DNA from: an uncultured Eubacterium sp. | GTDB lineage: Bacteria > Bacillota > Clostridia > Lachnospirales > Lachnospiraceae | Direction: 5' to 3' | DNA length: 49,936 nt | NCBI GenBank assembly: GCA_947385775.1 | Contig: CANDMI010000021.1 | Location: 1-49,936 of the forward strand | Translations under genes and position numbers: made by a program | Notes under the pieces: model-generated | What the model was told of the DNA's origin: nothing | Seen by the model: only the letters and a program-made list of their open reading frames with translations | Databases searched by the model: none | In this document: in pieces, positions 1 to 49,936 of the stretch | Numbering within the stretch: the stretch's first letter is position 1 | Layout: the number at the start of each line of letters is the position of its first letter

Positions 1-169
1 CCCTTGTCTTAATTTCCGGCTGGATTTTCAGCATGGCAAGGATTCTCCCCTGTCCTCTGGTCGGATCGGCAAATGGTCCTGAATGCGCCTGACTGAACAT
101 CTGTCGGCGTTTCATGAGCCATTGCAGCGTAGAAAGCTTTTCATAAATAGCTGTATACATATCATCCAT
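1..169 (-). CDS. MarR-family regulator, N-terminal part (runs off the window)
   Basis: Only the first 56 codons lie in the window. The start ATG at 169 (minus strand) follows an AGGAG ribosome binding site with about 6 nt spacing. The translation opens MDDMYTAIYEKLSTLQWLMK and continues with a stretch containing DPTRGQGRILAMLKIQPEI, which resembles the N-terminal helices of Firmicute MarR/SlyA-type winged-helix regulators; the DNA-binding helix itself is outside the window. The divergent palindrome upstream (222-261) overlaps its promoter and suggests autoregulation. The family assignment rests on N-terminal similarity only; the effector and targets cannot be seen. Confidence 0.7.
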   Translation of the reverse strand, partial: MDDMYTAIYEKLSTLQWLMKRRQMFSQAHSGPFADPTRGQGRILAMLKIQPEIKTR

Positions 170-190
170 ATTATGCTCCTTTCATTTTAT

Positions 191-261
191 ACTGGTACTT
201 GTATCTTTGTATATTTAATATAATACAGGTACCATTCCGATTTGTCAATGGTACCTGTATT
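191..261 (-). promoter_or_regulatory. Promoter and palindromic operator of the MarR-like gene
   Basis: On the minus strand there is TTGACA (248-243), a 17-bp spacer and TATTAT (225-220). A perfect 15-bp inverted repeat (222-236 and 247-261, reading AATACAGGTACCATT and its complement, 10-bp centre) covers both promoter elements: one arm lies on the -10, the other on the -35. A third imperfect half site (ACTGGTACTTGTAT, 191-204) lies between promoter and start codon. The layout fits self-repression by a dimeric MarR protein. That this gene's own product binds it is inference. Confidence 0.75.
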
Positions 262-329
262 ATTTTTTAAAAAATATTATTTGCAAAAATGCCCATTTTT
301 TTTGCGCAGCAGCGCAGCTTTGTGTTTAG

Positions 330-545
330 CCACTCCTGATACAATGCCTCACACCCTCGGAATACAGCATTTCCAAAGAAACCATCCAACGCTGGCGCAA
401 TGAGTTAAAAGAAGAATGCCGGACAAGCCCTGATACAAAAACAGAGTATGACAACATGAAGGAGACGCTTAAGCTAAAAAGAGAAAATGAGGAACTTCGT
501 AAGGAGATTCTTTTCTTAAAAAAAGCAGCGGCATTCTTCTTTTAA
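330..545 (+). pseudogene. IS3-family OrfA remnant (5' truncated)
   Basis: The reading frame is open from 330 to a TAA at 543-545 and has no usable start. Its second half reads SISKETIQRWRNELKEE and ends LRKEILFLKKAAAFFF, the leucine-zipper-like C-terminal pattern of IS3-family OrfA proteins (helix-turn-helix then coiled coil). The N-terminal helix-turn-helix is missing and no OrfB (DDE integrase) follows, so this is a dead stub. It marks the edge of the eroded region that continues to about 4.2 kb. Confidence 0.7.
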
Positions 546-936
546 TATATGTATATGGGAAATCACAGTTTGATATAATTTATAAAGAAAAAATAAAGAA
601 ATCTTAAAAAAATATAAAAAATTATTAGTCCTTACTTGACAGCGCCATATGGGGAGAAGGTAAAGGCGTATTTAATCAAGGGGGCGAAGCCGTTAGCGGC
701 GTTTGAGGAGTTCCCGAACCAGCAAATCGGCTGGGGCGTGCTGTGCTTACGGGATAGTTTGCCAGTTTAAATTAGAAAAGCGGGGAAATGTTTTGTAGTT
801 TAGAAAGAAGAAAGTATTGAGTGTAATAAACGAGCATGTTATACTGATGTTAGAAGTATTTTAAAATTCGAAAGAAAGAACCAGCAGCGTTTAACTGATG
901 GCATCATATAAAAAATGTAAATAGCTTTTTGCGAAA
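546..936. other. Gene-free stretch with a short coding relic
   Basis: No intact gene is visible here. Around 640-770 the plus strand keeps a short open stretch that translates to GAKPLAAFEEFPNQQIGWGV and ends RDSLPV before a stop, so it looks like the 3' end of a lost gene. Its end (TTACGGGATAGTTTGCCA, 747-764) recurs with two changes at 3664-3681. The rest is AT-rich sequence with no recognised signal. Confidence 0.4.
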
Positions 937-964
937 TTGTGTTTGTAAATGAAAATGATATAAT
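937..964 (+). promoter_or_regulatory. Probable sigma-A promoter for the Rpn-like gene
   Basis: TTGTGT (937-942), a 16-bp spacer and TATAAT (959-964), with an extended -10 TG at 956-957, end 28 bp before the start codon at 993. A CGGAGG ribosome binding site lies just upstream of that codon. The -10 is perfect and the -35 partial. Confidence 0.55.
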
Positions 965-992
965 ATAAATTGTAAAATACGGAGGATTAAAT

Positions 993-1924
993 ATGGGAAA
1001 TGTATATGATGGAGCATTTCGAACAATTGTAAATGATTGCCGACAGATGCTCATCCCAGTAATCGATGAGATTTTTGGGGAGGACTATACAGGAAATGAA
1101 AAAATAGAGTTTCATCCCAATGAGCATTTTATTGACCAGCAGGACGCAGCGGATCATGAAAGAATAACAGACACGAATTTCATCATATATGGAAAGAAAA
1201 AGAAGAAGAAATACCATCTTGAATGTGAAAGCAGTTTGCCGGATGGGCGGATGACAATCAGATTATTTGAGTATGATGCCCAGATAGCGTTAGATGAAGG
1301 TGAAGTTATTCACGAAACATTGATAGTAACATTTCCAAACACAGCAGTGCTTTATCTTAGGAATTATAAAAAGACTCCTGACAAAATGCGGTATGTGATA
1401 AAAACACCAGGCGGAAGCGTAGAGTATGATGTTCCAGTTATGAAGGTACAGGAATATTCTCTGGAAGATATATTTTTAAAAAACTTATTGCTGTTAATTC
1501 CGTTTTATATTTTTTTACATGAGAAGGACTTTAAGGTGTATAATAGTAACAAGCAGAGGCTGGCAGAACTGAAGGCAGAGTATCAGGATATTTTAACAAG
1601 GCTTGATAAACTGGAGCAGGAAGGGATGATTGGGGGTTTGAAAAACGTACCATTATAGAACTTTCCGGTGATGTGATAAAAGAAATCGCACAAAAGTATG
1701 AGAATGTGCAGAAAGGCATAGGTGAAATGATGAGCGGAGCGTTAATTGAAACAGAAGCAAGGACAATTTTGAATAAAGGAAAAGCTGATGGGAGAAATGA
1801 AACGAAAAAGGAAACTGCGCTTAGGATGTTGCAAGACGGAGAATTGCCAATGGATAAGATTGCAAAATATTCAGGGCTAGATATTACAGAAGTAGAGTTA
1901 CTTGCAAGGATTCAGACGGTGTAA
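993..1924 (+). pseudogene. Rpn/PD-(D/E)XK nuclease-like protein, split by a frameshift
   Basis: The first frame (993-1658) opens MGNVYDGAFRTIVNDCRQML after a good GGAGG site. It carries a nuclease-like pattern, ITDTNFIIYG then KYHLECESSLPDGRMTIRLF, compatible with the D...ExD/Q core of PD-(D/E)XK Rpn-family recombination-promoting nucleases common in Lachnospiraceae. The second frame (1673-1924) continues with IELSGDVIKEIAQKYENVQK and an acidic/basic tail. Adding one G to the G5 run at 1632-1636 joins the frames into about 310 residues, the usual size of this family. It is therefore a frameshifted gene, either decayed or switched by slippage. Family call moderate; frameshift call strong. Confidence 0.65.
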
Positions 1925-1951
1925 GGTGAACGGAAATAGTTTCTGGTTATG

Positions 1952-1994
1952 AATCAGGGAAATGGCTTATAATAAAAGCATTTCCCTGATTTTA
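1952..1994 (+). terminator. Intrinsic terminator after the Rpn-like gene
   Basis: A perfect 13-bp stem (AATCAGGGAAATG at 1952-1964, complement at 1979-1991) with a 14-nt loop and a short T run. It lies 28 bp after the stop codon. Downstream, 1995-2183 holds no recognised feature. Confidence 0.7.
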
Positions 1995-2183
1995 TATATA
2001 TGAAATAATCTTATTATCTGGAAATGGTTATATTACAATAACATAGTATTTATAAAAAGATATATCAAAGGATCTTTGTATTTATGGGCTGCTCGTTTCA
2101 GGGCGCTTGGGTGTGTTTCTTTTTGTTGTAATTTTTAGAGAAATTTTAGAACATGGATGATAAAGAATTGTGTGGAAGCCTGA

Positions 2184-3615
2184 TGTAAGAAATTACAGCA
2201 GATTTGTAATGAGAAGGGAATATTATGTATAGAAGAGATGCTACGAGGGGGTTATTCAATAGGAACATACCAGCAGCAGACAAACCAAAATAAATTGCGG
2301 TGGATTTGTTTTGATTTTGACTGTAAGAAGCAGAGTAAAACAGATTTAAGAACTTTGAAAAGGGAATTTGTAAATTTATTAGTTGCTAGGCTTAAGCAGT
2401 TGCAGATAAAATATTTATTGGAGTTTTCAGGCAGAAGGGGAATTCATGTATGGATTTTTCTGGATCAGATAATATCAAAAGATTTAGCATTTACTATTGT
2501 AACAAAGTTAAGAGAGCAGTTTTATGATAAAATAATAAATAATCAGAGGTTTGGCTTGGATTGTTTTCCTAAAACAGGAAGTGGGAAAATAAATAATAAA
2601 TATGGACTACAGGCGAAATTGCCTTTGTCACGTCATCAACAGGGAACATATTCGTATTTTATTGATAAAGACGAAGAACAGTTTCTTACTGTTGATTTAT
2701 AGAGGAATTTATTTTTAAGTCATTAGAAATTCCATACCGTACAATGGATGTAAATAATGTTTCTAATAATATAAATTTTGTGGAAAGCATTGTGAATAAG
2801 GAAATAAATTATTTTATGTATAATGATGAGGTATACCATTTACAGACGTTGTATAGAATGAAGTCCTTTTCATATTATGATTATTGCAAAATAGAAGAAA
2901 TTATTACTAATATAGAAATGGGCAACTATTATTTGCCTGATCAAATTGAGTTTTACCAATATATTAGACAAGAGGAAGATAAGCAGCGGAGGTTGATTTC
3001 TCTGGGTGCGCAAGAGAGGGTGGTCACAACGGCATTGATTAATAAAATGATAATGTATCTGCAAAAAGACTATTCTCCCTATAGCTATCACTTGAATTTT
3101 GGAATGGAAGGAGATGTATTTTATCCATGGATAAGTTCGTGGATGCGTTTTAAAAATGATGTTTACTTTCAAAATCAGTTATCGAAAGTATATTTTGAAG
3201 AAGAACTGCATAATGGCCAGATTTTTTTGCATTACGAAAATATGCAAATTTGTAAGTAATTATGTGAATATTAGCCAAGTATCTGCAAAAACAAAGTTTG
3301 CAGAATATCCTAATTTGATTATGCCATATTTATGTATATAAAGTAGCAGATGAGATTATTCCCGAAGAAAAAATATATAACATAGAGAGTGTAAGAATAG
3401 AGAATTCAAGGATAAAGCCGGGACATTGCTTTTTTGCAACGGAGAAGAAACAAGTATATTTGTTAGGGGAATATGATGATGTTATTGATGTGCTTAATGA
3501 GCTTTCAACAGTATCGTCGAAATATATGATAAGCAAACAATGGTTAGATACACCTACTCATTTGGATAGACTGATTAGGATAATTACAAATATAGGATTT
3601 GACAATATGATATAG
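2184..3615 (+). pseudogene. Decayed AEP primase / reverse-transcriptase-like protein
   Basis: Three successive frames belong together. Frame one (to 2702) reads WICFDFDCK, then LLEFSGRRGIHVWIF, FPKTGS and KLPLSRHQQG, the order of motifs in AEP primase domains of the TOTE/Cas-associated PrimPol type: acidic pair, SGxxGxHxW, then the basic KLP motif. Frame two (2744-3259) contains RRLISLGAQERVVTTALINK and SPYSYHLNFG, which resemble the RT0-RT1 region of group II-like reverse transcriptases. No YADD box or other palm motif follows. Frame three (3319-3615, overlapping frame 3156-3341) carries a C-terminal piece, KPGHCFFATEKKQVYLLGEY. At least two frameshifts and a probable internal deletion make it non-functional. 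The AEP call is firmer than the RT call. Confidence 0.6.
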
Positions 3616-3854
3616 TTTTACAGAAAACTTTTGCAGATAATCAGACGAGGGGGAGCGCTCTGTTTACGGGACAGTCTGCCAATATGAACCTGGAACTCAA
3701 AGGAACAAAAGGAAGAGCGCGTTCACTGCGAGACCGGAAGCCCTCAAAAGACGGATCTTGCATATATTAATTACTTACGGTAAAGCTTGGAATTAACGGC
3801 GGAAAAATGATTGTACCAGAAGTTATGCAAATTACGAATGAAGATTGGCGAAAG
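3616..3854. other. Non-coding stretch with a repeat of the 747-764 relic
   Basis: No gene was recognised. TTACGGGACAGTCTGCCA at 3664-3681 matches 747-764 at 16 of 18 positions, and the flanking GGGAGCGCTCTG resembles GGGGCGTGCTGTG before the first copy. The two copies bracket the Rpn-like and AEP/RT relics. What they were is not known. Confidence 0.4.
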
Positions 3855-3881
3855 TTTCGCAGAATAGCTTACTCTGCGAAA
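3855..3881. repeat. Palindromic hairpin repeat, copy 1
   Basis: A near-perfect 12-bp stem: TTTCGCAGAATA (3855-3866) against TACTCTGCGAAA (3870-3881), one mismatch, 3-nt loop. The same core recurs as copy 2 at 4163-4197. The interval between them holds no convincing gene. It could be a small dispersed palindromic element. Confidence 0.55.
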
Positions 3882-4130
3882 TTCTACAAACTAAGAATAA
3901 ACACTAATTGCATTATAATCATTAGCAGCGGAAATGTCAACCCTAATTTTGGGCTGGAAAATGCGATTTTATGCCATTTTCCGGGTATGACGTTTCCAGA
4001 TACGTCCTATATGAAAATATAGATGAGAGTGAAATATTAGCAGAGAGTGTTTATTTTTCTTCAAAAAATAAGGTGATAATTTAAAGTGATAAGGTGAAAA
4101 AAAAAGGTGGAAATAGTATCCGTCACACAT

Positions 4131-4168
4131 GCCGGACCCATAAAACAGGATGGGTTCCGGCTTTTTTT
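4131..4168 (+). terminator. Strong intrinsic terminator upstream of loaP
   Basis: GCCGGACCCAT (4131-4141) pairs with ATGGGTTCCGGC (4150-4161) with one bulged base and an 8-nt loop, followed by seven T (4162-4168). It ends about 95 bp before the loaP start, so it either ends upstream transcription or attenuates entry into the locus. No convincing promoter was found between it and loaP. Confidence 0.75.
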
Positions 4169-4197
4169 CGCAGAGTAAGCTACTCTGCGAAAAAAAA
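4163..4197. repeat. Palindromic hairpin repeat, copy 2
   Basis: CGCAGAGTA (4169-4177), loop AGC, TACTCTGCG (4181-4189), flanked by T6 and A8 so that the stem can extend to about 15 bp. It shares its 5' T run with the preceding terminator and its core with the hairpin at 3855-3881. Confidence 0.6.
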
Positions 4198-4263
4198 TGC
4201 GCCAATTAAGAATGCAAATTCGACATGTAATGGAATTTGGCGGCAGAACAAAAGGAAATGTTC

Positions 4264-5037
4264 ATGGAAAATCAGGGATATCACTATAGCGTGTTGTTCA
4301 CCAGAACAGAAAAGCAGTCGGAAATGCAAAAAGTTCTTTCAGATGCATTTCCGGAAAGCCGGGGAAAAATATTTCTTCCGATGAGGGAATATTACAGGCG
4401 TGATAAGAAAGAAATCGACAGAAAGCCGCTTTTTCCCGGATATTTGTTTGTCCATTCTGATATGGGCAGGAAGGAGCTGCATGAGTTCCTGATGGCGCAT
4501 CGGATAAAGGTTTCTTCCTTTCTGAAAGAACTTAGCGGGTATGGACAGGATTTGTCAGATGGACGGGAAGTCTTTATGGGAAATGCGCCAACAGACCTGA
4601 CCGAAGAAGAAAGCAGTTACCTGGATGGCGTATTAGACCAGGATGGCGTTCAGCGGATGTCCGCGGGCTATCGGGAAAGCAATGGGAAGCTTGTAGTTAT
4701 GGAAGGTCCGCTTGTGGAATATGCGAAACGCATTGTGAAAGCAGACAGGCATGAGAGACTTGCATACCTGAATTTAAAATTCCGGGAAATAGACGTTGTT
4801 GCCGGACTTGAGGTGAAGCCGAAAAGATATTACTTTCCGGATAAGGAAGACGTTCCGGTGGCGCTTAGCGATGGGACGGAAGTAAATCTGATGGAACTGA
4901 AAAAAAGGATGATGGAAAGGCAGTCGGTTTACCGCTCTTTTTCGGATTTCGGACATAGCGTTGCAGGTATGCGGGGTGCATTAGGCCGTGCGTATGGCGA
5001 AGCTATGCCAAAAGACGGAGAAAGCAGAACAAAATAA
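4264..5037 (+). CDS. loaP: LoaP-type transcription antiterminator (NusG paralogue)
   Basis: The 257-residue product has a NusG N-terminal (NGN) domain, with YHYSVLFTRTEKQ at residues 6-18 and KPLFPGYLFVH at 54-64. A C-terminal KOW-like region follows (about 142-200) with KLVVMEGPLVEYAKRIVKAD and RHERLAYLNLKF. These are features of LoaP, which binds RNA polymerase and lets it read through terminators in long polysaccharide or antibiotic operons. ATG 4264 is preferred because AAAGGA ends 7 nt before it; TTG 4237 and ATG 4258 are poorer. An intrinsic terminator sits directly downstream (5052-5077), before the first biosynthetic gene. A broken second copy is at 46595-46870. The last residues (GRAYGEAMPK) are also traceable in that copy. 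Confidence 0.88.
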   Translation: MENQGYHYSVLFTRTEKQSEMQKVLSDAFPESRGKIFLPMREYYRRDKKEIDRKPLFPGYLFVHSDMGRKELHEFLMAHRIKVSSFLKELSGYGQDLSDGREVFMGNAPTDLTEEESSYLDGVLDQDGVQRMSAGYRESNGKLVVMEGPLVEYAKRIVKADRHERLAYLNLKFREIDVVAGLEVKPKRYYFPDKEDVPVALSDGTEVNLMELKKRMMERQSVYRSFSDFGHSVAGMRGALGRAYGEAMPKDGESRTK

Positions 5038-5051
5038 GGACAAAGTCTGAT

Positions 5052-5077
5052 GCGCGGGGGTTCCTGCGCTGTTTTTA
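5052..5077 (+). terminator. Intercistronic terminator, likely LoaP target
   Basis: GCGCGGG (5052-5058) pairs with CCTGCGC (5063-5069), tetraloop GGTT, then TGTTTTT. It stands between loaP and the aminotransferase gene. The equivalent place in the broken second locus holds a similar GC stem plus T run (46914-46945). A terminator retained at the same place in two divergent copies fits a role in processive antitermination. Confidence 0.65.
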
Positions 5078-5104
5078 GTTCCTGTTTGAAAAGGGGATTC
5101 TGAA

Positions 5105-6490
5105 ATGACGGAGCTTGCGGCAAAATGCATGAGGGAAGAATTAAGGTTTGCGGGGTTAAAAAAATTTAATCAAAAGATATGGCTTTCATCCCCTACCGTG
5201 CACGAGGAGGAATTGGAACATATAGCCAGGGGGTATAATGCCAACTGGATGTTAACCGTTGGGGAAAATATAGATAAGCTGGAAAAGCTTGCGGTAGAAT
5301 ATGCGGGCGTAAAATATGCGATAGCGTTAAATTGCGGGAAGGCAGCGCTCCACCTGGCTGTTAAACTTGCGGCAGAAAGACTTTATGGGAGTAGCGGCGG
5401 GGGTTCAATGCCAAAAGACTTTGGAGTCGGTAGGAGCCTTTTAGGGAAAAGAGTGTTTTGTTCAGACCTTGCCAATGCCGCGACAGTAAATCCCATTATT
5501 TATGAGGGAGGCAAGCCTGTTTTTATAGATGCGTCGCCGGATGACTGGAATATGGACCCAAAGGCATTGGAAGCGGCTTTCCGAAAGCATCCGGACGTGA
5601 AATTAGTGGTGTTTGCCCATCTGTACGGATTTCCGGGGCAGGTTGATAAGATTAGACAAATATGCAAAGAACATAGCGCGTTGCTCATTGAGGATGCGTC
5701 GGAGAGCCTTGGGGCAAAATACAAAGGAAAGCCTGTTGGCAGCTTTGGCGATTACGGAATATTAAGCTTTAATGAGGATCGTATTATTACTGGAAGCGGT
5801 GGGGGCGCGTTGCTTACAAACGACGCATACAGCGCGGCTAGGGCAAGGAAATGGGCTGCGCAAAGCTGCGGGGACGCTGTATGGAATCAGCATGAAGAGC
5901 TTGGCGATAACTGCCGGATGAGTGCGGTCATTGCAGGAATTACACTTGGACAGTGGGAGCATTTGGAAGAGCATATTGCAAAGAAAAAGCGTATTTACGA
6001 TCATTATGCAGATCGGCTGGAGCCGCTTGGTGTGGAGCTAAATCCGTATGACGCCAAAGTGTCAGAGCCAAACTATTGGTTATCCTGTATGCGGCTGGAT
6101 TCAAATAGTTTGTGCGCTATGACATGGTCAGATCAGTCCTGCACTTATCGGGATGAACATGGCCGGACTTGCCCGATGGAAATTGTAGAGGCGCTGGAAG
6201 CGTTTTTGGCGGAAAGCCGCCCGATATGGAAGCCGATGCACTTACAGCCAATGTATCGCAACCATGAGTTTGTAAATGCGGATGGCGACTGGGAATATGA
6301 ATGCTTCAGCCAGATGCTGGAGACTGCGGATGAAAGCGGGAGTTTGTTTGGGCAGGGTGTGTGTTTGCCTTCTGATATTAAAATGACAGTGGAAGAGCAG
6401 GAGCGGGTGATTGAGATTATATACGCATGCTTTAACAGACGAGATTTTAAAAGGATAGATTTTGGGAAGCGTGTGTTTGCGCCCGCATGA
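5105..6490 (+). CDS. DegT/DnrJ/EryC1/StrS aminotransferase-like protein, PLP lysine replaced
   Basis: The 461-residue protein has the fold signature of sugar aminotransferases: YAIALNCGKAALHLAVK (about residues 70-86), GGKPVFIDASPDDWNMDP, FAHLYGFPGQVD and LIEDASESLGAKYKG. The segment that normally holds the Schiff-base lysine reads SFNEDRIITGSGGG, with Arg226 where Lys is expected. The usual NSGTAA loop reads NCGKAA (residues 76-81). Both changes argue against ordinary PLP-dependent transamination. The protein is about 70 residues longer than typical relatives because of a Gly-rich insert near residues 90-115 and a C-terminal insert. The start has AAAAGGGG upstream. The second, truncated copy at 46976 keeps NSGTAA. 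It may be catalytically dead or repurposed. Confidence 0.8.
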   Translation: MTELAAKCMREELRFAGLKKFNQKIWLSSPTVHEEELEHIARGYNANWMLTVGENIDKLEKLAVEYAGVKYAIALNCGKAALHLAVKLAAERLYGSSGGGSMPKDFGVGRSLLGKRVFCSDLANAATVNPIIYEGGKPVFIDASPDDWNMDPKALEAAFRKHPDVKLVVFAHLYGFPGQVDKIRQICKEHSALLIEDASESLGAKYKGKPVGSFGDYGILSFNEDRIITGSGGGALLTNDAYSAARARKWAAQSCGDAVWNQHEELGDNCRMSAVIAGITLGQWEHLEEHIAKKKRIYDHYADRLEPLGVELNPYDAKVSEPNYWLSCMRLDSNSLCAMTWSDQSCTYRDEHGRTCPMEIVEALEAFLAESRPIWKPMHLQPMYRNHEFVNADGDWEYECFSQMLETADESGSLFGQGVCLPSDIKMTVEEQERVIEIIYACFNRRDFKRIDFGKRVFAPA

Positions 6491-6496
6491 AATTAA

Positions 6497-6943
6497 AATG
6501 CAGGCAATGACATTTTCATTACAAAAAATCTGGAAGAAAAAAAGGGATATGAAAACAGAGTAAAACCAGCGCTGGATAAAGGGTTAAGTTTTTGTGGATT
6601 AATCCTGCTTAGTCCGCTTTATATTGTAATTGCGGCAGCGGTATACTTGAGCGACCCTGGCTCTGTTTTCTTTACGCAAGAGCGAGTCGGGAGGAATAAA
6701 AGGCTATTCCGGATTCATAAATTTCGTACAATGAAAATGGATACCCCCCATGATGTACCGACGCATATGTTGGAGAACCCAGAACAATATATTATAAAAG
6801 CGGGCCGGGTGTTAAGAAAATACAGTTTGGATGAGCTGGAGATTGTCCGTAAAGCGGAACTTGATGGAGAATATGCAAAACGATTAAAAAAAGGAGGCTT
6901 TTGTGCCTTCCTTTTTGACTTTATAGGAAATCCCGATTTTTAA
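6497..6943 (+). pseudogene. Initiating sugar-phosphate transferase, internally deleted copy
   Basis: The open frame runs from 6497 to TAA at 6941-6943 with no ATG at the proper place. It matches the sugar transferase domain of the next gene: VKPALDKGLSFCGLILLSPL, DPGSVFFTQERVGRN, HKFRTMKMDTPHD. It then jumps from SLDEL straight to EIVRKAELDGEYAKRL. Relative to the intact copy about 54 residues are missing in frame, removing part of the catalytic core (SVIGPRP) while the Asp-Glu dyad survives. The junction lies where two DEL-coding stretches occur in the intact gene, so deletion between short direct repeats is likely. The function was presumably taken over by the copy at 7496. Confidence 0.8.
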
Positions 6944-6956
6944 TCGCACTGAAAAG

Positions 6957-6996
6957 AACAGACGTTCGCCGAACATATGTTAGATAAACGTCTGTT
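6957..6996. repeat. Perfect 10-bp inverted repeat
   Basis: AACAGACGTT (6957-6966) and AACGTCTGTT (6987-6996) with a 20-nt loop and no T run. It lies just downstream (on the minus strand) of the IS91-like remnant, so it may be an element end or a weak hairpin; function not shown. Confidence 0.4.
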
Positions 6997-7024
6997 TGGA
7001 CACATCAATAAGACGGTGACAGGA

Positions 7025-7130
7025 TTAGAGGATATAAAAACCTTCTGCACTGAAATCGTCGTCAAATGGATTGTCGTCATTTAAGAAATAATCCATATCC
7101 AGAAGGTCATCTTCATGTGCGTATCCTCCT
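7025..7130 (-). pseudogene. Short acidic protein end next to the IS91-like relic
   Basis: On the minus strand a frame ends at TAA (7027-7025) and reads EDDLLDMDYFLNDDNPFDDD then FSAEGFYIL. The only good AGAGGAGG site upstream points to an ATG in another frame that stops after 11 codons, so the gene looks broken at its 5' end. I do not recognise the protein; its position after the transposase relic suggests it is part of the element's cargo. Confidence 0.3.
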
Positions 7131-7167
7131 CTTAAGGAGTATACCACGAGAATCCGATTTGTGGAAG

Positions 7168-7368
7168 TTATGCGGAAGACCTTTTTCCACGAGAACGGGA
7201 CATAGCTTTCTCGTACAGTTCTTCCAGAGAAACACGCTTATGATTAAAGTAAAGCTCTAAAAACAGCATAGTGGCGCCGCATTCACATTTAAGAGGGTCA
7301 TAGCCAAAGGCAGAGAGGATGGCAGTGCGCCGTTGGTGAAAGCTTCTGAGAATAGGGCGCTTAAGCAA
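7168..7368 (-). pseudogene. IS91-type transposase, C-terminal remnant
   Basis: The minus-strand frame begins after an in-frame TGA at a TTG and reads RTAILSAFGYDPLKCECGAT then MLFLELYFNHKRVSLEELYE. The single CxCG unit followed by a basic LEELYEKAM tail resembles the C-terminal end of Firmicute IS91-like (Y2/HUH) transposases. The catalytic domain is absent. Together with 7025-7130 and the deleted sugar transferase this shows that the 6.5-7.5 kb interval was rearranged by insertion and deletion. 7369-7495 holds nothing recognised. Confidence 0.5.
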
Positions 7369-7495
7369 TCATGGGGGGTATGGGGATGATGGCTTCTGGG
7401 TACGGAGCAAAGGTCGGATTTTGACCGGGGAAATGCATTGGTCTTTATATGATATAAATATACAACAGTTGGAATAATGGGGATAGGCAATTGTA

Positions 7496-10400
7496 GTGAG
7501 AAAGATAACGAAAAATTTCCTGATCGTAGGGACTGGCTTGGCTGCTGCCTATGGTGTTTTGAAGAAAGTCGCAAAAAAGAGGGCAGAAGACAAATCCATA
7601 GATAATGACAATCCATATGTGAAATCTGGCATTTACACAGGAAAATATGCAGATCGAAAAATTGGCGTGTATGAGGGGAAGGTCAAACCTGCATTAGACC
7701 AGATGCTTTCTTTTGGCGGGTTAATAATCCTTAGCCCACTTTATGCCGCAATAGCCCTGGCTATAAAAATGGATGATCCAGGCCCTGTGTTTTTTGCCCA
7801 AAAAAGGATAGGGAAGAATAAGGCATACTTCCTGTGCCATAAATTCAGAAGCATGCGTATGGATACGCCGCATGATATACCGACGCACCAACTTACGGAC
7901 CCGGATCAGTATATAACCCGTGTTGGCAGGATCCTGCGCAGGACATCGTTGGACGAGCTGCCACAGATATGGGATATATTCCGGGGCAGGATGAGCGTAA
8001 TCGGGCCTCGGCCTGCATTGTGGAACCAGGATGATCTGATAGCTGCAAGGGATAAATATGGAGCAAATGATGTAATGCCGGGGCTTACGGGCCTGGCGCA
8101 GATCAAAGGCCGAGATGAATTAGAAATTCCGGATAAGGCAAGGATTGATGGCGAATATGTGAGGAAACTGGGTTTCCTTATGGATGCCAAATGTTTCTTA
8201 GGAACGATCGTGGGCGTAGTTAAGCAAGACGGCGTGGTGGAAGGCGGGACAGGGAGTATCGGCAGTCCACATATGATCGAGCCTGTAAATTTGAAGGATG
8301 TGGGGTTTAAAGACTATGGATATAAGAAGAAATTCCATATAGATAAGGATGCCTTAAAGAAAGTTTTGATCGCTGGGGCAGAAAGTTATGTTGGAGAATC
8401 ATTTAAGAGCTACTGTGAAAGTCATTATCCTGGAATCATTTGTACGACGCTTGATATGAGGAATGAGAATTGGAAAGGGTTTGACTTTACAGGTTATGAT
8501 ACAGTATTCCATGTTGCGGGAATTGCGCATTCTGATGTTGGGAAAGCGGGTGTGACGGAGCAGGAAGCGTATTATAAGGTTAATACGGATCTTGCGATAG
8601 AGGTGGCAAGCGTTGCAAAAGCTGCTGGCGTAAAGCAGTTTATTTTTATGTCTTCCATGATGATCTATGGAGGGGCGAAGAAGATTGATGAACATACGAT
8701 GCCACGTCCTGCAAATTTTTATGGAAACAGCAAGTGGCTGGCGGATAAGGGGGTTCGCGAGTTGGATGACGCGGATTTTCATGTTGCGGCTCTTCGCGCG
8801 CCAATGATTTATGGGAAAGGAAGCAAAGGGAATTATCAAAAATTAATCAGCATTGCTAAAAAGGCCCCTGTATTTCCGAATGTGGATAATAAGCGTTCAA
8901 TGCTTTACATAGAAAACCTGTGTGAGTTTGTAGCGTTGCTGACGCTGTCAGGAGAAAGCGGCATATATTTTCCGCAGAATAAAGATTATTCTAACACATC
9001 CCATATGGTGCAGGCAATCGGGGATGTGGCCGGGAAAAAAGTTATAGAATCAAGGATATTGGGTTTGACAGCCAGGATGGCTATGAAAATGCCTGGCAGG
9101 ATTGGAATTCTTGCAAAAAAGGCGTTTGGGAGCAGTTGGTATGAGCACAAGATAAGTAAATATAAGGGTTTGGAGTATTGCAAAGTTTCACTGGAAGAAA
9201 GTATAGAACGGACAGGGGCAGGAAAAAGGAGCGGGGGCGATACAGAAACTAATATTACAAAGCGTGATCAAAGTTATAATAAAGAAAAGGCGCGAAAACA
9301 GCATATTCTAATAATCTCCCAATACTTCTACCCAGAGACGTTTCGTGTAAATGACATGGCTGTAGAATGGGTGAAAAGGGGGTATAAGGTTACAGTCCTT
9401 ACGGGGATGCCCAATTATCCAATGGGCAAATTTTATGAAGGGTATGATTACACCCATCGGCGCAAAGAGGTATGGAATGGCATAGATATCATCAGGATAC
9501 CTTTAATTCCCCGCGGAAATAGTAGGAATAAGCTTTTAAACGCTTTTGGAATGAGCGCAAATTATCTTTCCTTTATTGCATCGGGGTGGTTGTGGGTTAA
9601 GAGCGCGCAGGCAAAACAACTTAAGGCGGATCTTGTTTTCACAGTGGAAGTTTCTCCGATGACGCAGGCATTAATTGGGTGTTGGTATTCAGATCGTTAC
9701 CATGTGCCCAATTTTTTATATGTACAAGACCTATGGCCGGAAAATGTCCAGACAGTCACTGGGATAACGAACCCTGTAGTAATAAAACCAATTGAACGAA
9801 TGGTTGACTATATTTATAGGAATACGGATGAAATCTTTACCGCAAGCCCATCGTTCGTTCGGGAGATTGTAAGACGCGGAGTGAGTGAAAATAAGGTCCA
9901 CTATTGGCCTCAATATGCGGAAACGTTTTATCGGCCGGTGGGACGTTTTGAAGCAGTAGAAAAATTGAAAGAAAGAGGCTTATCGTCTCTAACAAAAAGA
10001 ATGAAAGAGGACATTTTTAATATTGCCTTTGCTGGGAATATTGGCACGGCACAGGGGTTGGATATATTGCCGAAAGTGGCGGAGAGGTTGAAGGTTGGAA
10101 AGCGGTTAGGAGTCCATAGCACGAGGACGGTCCGCTTTGTTATTGTTGGCGATGGACAATATCAGGAGCGGTTGGAACAGGAGATTGATGAAAGGAAAGT
10201 GCGAGATATGTTCATTTTCTTGCCCCGGCAGCCATCAGAGGTCATACCGGAATTATTAGCGCTTTGCGATATTGCATTTCTTTCATTTAGTGCAGATAAA
10301 CTGTGGGAGATGACCATACCGGCGAAGCTGCAATCCTATATGGCATGTGGGATGCCGATTTTAGCCGTGGCTAGCGGAGAGACGGAACGGGTAGTTAACG

Positions 10401-10621
10401 AGGCACAGTGTGGAGTGTGTTGCCCTATAGGAGACAGCAGCGCCCTTGCTACAGCGATTGAAAAGCTGATGGAATTAGATTTGGATAAAATGGGTCGAAA
10501 CAGCAGGAATTATGCTGAGAAACATTTTAAGAAAGATACTCTTATGGACGAAATGCATGGCTGGTTTTATAAGAAGTGTGTATCATGCTTTAAGTTGGCA
10601 GATGGAGAAAGTGTAATTTGA
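7496..10621 (+). CDS. Fused phosphoglycosyl transferase, SDR and glycosyltransferase
   Basis: One 1041-residue chain holds three domains. Residues about 6-250 form a monotopic phosphoglycosyl transferase: N-terminal hydrophobic helix, re-entrant helix near 70-92, HKFRSM (115-120), the catalytic Asp153-Glu154 in TSLDELPQIWD, and SVIGPRP (167-173). This type transfers a sugar phosphate to undecaprenyl phosphate at the inner membrane. Residues about 288-570 form an SDR with GAESYVG (294-300), SSMMIYG and Tyr409-xxx-Lys413, as in NAD-dependent sugar epimerases/reductases. Residues about 602-1035 form a GT-B glycosyltransferase of WbuB type (LIISQYFYPETFRVNDMA, VQDLWPENV, IPAKLQSYMACGMPILAV). The start is GTG 7496 with a weak upstream GGGGATAGG. 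No stop or frame change occurs between domains. The three steps would prime, modify and extend the lipid-linked glycan. Confidence 0.88.
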   Translation: MRKITKNFLIVGTGLAAAYGVLKKVAKKRAEDKSIDNDNPYVKSGIYTGKYADRKIGVYEGKVKPALDQMLSFGGLIILSPLYAAIALAIKMDDPGPVFFAQKRIGKNKAYFLCHKFRSMRMDTPHDIPTHQLTDPDQYITRVGRILRRTSLDELPQIWDIFRGRMSVIGPRPALWNQDDLIAARDKYGANDVMPGLTGLAQIKGRDELEIPDKARIDGEYVRKLGFLMDAKCFLGTIVGVVKQDGVVEGGTGSIGSPHMIEPVNLKDVGFKDYGYKKKFHIDKDALKKVLIAGAESYVGESFKSYCESHYPGIICTTLDMRNENWKGFDFTGYDTVFHVAGIAHSDVGKAGVTEQEAYYKVNTDLAIEVASVAKAAGVKQFIFMSSMMIYGGAKKIDEHTMPRPANFYGNSKWLADKGVRELDDADFHVAALRAPMIYGKGSKGNYQKLISIAKKAPVFPNVDNKRSMLYIENLCEFVALLTLSGESGIYFPQNKDYSNTSHMVQAIGDVAGKKVIESRILGLTARMAMKMPGRIGILAKKAFGSSWYEHKISKYKGLEYCKVSLEESIERTGAGKRSGGDTETNITKRDQSYNKEKARKQHILIISQYFYPETFRVNDMAVEWVKRGYKVTVLTGMPNYPMGKFYEGYDYTHRRKEVWNGIDIIRIPLIPRGNSRNKLLNAFGMSANYLSFIASGWLWVKSAQAKQLKADLVFTVEVSPMTQALIGCWYSDRYHVPNFLYVQDLWPENVQTVTGITNPVVIKPIERMVDYIYRNTDEIFTASPSFVREIVRRGVSENKVHYWPQYAETFYRPVGRFEAVEKLKERGLSSLTKRMKEDIFNIAFAGNIGTAQGLDILPKVAERLKVGKRLGVHSTRTVRFVIVGDGQYQERLEQEIDERKVRDMFIFLPRQPSEVIPELLALCDIAFLSFSADKLWEMTIPAKLQSYMACGMPILAVASGETERVVNEAQCGVCCPIGDSSALATAIEKLMELDLDKMGRNSRNYAEKHFKKDTLMDEMHGWFYKKCVSCFKLADGESVI

Positions 10622-12306
10622 AAGTGTTAATGATAAATGTAGTCTGTGGAATAAAATCCACAGGCAGAATATGTACGGATTTAGCAGACGGACTAGCAAA
10701 ACAGGGGCATAAAGTCAAGATTGCATATGGACGTGAAGTTGTGCCAAAGCAGTATAAAAAATATGCCATAAGAATAGGAAATGATATGGATGTAGATATC
10801 CATGCGGGACTTGCCCGCATTACGGATTCGTCCGGCTTCCACAGTAAATTTTATACAAAACAGTTTATTAAATGGGTAAAAAACTTTGATCCGGATGTAA
10901 TTCATTTGCACAATATCCACGGGTACTATATCAATGTTGAAATGTTGTTTGAATATTTGAGGGCCTGTGGCAAGCGAATCATATGGACGTTACATGATTG
11001 CTGGAGTTTTACTGGACATTCTGTATTCTGTGATGCGATCGATTGCAGAAAATGGCAGACGGGGTGTAAGCATTGCCCGCAAAAGCTTGAGTATCCAAGG
11101 AGTTTCTTAGATAGGAGCGCAAGGAACTGGAAAAAGAAAAGTAAAATTTTTACAAACATCCCAAATCTTTTGATTGTTACCCCGTCGCATTGGCTGGCAG
11201 GATTAGTTAAGAAATCATACTTAAAGAATTATACTGTGACCACTATTTATAATGGCATTGATACCTCATGTTTTTATCCATTAGAAAATGATTTTAGAAA
11301 ATATTATCATTTAGAAGATAAGTTTATTATTCTTGCGGTTGCCAGTACATGGAATGAGAAGAAGGGGTTTAATGATTATGTTAAGCTTGCAGGAATGCTG
11401 GATGAACGGTATAAGATCATTATGGTTGGCCTTACCAAAAGGCAAATAAAAGATTTACCTGATTTAATGTTTGGACTGGAACGAACTGCAAGTACAAAGG
11501 AACTGGCAGCGATGTACAGCGCGTCAGATGTATTCCTTAATCTGACGTATGTTGATACATATCCAACAGTGAATTTGGAAGCTGCCGCTTGCGGGGGAAA
11601 GGTGGTCACTTATAAAACTGGCGGAAGTCCAGAGGGGGTTGAGGATGTTATCGTAGTTGAAAAGGGTAATCTGAATGCAGTGCTTGACGTATTGAAACAA
11701 CTTTTCAAACAGAGGGATTCTTCAAAAATAATTAGGAAACAAAATAGAAGTTTAATAAAAGATCATAAAGATATGGTAATAGAATACAATGCCAAATATC
11801 AAATGGGGGGGTATTTTTCAACCAAGAGTAAAAAACAACTGTTAGGAAAGCGAATTGTGCTTGCAGTATCATCTCTTTGGGAGAAACGAAAGGGGTTTAG
11901 GGATGTTATAGAGATTGCTGGGAGATTGTCTGATGATTTTCAGGTTGTGGTGATCGGTATTGACGATAGACAAAAGCGCTTATTGCCTAATAATGTGATA
12001 GCGATAGATCGGACAAATGACATTGAGGAATTAAGAACATGGTATGCACTAGCAGATGTGTTCATAAATCCAACTTATGAAGATAATTATCCAACAACTA
12101 ATTTAGAAGCTATAGCATGTGAAACGCCTGTAATCACTTATGATACAGGAGGGAGCGCAGAGAGTGCAAGAATGTTTGGGAGTGTTGTGAAAAAAGGAGA
12201 TTATGCTGAGATGATAAATGCAATTAAAGTAAAGATAAAAACCAATAAAACGTTAAAAATTGATTTTTCAGAAATCATAGACAGATATTTTGATATTTAT
12301 CAATAA
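10618..12306 (+). CDS. GT4-family glycosyltransferase with duplicated C-terminal lobe
   Basis: The 562-residue protein starts at TTG 10618, overlapping the previous stop by four bases (TTGA), so translation is coupled. The N-terminal half is a GT-B acceptor lobe with HLHNIHGYYINVEMLF and TLHDCWSFTGHSVFCD, a Cys-rich segment typical of WcaC/colanic-type transferases. The nucleotide-sugar lobe then occurs twice: ILAVASTWNEKKGF to YPTVNLEAAACGGKVVTY, and again VLAVSSLWEKRKGF to YPTTNLEAIACETPVITY. The repeat begins near residue 413. Both copies keep the donor-binding NLEA glutamate. Ordinary relatives have one such lobe and about 400 residues. Donor and acceptor are unknown. Confidence 0.82.
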   Translation: MKVLMINVVCGIKSTGRICTDLADGLAKQGHKVKIAYGREVVPKQYKKYAIRIGNDMDVDIHAGLARITDSSGFHSKFYTKQFIKWVKNFDPDVIHLHNIHGYYINVEMLFEYLRACGKRIIWTLHDCWSFTGHSVFCDAIDCRKWQTGCKHCPQKLEYPRSFLDRSARNWKKKSKIFTNIPNLLIVTPSHWLAGLVKKSYLKNYTVTTIYNGIDTSCFYPLENDFRKYYHLEDKFIILAVASTWNEKKGFNDYVKLAGMLDERYKIIMVGLTKRQIKDLPDLMFGLERTASTKELAAMYSASDVFLNLTYVDTYPTVNLEAAACGGKVVTYKTGGSPEGVEDVIVVEKGNLNAVLDVLKQLFKQRDSSKIIRKQNRSLIKDHKDMVIEYNAKYQMGGYFSTKSKKQLLGKRIVLAVSSLWEKRKGFRDVIEIAGRLSDDFQVVVIGIDDRQKRLLPNNVIAIDRTNDIEELRTWYALADVFINPTYEDNYPTTNLEAIACETPVITYDTGGSAESARMFGSVVKKGDYAEMINAIKVKIKTNKTLKIDFSEIIDRYFDIYQ

Positions 12307-12396
12307 AAAATAGGCACGATTGAATTACATCTGGTAATTGAATAGGAGCGCGTGTTATTAATAAAATTTATTAGTATTGGAGGGAAAGTTTTTTCA

Positions 12397-13800
12397 ATGA
12401 AGGTGGTTTTAAATAAAAAGAATAGGCATCTTTTTATTTTGTATATAATGTTCTTTTTGATTGTATATGACGCATTTTCTAGCAATATTGGATTTAGAGA
12501 AGTAAAATCTGCATGTGTTATTACTTTTTTCCTTAACGGAATGATTTGGTCTTACAATTTACTGTTGAGTTTACGAAAACATCCGTTTTCAATAGAAACT
12601 ATGCTGTGGTATTTTATGTTTTTCTTTATGTTTATTGTTGGAATAACACAATATTTTAGAAACTTATATCCTTGGGATTCTGTATTAAATGATAAAATTA
12701 TTTTGGAAACAAATGCAGTATTATTATTATTTACAGCTTCCGTTTTATTGGGAAAATATTTCTGTAGGAGTTTTAAGTCAAAGATTGTGAGAACAGTAAG
12801 CGATACTCGGATAAGCCAACTTTATAAAATTTTACCGATTCTTACTGTAATAAATTTTATCTCAGTTATTTTATTAGTGTATATTAATGGCAATTTTACG
12901 AATCTTATGTCGCGTGAGACTAGAAAAGTAGCCGCTTATTCAAGTATAGGAACAGTGTCTATGATTATTGAAAATATGTTACAGGCGGTTTCTTATTTTG
13001 CTGTGTCAATTTCTATAATCAAGTGGAAAAACGGGAAAGCCAAAACGGACTTGATAATACTGGCGTTAAACGCATTGTTCGTATTAGTTGGTTATTTTCC
13101 GATAGGACTGCCACGCTATGCAACAGCTGTAATTTATTTGGGGCTTATGCTGACTTTTTCTGATATTTTAAAAAGAAAAAATGCAAGATATTTTATGTTG
13201 CTTTTTGTCATATCATTTTGTTTTATTTTTCAGATATTGGGGCAGTGGAGACATACAAATTTTTCTTCATTGTCGATATATGAAGCTTTGAAGTCTATAG
13301 CAGACGAATTTTCTAATATGTGGTTGCAGGGAGATTATGATGCATATGCAATGGTAGGCAATTCACTTAAATACATAAAAGAAAATAGTATGGGTGTTGG
13401 AAAATATTTTCTTAGCATTATATTATTTTTCATACCGAGATCTTTGTGGAAAACAAAAGCGCTCGCAGGTTCTGTAGATATCGCAAAAGCTGAACATTTA
13501 AGTTTTTCAAATATTTCATTGCCTTTTCCAGCGCTTGGAATTATGGATTTGGGGATTATGGGTGTTGTTTTTATAGGCGTTTTAGTTGGATATATTATAA
13601 GGATAGTTGATAAAAAATTTTGGAGTGGACAAGTGGATATGAATGTCTCTTTAACGAAAAGTTGGGAATTATTGTATCCAGTTGTTGTTATTTTTTTCTT
13701 TTTTATGGCTAGGGGGGATATGTTATATACATATCCATATTTTTTTTCTTATCTAGCAGTTTGGTTTTTCATTTCTTGCTTTGTAAGATTTACACGTTAA
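12397..13800 (+). CDS. Wzy-like oligosaccharide repeat-unit polymerase
   Basis: The product is about 467 residues, almost entirely hydrophobic with roughly eleven or twelve predicted membrane spans separated by short basic loops, and one longer soluble loop near the middle-to-late part. Examples are LFILYIMFFLIVYDAF near the N terminus and YPVVVIFFFFMARGDMLY near the C terminus. Size, topology and position among glycosyltransferases fit a Wzy polymerase, which joins repeat units on the outer face of the membrane. ATG 12397 is favoured (GGAGGG/GGAAAG upstream); GTG 12352 would add 15 residues but its AGGAG is only 3 nt away. The gene is clearly more AT-rich than the sugar-nucleotide genes, as is usual for Wzy. 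No signature residue proves the activity. Confidence 0.7.
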   Translation: MKVVLNKKNRHLFILYIMFFLIVYDAFSSNIGFREVKSACVITFFLNGMIWSYNLLLSLRKHPFSIETMLWYFMFFFMFIVGITQYFRNLYPWDSVLNDKIILETNAVLLLFTASVLLGKYFCRSFKSKIVRTVSDTRISQLYKILPILTVINFISVILLVYINGNFTNLMSRETRKVAAYSSIGTVSMIIENMLQAVSYFAVSISIIKWKNGKAKTDLIILALNALFVLVGYFPIGLPRYATAVIYLGLMLTFSDILKRKNARYFMLLFVISFCFIFQILGQWRHTNFSSLSIYEALKSIADEFSNMWLQGDYDAYAMVGNSLKYIKENSMGVGKYFLSIILFFIPRSLWKTKALAGSVDIAKAEHLSFSNISLPFPALGIMDLGIMGVVFIGVLVGYIIRIVDKKFWSGQVDMNVSLTKSWELLYPVVVIFFFFMARGDMLYTYPYFFSYLAVWFFISCFVRFTR

Positions 13801-13912
13801 AAATAAGCCTTTTGTTGTCTTTTTGGTATGGTGTATAAAAGTACAGTGGATTTGAAAAGGAACATTAAAAAAGGAATAAGCGGATTCGGAAGGGATATTA
13901 AAAAGCAATAAA

Positions 13913-15001
13913 ATGATAAGGGTATTATATGTAAGCGGGGGAATATTGAATAACGGTGGGATAACAGCTTATATGCTTAATTACTATCGATATTTTGATC
14001 GCAGCAAGGTTCAGATTGATTTTGTTGAGCATGGGGGAATAGGGCCTTTTGATGATGAAATTCGTTCATTGGGTGGAAGGGTTTTTCATGTTCCTACAAA
14101 AAGAGAAAATTTAATAAAAAATAGATTTAGTTTAATGCATACTTTAAAAAATTATAAGATTGTACATTCGCATATGGACGGTATGAATGGCTACATTCTT
14201 GAAATAGCAAAAAAAGTTGGCGTTCCAATTCGAATATCTCACAGCCATAATACGGAACACCTTACAAATAGCAAATTAAAGATATTAATTCATGAACATT
14301 ACAGAAAATTAATTCCAAAAGTGGCAACGGATTTGTGGAGCTGTTCTAACGAAGCAGGAAAGTGGTTGTATGGAAATAATGAATTTATGATTGTTCCGAA
14401 TGCCATTGAAGTAGAACGATACGCTTTTGATCATGAGATCAGAAAAGAATTGCGTAGGAAATATAAATGCGATGATTCGTATGTAATTGGATGTGTAGGA
14501 AGACTTGATTATCAGAAAAACCATATATTTTTACTCGATATTTTTGCTAGGGCAAAATCGGAAGCCGATACTTCAATAAAACTTGTGCTTATAGGAGATG
14601 GGGATAGACGAAATGATATTGAAGAAAAGATACGGTCGTTAGGCCTAGAAAGAGATGTCATAATGGTTGGAAATATTTCAAATGTGAATGAATATTTGAA
14701 TATGTTGGATATATTTGTTATGCCATCTTATTTTGAGGGCTTTGGCATTGCGGCTTTAGAAGCGCAAGCTAATGGATTAAGGTGTATATGTTCAACAGGG
14801 GTTCCAACAGAAGTAAATATAAGTGACCAGATAGATTTTATAGAGTTAAGCAATAAGAAGAGATGGATAAGCGCGTTAATAAATAGAAAGATCCGGGATG
14901 AGGGAAGTTTTGGAAAGTTGGTTCATAGTAAATATAATATCAAACAATCAGCTGCCAAATTGCAACAATTATATATGGAACGTGAGGCTGTAGTAAAATG
15001 A
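13913..15001 (+). CDS. GT4-family glycosyltransferase (EpsF-like)
   Basis: The protein of 362 residues has a GT-B fold pattern: VLYVSGGILNNGGITAYMLN at the N terminus, HSHMDGMNGY in the acceptor lobe, VIGCVGRLDYQKNH at the start of the donor lobe, and SYFEGFGIAALEAQANG, the E-x7-E motif that binds the nucleotide-sugar. It resembles retaining transferases of EpsF/CapM type in Firmicute capsule loci. Its 3' end overlaps the next start by four bases (ATGA). AT-rich like its neighbours. Sugar specificity cannot be read from sequence. Confidence 0.82.
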   Translation: MIRVLYVSGGILNNGGITAYMLNYYRYFDRSKVQIDFVEHGGIGPFDDEIRSLGGRVFHVPTKRENLIKNRFSLMHTLKNYKIVHSHMDGMNGYILEIAKKVGVPIRISHSHNTEHLTNSKLKILIHEHYRKLIPKVATDLWSCSNEAGKWLYGNNEFMIVPNAIEVERYAFDHEIRKELRRKYKCDDSYVIGCVGRLDYQKNHIFLLDIFARAKSEADTSIKLVLIGDGDRRNDIEEKIRSLGLERDVIMVGNISNVNEYLNMLDIFVMPSYFEGFGIAALEAQANGLRCICSTGVPTEVNISDQIDFIELSNKKRWISALINRKIRDEGSFGKLVHSKYNIKQSAAKLQQLYMEREAVVK

Positions 15002-16098
15002 AAGTTCTTTTTATCACAAATATACCATCACCTTATCGGATAGATTTCTTTAATGAATTTGGGAAGTATGTTGACTTGACAGTTATATTTGAGGCAAGAA
15101 GGGTTTCAGAAATAGCATTTAATTGGAATGATGCAGAAGCTCAATTCAGATCAATCTATTTAAAGGAAGGTAATATAACGGAACGCAAAGTTAATTGGAG
15201 AATATTAAAATATATTAAAAGAAAAGAATACGAGTATATCTTTGTGACTAATTATGGATATATCACAGAAATAGCTGCAATACTTTATATGATTCTAAAA
15301 AAAATTCCGTACGTGTTGGAGGTAGATGGGATGGTTTCCAGGTCGGATGGGAAACTAAAACATGCTTTGAAAAATATGATTATTTCGAAAGCAAAAAACA
15401 TTTTTAGTCCAAGTCGGCAAAGTGATAAAGTACTAATGGAATATGGAGCAAAAAAAGATGTTATATTGCGGTATCCTTTTTCATCACTTCATAGGGAAGA
15501 TATTTTATGTCGTCCGATAAACAGGAGTAAGAAACAAATACTGCGTAGAGAACTTGAGATTGATTGTAAATGGATGGTTTTATTTGTAGGACAATTTATA
15601 AGGAGAAAAGGAATTGATATCTTATTAAATGCAGTCAATAAATTAGACAATAATTGTGAACTGCATATGATTGGAGGAGATTATGATAGTTTATTATTGA
15701 AAGAAATGGGAGAACAATGTGGAGCAAAAGTCTGTTTTCATAGTTTTATGACAAAAAAGAAACTGGAGAAGTATTATATGGCAGCAGATATTTTTGTCTT
15801 GCCTACACGGGAGGATGTTTGGGGATTAGTGATAAATGAGGCAATGGCAAAAGGGTTGCCAATTGTTACAACGACGCAATGCGGTTCTGGACAGGAATTG
15901 GTAGATAAAAACGGATTGTTAATTGAGGGTGAAGATCCAGACCGTTTTGCAGATGCGATCAATAAAATGTTGAGCGATCATAACGCGCTGGAAACAATGT
16001 CCAGAGAGTCTATTATTCGAATTGCCAACTACACGATAGAAGAATCTGCAATAGTACATAAAAATTATTTATTATATGATAGCGTAGTTTTAAATTGA
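14998..16098 (+). CDS. GT4-family glycosyltransferase
   Basis: The 366-residue protein opens MKVLFITNIPSPYRIDFFNE, typical of a GT-B family with an NIPSPYR motif. The donor lobe has LFVGQFIRRKGIDILLNA and LPTREDVWGLVINEAMAKGL, containing the E-x7-E pair. The start codon overlaps the previous stop (ATGA), showing tight coupling. It is likely inner-membrane associated on the cytoplasmic side and adds one residue of the repeat unit. A 63-bp gap follows before the ABC transporter gene. Confidence 0.82.
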   Translation: MKVLFITNIPSPYRIDFFNEFGKYVDLTVIFEARRVSEIAFNWNDAEAQFRSIYLKEGNITERKVNWRILKYIKRKEYEYIFVTNYGYITEIAAILYMILKKIPYVLEVDGMVSRSDGKLKHALKNMIISKAKNIFSPSRQSDKVLMEYGAKKDVILRYPFSSLHREDILCRPINRSKKQILRRELEIDCKWMVLFVGQFIRRKGIDILLNAVNKLDNNCELHMIGGDYDSLLLKEMGEQCGAKVCFHSFMTKKKLEKYYMAADIFVLPTREDVWGLVINEAMAKGLPIVTTTQCGSGQELVDKNGLLIEGEDPDRFADAINKMLSDHNALETMSRESIIRIANYTIEESAIVHKNYLLYDSVVLN

Positions 16099-16161
16099 TA
16101 AAAGAAAAAGTAGATGATTTTATTTATGGGGAAATGGATATGCAATGCTGTGAAAAGATAA

Positions 16162-17982
16162 ATGTCAGGAATCTTTGGAATAAATAGGGTGTTAAGGGTA
16201 TGTAAACATATGAAGGTATTTAGAATAATAAATAAATTTAGGCCAATTCTATCGCGCCATCAAAAATTAAGAATTATAGAGATAGGAATTATGATGATGA
16301 TAGGCGCTTTCCTTGAGATGTTATCCGTATCATTGATACTGCCATTCATGGAAGCGGTGATGAATTCTGAAAGTCTGGTAAGCAATAAATACGTTGGGGC
16401 AATCTGTGACATATGTGGAATACAAAGTCACAGATCTTTTTTAGTTTTGCTTGCACTTGTTATGTCTTTTTTGTATATAATCAAGAATGTTTTCTTATTG
16501 TATCAAATGCTTGTGCAAAATCGATTTGTTCAGAATAACAGATTCGCTACTCAGCGAAAGCTGCTTAGGAATTATCTTTCTAAGCCATATGAGTTCTTTC
16601 TTAATGTCAAGTCGGGCGATGTCCTACAGGTCATTAATAATGATACGGAGAAAGTATTTCAATTACTGTCAAATCTGCTTTCTTTATTTTCGGAGATGGT
16701 TGTATCAGGCGTGCTTGTAATAACGATACTGATCATGTCACCAGGGATAACTTTAGGCGTAGCAGTTTTGATGCTTTTAATGATGGGGATTATACAGCGT
16801 GTGATTCGGCCTATTTTAAGAAAAATGGGAGAAGAATCACGCATATCTAATGCGGGGATGCAACAATGGTTGATACAGGCAGTTCAAGGAATTAAGGAAC
16901 TTAAAATAATGAGGTCTGAAAGTTTATTTGAAGATAAATATAATGAATATGGCGCTATATTTGTAAGGGCGGCATATTTATCAAATACGCTTGGAAATGT
17001 TCCAAGATTTATGATAGAAGCTTTATCCATGGCATCATTTTTTGCAGTAATTGCATTTATGATAGATCAGGGAGTTAAACTTGATACCCTTGTTCCTATG
17101 CTTTCGGGAGTTGCAATGGCTGCAATACGGTTACTTCCTTCTGTAAATAGAATATCGCTGAATCTTGCAAATATTGCTTATGATGAACCGTCTCTTGATA
17201 AAATGATAGAAAAGCTGATGACCATAGAGCAGCAAGATATTTTTGAACTTAAAGGCAGTATTTTTATAAAACCGAACGGACGGATTGGAATATTGAATTC
17301 TAGTATATCTATGGTGAATGTGAATTATCGATATCCGAATGGAGATGTAAATGTTTTAACAAATGCAAACATGAATATTAAAAAAGGGCAGTCAATAGGC
17401 GTTGTAGGAAGTTCAGGAGCTGGAAAGACTACGGCGATAGATATACTTTTAGGTCTGTTACAGCCGTCAAATGGAAGCGTCATGATTGACGGCTTGCCTA
17501 TAAAGGACGATATGGGTGGATGGCTTAGTCAAATTGGATATATACCACAATCTATTTTTATGCTGGATGGTGATATAAAAACAAATGTTGCGTTTGGAAA
17601 AAGTGCAGAAGAGATAGATGATGATCGGATTTGGAAGGTACTGCGCGAAGCGGCAATAGATGATTATGTAAAGTCGCTACCACAAGGGCTTGAAACAGAA
17701 ATAGGGGAGCGTGGAGTAAGGCTGTCTGGCGGCCAGAGGCAGAGGATTGGCATAGCAAGAGCGTTATATTCCAAGCCGGAAATTTTGTTTTTTGATGAGG
17801 CCACAAGCGCGCTTGATAATGAAACAGAGAAAGCCATTATGGATTCGATAACTCGTTTACATGGACAAAAGACCATAATAATAATTGCGCATAGGCTGAC
17901 GACGATTGAAACGTGCGATGTTATATATCGTGTAGAAAATGGCAAAATATTTTTAGATGGAGAATTAAGTAAAAATAAATAG
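16162..17982 (+). CDS. ABC transporter, lipid-linked oligosaccharide flippase type
   Basis: The 606-residue half-transporter has an N-terminal membrane domain with about six helices (for instance IGIMMMIGAFLEMLSVSLIL) and a C-terminal ATPase. The ATPase has Walker A VGSSGAGKTTA, Q-loop YIPQSIFML, signature LSGGQRQRIGIARAL, Walker B EILFFDEATSALD and switch IIAHRL. It would act as a homodimer. In this setting the closest functional model is PglK/MsbA-type flipping of undecaprenyl-linked glycan. No Wzx-type MOP flippase is visible in the window, so this is the only visible export candidate. ATG 16162 is the longest start; ATG 16210 (MKVFRIINKF) is also possible, as neither has a strong ribosome binding site. 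Confidence 0.85.
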   Translation: MSGIFGINRVLRVCKHMKVFRIINKFRPILSRHQKLRIIEIGIMMMIGAFLEMLSVSLILPFMEAVMNSESLVSNKYVGAICDICGIQSHRSFLVLLALVMSFLYIIKNVFLLYQMLVQNRFVQNNRFATQRKLLRNYLSKPYEFFLNVKSGDVLQVINNDTEKVFQLLSNLLSLFSEMVVSGVLVITILIMSPGITLGVAVLMLLMMGIIQRVIRPILRKMGEESRISNAGMQQWLIQAVQGIKELKIMRSESLFEDKYNEYGAIFVRAAYLSNTLGNVPRFMIEALSMASFFAVIAFMIDQGVKLDTLVPMLSGVAMAAIRLLPSVNRISLNLANIAYDEPSLDKMIEKLMTIEQQDIFELKGSIFIKPNGRIGILNSSISMVNVNYRYPNGDVNVLTNANMNIKKGQSIGVVGSSGAGKTTAIDILLGLLQPSNGSVMIDGLPIKDDMGGWLSQIGYIPQSIFMLDGDIKTNVAFGKSAEEIDDDRIWKVLREAAIDDYVKSLPQGLETEIGERGVRLSGGQRQRIGIARALYSKPEILFFDEATSALDNETEKAIMDSITRLHGQKTIIIIAHRLTTIETCDVIYRVENGKIFLDGELSKNK

Positions 17983-17992
17983 GCAGATAAAA

Positions 17993-19051
17993 ATGATAAA
18001 TTTTTTTTGGAAAAAAATATACAGAGGGTTATTGCCGGAAAAGATGCGCAACAGAGCAACGCCTTTTTTTATCAATCGATTCAGCGCGATTTTTGGAAAG
18101 AAAGGATTAGAGGAGCATAAAGCGTCTTTTGGAACGTTAAATAAAGATAAAATTTTTTACGTAATAAGGTTGGCTTATCCGGATTTTGGCTTATTCGCGA
18201 TCTTGTCTACGGTTATGGATAATTTGCAGTATGCGAGGAAAAAAGGCTGGATTCCTGTTGTTGATGGGAAGAATTATTATAGCCCACTGATTCAGGATTA
18301 CGAAAAAAAGATGAAATACAATGTTTGGGAGGCATATTTCCAACCTCTTAGCGAATATGGGATAGACGAAGTTTTGCAGAGTAAGAGAGTTGTATTTAGC
18401 AGCCTTGTGTGTGAGCCATATTGCGGGGTTAGAGCGTCGGGATATGGTGACTTGGATGATGCAAAAATAAATTATCTTGGCGGTATTTTTAGGAAGTGCA
18501 TAAGGATTAACCCGGAAATCCTAAAAGAAGCGGAAAAATTTATGAAGAATAATTTTAAGAATAAAAAGATTCTTGGAGTTGCATACAGGTCTGAATTTAA
18601 GAAACACGAAGAGTTAAAAGATGCATTGTCATATTCCCACGCAAAGCAGGGAAATATAGATGAGTATTTTCAAGATATTGAGGAATGGATGGTTCATGGA
18701 TCATATGATGGCATTTTCTTATCCGTAGATGGGAGAGAAGGCTATCATATTTTTAAAGGGCGTTATAAAGAGAAGTGCATCACATATGACAGAAAACTTC
18801 TTCATTGGGATAAATATGACCCGAATGATAAAAATGCGGTGTTTGAAGAATTTGATTATGATAAAGCGCATGGACATAGAACAGACATAGAGTCCGAAAG
18901 TAAAAAATATATGATAGAAACAATATTGCTTAGCAGATGTGATGGTTTGATTGCCAGCATGTCAGGCTGTGTAAAAGCGGCGCTTATTTTGAATGCAGGA
19001 AAATATCAAAGAAAAAAAATATACCATAGTGGAGAAATGGGGAATATGTAA
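17993..19051 (+). CDS. Putative glycosyltransferase, O-fucosyltransferase-like fold
   Basis: The 352-residue protein begins 10 bp after the ABC gene. It contains YVIRLAYPDFGLFAILSTVM, LGVAYRSEFKKHE and a late IASMSGCVKAALILNAGKYQ. That layout (an early donor-side loop, an Arg-containing strand near the middle, then a C-terminal SxxS segment) recalls NodZ/GT23-like fucosyltransferases, but the diagnostic HPxQ-type motifs are not clear. No signal peptide or membrane span is seen. Position supports a transferase that decorates the repeat unit. It may equally be an unrelated polysaccharide-locus protein. Confidence 0.45.
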   Translation: MINFFWKKIYRGLLPEKMRNRATPFFINRFSAIFGKKGLEEHKASFGTLNKDKIFYVIRLAYPDFGLFAILSTVMDNLQYARKKGWIPVVDGKNYYSPLIQDYEKKMKYNVWEAYFQPLSEYGIDEVLQSKRVVFSSLVCEPYCGVRASGYGDLDDAKINYLGGIFRKCIRINPEILKEAEKFMKNNFKNKKILGVAYRSEFKKHEELKDALSYSHAKQGNIDEYFQDIEEWMVHGSYDGIFLSVDGREGYHIFKGRYKEKCITYDRKLLHWDKYDPNDKNAVFEEFDYDKAHGHRTDIESESKKYMIETILLSRCDGLIASMSGCVKAALILNAGKYQRKKIYHSGEMGNM

Positions 19052-19073
19052 GTGATAAATTGGGGGGATTGGC

Positions 19074-19514
19074 ATGAAAAAAGTAAATTTTATAGGCATT
19101 GCAAAAGCCGATGAGATTGAATGGAAGCGGGCGTTAGACTGTGAGGGAAAATGTTTGCCAAAGCATGCAAACGGAACTTTGGAAGTCTATACGATCGGAA
19201 AACCCATACAACAAAAAATGATAAAAGAAAACGGGATTCGAATTGCTTTGTGCGATGAGGTTGAGCCAGATTTTAATATTTATGATTATGCGATCGGACA
19301 CAGTCGAATTGAATATGGGGACAGATATCTGTATATTCCAAAGTCTATAAATATAATGAAAAGTTCTGAAACATCCATCCGGTTTATTGCTGGAATATTA
19401 AATCGTCCATATAAAGAATCGTTTCGAAGAAACAGAAGTTTTTGGGGCGGCATGTACCAAAAAAAATTAAAAAGAATGTATCGGGTGTTTTTTTGGGAGG
19501 GCATGTTTAAATAA
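19074..19514 (+). pseudogene. GT10-like fucosyltransferase, N-terminal fragment
   Basis: The 146-residue frame matches the N-terminal domain of the next gene: IRIALCDEVEPDFNIYDYAI here against IRILWTGESISPDFNLYDYA there, followed by the DRYLYIP / DRYFRRP pair. It then ends in FWEGMFK and lacks the whole C-terminal donor domain (the CENGVFPGYTSEK region). It has a plausible start (GGGGG upstream), so it may be translated, but it cannot be an active GT10 enzyme. Most likely it is a truncated paralogue left from tandem duplication. Confidence 0.6.
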
Positions 19515-19553
19515 AGGATAACGCGTCACACAAATTTAAGGAGAAATTTAGAA

Positions 19554-20546
19554 TTGAAAAAGATCAGGGTGTGTTTTGTTGATCAGCCATCGGCTGATAT
19601 AAATCCGGTTGATACATTGGCGTATCGTCTTTTAAAAAAAAGATATGAGATCGAGGTTACGGATAAGAATCCCCAGTATATATTTGGATCTGTTTATAGT
19701 GCAAACATTTTAAAATATGATGGCATACGTATTTTATGGACTGGGGAAAGTATCTCTCCGGATTTTAATTTATATGATTATGCTATTGCGTTTGACAATT
19801 TGAAATATGAGGACAGATACTTTCGCAGACCGTTATGGATGGATTTTCATAAAAGCTTAGACGCTCTAAGAAAAAGGGGGCGTTTAAGCAAACGTGATGC
19901 GATGGATAAGAGCCGGTTTTGCACGTATGTTTACTCAAATAGTGACGGAGGCCAATATCGGCAGAGACTTTTTGAGGAACTATCTAAGTATAAGAAGGTA
20001 GATGCCGGAGGAAAAGACAAAAATAATATCGGGAAACGAATCGGCGACAAACTTATCTTTCAACGGGAAAGCAAGTTTGTGATCGCATGTGAGAATGGGG
20101 TGTTTCCTGGATATACATCGGAAAAATTGCTAGACGCGTTTGCGTCTGAGGCGATACCGATTTACTGGGGAAATCCACAGGCGAGGATGGATTTTAATGA
20201 AGAGGCTTTTATCAATTGCCATAGGTTTGGAAGTATCGATGCTGTAGTGGATGAGATAAAACGATTGGATCATGATCTGGACGCCTATTTAGAAAAGTTA
20301 AATAAACCAAGCATTGATTGGCAGTTATTTGACAAAAGAAATAGTGAATTTGAAAATTGGTTTTATCATATTTTCGATCAAGAGTATGAAGAGGCCAAAA
20401 GAAGAAAGGTTAATAAAGGGATTTACAGATATGAGAAGAAAACAAGGAGGATGGCGCGATCATATGACCCTGTTGTGAGGAATATCATATTGCCTGTGAT
20501 TTCAAAATATAGAAACTGTAAAAGTCAGGGAACTATATGTAAATAA
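19554..20546 (+). CDS. GT10-family fucosyltransferase-like enzyme
   Basis: The 330-residue protein starts at TTG 19554 with AAGGAG upstream. The C-terminal half has the GT10 core: FVIACENGVFPGYTSEKLLD then AFASEAIPIYWGNPQA, corresponding to the GDP-fucose binding motif of alpha-1,3/1,4-fucosyltransferases. Before it are CTYVYSNSDG and RQRLFEELSKYKKVDAGG, also typical. A basic C-terminal tail (about residues 280-330) may anchor it at the membrane. The usual donor is GDP-L-fucose; in this locus a GDP-6-deoxyheptose is an alternative because the GDP-sugar genes at 37.9-42.1 kb include heptose enzymes. Confidence 0.82.
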   Translation: MKKIRVCFVDQPSADINPVDTLAYRLLKKRYEIEVTDKNPQYIFGSVYSANILKYDGIRILWTGESISPDFNLYDYAIAFDNLKYEDRYFRRPLWMDFHKSLDALRKRGRLSKRDAMDKSRFCTYVYSNSDGGQYRQRLFEELSKYKKVDAGGKDKNNIGKRIGDKLIFQRESKFVIACENGVFPGYTSEKLLDAFASEAIPIYWGNPQARMDFNEEAFINCHRFGSIDAVVDEIKRLDHDLDAYLEKLNKPSIDWQLFDKRNSEFENWFYHIFDQEYEEAKRRKVNKGIYRYEKKTRRMARSYDPVVRNIILPVISKYRNCKSQGTICK

Positions 20547-20573
20547 TTTGTGATGTCTAAGGGGTTTTAGAAT

Positions 20574-21425
20574 ATGTTTTTGGAAGTTACTTATAGCGAT
20601 GAGAAATGGAAAAATGCTAGGGAATTGAATGTAAGGATGGCTGTCAAATATGGCGGGATAGATGAAGCGAAAGCATATTGTCGCGATGATATTCCTGATG
20701 ATTTTATAAAGAGGAATCAGGATATTTTTAAAATCCAACGGGGAGCGGGATGTTATCTTTGGAAACCGTGGGTTGTAGCAGAGGGATTGAAAAGAATTAG
20801 CGAAGGGGATTATCTGGTTTATATTGACGCAGGAGTGGCGGTTATTGCAAATTTACATCCGCTTATTTTGGCGTTGGAATCTTCGGGACAGGATGTTATG
20901 TGTTTTTATCAAAGCCAGATAGAAAAATATTGGACAAAGAGAGATGCGTTTATTTTAATGGATTGTGATACGCCAGAATTTACAGACACACCACAGAGGT
21001 CCGCGCATGTTATTCTATGTAAAAAAACAGCGCAGAGCATAAAAATTATAGATGACTGGCTTAAATTTGCACAGGATGCAAGGATAATCACAGATTGGCA
21101 ATGCGTCATGGGAAAGCCTGATTATGAGGGATTTGTTGAAAACAGGTTTGACCAGACTGTTTGGAGCCTGACGACAAAGAAATATGGACTAAAACCATTT
21201 AGACTGCCGTTTGCAGAGGATAGAAAGGTTCACGATTTCCAAATAGGAGGGGAAGAAAAGCAAGCGTATGATAGGAGCCTGTACCCGAAATTAATGGATA
21301 TATATCATTCACGCCATATAAGATATGAGTGGCAATTACGAAGCAAACGCTGGCGCTTATTTGAAGCAAAACTTGGGGAGTTTAGGAGTGGATGCGATAA
21401 AGCATTATCAAAAATCAAACGTTGA
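20574..21425 (+). CDS. Putative glycosyltransferase (DxD-type, capsule family)
   Basis: The protein has 283 residues. Near residues 57-66 it has GAGCYLWKPW and near 82-88 LVYIDAGVAV. The aromatic LWKP loop followed by a YxDaG acidic strand is common in GT-A transferases of capsule and O-antigen loci, where the Asp binds metal and nucleotide. Late motifs NRFDQTVWSL and IYHSRH fit the same group. The last 38 bases overlap the EvaA-like gene if the latter starts at GTG 21388. The sugar is unknown. Confidence 0.6.
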   Translation: MFLEVTYSDEKWKNARELNVRMAVKYGGIDEAKAYCRDDIPDDFIKRNQDIFKIQRGAGCYLWKPWVVAEGLKRISEGDYLVYIDAGVAVIANLHPLILALESSGQDVMCFYQSQIEKYWTKRDAFILMDCDTPEFTDTPQRSAHVILCKKTAQSIKIIDDWLKFAQDARIITDWQCVMGKPDYEGFVENRFDQTVWSLTTKKYGLKPFRLPFAEDRKVHDFQIGGEEKQAYDRSLYPKLMDIYHSRHIRYEWQLRSKRWRLFEAKLGEFRSGCDKALSKIKR

Positions 21426-22789
21426 AAAAATTAATAGCCTTATTATTGAGTCATGGCATTTAAACGATGGGATAAATTCATTCGAAGAAATTTTGGAATG
21501 GATAAGCAAAACAAATGAGGGTACTTTTGTTGACATAAATGAAATCAGTATAAATAAAAGCACATTTTGGTTCTATGATGATAGGAGCGGCGAAATTCTA
21601 AATCGGAAAAGAAGTTTTTTCTCTGTTATTGGAATGAGGTATTTTGTAGATGATGTATTTGTCAATGAACAGCCCATGATCGTACAGCCTGAAATCGGAT
21701 ATCTTGGTATTATATGTAAGCAGATGCAGGGAAAACTATTTTTTTTAATGCAGGCAAAAGTGGAACCAGGAAATGTGAATTGTGTGCAGATTTCACCTAC
21801 TGTGCAGGCTACTAAGAGTAATTTCAGCAGGGTTCATGGTGGGAAGCTTCCAAGCTATTTTCATTTTTTTGAACATGCCTACAAACATACCGTAATTTAT
21901 GATCAGATTCAATCTGAGCAAGCATCCAGATTTTATAAAAAGCGAAATAGGAATATCATAATTTTGGTAAATGATGAGATTGAGCTTTTGCCCAATTTTA
22001 GATGGTTGACGTTGGGACAAATAAAAAGGCTGATGCGGATAGATAATCTGGTAAATATGGATACAAGGACCGTCCTTTCAGGATTGCCTTATTTGCCATC
22101 TGAATACGGCTTTCATGCCGGATGGGGGGGGTATTCGATATAACAAAGGGAGTTATTTTAACGAAGCGCTTTACGCAGTTCATCAGTATAGGATGTTTCA
22201 TACGGTCAGTGTGGAAAGGGAACACTTGAATCATCTGATAGATTGGAAAGTGGATGAATTTGGCGTGACATGTGTTTTGCCGACAAATTTCTGTATCAGA
22301 TATTATGACATAGAAATATCCGGACGAGAGGTTTCAAAATGGACGCAGCCGTTGTTTAAAGCATCTGGAAAGGCGACGTTTGGCCTTATATATAAAAGGA
22401 GTGGAAAGGATATATATTTTTTAGTCCATCTTCAGCCTGAGATTGGGACTTATGATAAAGTGGAGTTTGGGCCTACGGTGCAATGGGAAGCAAATTGTAT
22501 AGTGGAAGAAAATGTGATAAATAGTCTTTTTAGGCATAAACTTGACAATAAATCAGATGTGATTTTAGATGTCTTATTGTCCGAGGAGGGAGGTCGTTTT
22601 TTTCATGAAGAAAACAGGAATGTTATCATTGATGTTACTGGAGAAGAATTGGCTTATGGGATGCCTGGCTCGTATATTTGGGTTGACTATGTGTCGCTTA
22701 GTGAATTGATACTTATGGGATGTTATGTAAATATTCAGCTTAGAAATCTTATGGCGCTGTTAGATGTGGATATTTTGCGGGGAAATTAA
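21388..22789 (+). pseudogene. NDP-hexose 2,3-dehydratase (EvaA family), off-frame in a G8 run
   Basis: Two frames together encode an EvaA/TylX3-type enzyme, which removes the 2-hydroxyl from NDP-4-keto-6-deoxyglucose, the first committed step to 2,6-dideoxysugars. The first frame (to 22143) has QPEIGYLGIICKQM, FLMQAKVEPGNVNCVQISPT, VQATKSNFSRVHGGK and RWLTLGQIKRLMRIDNLVNM. The second (22115-22789) carries the internal repeat half, FLVHLQPEIGTYDKVEFGPT and VQWEANC. Removing one G from the G8 run at 22124-22131 joins them into about 466 residues, the normal family size with its two pseudo-repeats. GTG 21388 is preferred (GGGGAG 7 nt upstream) and overlaps the previous gene. The frame break may be decay, phase variation or a sequencing error. 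Confidence 0.85.
22124..22131. repeat. Poly-G tract (8 G) in the EvaA-like gene
   Basis: Eight consecutive G at the exact point where the two EvaA reading frames cross. Seven would keep the gene in frame. Mononucleotide G runs of this length are prone to slipped-strand mispairing. Confidence 0.85.
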
Positions 22790-22792
22790 ATC

Positions 22793-23815
22793 ATGGTCAA
22801 ATTGGGTGTTTTATGTCCGGCTGAAATTGCCGCAAGACGGTTTATGCCGGCAGTAAAACAGGTTAGCTGCATGGAATATGTTGGATTAGCGATGTATTCA
22901 TCTGCTGAAAGATTTGTGGATTCAAAGATGCCTATAGGTGATATACAACAAAAGATTAAGCTAGAAAGAGATAAGGCAGATGTATTTTTAAATAAGTTTG
23001 GAGGGAAGCTGTATGAAAGTTATGAAGACATGATTACAGATGAGGGAATTGAGGCTGTATATATTCCCTTGCCTCCCGGATTGCATTATTGTTGGGCAAA
23101 AAAAGCGTTAGAGAGAGGCAAGCATGTTCTCGTGGAGAAACCGTGTACGCTTTCTTATAATAATACGAAAAAACTTGTAGATATAGCGAAAAGAAAAAAT
23201 TTAGCTTTTCACGAAAACTATATGTTTCTGTTTCACAAGCAGATAGGGGATATAAAGGATGTCATTAATTCTGGTCAAATAGGAGCGGTTCGGCTAATTA
23301 GGGCGGCGTTTGGTTTTCCAAGAAGGGAGAAAGGAGATTTTCGATATGATAAAGATATAGGTGGAGGCGGAATTGCCGATGCCGGAGGGTATGTTGTTTG
23401 GCTTGGCAGGATTATGCTTGGAGGTTCTATAAAGCTTATGGCTGCGTCTGTACAGATCGAAAATGGCGTTGATATTTGCGGCGCTGGAACTTTTGTAGAT
23501 GATAACGGTTTGTCTTTTCAGTTTGCATATGGGATGGATAATGATTACAAGTGTGAGCTTGAAATTTGGGGAAGTAAAGGGACGCTTTTTTCTGGCAGAA
23601 TCTTTACAGCTCCAGCTGATTATGAACCTAGTTGCATGATTAAAAAAAACGGAAAGGAGAAATATTTGAAATTATCCAGTGATGATTCTTTTTTGAAATC
23701 AATAGATTATTTTAGCGCCTGCATTGATAATTCGGAGGTTAGAAATAAATCGTATAATAATATTTTAGAGCAGGCGGAAAGGGTAGAAGCGTTTCGCAAA
23801 ATGGCAGGAATATGA
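22793..23815 (+). CDS. Gfo/Idh/MocA-family NDP-sugar 3-ketoreductase
   Basis: The 340-residue protein begins three bases after the EvaA stop. The N-terminal Rossmann domain opens VKLGVLCPAEIAARRFMPAV. The family motif Glu115-Lys116-Pro117 occurs in HVLVEKPCTLSYNNTKKLVD, and YIPLPPGLHYCWAKKALERG precedes it, as in KijD10/TylC1-type enzymes. The C-terminal substrate domain has GGGGIADAGGYVVWLGR. In dideoxysugar pathways this enzyme reduces the 3-keto group of the labile 3,4-diketo intermediate made by the 2,3-dehydratase, which fits the gene order. It ends with an ATGA overlap to the next gene. Confidence 0.85.
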   Translation: MVKLGVLCPAEIAARRFMPAVKQVSCMEYVGLAMYSSAERFVDSKMPIGDIQQKIKLERDKADVFLNKFGGKLYESYEDMITDEGIEAVYIPLPPGLHYCWAKKALERGKHVLVEKPCTLSYNNTKKLVDIAKRKNLAFHENYMFLFHKQIGDIKDVINSGQIGAVRLIRAAFGFPRREKGDFRYDKDIGGGGIADAGGYVVWLGRIMLGGSIKLMAASVQIENGVDICGAGTFVDDNGLSFQFAYGMDNDYKCELEIWGSKGTLFSGRIFTAPADYEPSCMIKKNGKEKYLKLSSDDSFLKSIDYFSACIDNSEVRNKSYNNILEQAERVEAFRKMAGI

Positions 23816-24720
23816 GCAAGGTTGTGATTATAGGGGCAAATGGATATATTGGTCGGAATCTGTCTTATTATATTAGACAAAAGTATAGAAATTTCCAGTT
23901 GAAACTTTACGGAAAAGAAGATAAGCATTTTGATATAAAAAAGGATTATTATCAGGTCGATATGCTGGATCCAAAATCAGTGATGGATTTGGATCTGAAT
24001 TGTGACTGTGTCTATATGTTAGCGGGCAAGACGGGAGCTGTCGCATCGCTTAAAGAACCAGCGAGTTTTATCGAATCAAATGAAAAATCACTGATTTTGC
24101 TTCTTAAAGAATACATCAGACAACGGTCGAAAGCAAAAATAATATTTCCATCTACAAGGCTTTTATACAAAGACGCGACTAAAGCTGATGAACAAGATGT
24201 ATCGGATACTTTCCAGAGCGTATATGCGATAAATAAGTTTGCATGTGAAAAATATCTTGAGTTATTTCATAGTATTTATGGAGTAAAATACACAGCGCTT
24301 CGAATAAGCATTCCATATGGCACGATGGTAAAAGGAGCGTCATCTTATGGGACGGTGAACTTTATGAATACAGCGGCCAAGGTTCAGGGAAAAATTAATA
24401 TTTATGGGGATGGCAGTGTGAAAAGAACTTTTACGCATATCGCGGATATATGTAAAATAATGTTAGAATGCGGTATTCGTGAGGATTGTGTAAATACGGT
24501 TTATAATATTGGGGGCGAGGCATTTAGCCTTGGTTATGTGGCAAGGCTGATTGCTGATAAATATAATGCAGATGTATCATATGTTCCGTTTCCGGAGATG
24601 GCATATAAAACAGAATCAGGAGATACCGTATTGAATGATGACAAATTAAGGAAAGAAATGAACATAACATATCAATATAAGTTTGCAAACTGGATTGCGC
24701 GAGAGGAAGCTTATGTTTGA
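23812..24720 (+). CDS. SDR-family NDP-sugar 4-ketoreductase/epimerase
   Basis: The 302-residue protein has an extended SDR fold: VVIIGANGYIGRNLSYYIRQ at the N terminus (GxxGxxG), FPSTRLLY with the catalytic Ser/Thr, and Tyr-xxx-Lys in VYAINKFACEKYLELF. YGDGSVKRTFTHIADICKIM near residue 200 is the usual substrate-domain strand. It overlaps the 3-ketoreductase stop by four bases (ATGA) and so is most simply the third step of the 2,6-dideoxysugar branch, reducing C4. It could also be a 4-epimerase for another branch; the sequence alone does not decide. Confidence 0.75.
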   Translation: MSKVVIIGANGYIGRNLSYYIRQKYRNFQLKLYGKEDKHFDIKKDYYQVDMLDPKSVMDLDLNCDCVYMLAGKTGAVASLKEPASFIESNEKSLILLLKEYIRQRSKAKIIFPSTRLLYKDATKADEQDVSDTFQSVYAINKFACEKYLELFHSIYGVKYTALRISIPYGTMVKGASSYGTVNFMNTAAKVQGKINIYGDGSVKRTFTHIADICKIMLECGIREDCVNTVYNIGGEAFSLGYVARLIADKYNADVSYVPFPEMAYKTESGDTVLNDDKLRKEMNITYQYKFANWIAREEAYV

Positions 24721-25774
24721 AAAGAAGGAAGATGAAATTGAAGCAACATTTGAAAATGCAACCTTGTTGATCACAGGGGGAACCGGGTCTTTCGGGCATA
24801 CAGTCTTGAAACATTTTTTGCATACGGATATTGGAGAGATACGCATTTTTTCCAGAGATGAAAAAAAGCAGGATGATTTAAGGCACGAACTGCAAGCAGG
24901 TCATCCTGACGTAGCTAAGAAAGTGAAATTCTATATTGGAAATGTTAGAGACCCTCGTGCAGTTCGGGACGCGATGGATGGCGTAGATTATATTTTTCAT
25001 GCCGCGGCATTGAAACAGGTTCCTTCCTGTGAGTTCTTTCCAATGGAAGCGGTGCACACGAACGTGGAAGGCACGAATAATGTCCTCCATGCCGCAATTG
25101 AGGCTGGAGTGAAAAAGGTGGTATGCCTAAGCACAGATAAAGCGGCTTATCCGATTAATGCGATGGGAACGAGCAAGGCAATGATGGAGCATGTAGTTCG
25201 TGCAAATGCGAGGGTGGCGGCGGAACGGGGCGATACGGTCATTTGCTGCACCAGATATGGAAATGTGATGTGTTCGAGGGGATCTGTGATCCCTCTTTTT
25301 ATTGGCCAGATTAAGAGTGGGAATCCGATAACGATCACAAATCCTGATATGACCCGGTTTTTAATGAATTTGGATGAGGCGGTGGATCTTGTCAAATTTG
25401 CTTTTTTGCATGCCAATCCGGGAGATCTGTTTATACAAAAGTCGGACGCTTCGACGATAGGGACGCTTTCAAAGGCAGTCCAGCGGATTTTTGGGGATAC
25501 CGGAACAAATGTAATAGGAACGAGGCATGGAGAAAAGCTTTACGAGACATTAATGACGAGGGAAGAGGCCCTGCGGTCAGAGGATATGGGAAATTATTAT
25601 CGCGTGGGCGCGGATAACCGGGATCTAAATTACGACATATTTTTTGCACAGGGGGAGGTTGCTGTCGAAGCGGAAAAAAGTTATACATCCCATAACACGA
25701 AAAGGCTGGATGTCGACGGGACGGTAAAAAAAATCCTGGACACAGATTATGTACAGGAACAGTTGAAAGAGTAA
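24713..25774 (+). CDS. capE: UDP-GlcNAc 4,6-dehydratase/5-epimerase (CapE/FnlA type)
   Basis: The 353-residue protein is an inverting UDP-GlcNAc dehydratase of the polysaccharide-synthesis SDR group: LLITGGTGSFGHTVLKHFLH (nucleotide loop), FHAAALKQVPSCEFFPMEAV, and STDKAAYPINAMGTSKAMME, the atypical Met-x-Lys active-site segment of CapE/FnlA enzymes. RYGNVMCSRGSVIPLFIGQI follows as expected. ATG 24713 is chosen because GAGAGGAA precedes it; it overlaps the previous gene by eight bases. It would make UDP-2-acetamido-2,6-dideoxy-L-arabino-hexos-4-ulose, the substrate of the next enzyme, CapF. Confidence 0.9.
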   Translation: MFEKKEDEIEATFENATLLITGGTGSFGHTVLKHFLHTDIGEIRIFSRDEKKQDDLRHELQAGHPDVAKKVKFYIGNVRDPRAVRDAMDGVDYIFHAAALKQVPSCEFFPMEAVHTNVEGTNNVLHAAIEAGVKKVVCLSTDKAAYPINAMGTSKAMMEHVVRANARVAAERGDTVICCTRYGNVMCSRGSVIPLFIGQIKSGNPITITNPDMTRFLMNLDEAVDLVKFAFLHANPGDLFIQKSDASTIGTLSKAVQRIFGDTGTNVIGTRHGEKLYETLMTREEALRSEDMGNYYRVGADNRDLNYDIFFAQGEVAVEAEKSYTSHNTKRLDVDGTVKKILDTDYVQEQLKE

Positions 25775-25776
25775 AA

Positions 25777-27021
25777 ATGAGGATATTAATAACAGGAAGC
25801 AGGGGTTTTGTAGGGCAGAACCTTGTATGGAACCTAAAAGAAATACGCGATGGCAAGAATCGGACAAGGCCGAACCTGACTGTAACACAGATATATGAGT
25901 ATGACAAAGATTCGACCCAAAGGGAACTGGAATACGCTTGTGAGCGAGCTGATTTTGTATTCAATCTGGCTGGGGTGAATAGGCCGAAAGAGGACTCTGA
26001 GTTTATGGATGGAAATTTCGGTTTTGCAAGCACGCTTTTAGATACGCTTAAGAAATGCAACAACACATGCCCTGTGATGTTAAGCAGTTCTTCCCAAGCG
26101 TCAATGGCAGGCCGTTTTGCAGATTCTGAATATGGAAAGAGTAAGTTTGCGGGAGAGGAGTTGTTTTTTCAATATGCGGCAGACAGAGGGGTGAAGGCGC
26201 TTGTTTACCGTTTTCCAAATATTTTTGGAAAATGGTGCAGGCCAGATTATAATTCCGCTGTGGCGACGTTTTGCAACGCGGTAGCAAATGATTTAGAGTA
26301 CGCGGTCCATGATGAGTCTACGGAACTTGAGCTGCTTTACATTGACGATCTCATAAACGAGATGCTTGACGCGCTGGAAAATAAGGAACATCGTTGTGAA
26401 TATAATGAGTTGGAAGCGATTCCAAATAAATCGGGCCGCTATTGCTATGTGCCAACGACGCATCATGTCACGCTTGGAGAGATCGTGGGGTTATTAAATA
26501 TTTTTAAATCAATGCCGACTACACTGGCGATGCCGGAGCTTGCGGAGGGGTCGTTTGCAAAGAAACTCTACAGCGCTTACCTTTCTTATCTTCCTAAAGA
26601 GAAGATCGTGTACAACCTTAAATCGAATGTCGATCATAGAGGCTGCTTTACAGAACTGATCCGTACTGCTAATTGCGGCCAGCTTTCTGTTAATGTTACA
26701 AAACCGGGCGTGACCCGCGGCCAGCACTGGCATAACAGTAAGTGGGAGATTTTTATTGTAGTAAGCGGGCATGGGCTTATTCAAAAGCGCCGGATAGGGA
26801 TAGAGCAAAAAACGGGCAGAAAGTATCCGGTCATAGAATTTGAGGTGACAGGAGGGCAGATGCAGGCGGTGCAAATGCTGCCGGGATATACGCATAATAT
26901 AATCAACTTGTCAAATACGGAAAATTTAGTGACGGTTATATGGGCGAATGAACCATTTGACGAAAAACATCCGGATACTTTTTATGAACCTGTAGTGGAT
27001 GAAGCAAATAAGGGTTGCTAG
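25777..27021 (+). CDS. capF: CapF/FnlB: SDR reductase with C-terminal cupin
   Basis: The 414-residue protein begins two bases after capE. It has an N-terminal SDR domain (RILITGSRGFVGQNLVWNLK, FNLAGVNRP, YGKSKFAGEELFFQYA) and a C-terminal cupin from about residue 275 (VDHRGCFTELIRT, then TRGQHWHNSKWEIFIVVSGH with metal-ligand histidines). This two-domain structure is specific to CapF/FnlB, which 3-epimerises (cupin) and reduces (SDR) the CapE product to UDP-N-acetyl-6-deoxy-L-talosamine. A CapG-type 2-epimerase that would convert it to UDP-L-FucNAc is not found in the window. Confidence 0.92.
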   Translation: MRILITGSRGFVGQNLVWNLKEIRDGKNRTRPNLTVTQIYEYDKDSTQRELEYACERADFVFNLAGVNRPKEDSEFMDGNFGFASTLLDTLKKCNNTCPVMLSSSSQASMAGRFADSEYGKSKFAGEELFFQYAADRGVKALVYRFPNIFGKWCRPDYNSAVATFCNAVANDLEYAVHDESTELELLYIDDLINEMLDALENKEHRCEYNELEAIPNKSGRYCYVPTTHHVTLGEIVGLLNIFKSMPTTLAMPELAEGSFAKKLYSAYLSYLPKEKIVYNLKSNVDHRGCFTELIRTANCGQLSVNVTKPGVTRGQHWHNSKWEIFIVVSGHGLIQKRRIGIEQKTGRKYPVIEFEVTGGQMQAVQMLPGYTHNIINLSNTENLVTVIWANEPFDEKHPDTFYEPVVDEANKGC

Positions 27022-27089
27022 GGAAAAAATAGTGGGATATCCAGCGCGTGAGGAAATGAAAAAGAGAAAAATATGCAGGAGGCATAAAG

Positions 27090-28433
27090 TTGGCCATTTG
27101 GAAAAGTGAAACAGAAGCAAGGAAGCAGATAAAGGACATGGTAGCGCAATACTATGATGCTTTTATAAAGGAGAAAGAGGCGTTTAAGCCGGGAGATCGG
27201 ATAACATACGCGGCGCGCGTATTTGACGAAAAAGAAATGCAGGCGCTTGCGGATGCGATGCTTGATTTTTGGCTGACTACGGGGCGGTTTTCAGAGCGGT
27301 TTGAGCGGGAGTTCGCATCATGGATCGGCGTGGAGTATGCCCATCTTGTAAATTCTGGCTCTTCCGCTAATTTGATCGCTTTTATGGCGCTGACGGCTCC
27401 AGAGCTGGGGGAGAGGCGGATCAAGCCGGGAGACGAGGTGATCACAGTTGCATGCGGGTTTCCTACAACGGTTACGCCAATTCTAAATTATGGGGCTGTC
27501 CCTGTGTTTGTGGATGTGACTGTGCCTCAATACAACATAGACGTGAATATGTTAGATGACGCATATAGTCCTAAGACAAAAGCGGTAATGGTCGCACATA
27601 CGCTTGGGAATCCGTTTTGCCTAAAAGAAGTCAAATCGTTTTGCGATAAGCATAGTCTTTGGCTTGTGGAAGACAACTGTGATGCGTTGGGGACAAAATA
27701 CACGATTGGCAAAGAGACAAAGTTTACAGGAACATGGGGAGACATTGGGACAAGTTCGTTCTACCCGCCCCATCATATGACAATGGGGGAAGGCGGATGC
27801 GTTTATACAGATAATCCTTTGTTGCATCGGCTGATCCTTTCATTTCGCGATTGGGGGCGCGACTGTATCTGTCCGAGCGGGCAGGATGACTTTTGCGGAC
27901 GTCGATTTGATGGGCGCCATGGGGAGCTTCCGGCTGGATATGACCATAAGTATGTATATAGCCACTTTGGATATAATTTGAAAGCTACGGATATGCAGGC
28001 GGCAATCGGCTGCGAACAGCTTAGGAAGCTGCCGGGCTTTGTTGAAAGAAGGAGGCGTAATTGGGATAAGCTGAAAAAAGCGCTTGAGCCTGTGTCGGAT
28101 AAATTGATCCTGCCGGAGCCGGCGGAAAATTCTAAGCCATCGTGGTTCGGTTTTTTAATTTCGGTGAAGCCGGATAGCGGGCTTGAGCGGAATAAAGTTA
28201 CAAGGTATATCGAGGAGCGGCAGGTGCAGACAAGGCTTTTGTTTTCTGGAAATCTGATCAGGCATCCGTGTTTTGGAACGATCAGAGGGACGGACAGATA
28301 TCGGGTTGTAGGCGCGCTTGCAAATACGGATTTTGTTATGGATAAGGCGTTCTGGGTAGGGGTATATCCTGAAATGACGGATGCGATGCTTGATTATATG
28401 GCAAGGGTGATCATTGAGGCGGTAAGCCAGTAA
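27090..28433 (+). CDS. rfbH: CDP-6-deoxy-4-keto-glucose 3-dehydratase (RfbH/E1)
   Basis: The 447-residue PMP-dependent dehydratase starts at TTG 27090 with AGGAGG upstream. It belongs to the aminotransferase fold but carries SSFYPPHHMTMGEGG with His228-His229 where aminotransferases have the PLP lysine, the hallmark of E1/RfbH. Four cysteines around residues 200 and 255-270 (EDNCDALGTKY, GRDCICPSGQDDFCGRRFDG) fit the iron-sulfur-binding pattern of E1. It removes the C3 hydroxyl during CDP-3,6-dideoxyhexose synthesis and normally needs the reductase E3 (RfbI/DdhD), which is not seen here. It pairs with rfbF just downstream and rfbG at 36774. Confidence 0.92.
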   Translation: MAIWKSETEARKQIKDMVAQYYDAFIKEKEAFKPGDRITYAARVFDEKEMQALADAMLDFWLTTGRFSERFEREFASWIGVEYAHLVNSGSSANLIAFMALTAPELGERRIKPGDEVITVACGFPTTVTPILNYGAVPVFVDVTVPQYNIDVNMLDDAYSPKTKAVMVAHTLGNPFCLKEVKSFCDKHSLWLVEDNCDALGTKYTIGKETKFTGTWGDIGTSSFYPPHHMTMGEGGCVYTDNPLLHRLILSFRDWGRDCICPSGQDDFCGRRFDGRHGELPAGYDHKYVYSHFGYNLKATDMQAAIGCEQLRKLPGFVERRRRNWDKLKKALEPVSDKLILPEPAENSKPSWFGFLISVKPDSGLERNKVTRYIEERQVQTRLLFSGNLIRHPCFGTIRGTDRYRVVGALANTDFVMDKAFWVGVYPEMTDAMLDYMARVIIEAVSQ

Positions 28434-28520
28434 CGGCTGACAATTATATGGTAAATTTTATCGCTCGTGAGTATAAATGGATGATTGGCGCTTTTTCATA
28501 CAGAAAGGGAGAAAACGTTC

Positions 28521-29303
28521 GTGAAGGTGGTGTTATTAGCCGGCGGCTTTGGAACAAGAATATCGGAAGAGTCTGAGCGTCGCCCAAAGCCAATGGTAGA
28601 GATTGGCGGCAAGCCGATTCTTTGGCATATCATGAAAGAATACAGTTATTACGGTTACAATGATTTTATTATATGCGCAGGATATAAGCAGTATGTGATA
28701 AAAGAGTGGTTTGCGGATTATTTCTTGCATAATTCGGACATTACTTTTAATTTCAAGAATGGCGTAAATGAAATGAAAGTGCATGACCAGCATTGCGAAT
28801 TATGGGAAGTGACGGTTGTAGATACAGGACAGAATACAATGACGGGCGGACGTATTAAAAGAGTTCAAAAGTATGTTGGCGATGAGCCGTTTATGATGAC
28901 TTATGGTGATGGGGTATGCGATGTCGATATCGGAAAGCTGGTTGAGTTTCACAAGTCCCATGGCAAGATTGCCACAATGACAGCAGTAAAGCAGGAGCAG
29001 CAAAAAGGAGTGCTTGATATAGGGCCGGATTATGCGGTCAAGTCATTTCGTGAAAAAAGCAGTATGGATGGGATTCCGATCAATGCAGGGTATATGGTAT
29101 TTGAACCGCAGATTTTTCATTATTTAAAGGATGATGGGACAATATTGGAGCGCGGCCCAATGGTCCGGTTAGCGGAAGAAGGGGAGCTTATGTCATATTT
29201 ACACACCGGTTTTTGGCAGTGTATGGATAATATGGTGGAAAAGAATAAATTGGAAAAGCTGGTAAACGAACATAGAGCGCCTTGGATTAAATGGGACGGT
29301 TGA
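28521..29303 (+). CDS. rfbF: Glucose-1-phosphate cytidylyltransferase (RfbF)
   Basis: The 260-residue enzyme begins MKVVLLAGGFGTRISEESE, the nucleotide-binding loop of sugar nucleotidyltransferases, with the KPMVEIGGKPILWHIMKEYS continuation typical of RfbF. MTYGDGVCDVDIGKLVEFHK, INAGYMVFEP and GFWQCMDN follow. GTG 28521 has AAAGGGAG upstream and is preferred to the longer start at 28485. It makes CDP-glucose from CTP and glucose-1-phosphate, feeding RfbG and RfbH. Confidence 0.92.
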   Translation: MKVVLLAGGFGTRISEESERRPKPMVEIGGKPILWHIMKEYSYYGYNDFIICAGYKQYVIKEWFADYFLHNSDITFNFKNGVNEMKVHDQHCELWEVTVVDTGQNTMTGGRIKRVQKYVGDEPFMMTYGDGVCDVDIGKLVEFHKSHGKIATMTAVKQEQQKGVLDIGPDYAVKSFREKSSMDGIPINAGYMVFEPQIFHYLKDDGTILERGPMVRLAEEGELMSYLHTGFWQCMDNMVEKNKLEKLVNEHRAPWIKWDG

Positions 29304-29365
29304 AAAAGGCAAAGGATTTCAAATGATATACAGCAGTGACTTATAAATCTGACGAGGGATGGTTT

Positions 29366-30394
29366 ATGAATATAACAGACAATATAGAAGTGTTAGATTG
29401 CACACTAAGAGATGGAGGACATGTTAATAATGCCGCATTTGGGCATGACAACATTCTTGCTATTGAAAATGCGTTGGTAAAATCGAATGTTGACATTATT
29501 GAACTTGGATTTTTAAAAAATGGCGTTTTTTCAATAGATCAAAGCAACTATAATCGGATGGAAGATGTCTACGAGAATTTAAAGCATATCAAAGAAAAAA
29601 GAAAATATTCTGTTATGATCCGTCCTGATTGGTATGACATTTCACAGTTATCTGAAAGAACTGGGGATATAAGCCTGATTCGATTTGCATTTTATTTAAA
29701 AGATATAGAACTTACAAAAAAATATTGCAGCATAGCAAGGAAGCTTGGCTATGAAATTGCTATGAATCCTGTAAATATAATGGGCTACAAGGATGAGGAT
29801 TTGATCTATATTTTAAAAGAAGCGAATGATTTAAAGCCTTCTGTTATTAACATTGTAGATACGTTTGGATCGATACAATCCGTAGATTTGGAACATATTT
29901 ATGAACTCTTTGAAAAATATTTAAGTGGAGATATTCGGATAGGATTGCATTTGCATGAGAATATGTCATCTGCGTTTATGCTGATGCAGCATTTTTTGAA
30001 GATAAAAAATCCTGAGAGGAAATCAGTTATAGATGGTTCATTACTGGGCATGGGGCGTGTACCAGGGAATTTGCCAATAGAGATTCTTATGGACTATATG
30101 AACGCCTATCGAGGGCATAACTATAATTTGGAACCTGTTCTTGAGGTTATTTCAAAGGTAATAGAGCCAGAAAAAAAGAAGAGAGAATGGGGGTATCATC
30201 CGGCGTACTATTTTACTGGCAAGCGCCAGATACACCGTTCATTTGCAGAATATTATATTGATTGCCGCAAGGATTTGAATCTTGCTGATATATTTGGGAT
30301 ATTTAATCTTTTAAAAGATGATTCCGATAAGATGATGTTTTCAAAAGATAAAGCAGACGAATATGTACGAATTTATAGGGAGGGGATGCATTGA
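29366..30394 (+). CDS. DRE-TIM (HMGL-like) metallo-aldolase
   Basis: The 342-residue protein opens NIEVLDCTLRDGGHVNNAAF. LDCTLRDGG is the metal/substrate signature of the DRE-TIM family (HMG-CoA lyase, 4-hydroxy-2-oxovalerate aldolase, isopropylmalate synthase). Later, IGLHLHENMSSAFML supplies the HxH metal ligands and SLLGMGRVPGNLPIE the Gly-rich loop, as in oxo-acid aldolases. ATG 29366 is chosen (GAGGGA upstream) over GTG 29336. It overlaps the following ThDP-enzyme gene by four bases (TTGA), so the two are probably made together. It may supply or consume a 2-oxo acid for that enzyme. It lies outside any textbook sugar pathway; function not established. Confidence 0.75.
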   Translation: MNITDNIEVLDCTLRDGGHVNNAAFGHDNILAIENALVKSNVDIIELGFLKNGVFSIDQSNYNRMEDVYENLKHIKEKRKYSVMIRPDWYDISQLSERTGDISLIRFAFYLKDIELTKKYCSIARKLGYEIAMNPVNIMGYKDEDLIYILKEANDLKPSVINIVDTFGSIQSVDLEHIYELFEKYLSGDIRIGLHLHENMSSAFMLMQHFLKIKNPERKSVIDGSLLGMGRVPGNLPIEILMDYMNAYRGHNYNLEPVLEVISKVIEPEKKKREWGYHPAYYFTGKRQIHRSFAEYYIDCRKDLNLADIFGIFNLLKDDSDKMMFSKDKADEYVRIYREGMH

Positions 30395-32214
30395 AAAAAA
30401 GAGTGGCGGATTTTATTGCAAGCTATCTTGCGAATAATGGCTTAAATCAGATATTTACAGTTACTGGCGGTGGCGCTATGTATCTGAATGATGCATTTGG
30501 GCATCATCCAAATTTGAATTGTATCTATAATCATCATGAACAAGCTTGCGCAATGGCTGCCGAAGGATATGCCAGGCTAAGCGGCAGGACTGCTGTGGTG
30601 TGCGTCACATCTGGACCGGGAGGAACGAATGCATTGACAGGAGTTATGGGCGCATGGCTTGATTCTATACCCATGATAATTATATCAGGCCAGATGAAAT
30701 TAAGCACAACAATCGCGTCAACGACGGTGCCGCTTCGTCAGTTGGGTTTTCAGGAGTTTAATATTCTTGATGCGGTTAAATGTATGACGAAGTATTGCGC
30801 GATGGTTAAGAAACCAAAAGATATAAGATATTATCTTGAAAAAGCAAAACGTATAGCGGAAAACGGAAGGCCGGGGCCAGTATGGCTTGATATTCCGTTG
30901 GATGTACAGGGGGATCAAGTCGATATTGAAGAATTAAAGAAATACCATCCTGGAGAGGATAGTTTCTTAAATATATCAGTTCCGACACAAGAGCAGATTG
31001 AGCATATTGTTCATAAAATTAAAGAATCCAAAAGGCCGGTTATTTTGGCAGGCAACGGCATAAGAGCCGCACATGCAGTGGAGGCGTTTTTAAAGGTAGT
31101 TGAGAAATATCGGATTCCCGTTGTGACAGCATGGAATGCGCATGATCTTATACATGACGCTAATCCACTGTTTGCAGGAAGGCCGGGGACGATTGGGACA
31201 AGAGGAGGAAATTTTGTTGTGCAAAACAGCGACCTTCTTATTTCACTTGGATGCAGGATGAATCTAAGGCAGATTAGTTATGAATGGAAAAATTTTGCAA
31301 AACATGCGTACAAGATAGCGGTTGACATTGATGAAGGAGAACTTCGAAAGCCGACCCTGGCAAATGATTATTCAATCCACGCAGATGTAAAAGATGTGTT
31401 GAATGAGCTGCTGAATACGGATTATGTTGCAGACGAAAAACTAGAAGATTGGATCCAATGGGCAAAGGATATTAATCATAGATACCCAGTGGCGCTGGAG
31501 GAATACAGGCAACAGTATAGGAGTCCTATAAGTCCGTATATTTTTATGCAGGAGCTTTCACAGAGGTTAAAAGGCACCGATACGGTGGTAGCGAGTAATG
31601 GGACAGCTTGTGTTTGTGGATTGCAGGTGATCGACATAAAAGATGACATGAGAATGTTTACAAATGCAGGAGCTTCTAGCATGGGGTACGGGCTTCCAGC
31701 AGCCGTAGGCGCTTGTATCGCTGACAGAACCAGGAAAATCATTTGCCTTGAAGGGGATGGAAGCATTCAGATGAATCTGCAAGAGTTGCAGACAGTGGTT
31801 CATCATAATTTGAATATGAAGATTGTATGGCTCAATAATGATGGTTATCATTCTATAAGACAGACGCAATGTCAGGTTTTTAATGGAGAACGCTTCGGTT
31901 ATTGCGGGGTAAACGCTTCGAGCGGTATCAGTTTCCCCGATGCGGAAAAAATATCGAATGCTTTTGGAATTAAGTTTTTTAGAATAGATAACGATGAAAT
32001 GTTAGATATTCTCCTGTCACAGTTTTTGGAAGGGGATGGACCGGCTTTATGTGAAGTTGTTCTTGATAAGACACAGTTTTTTTCGCCAAAACTGTCTTCA
32101 AGAGTAAATGAGGACGGGACAATTACATCTCCTTCATTGGAAGATATGAGTCCATTTCTGCCAAAGGAAGAAATAGCTGAAATCATGATTGCGGAAAAGG
32201 AATATTATGAGTAG
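30391..32214 (+). CDS. ThDP-dependent enzyme, acetolactate synthase/YerE-like
   Basis: The 607-residue protein has the three-domain layout of ThDP enzymes of the acetohydroxyacid synthase group: catalytic Glu in YNHHEQACAMAAEGYARLSG (near residue 50), SGPGGTNALTGVMGAW, a central domain with RPVILAGNGIRAAH, and the ThDP-Mg motif EGDGSIQMNLQELQTV to WLNNDGY (about 453-490). Together with RfbF, RfbG and RfbH it recalls YerE of CDP-yersiniose synthesis, a ThDP enzyme that adds a two-carbon acetyl unit from pyruvate to C4 of a CDP-4-keto-3,6-dideoxy sugar. That role is an inference. TTG start with AGGGAGGGG upstream; coupled to the aldolase and, by overlap, to the next gene. Confidence 0.8.
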   Translation: MKKRVADFIASYLANNGLNQIFTVTGGGAMYLNDAFGHHPNLNCIYNHHEQACAMAAEGYARLSGRTAVVCVTSGPGGTNALTGVMGAWLDSIPMIIISGQMKLSTTIASTTVPLRQLGFQEFNILDAVKCMTKYCAMVKKPKDIRYYLEKAKRIAENGRPGPVWLDIPLDVQGDQVDIEELKKYHPGEDSFLNISVPTQEQIEHIVHKIKESKRPVILAGNGIRAAHAVEAFLKVVEKYRIPVVTAWNAHDLIHDANPLFAGRPGTIGTRGGNFVVQNSDLLISLGCRMNLRQISYEWKNFAKHAYKIAVDIDEGELRKPTLANDYSIHADVKDVLNELLNTDYVADEKLEDWIQWAKDINHRYPVALEEYRQQYRSPISPYIFMQELSQRLKGTDTVVASNGTACVCGLQVIDIKDDMRMFTNAGASSMGYGLPAAVGACIADRTRKIICLEGDGSIQMNLQELQTVVHHNLNMKIVWLNNDGYHSIRQTQCQVFNGERFGYCGVNASSGISFPDAEKISNAFGIKFFRIDNDEMLDILLSQFLEGDGPALCEVVLDKTQFFSPKLSSRVNEDGTITSPSLEDMSPFLPKEEIAEIMIAEKEYYE

Positions 32215-33583
32215 GCGAGAGAAGATTACCCAAAGATATAACGCGAATGGATTGTCGCTTAAACAGAATACACGAATTGCCGTTGTTTCCAACAAGCCTG
32301 ATACGGTATCCAAAAAGGTGTTCCATATTTTAAAAAGGGAGTATAAAGCGTTTTATGCATCTTTAAACCCACAATATGATGAAGAATTGCTGATTGATAT
32401 ATCGAATCCGAAAGCTGCGGAAGGATTTTTTTACTATTATAGGATAGATGTAATGATTTTATGCAGCAGTTTTTTAGATAATGCTGAATCGGATAATTAT
32501 AAAGAAGCATACAGTTTGATCAATCTTTGTGCATTGAATGAGATTAAACCAGTGTTTCTTTATGAAAAAATCCGCGTAGCCTCAATTGGAGCTGGTGAAA
32601 GCAGAATCGTTGGCGTTGACGATGCTTACAATAGGATTTGTGAAGAAATATCAAATAAGGTATTAGGTGTGGCAAATGGCTTGGTTATAAAATGTTCGAT
32701 CACTTATGGTTTTGATATAAAAGCTTCTAACTGTGACAGTGTGGAAGCGTTTTTCCTTGACAGGATTTTTTCTTTTGATAATTCGAAGTATGTTGCGCAG
32801 ATGGACCCGATGCTTATCGATGAAGTCAGCGAATTTGTTTCGGATTGTATTGATAAAGTAGGATGTATCAATGTAACAGATGAACAGGGGATTTTATCGG
32901 GTAATAAATGTTCTTTTACGGATATGAAAAAAGGAGCCGACATTGTATCAAAGCAAAAGGGGTGTGTATTTAATCTAATATACCAGCTTATGCCTGGCGA
33001 ATATTTTGGGGGTGAAAGAGTTGCCAAAGTACGTATTGCTTTAGGCGAAAGGCTGGCATCGCGTATTCCAGATGGAGTTAAAAAACAGGTTGATTATATT
33101 ATTCCTGTCCCTAAAACAGGATTATTTTATGCAATGGGGCTTTCAAAAAAATTGCAGATTCCTTACATGCAGGGATTGTTAAAGGAAAATACGGATGAAC
33201 GTAGTTTCCAAATGTTAGATGTAAATGTTCGTAAGGAATTTTTGAAAAGTAAGATTTCATTTATAAGTGAGTTGTTGAAAGAAAAGTCTGTAATTCTTGT
33301 CGATGAGGCCATATTTACTGGAACAACATTAAAAATGGTATGTAAGATGCTGTGGGGGGCGGGTGTAAAGAGGATTTTTTTGGGTATACCGACTCCGCCA
33401 TGCTATGTGACTTGTGGATATTACGTTCAGCCTGAAAGGAAGATGCTTTTAGAGTATGTAAGAGAAGATATGTTGACAGAGTATTTTGATGTTGATGCAG
33501 TTTATTTTCAAACTGTAATTGATTTTATGAGTGAAATTCCAAATGTAAAAGGGTTATGTGCAGAATGTTTTACCAGGAGGTGA
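32207..33583 (+). CDS. Degenerate SDR domain fused to a PurF-like phosphoribosyltransferase
   Basis: The 458-residue protein starts at ATG 32207 (AAAGGA upstream), overlapping the ThDP gene by eight bases. The N-terminal half (about 20-225) resembles an RmlD-like SDR (strand RIAVVSNKPDTVSKKVF, IDVMILCSSFLDNAES, VIKCSITYGFD), but GxxGxxG and YxxxK are lost. The C-terminal half is a type I phosphoribosyltransferase of amidophosphoribosyltransferase type: VDYIIPVPKTGLFYAMGLSK, MQGLLKENTDERSF, and the PRPP loop VILVDEAIFTGTTL near residues 362-375. It lacks the glutaminase domain of PurF. I know of no characterised sugar-locus enzyme with this architecture; substrate and reaction are unknown. Confidence 0.65.
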   Translation: MSRREKITQRYNANGLSLKQNTRIAVVSNKPDTVSKKVFHILKREYKAFYASLNPQYDEELLIDISNPKAAEGFFYYYRIDVMILCSSFLDNAESDNYKEAYSLINLCALNEIKPVFLYEKIRVASIGAGESRIVGVDDAYNRICEEISNKVLGVANGLVIKCSITYGFDIKASNCDSVEAFFLDRIFSFDNSKYVAQMDPMLIDEVSEFVSDCIDKVGCINVTDEQGILSGNKCSFTDMKKGADIVSKQKGCVFNLIYQLMPGEYFGGERVAKVRIALGERLASRIPDGVKKQVDYIIPVPKTGLFYAMGLSKKLQIPYMQGLLKENTDERSFQMLDVNVRKEFLKSKISFISELLKEKSVILVDEAIFTGTTLKMVCKMLWGAGVKRIFLGIPTPPCYVTCGYYVQPERKMLLEYVREDMLTEYFDVDAVYFQTVIDFMSEIPNVKGLCAECFTRR

Positions 33584-33589
33584 TAAGAG

Positions 33590-34252
33590 TTGAATAGATT
33601 GGTGGCAATTGTACCAGCAAGGTTCTGTAATGATGAGGGATTGGAAAATAAAGATATACTTCCGTTTGATGGTGTGAATTTGCTAACGCACAAGCTTAGG
33701 CAATTGAAGCAGGTGGACGGGATAGATATTATTGTTTCTTCTGAAAATGATGATATTTTAAAGATGGGCAAAACAGAAGGAGTCGAGTGTATAAAGCGGC
33801 CGCTGGAACTTGCGAGATCGGACGCTTCGTTTGGAGATTTTGTGGAATATATATGTGAGATTGTAAAGCAGGAGCACATTATCTGGGCATGTGTAACATC
33901 GCCGCTGATTACTCCTATAATATATCGGAAAGCCATCGATACTTATTTTGAAGGGTTGGAAAAGGGGTTTGACTCTCTCGTTACCGTTCAGCGGTTGCAA
34001 AGATACCTCATGGATGAAAATGGAGCGATAAATTTCAAACCAGGCAGGAATGTCAAGATCAAGAATCAGGTCAAGCCGATATATATATTCACCAATGGCA
34101 TATCTATTGCGCCCCGTGAATCCATGAGGGGCTGGAAATATACAAGCGGAGATATACCTTATATGTTCGAACTGGGGAAAAAAGAATCCATAGACATTTG
34201 CGATGAGTTTGATTACGAATGCGCAAAAAAGTTTTTTCACTCGAAGGTTTAA
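33590..34252 (+). CDS. Acylneuraminate/CMP-sugar cytidylyltransferase-like protein
   Basis: The 220-residue protein starts at TTG 33590 behind a perfect AGGAGGTGAT (33575-33584). It opens RLVAIVPARFCNDEGLENKD; the usual signature is a basic ARxGSKxxxxKN, here altered so that the SKR/K residues are missing. Later DIIVSSENDDILKMGKTEGV, CIKRPLELARSDAS and TSPLITPI match NeuA/PseF/KdsB-type enzymes. These couple a sugar to CMP from CTP. The eroded signature loop makes activity uncertain. Its presence suggests that module iv may end in a CMP-activated acidic sugar rather than a plain CDP-hexose. Confidence 0.7.
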   Translation: MNRLVAIVPARFCNDEGLENKDILPFDGVNLLTHKLRQLKQVDGIDIIVSSENDDILKMGKTEGVECIKRPLELARSDASFGDFVEYICEIVKQEHIIWACVTSPLITPIIYRKAIDTYFEGLEKGFDSLVTVQRLQRYLMDENGAINFKPGRNVKIKNQVKPIYIFTNGISIAPRESMRGWKYTSGDIPYMFELGKKESIDICDEFDYECAKKFFHSKV

Positions 34253-34267
34253 AGGGGAATATGTTGA

Positions 34268-35284
34268 ATGAAGGCAGATTATGTAGCAAAAATAGAAAAT
34301 AGCAAAAGACATGAATTGAAAGATGTTGTTCCATTGGACAAGCCATATAGCTTAATGATAGATATCGCTGACGTGTGTAACATGAAATGTAAGTTTTGCT
34401 TTCATGCTGACTTAGATGCAGTAAAGAAAGTCAACGCACAATTTGGGGTAATGCCAATGAATATGTTTATCAAAATTGTTGATGATATAAAAACAGGTTG
34501 GGGGGGTGATTTTGGTATAAAAAAATTACGGTTATTTGCGAACGGAGAACCTTTGTTAAACAAAAATGCATTAAAAATGATAAGTTATGCGAAATCCTTA
34601 CATATAGCTGAAAAGGTAGAAATGACAACAAATGGTTCGCTGATTAATGATGAAATAGCGGATAATATTTGCGGAGCCGGGCTTGACATATTAAATATTT
34701 CGGTTAATGGGTTGACAGAAGATCAATATAGGGATGTTTGCGGGTATCATATGGATTTTGATTATTTTATTCAACAAATACGTCGTTTGTACAATAAGAG
34801 GGGAAATTGCCGTGTACAAATAAAGTATAGCGATATAGGGTATTCAGATGATGAGAAAAAGAAATTTGTTGAAGAATTTGGAGATATATGTGACCAGATA
34901 TTTGTTGAGAGTATTTCGTCATCGCTTTGGCCGGATACGGATGTAAATGAAAAAGTAAGAGATCAGGAGCTTGATTTCTGGGGTGGGAAATATAAAAAAA
35001 AGAAAATCTGTCCAAGCATATTTACCCAAATGGTTATTAATAGCCGTGGAAAAGCAAAATTGTGTTGTTCAGACTGGGGGAGTAGAGTGATCGTAGGAGA
35101 TGCGTCTACGCAAAGCGTTAAAGAAATCTGGGAGAGGGGATATGTTCCTTTGCAGAAGAGATTTTTGATGGAAGAAAGAGGGGTTTATACTATGTGTAAA
35201 GAATGCAGCCTTCCAGAAGCGGCCAGCTCAGATAATTTAGATGATTATGCAAAAGAGGTTATCTTACGTTATGATAAATATTAA
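34268..35284 (+). CDS. Radical SAM protein with SPASM-like C terminus
   Basis: The 338-residue protein has the CxxxCxxC cluster motif at Cys37, Cys41 and Cys44 in IADVCNMKCKFCFHADLD, then a glycine-rich strand (KLRLFANGEPLLN) and MTTNGSLI typical of the radical SAM barrel. Toward the C terminus KKKICPSIFTQMVINSRGK, AKLCCSDWG and YTMCKECSLPE give a SPASM/Twitch-like set of extra cysteines for an auxiliary cluster. Such proteins occur in polysaccharide loci, where they may dehydrogenate, epimerise or rearrange a sugar or its carrier. No peptide substrate gene is seen nearby. The reaction is not predictable from sequence. Confidence 0.85.
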   Translation: MKADYVAKIENSKRHELKDVVPLDKPYSLMIDIADVCNMKCKFCFHADLDAVKKVNAQFGVMPMNMFIKIVDDIKTGWGGDFGIKKLRLFANGEPLLNKNALKMISYAKSLHIAEKVEMTTNGSLINDEIADNICGAGLDILNISVNGLTEDQYRDVCGYHMDFDYFIQQIRRLYNKRGNCRVQIKYSDIGYSDDEKKKFVEEFGDICDQIFVESISSSLWPDTDVNEKVRDQELDFWGGKYKKKKICPSIFTQMVINSRGKAKLCCSDWGSRVIVGDASTQSVKEIWERGYVPLQKRFLMEERGVYTMCKECSLPEAASSDNLDDYAKEVILRYDKY

Positions 35285-35329
35285 AATTATAAAAATAGAT
35301 TTAAATAATGGCGTCATCGAAGATATTTG

Positions 35330-35780
35330 TTCAAATTGAGTATATCAGAAAAGTAGAAAGTATGATAAGTGGGATTTACTCATTGTATCAATGATGTTGG
35401 AGCATATAGTTGATCCGTGATGGTTTATTGAGAAATGCAGGGATTTATGTAATAAATATATGTTTATAGAAATACCTACGCTTGATTATAAAACAGAGGA
35501 AGAAGTGGCCTGCTATAGATACACTGTGGATAAAAGAGGAACGTTCAATAGTGGTAAAAAGCGCATTAAAAGGTATGTTTTCTTCTGAGGAGCTATTAGT
35601 TAGATACATAGAAATAAATAAGGGTATATTAGATAGAATAGAAGATATTTTGAATGAAATTAACGATAACGATGAAATAGCTATTTGGGGTGTTGGCCAT
35701 CACGCCATGGGATTGAAATGTTTAATGGTATAAAAATAACAGGATATGATCCAAATGATATTATGAAATATCACATTAAG
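35330..35780 (+). pseudogene. SAM-dependent methyltransferase remnant
   Basis: Broken frames preserve pieces of a class I methyltransferase with a C-methyltransferase-type tail. One frame reads KYDKWDLLIVSMMLEHIVDP, then an in-frame TGA, then WFIEKCRDLCNKYMFIEIPT, matching the usual post-motif strand (LEH...P) and the loop after it. Further on another frame has IEINKGILDRIEDILNEIND and EIAIWGVGHHAMG, as in the C-terminal domain of sugar C-methyltransferases, then a shift to EMFNGIKITGYDPNDI. At least one stop and two frameshifts are present and the N-terminal SAM motif I is missing, so the gene is dead. Confidence 0.65.
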
Positions 35781-35796
35781 GGATGTGGAGAAATGT

Positions 35797-36705
35797 ATGG
35801 CAAAAAAAGTGGTAGTTACAGGAGCGACAGGGGCCATAGGGATGGCGTTGCTTGGCATTTTACAAAAAGAAAAAGTTTACACATTGGTTCTTCTTCACAA
35901 AGGATCTGAAAGGAATAGTAATATTCCTGTTTCTCAATTTATAAAAACAAAATATTGTGATATAGAAGAATATGATTTTTTTGAAGATGAGGAATCTTAT
36001 GACATTTTTTTTCACATGGCATGGAGTGGGGGAGGAGCTAGGCAAGACGTTAAAAGGCACTATGCCAATGTCTGGTATTCCTTAAATGCATTATTGCTTG
36101 CGAAAAAGCTTGGATGTAAACGATTTGTTTTTACGGGGTCACAAGCAGAATACGGGTTGAAAGATTGCAAACTCAAGGGTTCCGTTTCATGTGAGCCAAT
36201 AAACCCATTTGGCGCATCTAAACTTTATGCCGGCCAGATGACTCGGTTTCTTTCCCTTCAGTTAGGCATTGAGCATATATGGTGCAGGATATTAAGCGTA
36301 TATGGTCCTTATGATGGAAAGAATACGATGGTTTCCAGTGTGCTAAGGCAATTGCTTGAGGGAAAATCACCAAGACTTACAAAGTGCGAACAGGTATGGG
36401 ATTATTTGTATAGCGAAGACGCTGCAAAGGCTATTTATTTGTGTGGCTTAAAAGGCAGGACAGACAGAATATACCCTATTTGCAGTGGAGAAGGACGTGT
36501 CCTTAAAGAATACGTAGAAGAGATGTTTGAAGCTATGAATTTGCATACAGATATACGTTTTGGAGAAATACCTTATAGTGACAGCCAAACAATGTATTTA
36601 AGCGGGGATATTTCAGAGTTGGTCAAAGATACAGGGTTTCAAAGAAAATACTCTTTTCGGGAAGGTATTGAGAAAACAGTTCATTGGATGAAAGGATGCA
36701 AATAG
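35797..36705 (+). CDS. SDR-family sugar epimerase/reductase (RfbJ-like)
   Basis: The 302-residue protein opens AKKVVVTGATGAIGMALLGI with a complete GxxGxxG loop. FVFTGSQAEYG carries the catalytic Ser and PFGASKLYAGQM the conserved Lys of YxxxK, although Tyr is replaced by Phe/Gly in this stretch (NPFGASK), so catalysis may differ. CRILSVYGPYDGKNTMV and QVWDYLYSEDAAKAIYLCG are typical of extended SDRs acting on NDP-hexoses. ATG 35797 (GGAG upstream) is preferred to GTG 35785. Its position before rfbG suggests that it reduces C4 of a CDP-3,6-dideoxy-4-keto sugar, as RfbJ does, or a branched product of the ThDP enzyme. Confidence 0.65.
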   Translation: MAKKVVVTGATGAIGMALLGILQKEKVYTLVLLHKGSERNSNIPVSQFIKTKYCDIEEYDFFEDEESYDIFFHMAWSGGGARQDVKRHYANVWYSLNALLLAKKLGCKRFVFTGSQAEYGLKDCKLKGSVSCEPINPFGASKLYAGQMTRFLSLQLGIEHIWCRILSVYGPYDGKNTMVSSVLRQLLEGKSPRLTKCEQVWDYLYSEDAAKAIYLCGLKGRTDRIYPICSGEGRVLKEYVEEMFEAMNLHTDIRFGEIPYSDSQTMYLSGDISELVKDTGFQRKYSFREGIEKTVHWMKGCK

Positions 36706-36773
36706 ATCGACAAAAATGCTATGCGCACGCAGCCATACTGCGGATATTTTATGGGGAGGATTCATAATAGAGT

Positions 36774-37922
36774 ATGTGGAAACAAAGCAGGCAGCATTCA
36801 GTTAAAATGGAAGAAACACTCAACTTTTATAAAAATAAACGGATATTAATAACAGGAAATACTGGTTTTAAAGGTTCATGGTTAACATATATTCTTTTAT
36901 TATCAGGAGCTAAGATAGTAGGCTTTGCGCAAAAGCCGCCAACAATGCCGAATCTATTTACTATTTCTGGGATATCAGATTCTAAGTTGCATCAAATAAC
37001 AGCGGATATAAGGGAATTGGAGCGGGTGTATAGCGCGTTTAAAGAACATCAGCCTGAGATTGTGTTTCATTTGGCTGCACAGCCCATTGTCCGTAAGTCC
37101 TATTCCGACCCAGTGGCTACCTATTCTACGAATGTAATGGGCGCTGTAAATGTTTGCGAGGCGATTCGGCTCACACCGTCAGTTCGTTCATTTCTAAATG
37201 TTACAACAGACAAAGTTTACAAAAATATGGAATGGGAATATGGATATAGAGAGGATGATCCGTTGGATGGTTTCGACCCATACAGTAATTCAAAGTCCTG
37301 TAGCGAGTTGGTTACTCATAGCTATAAGGACTCTTTTTTTCAGGATGGCTTAGTGGCTGTTTCAACTGCAAGGGCTGGAAATGTGATAGGTGGAGGCGAT
37401 TTTAGCGCTGACCGCATCATACCGGATTGTGTGAGAAAGGCTATGGAAGGCAAAGAGAGTGGAAAAGATGTGGTCATTGGCGTGCGTAATCCTTATTCGA
37501 TCCGTCCTTATCAGCATGTTCTTGAACCATTGTTTATGTATCTTGTCATTGCAATGAAACAATACGAAAATCCCTCTTTTTCAGGATATTATAATATTGG
37601 TCCAGATGATATAGATTGCGTGCCAACGATGGAACTTGTAACTATGTTTTGTGATAAATGGAATAAAAGGAAGGATACGTCATTGCCTAGATTGTCATGG
37701 GAGGACAGGGTAGAATTAAATGCGCCGCATGAGTCGGACCTTCTTAAGCTTGATTGCAGCCGGGTAAAATCAAGATTTGGATGGCGGCCAAGGTGGCATA
37801 TAGATAAAGCGATAGAAGAAACCGTAAGATGGACAAAGATATGGATAAGCGATGGGGATGTGAGAGCTGAGATGGACAGAGAGATAAAGGAATATATAAA
37901 TGAAGGAGGCCTTCACAGATGA
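36774..37922 (+). CDS. rfbG: CDP-glucose 4,6-dehydratase (RfbG)
   Basis: The 382-residue SDR has the RfbG-specific opening FYKNKRILITGNTGFKGSWL, FHLAAQPIVRKSYSDPVATY, NVTTDKVYKNMEWEYGYRED and DPYSNSKSCSELVTHSYKDS. These provide the nucleotide loop, the TDK active-site segment and Tyr-xxx-Lys. It converts CDP-glucose from RfbF to CDP-4-keto-6-deoxyglucose, the substrate of RfbH. ATG 36774 has GGGGAGG about 15 nt upstream; ATG 36807 (MEETLNFYKN) is a reasonable alternative. It overlaps the next gene by four bases (ATGA). Confidence 0.92.
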   Translation: MWKQSRQHSVKMEETLNFYKNKRILITGNTGFKGSWLTYILLLSGAKIVGFAQKPPTMPNLFTISGISDSKLHQITADIRELERVYSAFKEHQPEIVFHLAAQPIVRKSYSDPVATYSTNVMGAVNVCEAIRLTPSVRSFLNVTTDKVYKNMEWEYGYREDDPLDGFDPYSNSKSCSELVTHSYKDSFFQDGLVAVSTARAGNVIGGGDFSADRIIPDCVRKAMEGKESGKDVVIGVRNPYSIRPYQHVLEPLFMYLVIAMKQYENPSFSGYYNIGPDDIDCVPTMELVTMFCDKWNKRKDTSLPRLSWEDRVELNAPHESDLLKLDCSRVKSRFGWRPRWHIDKAIEETVRWTKIWISDGDVRAEMDREIKEYINEGGLHR

Positions 37923-38911
37923 AATCGAAACATATAATGCAAAAAAAGGACAGGATTTATGTTGCGGGACATACTGGATTGGTGGGTTCAGCGATCGTTA
38001 GGAGATTGAAAAGAGAAGGATTTGATAATCTTATCTTTCGCTCACATTTGGAATTGGATCTGACTGATCAGCAGGCGGTCAATCGTTTTTTTGAATCGGA
38101 AAGACCTGACTTTGTCTTTATGTGCGCAGCGAAAGTGGGTGGGATTCAGGCGAACAAAGAAGCGTTGGATCAGTTTCTGTACGTCAATGCCATGATTGAA
38201 TTTAACACGATAATGGCCGCATATTATAATGGGGTAAAAAAATTCTGCCTTATGGGAAGCGGATGCATATATCCGCGGGAATGCCCGCAGCCAATAAAAG
38301 AAAAGTATCTTCTCACGTCGCCGCTGGAGATCACGAACGAAGGATATGCGCTTGCTAAGATCAGCGGCCTTAAGCTTTGCGAGTATTTAAACGCGCATCA
38401 TCCGGATAAGGCGGACTATATATCTGTGATGCCCTGCAATCTGTATGGCCCTGGCGATAACTACCATCCAGAGCGTTCGCATGTGATACCTGCGCTCATT
38501 CGTAAGTTTCATGAGGCGAAGGAATCGGAAAATGATGAGGTTGCAATGTGGGGGACGGGATCTGCGATGCGAGAGTTCCTTCACATTGACGACGTTGCGG
38601 ACGCTTGTTTTTTCCTTATGCAGAATTATTCTGGAGATCCGGGGGAGAATGGGACGCCCGGGGAATCGTGGATTAATGTTGGGTGCGGCGTTGATCTGAC
38701 AATGAAAGAGCTTGGAGCGAAAATAGCAAGGATTGTAGGCTTTAAGGGTAAGATAGCTTATGACCGCGTTCACCCGGATGGCACGCCAAGAAAGCTGTTG
38801 GATTCAACAAAGCTGTTTGATATGGGATGGAGGCCGTCCATCGGCTTTGAGGAAGGGCTTAAGCGGACGTATGAGGATTACAGGATAAATAAAAATAGAT
38901 ATAGGCGATAA
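37919..38911 (+). CDS. GDP-L-fucose synthase-like 3,5-epimerase/4-reductase
   Basis: The 330-residue protein has the Fcl/WcaG signature: IYVAGHTGLVGSAIVRRLKR, FMCAAKVGGIQANKEALDQF, LMGSGCIYPRECPQPIKEKY with the catalytic Ser, and NEGYALAKISGLKLCEYLNA with Tyr-xxx-Lys. MPCNLYGPGDNYHPERSHVI follows as in GDP-fucose synthases. The same fold also serves in GDP-6-deoxyheptose pathways (DdahC/MlghC type). Because HddA, a GMD-like dehydratase, a cupin and GmhA lie next to it, a heptose substrate is as likely as GDP-4-keto-6-deoxymannose. The overlap with rfbG shows co-transcription. Confidence 0.88.
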   Translation: MKSKHIMQKKDRIYVAGHTGLVGSAIVRRLKREGFDNLIFRSHLELDLTDQQAVNRFFESERPDFVFMCAAKVGGIQANKEALDQFLYVNAMIEFNTIMAAYYNGVKKFCLMGSGCIYPRECPQPIKEKYLLTSPLEITNEGYALAKISGLKLCEYLNAHHPDKADYISVMPCNLYGPGDNYHPERSHVIPALIRKFHEAKESENDEVAMWGTGSAMREFLHIDDVADACFFLMQNYSGDPGENGTPGESWINVGCGVDLTMKELGAKIARIVGFKGKIAYDRVHPDGTPRKLLDSTKLFDMGWRPSIGFEEGLKRTYEDYRINKNRYRR

Positions 38912-38941
38912 TCGCATTGCGGTTATGCGGGAAGGACAGTT

Positions 38942-39961
38942 ATGGTTATTACGAAGACGCCGTTTCGTATGTCTTTTTTTGGCGGTGGAACGGATATGGA
39001 GGAGTTTTTCAATGAACACGGGGGGGCGGCGCTGTCCACGACGTTTGATAAGTATTGTTACGTGATCGTGAGGCATTTGCCGCGATTTTTTGATTATAGG
39101 AATCAGGTTTCCTATTCGAAAATTGAAAAAGTGAGGCGCACTGGCGAGATACAGCATCCTGCGGTGCGTGAGGCGATGAAGTATTTAGACATGCATGAGT
39201 TGATGATAACATATGACGCCGACCTTCCAGCGAGAACTGGCCTTGGCACAAGCAGTTCGTTTGCCGTGGGCATGTTAAGCGCGTTTTACGCGCTTAAAGG
39301 CAAGTATGTGTGCAAGAAAAAGCTTGCGGATGACGCGATTTACCTGGAAAGGGTGCTGTGCAATGAAGCGGGGGGCTGGCAGGATCAGATCGCGGCCAGC
39401 TTTGGAGGGTTGAACAGGATAGATTTTTGTAATGGCGGATATAAGGTTTCGCCCATTATAATTTCGCCGGAGCGAAAGAAGCTGTTAAACAGAAACCTGA
39501 TGCTCTTTTTTACAGGCTTTTCGCGTTTTTCCGCTAAGATTCAAGAGGATGCGAGGAAACATATAGGCGGCAATACAATTACGCTTCTGAAGATGATGGA
39601 CATGGTTGACGAAGCGGAGAGAATACTGATTGACAAAAACGCAGATTTGGATGATTTTGGCGTTTTGCTGGATCGTTCCTGGAGACTAAAGAGAGGAACG
39701 GGCAAGGGGATAAGCACCGATGAAATAGATAAGCGCTATGATATCGCCATTTCGGCGGGAGCTTTGGGAGGGAAGCTGTTAGGCGCGGGCGGCGGCGGAT
39801 TTTTGCTTTTCTATGTGCCGGAAAGCAAAAGGGAAGCGGTAAAGACAGCTCTCAAAGGCCTTATGCTTGTTCCGTTCGAATTTGAAAATGCGGGCACGGA
39901 AATAATATATTATTCACCGGAAGAGTTTCCTACGGCGATGAGAGAGGGGCGTCATAAATGA
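38942..39961 (+). CDS. hddA: D-glycero-alpha-D-manno-heptose-7-phosphate kinase (HddA-like)
   Basis: The 339-residue GHMP kinase opens VITKTPFRMSFFGGGTDMEE, the N-terminal motif of HddA/FGGY-independent sugar kinases. ARTGLGTSSSFAVGMLSAFY is the GHMP ATP-binding loop (PxxxGLGSS type), and GGKLLGAGGGGFLLFYVPES the C-terminal Gly-rich motif. It would phosphorylate D-glycero-D-manno-heptose-7-phosphate at C1, after GmhA (41488). The phosphatase GmhB and guanylyltransferase HddC needed to reach GDP-heptose are not visible in the window. It overlaps the GMD-like gene by four bases. Confidence 0.87.
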   Translation: MVITKTPFRMSFFGGGTDMEEFFNEHGGAALSTTFDKYCYVIVRHLPRFFDYRNQVSYSKIEKVRRTGEIQHPAVREAMKYLDMHELMITYDADLPARTGLGTSSSFAVGMLSAFYALKGKYVCKKKLADDAIYLERVLCNEAGGWQDQIAASFGGLNRIDFCNGGYKVSPIIISPERKKLLNRNLMLFFTGFSRFSAKIQEDARKHIGGNTITLLKMMDMVDEAERILIDKNADLDDFGVLLDRSWRLKRGTGKGISTDEIDKRYDIAISAGALGGKLLGAGGGGFLLFYVPESKREAVKTALKGLMLVPFEFENAGTEIIYYSPEEFPTAMREGRHK

Positions 39962-40989
39962 AAGCGTTGATAACAGGAATAACGGGGATGGTCGGATCTC
40001 ATCTCGCGGACTATTTGCTTGAGAACACGGATTGGGATATATATGGGGTTTGCCGTTGGCGCAGCCCGCTTGATAATGTGTCGCATTTGTTGGAGCGAGT
40101 GAACAGGAGAGACAGGATTTTTTTCGAGTATGCGGATCTGAATGATGAAATGAGTCTGATTGAAGTGGTTCATAAGATAAAGCCGGATTATGCGTTTCAT
40201 CTAGCGGCGCAGTCATATCCGCAGACTAGCTTCACAGCTCCGATTGACACATTAAACACGAATATTCTTGGCACTTGCAGATTGCTTGAGGCGTTTCGGC
40301 TGGCGATGCGGCAAGATAAGGCTTACCAGCCTGTGATGCACATTTGCGCGTCGTCTGAGGTGTTTGGAAGAATACCGGGAGATAAAAAGCCAAAGGAAGG
40401 CATCCACGAGGAGTGCCCCTTTCATCCAGCGAGCCCATATGCGATAAGTAAAACGGGGACCGATCTTTTGGGTCGATATTATGCGGAGGCGTATGGCATG
40501 ACGGTAATGACAACCCGCATGTTCACGCATACAGGCCCTCGTCGTGGGGACGTGTTCCATGAATCCACTTTCGCGAAGCAGATTGCGATGATAGAAGCCG
40601 GAATGATCGAGCCGACAGTCCGAGTTGGAAATCTCAACAGCCTTAGGACCTATGCCGATGTTCGGGACGCGGTAAAGGCGTACCATATGCTTGTGACGGT
40701 TGAGCCGATTGCAGGAGAATACTATAATATTGGCGGGGAATATACCTGTAAAGTGGGCGATACGTTAAACACGCTGCTTTCCTATAGCTCTAAAAAAGAT
40801 GAAATTGAAATAATCATAGATCCAGAAAGGCTTCGGCCCATTGACGCTGACTTACAAGTGCCTGATTGCAGAAAGTTCAGAGCGCATACGGGATGGAGGC
40901 CGGAAATACCGTTTGAAAGGACCATGTACGATCTTCTCAGCTATTGGAGAGACAGAGTGGGTAGGGGAGAAAGCTTTTTAATGAGATAG
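39958..40989 (+). CDS. GDP-mannose/GDP-heptose 4,6-dehydratase (GMD/DmhA-like)
   Basis: The 343-residue SDR begins KALITGITGMVGSHLADYLL. YGVCRWRSPLDN, FHLAAQSYPQTSFTAPIDTL, CASSEVFGRIPG and HPASPYAISKTGTDLLGRYY contain the nucleotide loop, the Ser-Ser-Glu segment and Tyr-xxx-Lys. RTYADVRDAVKAYHMLVTVE is the usual C-terminal strand of the GMD family. It removes water across C4-C6 of a GDP-sugar. Coupling with hddA (ATGA overlap) points to GDP-heptose; GDP-mannose is the alternative and would give GDP-fucose with the Fcl-like enzyme. Confidence 0.87.
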   Translation: MKALITGITGMVGSHLADYLLENTDWDIYGVCRWRSPLDNVSHLLERVNRRDRIFFEYADLNDEMSLIEVVHKIKPDYAFHLAAQSYPQTSFTAPIDTLNTNILGTCRLLEAFRLAMRQDKAYQPVMHICASSEVFGRIPGDKKPKEGIHEECPFHPASPYAISKTGTDLLGRYYAEAYGMTVMTTRMFTHTGPRRGDVFHESTFAKQIAMIEAGMIEPTVRVGNLNSLRTYADVRDAVKAYHMLVTVEPIAGEYYNIGGEYTCKVGDTLNTLLSYSSKKDEIEIIIDPERLRPIDADLQVPDCRKFRAHTGWRPEIPFERTMYDLLSYWRDRVGRGESFLMR

Positions 40990-41034
40990 CTATGGATCTG
41001 GATGCGCAGCTAAAATATAAGGCGGGTATGGTAT

Positions 41035-41403
41035 ATGTTGATCGAACGAATTGAGGTTGATTTCGAGTATGAAGATGATAGAGGCGTTCTCACACAACTA
41101 GTGCATCGCGGGTATTCGCAGATTAACGTGGTGACGTCCAAAGGAGGAATGTCCAGAGGTGGGCATTATCACAAATACAACACAGAAGCGTATTTTATCA
41201 TCCGGGGAAAATGTAAGGTGACTGCAAGAAGAGGGGATGAACAAGAGAGTGGCATATTTGTTGCGGGGGACTTTTTTAGATTAGGGCCTTATATTTCGCA
41301 TGATTTTCATTATATTGAAGATTCAATTCTCGTAACTATGTATAGCCTTGGGATAGAAATGGAAAACGGTGAAAAGGACAGCTTTTTAGGATATGTGAGA
41401 TAG
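41035..41403 (+). CDS. Cupin-fold sugar epimerase/isomerase-like protein
   Basis: The 122-residue single-domain cupin has EYEDDRGVLTQLVHRGYSQI and the metal-site stretch SKGGMSRGGHYHKYNTEAYF, where His-x-His and Glu form the usual ligands. The second cupin motif, GDFFRLGPYISHDFHYIEDS, follows. It resembles the C-terminal cupin of CapF and the sugar 3- or 3,5-epimerases. Its place between the GMD-like enzyme and GmhA matches the C. jejuni-type 6-deoxyheptose sets, where a cupin (DdahB/MlghB) works between dehydratase and reductase. It may thus set the heptose stereochemistry. Confidence 0.7.
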   Translation: MLIERIEVDFEYEDDRGVLTQLVHRGYSQINVVTSKGGMSRGGHYHKYNTEAYFIIRGKCKVTARRGDEQESGIFVAGDFFRLGPYISHDFHYIEDSILVTMYSLGIEMENGEKDSFLGYVR

Positions 41404-41487
41404 AGGATTGGTTTGGGATATATGATGTGGAAATAATTTTTATACGCGTAATTGTGTTCATTAGCATTGAAATTGTAGGAGGCGTTT

Positions 41488-42135
41488 ATGGATTCAAGAT
41501 TACAGCCGCATATAGATTTATTAACGTTTCGTTATCCGAATTTAAAGTCTATTGAAGAACAGATAATAACAGCCTATGATTTGTTTCAGGAAGCGTATGT
41601 CAAAGATAAAAAGCTGTTGATAGCCGGCAACGGCGGTTCCGCCGCTGACTCGGAGCATATAGCGGGTGAGCTGATGAAACGGTTTAAAATGCCTCGTCCG
41701 GTCGCGCAGACCTTTGCATCTAAATTAGAGCGGATCGATCCTGTAAGAGGGCGGCAGCTTGCTAAAAATCTTGAGCGTGGGCTTATGGCGATACCATTAG
41801 TGGCGCATGAAGCAATGTCCACTGCATATATAAACGATGTCGACGGGTATGGAGTGTTTGCGCAGCAGTTGTTCGGCTATGGACGGGAAGGCGATGTGTT
41901 TCTTGGAATCTCCACATCGGGAAACAGCGTTAATATTATGAATGCGGCGGTTGTTGCAAGAGCGCTCGACATTAAGGTGGTTGGTTTAACCGGAGCTGAC
42001 GGAGGAGAATTGGGAGGTTTTGCGGATGTCACGGTAAAGGTTCCAGAGACAGAAACGTATATGGCGCAAGAACTGCACCTTCCTATTTATCATTGCTGGT
42101 GTTTGATGTTGGAAGATTACTTTTTTGGAAGGTAA
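41488..42135 (+). CDS. gmhA: Phosphoheptose isomerase (GmhA, SIS domain)
   Basis: The 215-residue protein starts at ATG 41488 with TAGGAGG upstream. KKLLIAGNGGSAADSEHIAG then ELMKRFKMPRP is the GmhA signature; FLGISTSGNSVNIMNAAVVA and KVVGLTGADGGELGGFADVT complete the SIS fold, and HLPIYHCWCLMLEDYFF the C-terminal helix. It converts sedoheptulose-7-phosphate to D-glycero-D-manno-heptose-7-phosphate, the first step toward GDP-heptose. It is the last gene of the polysaccharide locus. No strong terminator follows directly; the next gene has its own promoter. Confidence 0.92.
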   Translation: MDSRLQPHIDLLTFRYPNLKSIEEQIITAYDLFQEAYVKDKKLLIAGNGGSAADSEHIAGELMKRFKMPRPVAQTFASKLERIDPVRGRQLAKNLERGLMAIPLVAHEAMSTAYINDVDGYGVFAQQLFGYGREGDVFLGISTSGNSVNIMNAAVVARALDIKVVGLTGADGGELGGFADVTVKVPETETYMAQELHLPIYHCWCLMLEDYFFGR

Positions 42136-42251
42136 TGTATTAAGAATGTTATTATTCTATGTGACAGCTGGTATGTAAAAGGAATCTTGTTACAAAAACA
42201 GTCCATGGCGATTCCTCATCTGGTTTTGGTATGCAAGCGCTGTTCACAGAC

Positions 42252-42280
42252 TTTACACCGTTTACATAATTTGTTATAAT
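42252..42280 (+). promoter_or_regulatory. Sigma-A promoter of the small protein gene
   Basis: TTTACA (42252-42257), a 17-bp spacer and a perfect TATAAT (42275-42280), 45 bp before the ATG at 42325. This separates the small gene from the polysaccharide operon. The preceding 42136-42251 holds nothing else recognised. Confidence 0.75.
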
Positions 42281-42324
42281 AGAAAAAGCAACAACCAATC
42301 AGATAAATGAAAGCAGGTGATTAT

Positions 42325-42507
42325 ATGACAGAAAAAGAAATGCTGAAAATATCTGTGGAAGAATTTTCAAGGGTCCAAGACTATATGGTGGATACGGATA
42401 AGGAGTCGGCGGCATACAAAAAAATGAAACGACGTTATACGGAATTAAAAGTAATACTAACGGTGTCAGGGATTAATCTTACAGATTTAGACATCATTAA
42501 AGAATAA
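42325..42507 (+). CDS. Small protein of unknown function (60 residues)
   Basis: The frame from ATG 42325 has AGGTGA just upstream, its own promoter and a terminator after it, so it is a real monocistronic gene. The peptide is charged and helical (MTEKEMLKISVEEFSRVQDY, then ESAAYKKMKRRYTELKVILT, ending LTDLDIIKE), with no membrane segment, Cys motif or recognised domain. ATG 42307 is in frame but lacks a ribosome binding site. Small cytosolic proteins of this kind are common in Lachnospiraceae. I cannot assign a function. Confidence 0.7.
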   Translation: MTEKEMLKISVEEFSRVQDYMVDTDKESAAYKKMKRRYTELKVILTVSGINLTDLDIIKE

Positions 42508-42525
42508 AGACGAGTTGCTATAATG

Positions 42526-42576
42526 AAACCTCCAGACTGAGTTATGTTATTTTACATCGGTTTGGAGGTTTTTTTA
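42526..42576 (+). terminator. Terminator after the small protein gene
   Basis: AAACCTCCA (42526-42534) pairs with TGGAGGTTT (42563-42571), followed by T residues to 42575. The loop is long (28 nt), so strength is moderate. Confidence 0.65.
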
Positions 42577-42715
42577 TCTGTAACTTCATTCGTAATATTC
42601 TTTTTAACTTCTTTTTATTTTTCCATCTCTGTTTCTCCATTAGTAATACCTTTGTAAGTTTCCGTTAAAAGAAAAGTAAGCAATGAAAAAAATTTTATAT
42701 CGTAGAAAATATAAC

Positions 42716-42752
42716 AAAAGGCATTTGCTGATCGGGGCAAATGCCTTTTTTG
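42716..42752. terminator. Bidirectional terminator upstream of the sensor kinase
   Basis: AAAAGGCATTTGC (42716-42728) pairs with GCAAATGCCTTTT (42737-42749) around an 8-nt loop, with a T run on one side and an A run on the other. The stretch 42577-42715 holds no other recognised feature. Confidence 0.75.
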
Positions 42753-42805
42753 TGAAAAAAAGTCTGATTATGTGAAAAACGGGTAAATTTTCCGTTGAAA
42801 ATATT

Positions 42806-42814
42806 TGGTATAAT
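42806..42814 (+). promoter_or_regulatory. Extended -10 promoter of the sensor kinase gene
   Basis: TGGTATAAT (42806-42814) is a full extended -10 element 76 bp before the TTG start. No good -35 is present at 17 bp, which is usual for extended -10 promoters. Confidence 0.5.
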
Positions 42815-42889
42815 ACAAAAAGGATCGACCAATATTCTGGCAGCATACAGGATCGCAAACGAAACAGGATTTATGGGAAGGGAGGTATT

Positions 42890-45800
42890 TTGAGAAAAAT
42901 ACGTACGCTTAGAAACATAATCAGCCGTTATATGCGCATCGTCACTCTTTTGCTGGTAGTTCTTTTTTTGGTGGGCATTTTTTACTTTCAAGTGGTGAAC
43001 GAACGGCGCCAGGCATACATCAGCGCCATGGAGACTTTCTGCCAGATCGAACAGGTTTTGGGGGAAAATAAGGAGGAGTTAGCCGATATCAAACAGGAAT
43101 ATCGAAAAACCTGCCTGCACAATGCGGAGGCCATTGCTTATATTATAGAAGACAATCCTTCCGTTTTAGACAGTGTGGAGGAGCTAAAGAAGATCGCCAC
43201 AATGATAGAAGTCGATGAAATCCATATCTTTGACAAGACAGGGCGTATTTTTTCCGGGACCCATCCGTTATATTACGACTTTACTTTTGACTCAGGGGAT
43301 CAGATGAGTTTTTTTAAGCCTATGCTGGAGGATAAATCCTTAAGCCTTGTACAGGATATCACGCCGAATACGGCGGAAAAAAAGATGATGCAGTATTCCG
43401 CCCTGTGGAGCCATGACGGGAAGTTTATCGTACAGGTCGGAATGGAGCCTGTCAACGTTATGAAGGTTACGGAAAAAAATGAGCTGTCTTATATCTTTTC
43501 CCTTTTGCGGGTCAATTCCGACGCAAATTACTATGCCATTTCAAAAGAGGACGGGAGCGTCGTAGGTTCTACCGACTTGTCCTGTGTGGAAAAGAACAGT
43601 TCGGAAATAGGGCTGGGACTGGAAACGGTTGAGGTGGACGGCGACGGCTTTATTGCAAATGTAAAGGGCGTAAAATCTTACTGCGTTTTTATGAAATCCG
43701 GTGAAAACTATATCGGGCGAGCTCTGCCCTTTGGAGATCTGTACAGGCGGGTGCCGTCTACGATGGGATGGATCGCGTTTTGCCTGATCGCCGCCGCGGT
43801 GATTTTATATTATGTGGTCACCTGCTATATGAACAAGTACGTGGTGGAAGGCATTCACAGCATCAATGAAAAGCTGAACCTCATTTCCCAGGGAAACCTG
43901 GACGAGATCGTGGATGTGCAAAGCAGCGCCGAGCTTGCGGAGCTTAGTCGTTATATCAACCAGATGAAAATGAGCATATTAGATAATCGCCGCAAGATTA
44001 CCTATATCATCGGAAAGACCAAGATGCCGATTGGCGTGTATGAATACAATCATTATATGAAAAGGGTGAGCATAAGCGAACACGTTCCGGAAATCCTTGC
44101 GCTGGAAAATGGGGAATGCGAGCGATTTTCCGAGGATTATCGGGTTTTCCAGGAATTTATCATCGATCTGCGCAAAAATATCGTTGCGGATGAATCCTGC
44201 GTGTATTCCTGTAGGGAGCGCTACGTTAAGTTAGAGGAGGTGGAGCACAACGGAGATGTGTTCGGCGTGATCATCGATGTGACCGAGGAAATCGAAAAGC
44301 GTAAAAAAATAGAAGATGAACGGGAGGCGAAAACCCGATTCCTGTCGAATATGTCTCATGAGATCCGAACGCCGATCAACGCGGTGCTTGGCATGAACGA
44401 GATGATACTGCGGGAAGCTAAGGACAGCCAGATTTTAACCTATGCGGCGAATATCAAAAGCTCCGGGAAAATGCTGCTGTTTTTGATCAATGACATTTTG
44501 GATATTTCAAAGATTGAATCTGGAAAAATGGAGATCCTTCCGGTAGAGTATAAAATGTCGGCATTGATCATGGATTTATGGAATGTCATTTATCTGCGGG
44601 CTAAAGAAAAAAAGCTGACTTTTGCCGTGGAATTGGATGAAACGCTTCCAAGCGTGCTGTATGGCGACGACGTGCGTATGAAGCAGATAGTGACAAACCT
44701 TTTGACAAACGCGGTAAAGTACACGCCGCAGGGCAGCGTCAGGCTTCGGATCGCCTATGAGCGGCAAAAGGAAGGGGAAGCGCTGTTAAAAATATCCGTG
44801 CAGGATACTGGCGTTGGGATACGGGAAGAGGATATGGGCAAGCTTTTTGAAAGCTTCCAGCGTATAGATGAGGAAAAAAACAGGAACATCGAAGGAACGG
44901 GGCTTGGCATGAATATTACGATGTCTCTGCTAAAGATGATGGGCGGCGATATGAAGGTGGAAAGCGAATATCAAAAAGGCTCCACTTTTACCGTGATCAT
45001 ACCGCAAAAGATCGTAAGCGACGAGCCTTCCGGAAGCTTTGAGGAAATCCGGGAGAAAAACACCCGGTATAATGGCGGAAAGCAAAGCAGCTTTATGGCT
45101 CCAAAAGGCCGCGTGCTCGTGGTGGATGACAATACGATGAACCTGACCGTGTTTAAGGCGTTGTTAAAGCGGACAAAATTGCAGGTTACGACGGCGGAAT
45201 CGGGAAAGCAATGCCTAAGATATGTAAAAAAGCAAAAATTCCACATAATCTTTATGGACCATATGATGCCGGAGATGGATGGCATCGAAACGCTGCATGA
45301 GATCCAAAAGCTTGCAAAGCGCGTGGATTTTCCAAATAAAAACACGCCGGTCATCGCGCTTACGGCAAACGCCGTGGCAGGCGCAAAGGAGATGTATCTT
45401 GCGGAAGGCTTTTCGGAATTTCTGACAAAGCCGATCAACTCAGAGCTTATGGAACAAAAAATCTGCAAATACCTTCCAAAGGAGCTGATCCAGGAGGTGA
45501 AAGAAACAGAGAACGGGTCCGACGCAGACGGAGCCGGGGAATATGACCGCTATTTAGGACAGGGGGTTTGCGTCAGCAATGGACTAAAGCATTCCAAAGA
45601 CGACATGGAAATCTATTTGGAGCTTGTAGGGATGTTTTTACGGGATAAAGATAAAATCAAGCAGCTGCGGCAGTATTTATCTGAGCATAATATGAAAGAT
45701 TACGGGATTCAAGCGCACGCCCTAAAAGGAAATGCGCGCACCCTTGGCGCGGATAAGCTTGCGGACGTCGCATACGAGCATGAAATGCAAAGCAAGGCGG

Positions 45801-46156
45801 GGAGCGAAGATTATGTCGCCGCGCACTGGGAGGAGCTAGAGCAAGCATGGAATGCCACGCTGGAAGCGTTCCAGGAAATTTATGAAAACCACGCCCCTGC
45901 AAAGGAGGATACGGATGATACCGTTAACGGGCAGGAGCTTTCGCTGTCCCAGGAAATGCTTGATAAAGTAGCGGAGCTTATCGATGATTTTAAAACTCAG
46001 GAAGCGGTTTTACAGATAAAGGAATGGCAAAAAAGCCCTCTTAGGCCGGATATGAAGAAACGGCTTACGGACGCTTTAGCGGCGATCGAGGATGAGTATG
46101 ACGAGGATAAGGCCATCGGGATTTTGAAAAATAATACGGAGGATGACAGATCATGA
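42890..46156 (+). CDS. Hybrid sensor histidine kinase with receiver and HPt domains
   Basis: The 1088-residue protein starts at TTG 42890 directly after GGGAGGT. A transmembrane helix (about residues 17-33) precedes an extracytoplasmic sensor region (about 35-290, Cache-like layout), a second helix (about 293-316, GWIAFCLIAAAVILYYVVTC) and a HAMP-type linker. A PAS-like stretch leads into the dimerisation domain with His490 in MSHEIRTPINAVLGMNEMIL. The ATPase domain has NLLTNAVKY (N box), DTGVGI and GTGLGM. The receiver has VLVVDDN and phospho-acceptor Asp790 in FMDHMMPEMDG. The HPt domain has His943 in QAHALKGNARTLGA. It overlaps the response regulator by four bases. The signal is unknown; regulation of the adjacent locus is only a guess. 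Confidence 0.93.
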   Translation: MRKIRTLRNIISRYMRIVTLLLVVLFLVGIFYFQVVNERRQAYISAMETFCQIEQVLGENKEELADIKQEYRKTCLHNAEAIAYIIEDNPSVLDSVEELKKIATMIEVDEIHIFDKTGRIFSGTHPLYYDFTFDSGDQMSFFKPMLEDKSLSLVQDITPNTAEKKMMQYSALWSHDGKFIVQVGMEPVNVMKVTEKNELSYIFSLLRVNSDANYYAISKEDGSVVGSTDLSCVEKNSSEIGLGLETVEVDGDGFIANVKGVKSYCVFMKSGENYIGRALPFGDLYRRVPSTMGWIAFCLIAAAVILYYVVTCYMNKYVVEGIHSINEKLNLISQGNLDEIVDVQSSAELAELSRYINQMKMSILDNRRKITYIIGKTKMPIGVYEYNHYMKRVSISEHVPEILALENGECERFSEDYRVFQEFIIDLRKNIVADESCVYSCRERYVKLEEVEHNGDVFGVIIDVTEEIEKRKKIEDEREAKTRFLSNMSHEIRTPINAVLGMNEMILREAKDSQILTYAANIKSSGKMLLFLINDILDISKIESGKMEILPVEYKMSALIMDLWNVIYLRAKEKKLTFAVELDETLPSVLYGDDVRMKQIVTNLLTNAVKYTPQGSVRLRIAYERQKEGEALLKISVQDTGVGIREEDMGKLFESFQRIDEEKNRNIEGTGLGMNITMSLLKMMGGDMKVESEYQKGSTFTVIIPQKIVSDEPSGSFEEIREKNTRYNGGKQSSFMAPKGRVLVVDDNTMNLTVFKALLKRTKLQVTTAESGKQCLRYVKKQKFHIIFMDHMMPEMDGIETLHEIQKLAKRVDFPNKNTPVIALTANAVAGAKEMYLAEGFSEFLTKPINSELMEQKICKYLPKELIQEVKETENGSDADGAGEYDRYLGQGVCVSNGLKHSKDDMEIYLELVGMFLRDKDKIKQLRQYLSEHNMKDYGIQAHALKGNARTLGADKLADVAYEHEMQSKAGSEDYVAAHWEELEQAWNATLEAFQEIYENHAPAKEDTDDTVNGQELSLSQEMLDKVAELIDDFKTQEAVLQIKEWQKSPLRPDMKKRLTDALAAIEDEYDEDKAIGILKNNTEDDRS

Positions 46157-46551
46157 CAGACAAAAAAAGTATTGTGGCTGTGGACGACAGCGGGATCATA
46201 TTAAAGATGTTAGAAAAGCTTCTTAGCGAAGAATATGCCTATATCGGCTTTTCAAAAGGAATGCGCGCCCTTAAATATTTAAAGGAAGCGCGCACGCCGG
46301 ATCTTATCATTTTAGACATCGACATGCCGATCATTGACGGCTATGAAATGCTTGAAATGATACGCAAAAAAGAGGAGCTAAAAGACGCGCCGGTTCTTTT
46401 TCTTACGTCAAATAAAGATAAGGAGCATGTCGTAAAGGCGATACAGGCTGGCGCCAACGACTATATCGTAAAGCCGATCGACGAGGAAGTGTTTATGGAT
46501 AAGGTGCGCAAATTGTTGAAGGAAGAAAAATATAGCTGGGATAATGTGTAG
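46153..46551 (+). CDS. Single-domain response regulator (CheY-like)
   Basis: The 132-residue receiver has KKSIVAVDDSGIILKMLEKL (acidic pair), phospho-acceptor Asp55 in LIILDIDMPIIDGYEML, VLFLTSN with the conserved Thr, and NDYIVKPIDEEVF with the conserved Lys. No output domain follows. GGAGGATG precedes the ATG, which overlaps the kinase stop (ATGA). It is presumably the terminal or shuttle receiver of a phosphorelay from the hybrid kinase; the downstream effector is not in the window. Confidence 0.9.
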   Translation: MTDKKSIVAVDDSGIILKMLEKLLSEEYAYIGFSKGMRALKYLKEARTPDLIILDIDMPIIDGYEMLEMIRKKEELKDAPVLFLTSNKDKEHVVKAIQAGANDYIVKPIDEEVFMDKVRKLLKEEKYSWDNV

Positions 46552-46594
46552 GTTTTTTGTAAGAAGGAGCGGTTTGCGGGATTTTCTTATAAGC

Positions 46595-46870
46595 AACCTC
46601 CCAATGCGGGAATATTATCGGCGTGACAGGAAAGAAAACAGTTTAAAGCCGCTTTTTCCTGGGTATCTGTTTGTTTATTCTGATATGGGCAGGGAGGAGC
46701 TGCATGGGTTTTTGTTAGAGCACAGAGTAAAGGTCGCTTCGTTTTTAAGAGAGCTTGGAAGATCTGACCGTGATTTGCCAAAAGAGCGGCAGATGTTTTT
46801 GGGGGAGCATAGCGTGTATTGAGCGTGGGGCAAGATAAGTCTTGCGTATGGCGTAGCTATGCCTAAAATT
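46595..46870 (+). pseudogene. loaP second copy, truncated and internally deleted
   Basis: The frame after the response regulator stop reads PMREYYRRDRKENSLKPLFP then GYLFVYSDMGREELHGFL and RVKVASFLRELG, matching residues 39-100 of LoaP. The N-terminal strand is absent and the frame closes after MFLGEHSVY. About 30 bp later LAYGVAMPK matches the last residues of LoaP (RAYGEAMPK), so the middle, including the KOW region, was deleted. It cannot work as an antiterminator. It still marks the former head of a second polysaccharide operon. Confidence 0.85.
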
Positions 46871-46913
46871 TCGTAAGGTGACAATGATTAAATAAAGCGT
46901 GGGAAAAGTATGA

Positions 46914-46945
46914 AGCGTGGGGGTTTTTATCCCTGCGCTATTTTT
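46914..46945 (+). terminator. Terminator between loaP relic and aminotransferase relic
   Basis: AGCGTGGGG (46914-46922) pairs with CCCTGCGCT (46931-46939) with two G-T pairs, then ATTTTTG. It occupies the same position as the hairpin at 5052-5077 in the intact locus. An extra copy of AAGCGTGGG lies just upstream (about 46895-46903) and could pair instead. Confidence 0.7.
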
Positions 46946-46975
46946 GTTTTTAAAATAATGAAAAGGTGTTTGAAC

Positions 46976-47590
46976 ATGACGGAGCTTGCAGCGAAATGCA
47001 TGAGGGAGGAGCCGAGATTTCGCGGCTTGAAGAAATTTCATAAAAATTTATGTTTGTCATCCCCAACTATGCATGGAGAGGAACTGGAATTTATAAACCA
47101 GGCGTTTCAGACAAATCAGATAATGAGCATAGGTGAAAATATAGACAGACTGGAGGATATCGTTTCGAAGTATGCTGGAGTCAGATATGCAGTGGCGTTA
47201 AACAGTGGGACTGCGGCTATCCATCTGGCGGTTAGGCTTGCTGCGGAAAAAATTTATGGGAGCGGCAGCGGGGTTTCCACGCCGGATGGCCTTGGAGTGG
47301 GCGGGAGCCTTTGTGGGAAAAGGGCATTCTGCCCGGCGCTTGCCCCTGCCGCGGCGGTAAAACCGATTGTCTATGAGGGCGGCGAGCCTGTTTTTATAGA
47401 CGCATCGCCGGATGATTGGGGCATGGACCCGCAGGCGCTTGAAGCTGCGTTTGAAAAATATCCGGATGTCAAGCTTGTGGTATTTGAGCATCTTTACGGA
47501 TTCCCGGGGCAGGTTGACGTGATTAAAAAAATATGTGAAAAACATGACGCGCTGCTTATTGAGGACGCGGCGGAAAGCCCGGCAGGACAA
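46976..47590 (+). pseudogene. DegT-type aminotransferase, second copy cut by ISAs1
   Basis: The start ATG 46976 corresponds to 5105 in the first copy (MTELAAKCMREEPRFRGLKK against MTELAAKCMREELRFAGLKK). The frame follows the first copy through YAVALNSGTAAIHLAVRLAA, GGEPVFIDASPDDWGMDP and LIEDAAESPAG, then changes to unrelated sequence at about 47588 where the ISAs1 remnant begins. The PLP-lysine region and everything after it are gone. Unlike the first copy it keeps the normal NSGTAA loop, so the ancestor was probably a true aminotransferase. Confidence 0.88.
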
Positions 47591-47634
47591 ACGCATGAAT
47601 GTTTATTCTCCTTATTATACTTTATTGTCAAGTC

Positions 47635-48175
47635 TTACAGACTTAATATCTGTTCCAAATACTTTCTGGCATTCATACTGATACAATAACGTTTCTTTTT
47701 CAGAGACATTTTCTTCCCCACATCAAAAAGTTTTAATATAGATAAACACCACTTGTTTATGATATTCAGATTCTGTGCCGCTGTTTTATCCAAAGTGGTG
47801 TTACTGTCCTCTTTAAATGTTACATCCAAATGCCAGTGCATTATTTCCACTGACCAGTGTTCCCTCGCTGTTCTTGCAAACAGATCTACATTTATAACCG
47901 ATACTGCTTTGCAATTCTTTAAAAACCATGCGGAAACAATATGGTTTGCTTTCTAATCCTTGGATTTGCTGCCTCTCATGGTTTTTCCGTCAATACAGAT
48001 GGTTTTTTTGAGCGCTTCCCCTTCATTGCTGTTTACAGTTTCATTCCATTTCTGATAAACATTCTGCATATATTCAGGCGCAATACTCCCCATAACCCTC
48101 TGCATTGTGTTATGTGAAGGGATGCCGTTTCCCAGTTCAATGTACTGCATGAGGAAGTCCAAACGTTCTCGTGTC
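47635..48175 (-). pseudogene. ISAs1-family transposase, internally deleted
   Basis: On the minus strand the N-terminal part (48204-47953) contains RERLDFLMQYIELGNGIPSH, NTMQRVMGSIAPEY and ICIDGKTMRGSK, the first-Asp region of ISAs1/DDE transposases. A stop follows; then fragments of the interior (NHIVSAW and AREHWSVE) lead into the C-terminal frame (47850-47635) with MHWHLDVTFKEDSNTTLDKT and ending ARKYLEQILSL. Most of the central catalytic region is deleted, so the element is dead. One end lies in the aminotransferase relic (about 47588), the other abuts the PIN-domain relic (about 48171). No clear terminal inverted repeats or target duplication were seen. Confidence 0.8.
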
Positions 48176-48472
48176 GTCTTTGCTGGCAAAGCAGAAGGAC
48201 ACACCGACGGCGATGGTTGTGGACGCGATTGCCGCAGGGAGCATTATACCTCTTTACAACCAGGAGACTTTAAAGGAATATGATGACGCGCTGCATAGAG
48301 CAAAGTTTCCTTTTTCTGAAAGTTCGATTCAAAATATGCTTTTCATGATACGGGAAATGGGGATGGAAGTAAAAGAAGCGATGGCGCATATCTGATCACA
48401 GGCAATCTAAAGCATTTTCCTAAAAGGGAATATATTGTCACGCCCGCGGAAATGATGGCGATATTAAATTAA
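48171..48472 (+). pseudogene. PIN-domain toxin-like gene, truncated
   Basis: The plus-strand frame picks up at VSSLLAKQKDTPTAMVVDAI, the position where PIN proteins normally read DTNVLVSSLL, so the first Asp-containing strand is lost at the ISAs1 junction. It continues through IIPLYNQETLKEYDDALHRA and stops at 48395. Another frame then ends DGAYLITGNLKHFPKREYIV and TPAEMMAILN (stop 48470-48472), the usual end of PIN-family putative toxins. About 20-30 residues with catalytic acids are missing between. No antitoxin gene is visible. Confidence 0.7.
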
Positions 48473-48548
48473 ATCATGCTCGGTAAATAAAAACTTTAAT
48501 ATAGAAGCAGTAAAATAAAAAATTTCGTTTATTGCTTATCTATGGTGT

Positions 48549-48604
48549 AAAGCCGGTTTCACTGATCAGACCATACAGTCTGTCTTAGTGAAACCGGCTT
48601 TTTT
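48549..48604. terminator. Strong bidirectional terminator downstream of lacI-type gene
   Basis: A perfect 15-bp stem (AAAGCCGGTTTCACT at 48549-48563, complement at 48587-48601) with a 23-nt loop, T residues on the plus side. It separates the plus-strand PIN relic from the minus-strand regulator gene and can serve both. Confidence 0.8.
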
Positions 48605-48645
48605 GCGCTTAGAAATAAACTGCCGCATTTTTGCGTCTTTTTTAT

Positions 48646-49647
48646 TTAGGCAGACACAAAACGGATGGTGGATTCTCTTGCGATAATGCGGGATTCCAGC
48701 TCATACATGCATGGCTCTGTGCCATTGTTGATCTGGTCCAGCAGGATTTCCACGGATTTTTTTCCGATCTCATCCAAAGGCTGCGCCAAAGCGGTGAGCT
48801 TGGGGCTGATTTCCTTGGCCAGCAGGGAATTGTCAAATCCGGCAATCGCGATATCCCCAGGGACGGCATAGCCTAATTCCCGAAAAGCGGTGATGGCTTC
48901 ACAGGCCGTGATGTCGTCGTTAGCCAGATATGCCTCACAGTGCAGCCCAAAATCCGTCGCGTATTGCTTTACCAGCTTATAGACCAAACTTGCGTTCATA
49001 TTTTTTGGCGCGGGGCATTCGATCACGTCGGTTAAATCAATCTGGCTTGCGGATAAATACTGCTGGAAGCCGGCGTATTTTAGGGCGGAGGTGGATTCTT
49101 TCGTAGGGCCGATATATCCGACCTTCTGAAAACCCATGTTCAGAAAGTGTTTGGCTATCTGCTGTCCGCCATTGTAATGGGAGATATATACGCTGCTGAA
49201 TCCATCCATCCGCTTGGTGATCATGACTGCCGGAACCTGTAGGCGTTGATAGGCGGGCAGGCTTTGTTTTGTAGAAACCGGAACCGCGATAATGCCGTCC
49301 ACTTTTCGCTGGCGCAGCTGGGCCAGAATATTTTTCTCTTTGTCCAGGCTGCGGTGCGTGTTGCAGATGATGATGCTGTATCCTTCATAAAATGCCTGGT
49401 TTTCTATGGATTCAATAATTTCGCTGAAAAAAGGGTAGGCGATCTCTGGGACCAGCAGGCCGATGATGTTCGTCCGGTTTCCAGCCAGGCTTTGGGCAAT
49501 AAGATTTGGCTCGTAATCCAGCTCCTTTACCCAGTGGAGCACTTTTTGCCTTGTTTCTGGCTTGACAGAGGGGTGGTTCGAAAGGACTCTGGAAACGGTG
49601 ACCCTGGAAACGCCCGCTTTGTCAGCAATGTCCTGCATACTGACCAC
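48646..49647 (-). CDS. LacI-family transcriptional regulator
   Basis: The 333-residue protein starts at GTG 49647 (minus strand) with AGGAGAG 6 nt upstream; the longer frame from 49695 has no such site. The N-terminal helix-turn-helix reads MQDIADKAGVSRVTVSRVLS, the LacI hallmark, with the hinge helix QSLAGNRTNIIGLLVP after it. The periplasmic-binding-protein-like effector domain follows (VDGIIAVPVSTKQSLPAYQR, FQKVGYIGP, AYLANDDITACEAITAFREL, AIAGFDNS). It presumably senses a sugar and controls a transporter or hydrolase outside the window. The coding sequence carries a 25-bp segment that recurs upstream of its own promoter. Confidence 0.93.
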   Translation of the reverse strand: MVSMQDIADKAGVSRVTVSRVLSNHPSVKPETRQKVLHWVKELDYEPNLIAQSLAGNRTNIIGLLVPEIAYPFFSEIIESIENQAFYEGYSIIICNTHRSLDKEKNILAQLRQRKVDGIIAVPVSTKQSLPAYQRLQVPAVMITKRMDGFSSVYISHYNGGQQIAKHFLNMGFQKVGYIGPTKESTSALKYAGFQQYLSASQIDLTDVIECPAPKNMNASLVYKLVKQYATDFGLHCEAYLANDDITACEAITAFRELGYAVPGDIAIAGFDNSLLAKEISPKLTALAQPLDEIGKKSVEILLDQINNGTEPCMYELESRIIARESTIRFVSA

Positions 49648-49679
49648 GGCAATCTCTCCTTTCTTCCTTATATGAAAAT

Positions 49680-49708
49680 ATTTTATTCCAGACATTCGCG
49701 ATTGTCAA
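49680..49708 (-). promoter_or_regulatory. Promoter of the LacI-type gene
   Basis: Minus strand TTGACA (49708-49703), 17-bp spacer, TAAAAT (49685-49680), 33 bp before the GTG start. The -35 matches consensus. Confidence 0.7.
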
Positions 49709-49713
49709 GCTGA

Positions 49714-49738
49714 AACCTGTAGGCGATGATAGGCGGGC
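49714..49738. repeat. 25-bp copy of an internal lacI segment
   Basis: The sequence at 49714-49738 equals 49234-49258 inside the LacI-type gene at 24 of 25 positions (core ACCTGTAGGCG and TGATAGGCGGGC). Same orientation, about 480 bp apart, and just upstream of the gene's -35. Confidence 0.7.
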
Positions 49739-49739
49739 T

Positions 49740-49936
49740 AGTTTGGCGTTACTTTTCACGGGGTGGGGCGCTAACGTGTAAATCATCAATAATAGAGCGT
49801 TATCCGGCAGTTTGGTTTTGGGATAATTTGAAGGTTTATGTTGCCCGGACGCTGGAAGCAAACCGGGGGCCTGTCCGGATATTCCGGCTCCGGGATGTAA
49901 GAAGCCCTAAGCATTCTGTTTATAAGTTATCGATAC
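49740..49936. other. End of window, no gene recognised
   Basis: Neither strand carries a frame I can support. There is a short GC palindrome-like stretch near 49876-49895 (CCGGATATTCCGG) of unknown role. It may be the upstream region of a gene beyond the window. Confidence 0.3.

Follow-up and report, generated by a model that had tools for sequence, protein, structure and literature searches.

The operon described here lies in a window of 49,936 nucleotides (the whole stretch of DNA that was analysed) of a gut-type bacterium and probably directs the formation of a 3,6-dideoxyhexose with a long branch, carried on CDP and destined for a surface polysaccharide. The branch would be fed by an aldolase through a supply module that appears to have been exchanged. 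Judging from the genes and their relatives, a YerE-type enzyme probably works together with an aldolase to build a branched sugar of extended carbon chain that is borne by CDP.

Gene content of the operon

The six complete genes of 29366-36705 are intact open reading frames in the order first described, and these frames, together with Pfam matches, bear out the gene order, overlaps and families that a sequence-only reading had reported for 29366..36705. The overlaps amount to 4 bases between the aldolase gene (ALD) and the ThDP enzyme gene (ThDP) and to 8 bases between the latter and the phosphoribosyltransferase gene (PRT). All of the genes listed in that reading are present, but its boundary was too narrow: rfbH (27090) and rfbF (28485), directly upstream, and rfbG (36774), directly downstream, belong to the same unit as the ALD-to-SDR genes and had been omitted. 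The features are as follows:

27090..28433, + strand: RfbH/DdhC-like CDP-6-deoxy-xylo-4-hexulose-3-dehydrase (E1); NCBIfam PRK15407 (RfbH), 706 bits, cut-off 423
28485..29303, + strand: RfbF glucose-1-phosphate cytidylyltransferase; TIGR02623, 347 bits, cut-off 300
29366..30394, ATG start, + strand: ALD, short DRE-TIM (HMGL-like) aldolase with RDGGH and HLH motifs; Pfam HMGL-like, 3.6e-18
30391..32214, + strand: ThDP, YerE/JanthE-like carboligase; Pfam TPP_enzyme N/M/C, best solved match 8rph
32207-33583, ATG start, + strand: PRT, whole gene; Pfam Pribosyltran, 3.4e-09
32207..32896, + strand: N-terminal half of PRT, degenerate RmlD-type SDR; alignment to the RmlD domain of locus L066, Foldseek
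32951..33583, + strand: C-terminal half of PRT, PurF-like phosphoribosyltransferase domain with C-terminal CxxCF; TIGR01134, 1.2e-22, Foldseek
33590..34252, + strand: CMPTa (also CMPT), divergent NeuA/KdsB-like cytidylyltransferase; Pfam CTP_transf_3, 6.3e-10
34268..35284, + strand: radical SAM/SPASM protein; Pfam Radical_SAM, 2.6e-14, and SPASM, 3.7e-09
35285..35784, + strand: broken gene, probably a C-methyltransferase; weak tblastn pieces to L192_9
35785..36705, + strand: SDR, in a YerF-like position near YerE-like genes; Pfam Epimerase, 5e-31
36774..37922, + strand: RfbG CDP-glucose 4,6-dehydratase; TIGR02622, 411 bits, cut-off 278

RfbF, RfbG and RfbH each score above the curated cut-off, as expected of a CDP-3,6-dideoxyhexose pathway; RfbH needs an E3 reductase partner. 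The gene set is more than a chance assembly, since the genome with locus L107 keeps RfbF-RfbG-RfbH-ALD-ThDP-PRT-CMPT-SDR contiguous, at 38-78% identity to the window.

The ThDP enzyme as a predicted ketone carboligase

Among solved structures, the ThDP enzyme matched 8rph (E 9e-119), 5ahk (7e-75) and the AHAS 6lpi (1e-72). We take 8rph to be JanthE, and 5ahk may be a YerE-like enzyme itself. The first assignment is backed by the CDG motif named in the review PMC12247030 and present in the 8rph match, whereas the window enzyme has the canonical GDG. On a tree that included JanthE (on a long branch) and left out YerE itself, the window enzyme fell on the JanthE side with a support of 100/100, apart from two AHAS of its own genome, which pass TIGR00118 with 715 and 742 bits against a cut-off of 538; the window enzyme reached 364 bits. 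Plasmid-borne AHAS were 29.6-33.3% identical to it, and a plasmid search with the ThDP query at 1e-100 gave no matches. The protein, first called "acetolactate-synthase-like", has the ThDP domains (TPP_enzyme N/M/C), stands nearer to JanthE than to AHAS and is, by its sequence relationships, predicted to be a YerE/JanthE-like ketone carboligase. An acetolactate synthase was ruled out by the side of the tree, the TIGR00118 score and the low AHAS identity. The border between the two groups is not sharp, because the rfb-linked ThDP genes of L136 and L141, both lacking a synthase partner, fell on the AHAS side, with 486 and 488 bits against TIGR00118.

At least one rfbF/G/H gene lay near ThDP at 45 of the 73 loci of the host's taxonomic family, and all three did so at 27. 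As far as gene content tells, ThDP, SDR and rfbF/G/H together are a known kind of pathway, leading to CDP-3,6-dideoxy sugars branched at C4, and the order rfbF-rfbG-rfbH-aldolase-HAD-ThDP-SDR recurs in other host-family genomes, e.g., L157 and L158. The initial statement that no known pathway uses this set is therefore not supported, in light of section 6 of PMC12247030. There, YerE is described as using pyruvate as the donor, while ErwE (erwiniose) prefers 4-hydroxy-2-oxo acids and MMAR_2332 (caryophyllose) is similar; the latter two are YerE-like enzymes of longer-branched sugars, as is proposed for the window. Their donors are of the product type of such aldolases, which supports an aldolase-fed ThDP enzyme, although the same section of PMC12247030 mentions no aldolase, PRT or CMPTa partner for them. 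Yersiniose A of the Yersinia pseudotuberculosis O-antigen shares with the window a CDP-3,6-dideoxy-4-keto sugar, a YerE-like carboligase and a nearby SDR; the window differs from this pyruvate-using system by an aldolase gene overlapping the ThDP gene and by PRT and CMPTa. A literature search for an aldolase with erwiniose, caryophyllose or a YerE branched sugar returned PMC12247030 alone, and the aldolase-YerE link may be printed elsewhere.

2-Oxo-acid synthases near YerE-like genes

Synthases of 4-hydroxy-2-oxo or 3-deoxy-2-ulosonic acids were found near YerE-like genes, and they come from unrelated families (DRE-TIM, HpcH/HpaI-like, NeuB and DAHPS-like). A keto-acid-forming enzyme was located within the fetched stretch at 43 of the 73 host-family loci (31 DRE-TIM, 12 NeuB). 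The centre of the aldolase gene lay no more than 2.8 kb from ThDP in 27 of the 31 loci, commonly in the order RfbH-ALD-HAD-ThDP-SDR; NeuB partners were 1.3 to 8.6 kb away, and 7 of the 12 were only 26-40% identical to the query. No such partner showed up at 30 loci, which were searched with the chosen queries and inspected as lists of genes from first residues only; many of them are compact rfbF-G-H-ThDP-SDR loci, and YerE-like enzymes can thus work without a synthase partner.

In the phylum survey, a synthase was present at 9 of 13 loci, as compared with none at the 9 rfbH loci that lack ThDP (Fisher p 0.0017), and in the window's 25-row ThDP clade of a 90-row tree one was found within 2.6 kb in 23 rows (21 DRE-TIM and 2 HpaI-like, the other 2 rows being on cut contigs) against 7 of 34 in the sister clade (Fisher p 3.5e-8, kinship uncorrected), both values overstating independence because the tree groups share ancestry. 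L096 and L097, inside the window's clade, carry an HpcH/HpaI-like protein instead, and the synthase partners are, from the gene contents compared, exchanged within this clade. A 2-oxo-acid synthase beside the carboligase served as our own, unpublished mark of an ErwE-type pathway, and the window has such a pair. The donor of the window enzyme would then be a 4-hydroxy-2-oxo acid, given these partners and the analogy with ErwE as described in PMC12247030.

The proposed supply genes and their sister loci

The best solved match of ALD was 3dxi, a "putative aldolase", followed by 4-hydroxy-2-oxovalerate aldolases. With the latter (DmpG type) it has in common the HMGL-like domain, the R-D-x-x-H motif, which is retained, and the HxH pair, both aligning with 1nvm. 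The catalytic roles of these residues, of the YxxxK tyrosine, of DxD and of CxxC in PurF are general background, as are the names DmpG, YerF and HddA. Unlike the DmpG-type enzymes, ALD remains far below the family cut-offs (69.6 bits against 286 for TIGR03217; 74 bits against 229 for NF006049) and is placed among sugar genes; its TIGR03217 score puts it outside the 4-hydroxy-2-oxovalerate aldolase equivalog, as an aldolase-like protein. The clade in which it sits is otherwise linked mostly to CMPT, not to ThDP.

The fusion of a degenerate SDR to a PRPP-binding domain, as initially proposed for PRT, was confirmed. Pfam does not recognise the SDR half by itself, which is assigned from its alignment with the intact RmlD domain of L066 and from the RmlD-type SDRs (E about 1e-6) that Foldseek found with the PRT model. 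Foldseek also found PurF (9.3e-15). The motif VDEA.FTG.TL was conserved in seven of seven sequences. PurF itself combines a glutaminase domain with the PRTase; PRT scored 80.9 bits against 350 and covered profile positions 212-428 only. A role in purine synthesis was ruled out, as PurF is matched only over the PRTase part. The first PRT query gave matches in 169 of 196 genomes of the order. Almost all of them, at 26-34% over residues 250-456, are probably purF to judge from their length and range, the exception being G077 at 1e-57. At a stricter threshold, only the window's own genome was found among 391 class genomes. Two short peptide patterns, run against 84,980 species genomes, gave six loci, and distant relatives may be missed in this way. 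The families of the operon do co-occur in other genomes, so that the absence of co-occurrence which would have refuted the initial reading was not observed; among the loci surveyed, the window shares the pairing of PRT with ThDP with a single further genome. A precedent for PRPP use in capsule assembly is the Hib capsule polymerase Bcs3, a PRPP-using transferase according to PMC10299916; PRT, likened to it by description only, differs in its PurF-like character and in carrying a degenerate SDR.

CMPTa belongs to a clade of four PRT neighbours (support 95/96), in all four of which the second Asp of DxD is replaced, while it is kept in all nine others aligned; the window protein has PARFCNDEGLENKD and DIC, where L072, for instance, has PVKKTSSRLPNKN and DID. 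The P-loop S-R plus DxD metal motif of NeuA/KdsB enzymes (roles as generally known) is therefore incomplete in CMPTa, and a tblastn search of the window turned up neither KdsB nor KdsC nor another CMPT; together these results make a CMP-activated product unlikely. Of the branched, carbon-extended sugar foreseen as a CMP or CDP derivative, the branch, the CDP carrier and the recurring aldolase-ThDP pairs are retained, and the CMP form is disfavoured. That one module activates the branched sugar itself as a CMP derivative is very improbable: CMPT does lie in the operon, and L107 retains it (75% identity) along with ALD, ThDP and PRT, but conserved residues of its motifs have been lost, and RfbF and RfbG, from what is known of their families, already supply a CDP-linked keto sugar. 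No literature linking an aldolase with a cytidylyltransferase was found.

L108 and L112 contain PRT-CMPTa-ALD with no ThDP nearby and with KdsB, accompanied by KdsC in L112, and from its neighbours this trio looks like one for a CMP-ulosonate. It suggests a rather unlikely alternative with two interleaved pathways, in which rfbF/G/H-ThDP-SDR would form a yersiniose-like sugar from pyruvate and ALD-PRT-CMPT a CMP-activated ulosonic acid. The CMPT-linked clade of the window's ALD and the compact ThDP loci lacking a synthase fit this scheme as well; against it stand the lack of KdsB, KdsC and a second CMPT, the divergent clade of the window's CMPT, the 4-base ALD/ThDP overlap, found in L107 too, and the synthase in 23 of 25 rows of the ThDP clade, where the other two are on cut contigs.

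The SDR, the radical SAM protein and the broken gene

The window SDR shares 40% identity with those encoded close to ThDP in L096/L097. Its YxxxK tyrosine, expected of a YerF-like reductase, is replaced by Phe (FGASK), whereas Tyr is present in seven of seven aligned relatives. The radical SAM protein was not found in L107. The open piece at 35285-35784 has no Pfam or NCBIfam match; that the gene is broken holds, and its naming as a C-methyltransferase relic, the weakest item of the gene set, draws on weak tblastn pieces to one C-methyltransferase-like protein (L192_9; best E 0.001, 500-base target). This broken gene and the Tyr to Phe change would suit a decaying island whose sugar is no longer made; such decay is improbable, given that all other genes are intact frames with overlaps kept and that L107 keeps the ALD-ThDP-PRT-CMPT order at 55-77% identity. 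Points that weigh against an aldolase-fed CDP sugar are the 30 host-family loci where no synthase partner was seen, the partnerless ThDP genes of L136 and L141 on the AHAS side of the tree, the distance and low identity of the NeuB partners, the ALD of a CMPT-linked clade, the L108/L112 trio without ThDP, the missing HAD phosphatase, the SDR without its Tyr and the broken neighbour.

Proposed pathway and its meaning

For the preferred aldolase-fed pathway, the following steps are predicted. RfbF, RfbG and RfbH would, according to their families, provide CDP-3,6-dideoxy-4-keto-hexose, and ALD may join pyruvate with an aldehyde to a 4-hydroxy-2-oxo (3-deoxy-2-ulosonate-like) acid. The ThDP enzyme would decarboxylate this acid and attach the resulting hydroxyacyl group at the ketone of C4, giving a tertiary alcohol; such a reaction is reported for relatives with smaller donors. 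The SDR would then reduce the branch ketone. HAD phosphatase queries had no match in the window or L107, while such a gene lies near ThDP in 17 of 23 other rows of the window's clade; in the window and L107, a short aldolase of the CMPT-linked clade, the rare PRT and CMPTa replace the usual long aldolase and HAD phosphatase of the relatives, as a swap of the supply module would explain. As a guess, preparation of the aldehyde or keto acid probably falls to PRT and CMPTa.

A bolder version is rather unlikely: PRT, CMPTa and the short aldolase may be a new front end that converts a PRPP-linked pentose to a sugar-sized 3-deoxy-2-ulosonic acid, which would be CMP-activated in L108/L112 and, in the window and L107, decarboxylated and grafted whole onto the CDP-dideoxyhexose to give a fused sugar of about 13 carbons. 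In a wider sense, YerE-like enzymes would act as general "ulosonate grafters" and draw on NeuB, DAHPS-like, HpaI-like or DRE-TIM synthases.

The grafting enzyme is of a known kind, but the genes for side-chain synthesis have the look of an unstudied module that was swapped in. Donors could be predicted for many YerE-like enzymes, since the identity of the grafted 2-oxo acid would follow from the synthase encoded nearby. If this is true, the sialic-acid-type synthase NeuB near YerE-like genes may feed carbon-carbon grafting and not necessarily CMP-sugars, enzyme pairs for making tertiary alcohols would be at hand, and the annotation of polysaccharide loci in the host's taxonomic family would change.

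Extent of the gene set

The seven consecutive features that the sequence-only reading had put forward as a new module were found in the proposed order at 29366-36705 of the window, and their families were supported by Pfam, apart from the methyltransferase relic, which is still weak (forward-strand coordinates):

29366-30394, short DRE-TIM (HMGL-like) aldolase (ALD)
30391-32214, YerE/JanthE-like ThDP carboligase
32207-33583, degenerate RmlD-type SDR fused to a PurF-like phosphoribosyltransferase (PRT)
33590-34252, divergent NeuA/KdsB-like cytidylyltransferase (CMPTa)
34268-35284, radical SAM/SPASM protein
35285-35784, broken, probable C-methyltransferase gene
35785-36705, SDR

These features are part of a longer gene set with rfbH (27090) and rfbF (28485) immediately upstream and rfbG (36774) immediately downstream, each scoring over its own NCBIfam cut-off. 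In a phylum survey of 398 genomes, nearly all of the 11 other YerE-like places lay near rfbF, rfbG or rfbH, some also near an SDR 40% like that of the window; half of the supposedly new module therefore falls within a known kind of pathway.

Elsewhere in the window, another deoxysugar set comprises two adjoining, overlapping ORFs at 21325-22789 beside genes for an SDR and an oxidoreductase; both ORFs hit the Pfam family Hexose_dehydrat (NDP-hexose 2,3-dehydratase), either as its two halves or as one gene that has been split. At 37919-42135, still within this cluster, genes that we interpret as Fcl-like, Gmd-like, GmhA-like and a GHMP kinase (HddA-like) point to a pathway of the GDP-heptose or GDP-fucose type. 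A fusion of initiating sugar transferase, epimerase and glycosyltransferase lies at 7496-10621, and a NusG-domain protein at 4237-5037, close to the cluster start, occupies what we interpret as a LoaP-like position.

Identity of the ThDP enzyme

The best solved match was 8rph (E 9e-119; 5ahk reached 7e-75 and AHAS I 1e-72), which we take to be JanthE, and whose matched chain carries CDG in place of the canonical GDG. The same replacement is described for JanthE (PMC12247030, section 6). In a 19-row tree, the window enzyme grouped with JanthE and its further relatives, with 100/100 support for the split from two AHAS encoded by its own genome, both of which pass TIGR00118. The border between YerE-like enzymes and AHAS is not sharp, because two rfb-linked ThDP enzymes without a synthase (loci L136 and L141) fell on the AHAS side. 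The window's own genome holds a second branched-sugar locus (G000:C28; L081, L144) with NeuB, a KdsC-SIS fusion and a YerE-like gene 40% identical, rfbH/F/G and an SDR lying ~15 kb off.

Synthases beside YerE-like genes

Pyruvate aldolases yield 4-hydroxy-2-oxo acids. Since ErwE prefers such acids and MMAR_2332 is similar, the donor of YerE being pyruvate (PMC12247030, section 6), the neighbours of YerE-like genes were surveyed. Among 13 loci found via ThDP or RfbH queries, the window left out, a keto-acid-forming enzyme (synthase) occurred within the fetched stretch of nine, and none was found in those of L100, L104, L136 and L141.

Synthases in the fetched stretches of YerE-like loci
HpcH/HpaI-like: L096 (72% identity), L097 and L099 (31 and 29 bits; Pfam cut-off 25)
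DRE-TIM: L098
DAHP-synthase-like, with epimerase and HAD (phosphatase-type protein): L101 (Pfam), L138 (69% identity)
NeuB, with KdsC-like HAD: L081 (Pfam), L102 and L103 (by identity)

The same queries matched none of nine rfbH loci without ThDP (9/13 versus 0/9, Fisher p 0.0017), these controls including three near a contig end (L134, L135, L142), two from one genome (L132, L133), one with a transketolase-like pair (L140) and one whose genome has ThDP on another contig (L143). Transketolase-like split pairs stand beside CDP-glucose dehydratase genes in L108 (23-1857), L140 (6789-8539) and L104 (14697-16417), possibly for ketol-transfer branching instead of, or alongside, YerE.

At family level, a YerE-like gene (E <= 1e-110) was present in 69 of 299 genomes, at 77 places, of which 73 were newly fetched and searched for partners by six-frame tblastn. 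A DRE-TIM aldolase was found in 31 loci (of a shorter type, at 22-23% identity, in L203 and L207) and a NeuB homologue in 12, seven of these NeuB matches being just 26-40% identical and that of L217 lying 8.6 kb from ThDP; among the 30 loci with neither are short contigs as well as numerous compact rfbF-G-H-ThDP-SDR-GT sets. A common order with an aldolase of about 540 aa is RfbF-RfbG-RfbH-ALD-HAD-ThDP-SDR-GT. Throughout, genes of relatives were called by ORF picking and labelled by homology to a few queries.

The ThDP FastTree had 90 rows; L169, with no intact ThDP ORF, was left out, and the window, L107 and L083 had not been retrieved by the ThDP surveys. The window enzyme falls in a 25-row clade (support 0.97) with 21 DRE-TIM and two HpaI-like synthases, the aldolase centre lying within 2.6 kb of ThDP; the two members without a synthase (L163, L167) sit on contigs that break off near ThDP. 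The sister clade has a synthase in 7 of 34 rows (23/25 versus 7/34, p 3.5e-8, uncorrected although the rows are kin), and an 18-row clade in all 18 (2 DAHPS, 6 DRE-TIM, 10 NeuB). Such pairing of an aldolase with a YerE-like enzyme may already have been described.

Distribution of PRT and CMPTa

PRT is rare: pattern matching across 84,980 species genomes turned up six loci, and at 100 bits it was absent from the 73 family ThDP loci. The sister locus L107, in a Lachnospiraceae MAG, retains RfbF-RfbG-RfbH-ALD-ThDP-PRT-CMPT-SDR (identities 71, 58, 78, 74, 77, 55, 75 and 38%, respectively), no radical SAM gene being seen there. L108 and L112, the latter also from Lachnospiraceae, carry PRT-CMPTa-ALD-CMPTb-KdsB, L112 additionally KdsC, with no ThDP gene in the fetched stretches. 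The PRPP-type motif of PRT is conserved in 7/7, and its predicted model (mean pLDDT 77) matches PurF and, more weakly, RmlD-type SDRs. The cytidylyltransferases adjoining PRT form a single clade (95/96); the second Asp of DxD is replaced in all four aligned and retained in the nine others.

In L109-L111 the PRTase is part of a nucleotidyltransferase-RmlD-PRTase fusion; no aldolase was seen in their stretches, which for L109 and L110 end <=0.9 kb from the fusion. This fusion adjoins a second nucleotidyltransferase and, as we interpret the sequences, YidC/TagF-like proteins; a PRPP-using teichoic-acid-like system is possible there.

Proposed route and origin of the supply genes

Gene content, order, kinship and recurrent pairing are direct observations, and the acceptor and donor types would follow those of relatives in the published work, as reviewed. 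ALD would supply a donor that the ThDP enzyme would graft onto C4, the SDR would reduce the product, and PRT and CMPTa might, at a guess, provide or shape the aldehyde. Matches to the radical SAM protein (>=60 bits) occur in 3 of the 73 family ThDP loci, and a 26% relative adjoins the aldolase in one other ThDP locus, L098. Two points count against function: in the window SDR, Phe replaces the Tyr of YxxxK found in 7/7 aligned relatives, and the gene preceding it is broken.

In a 53-row aldolase FastTree (L112 entered as L067), ALD of the window and L107 clusters with those of L108 and L112 within a clade of 15 rows, most of them RDGGH aldolases, where a cytidylyltransferase lies within 3.5 kb in six rows by a strict test and in three more by a separate look (L071, L073, L074); a 25-row RDGGY/F clade, mostly ThDP-associated, lies elsewhere. 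In L067/L112, L069 and L070, KdsC- and KdsB-like genes are accompanied by a DRE-TIM aldolase, which may substitute for Kdo-8-phosphate synthase, KdsA not having been noticed among the genes seen. HAD queries gave no match in the window or L107; among the remaining 23 rows of the window's ThDP clade, 17 have a HAD near ThDP. Because of this kinship of ALD, the distribution of PRT and the cytidylyltransferases and the missing HAD match, the window operon appears to be an already known branching core in which the usual aldolase-HAD pair has been exchanged for an ALD-PRT-CMPTa trio otherwise found with KdsB.
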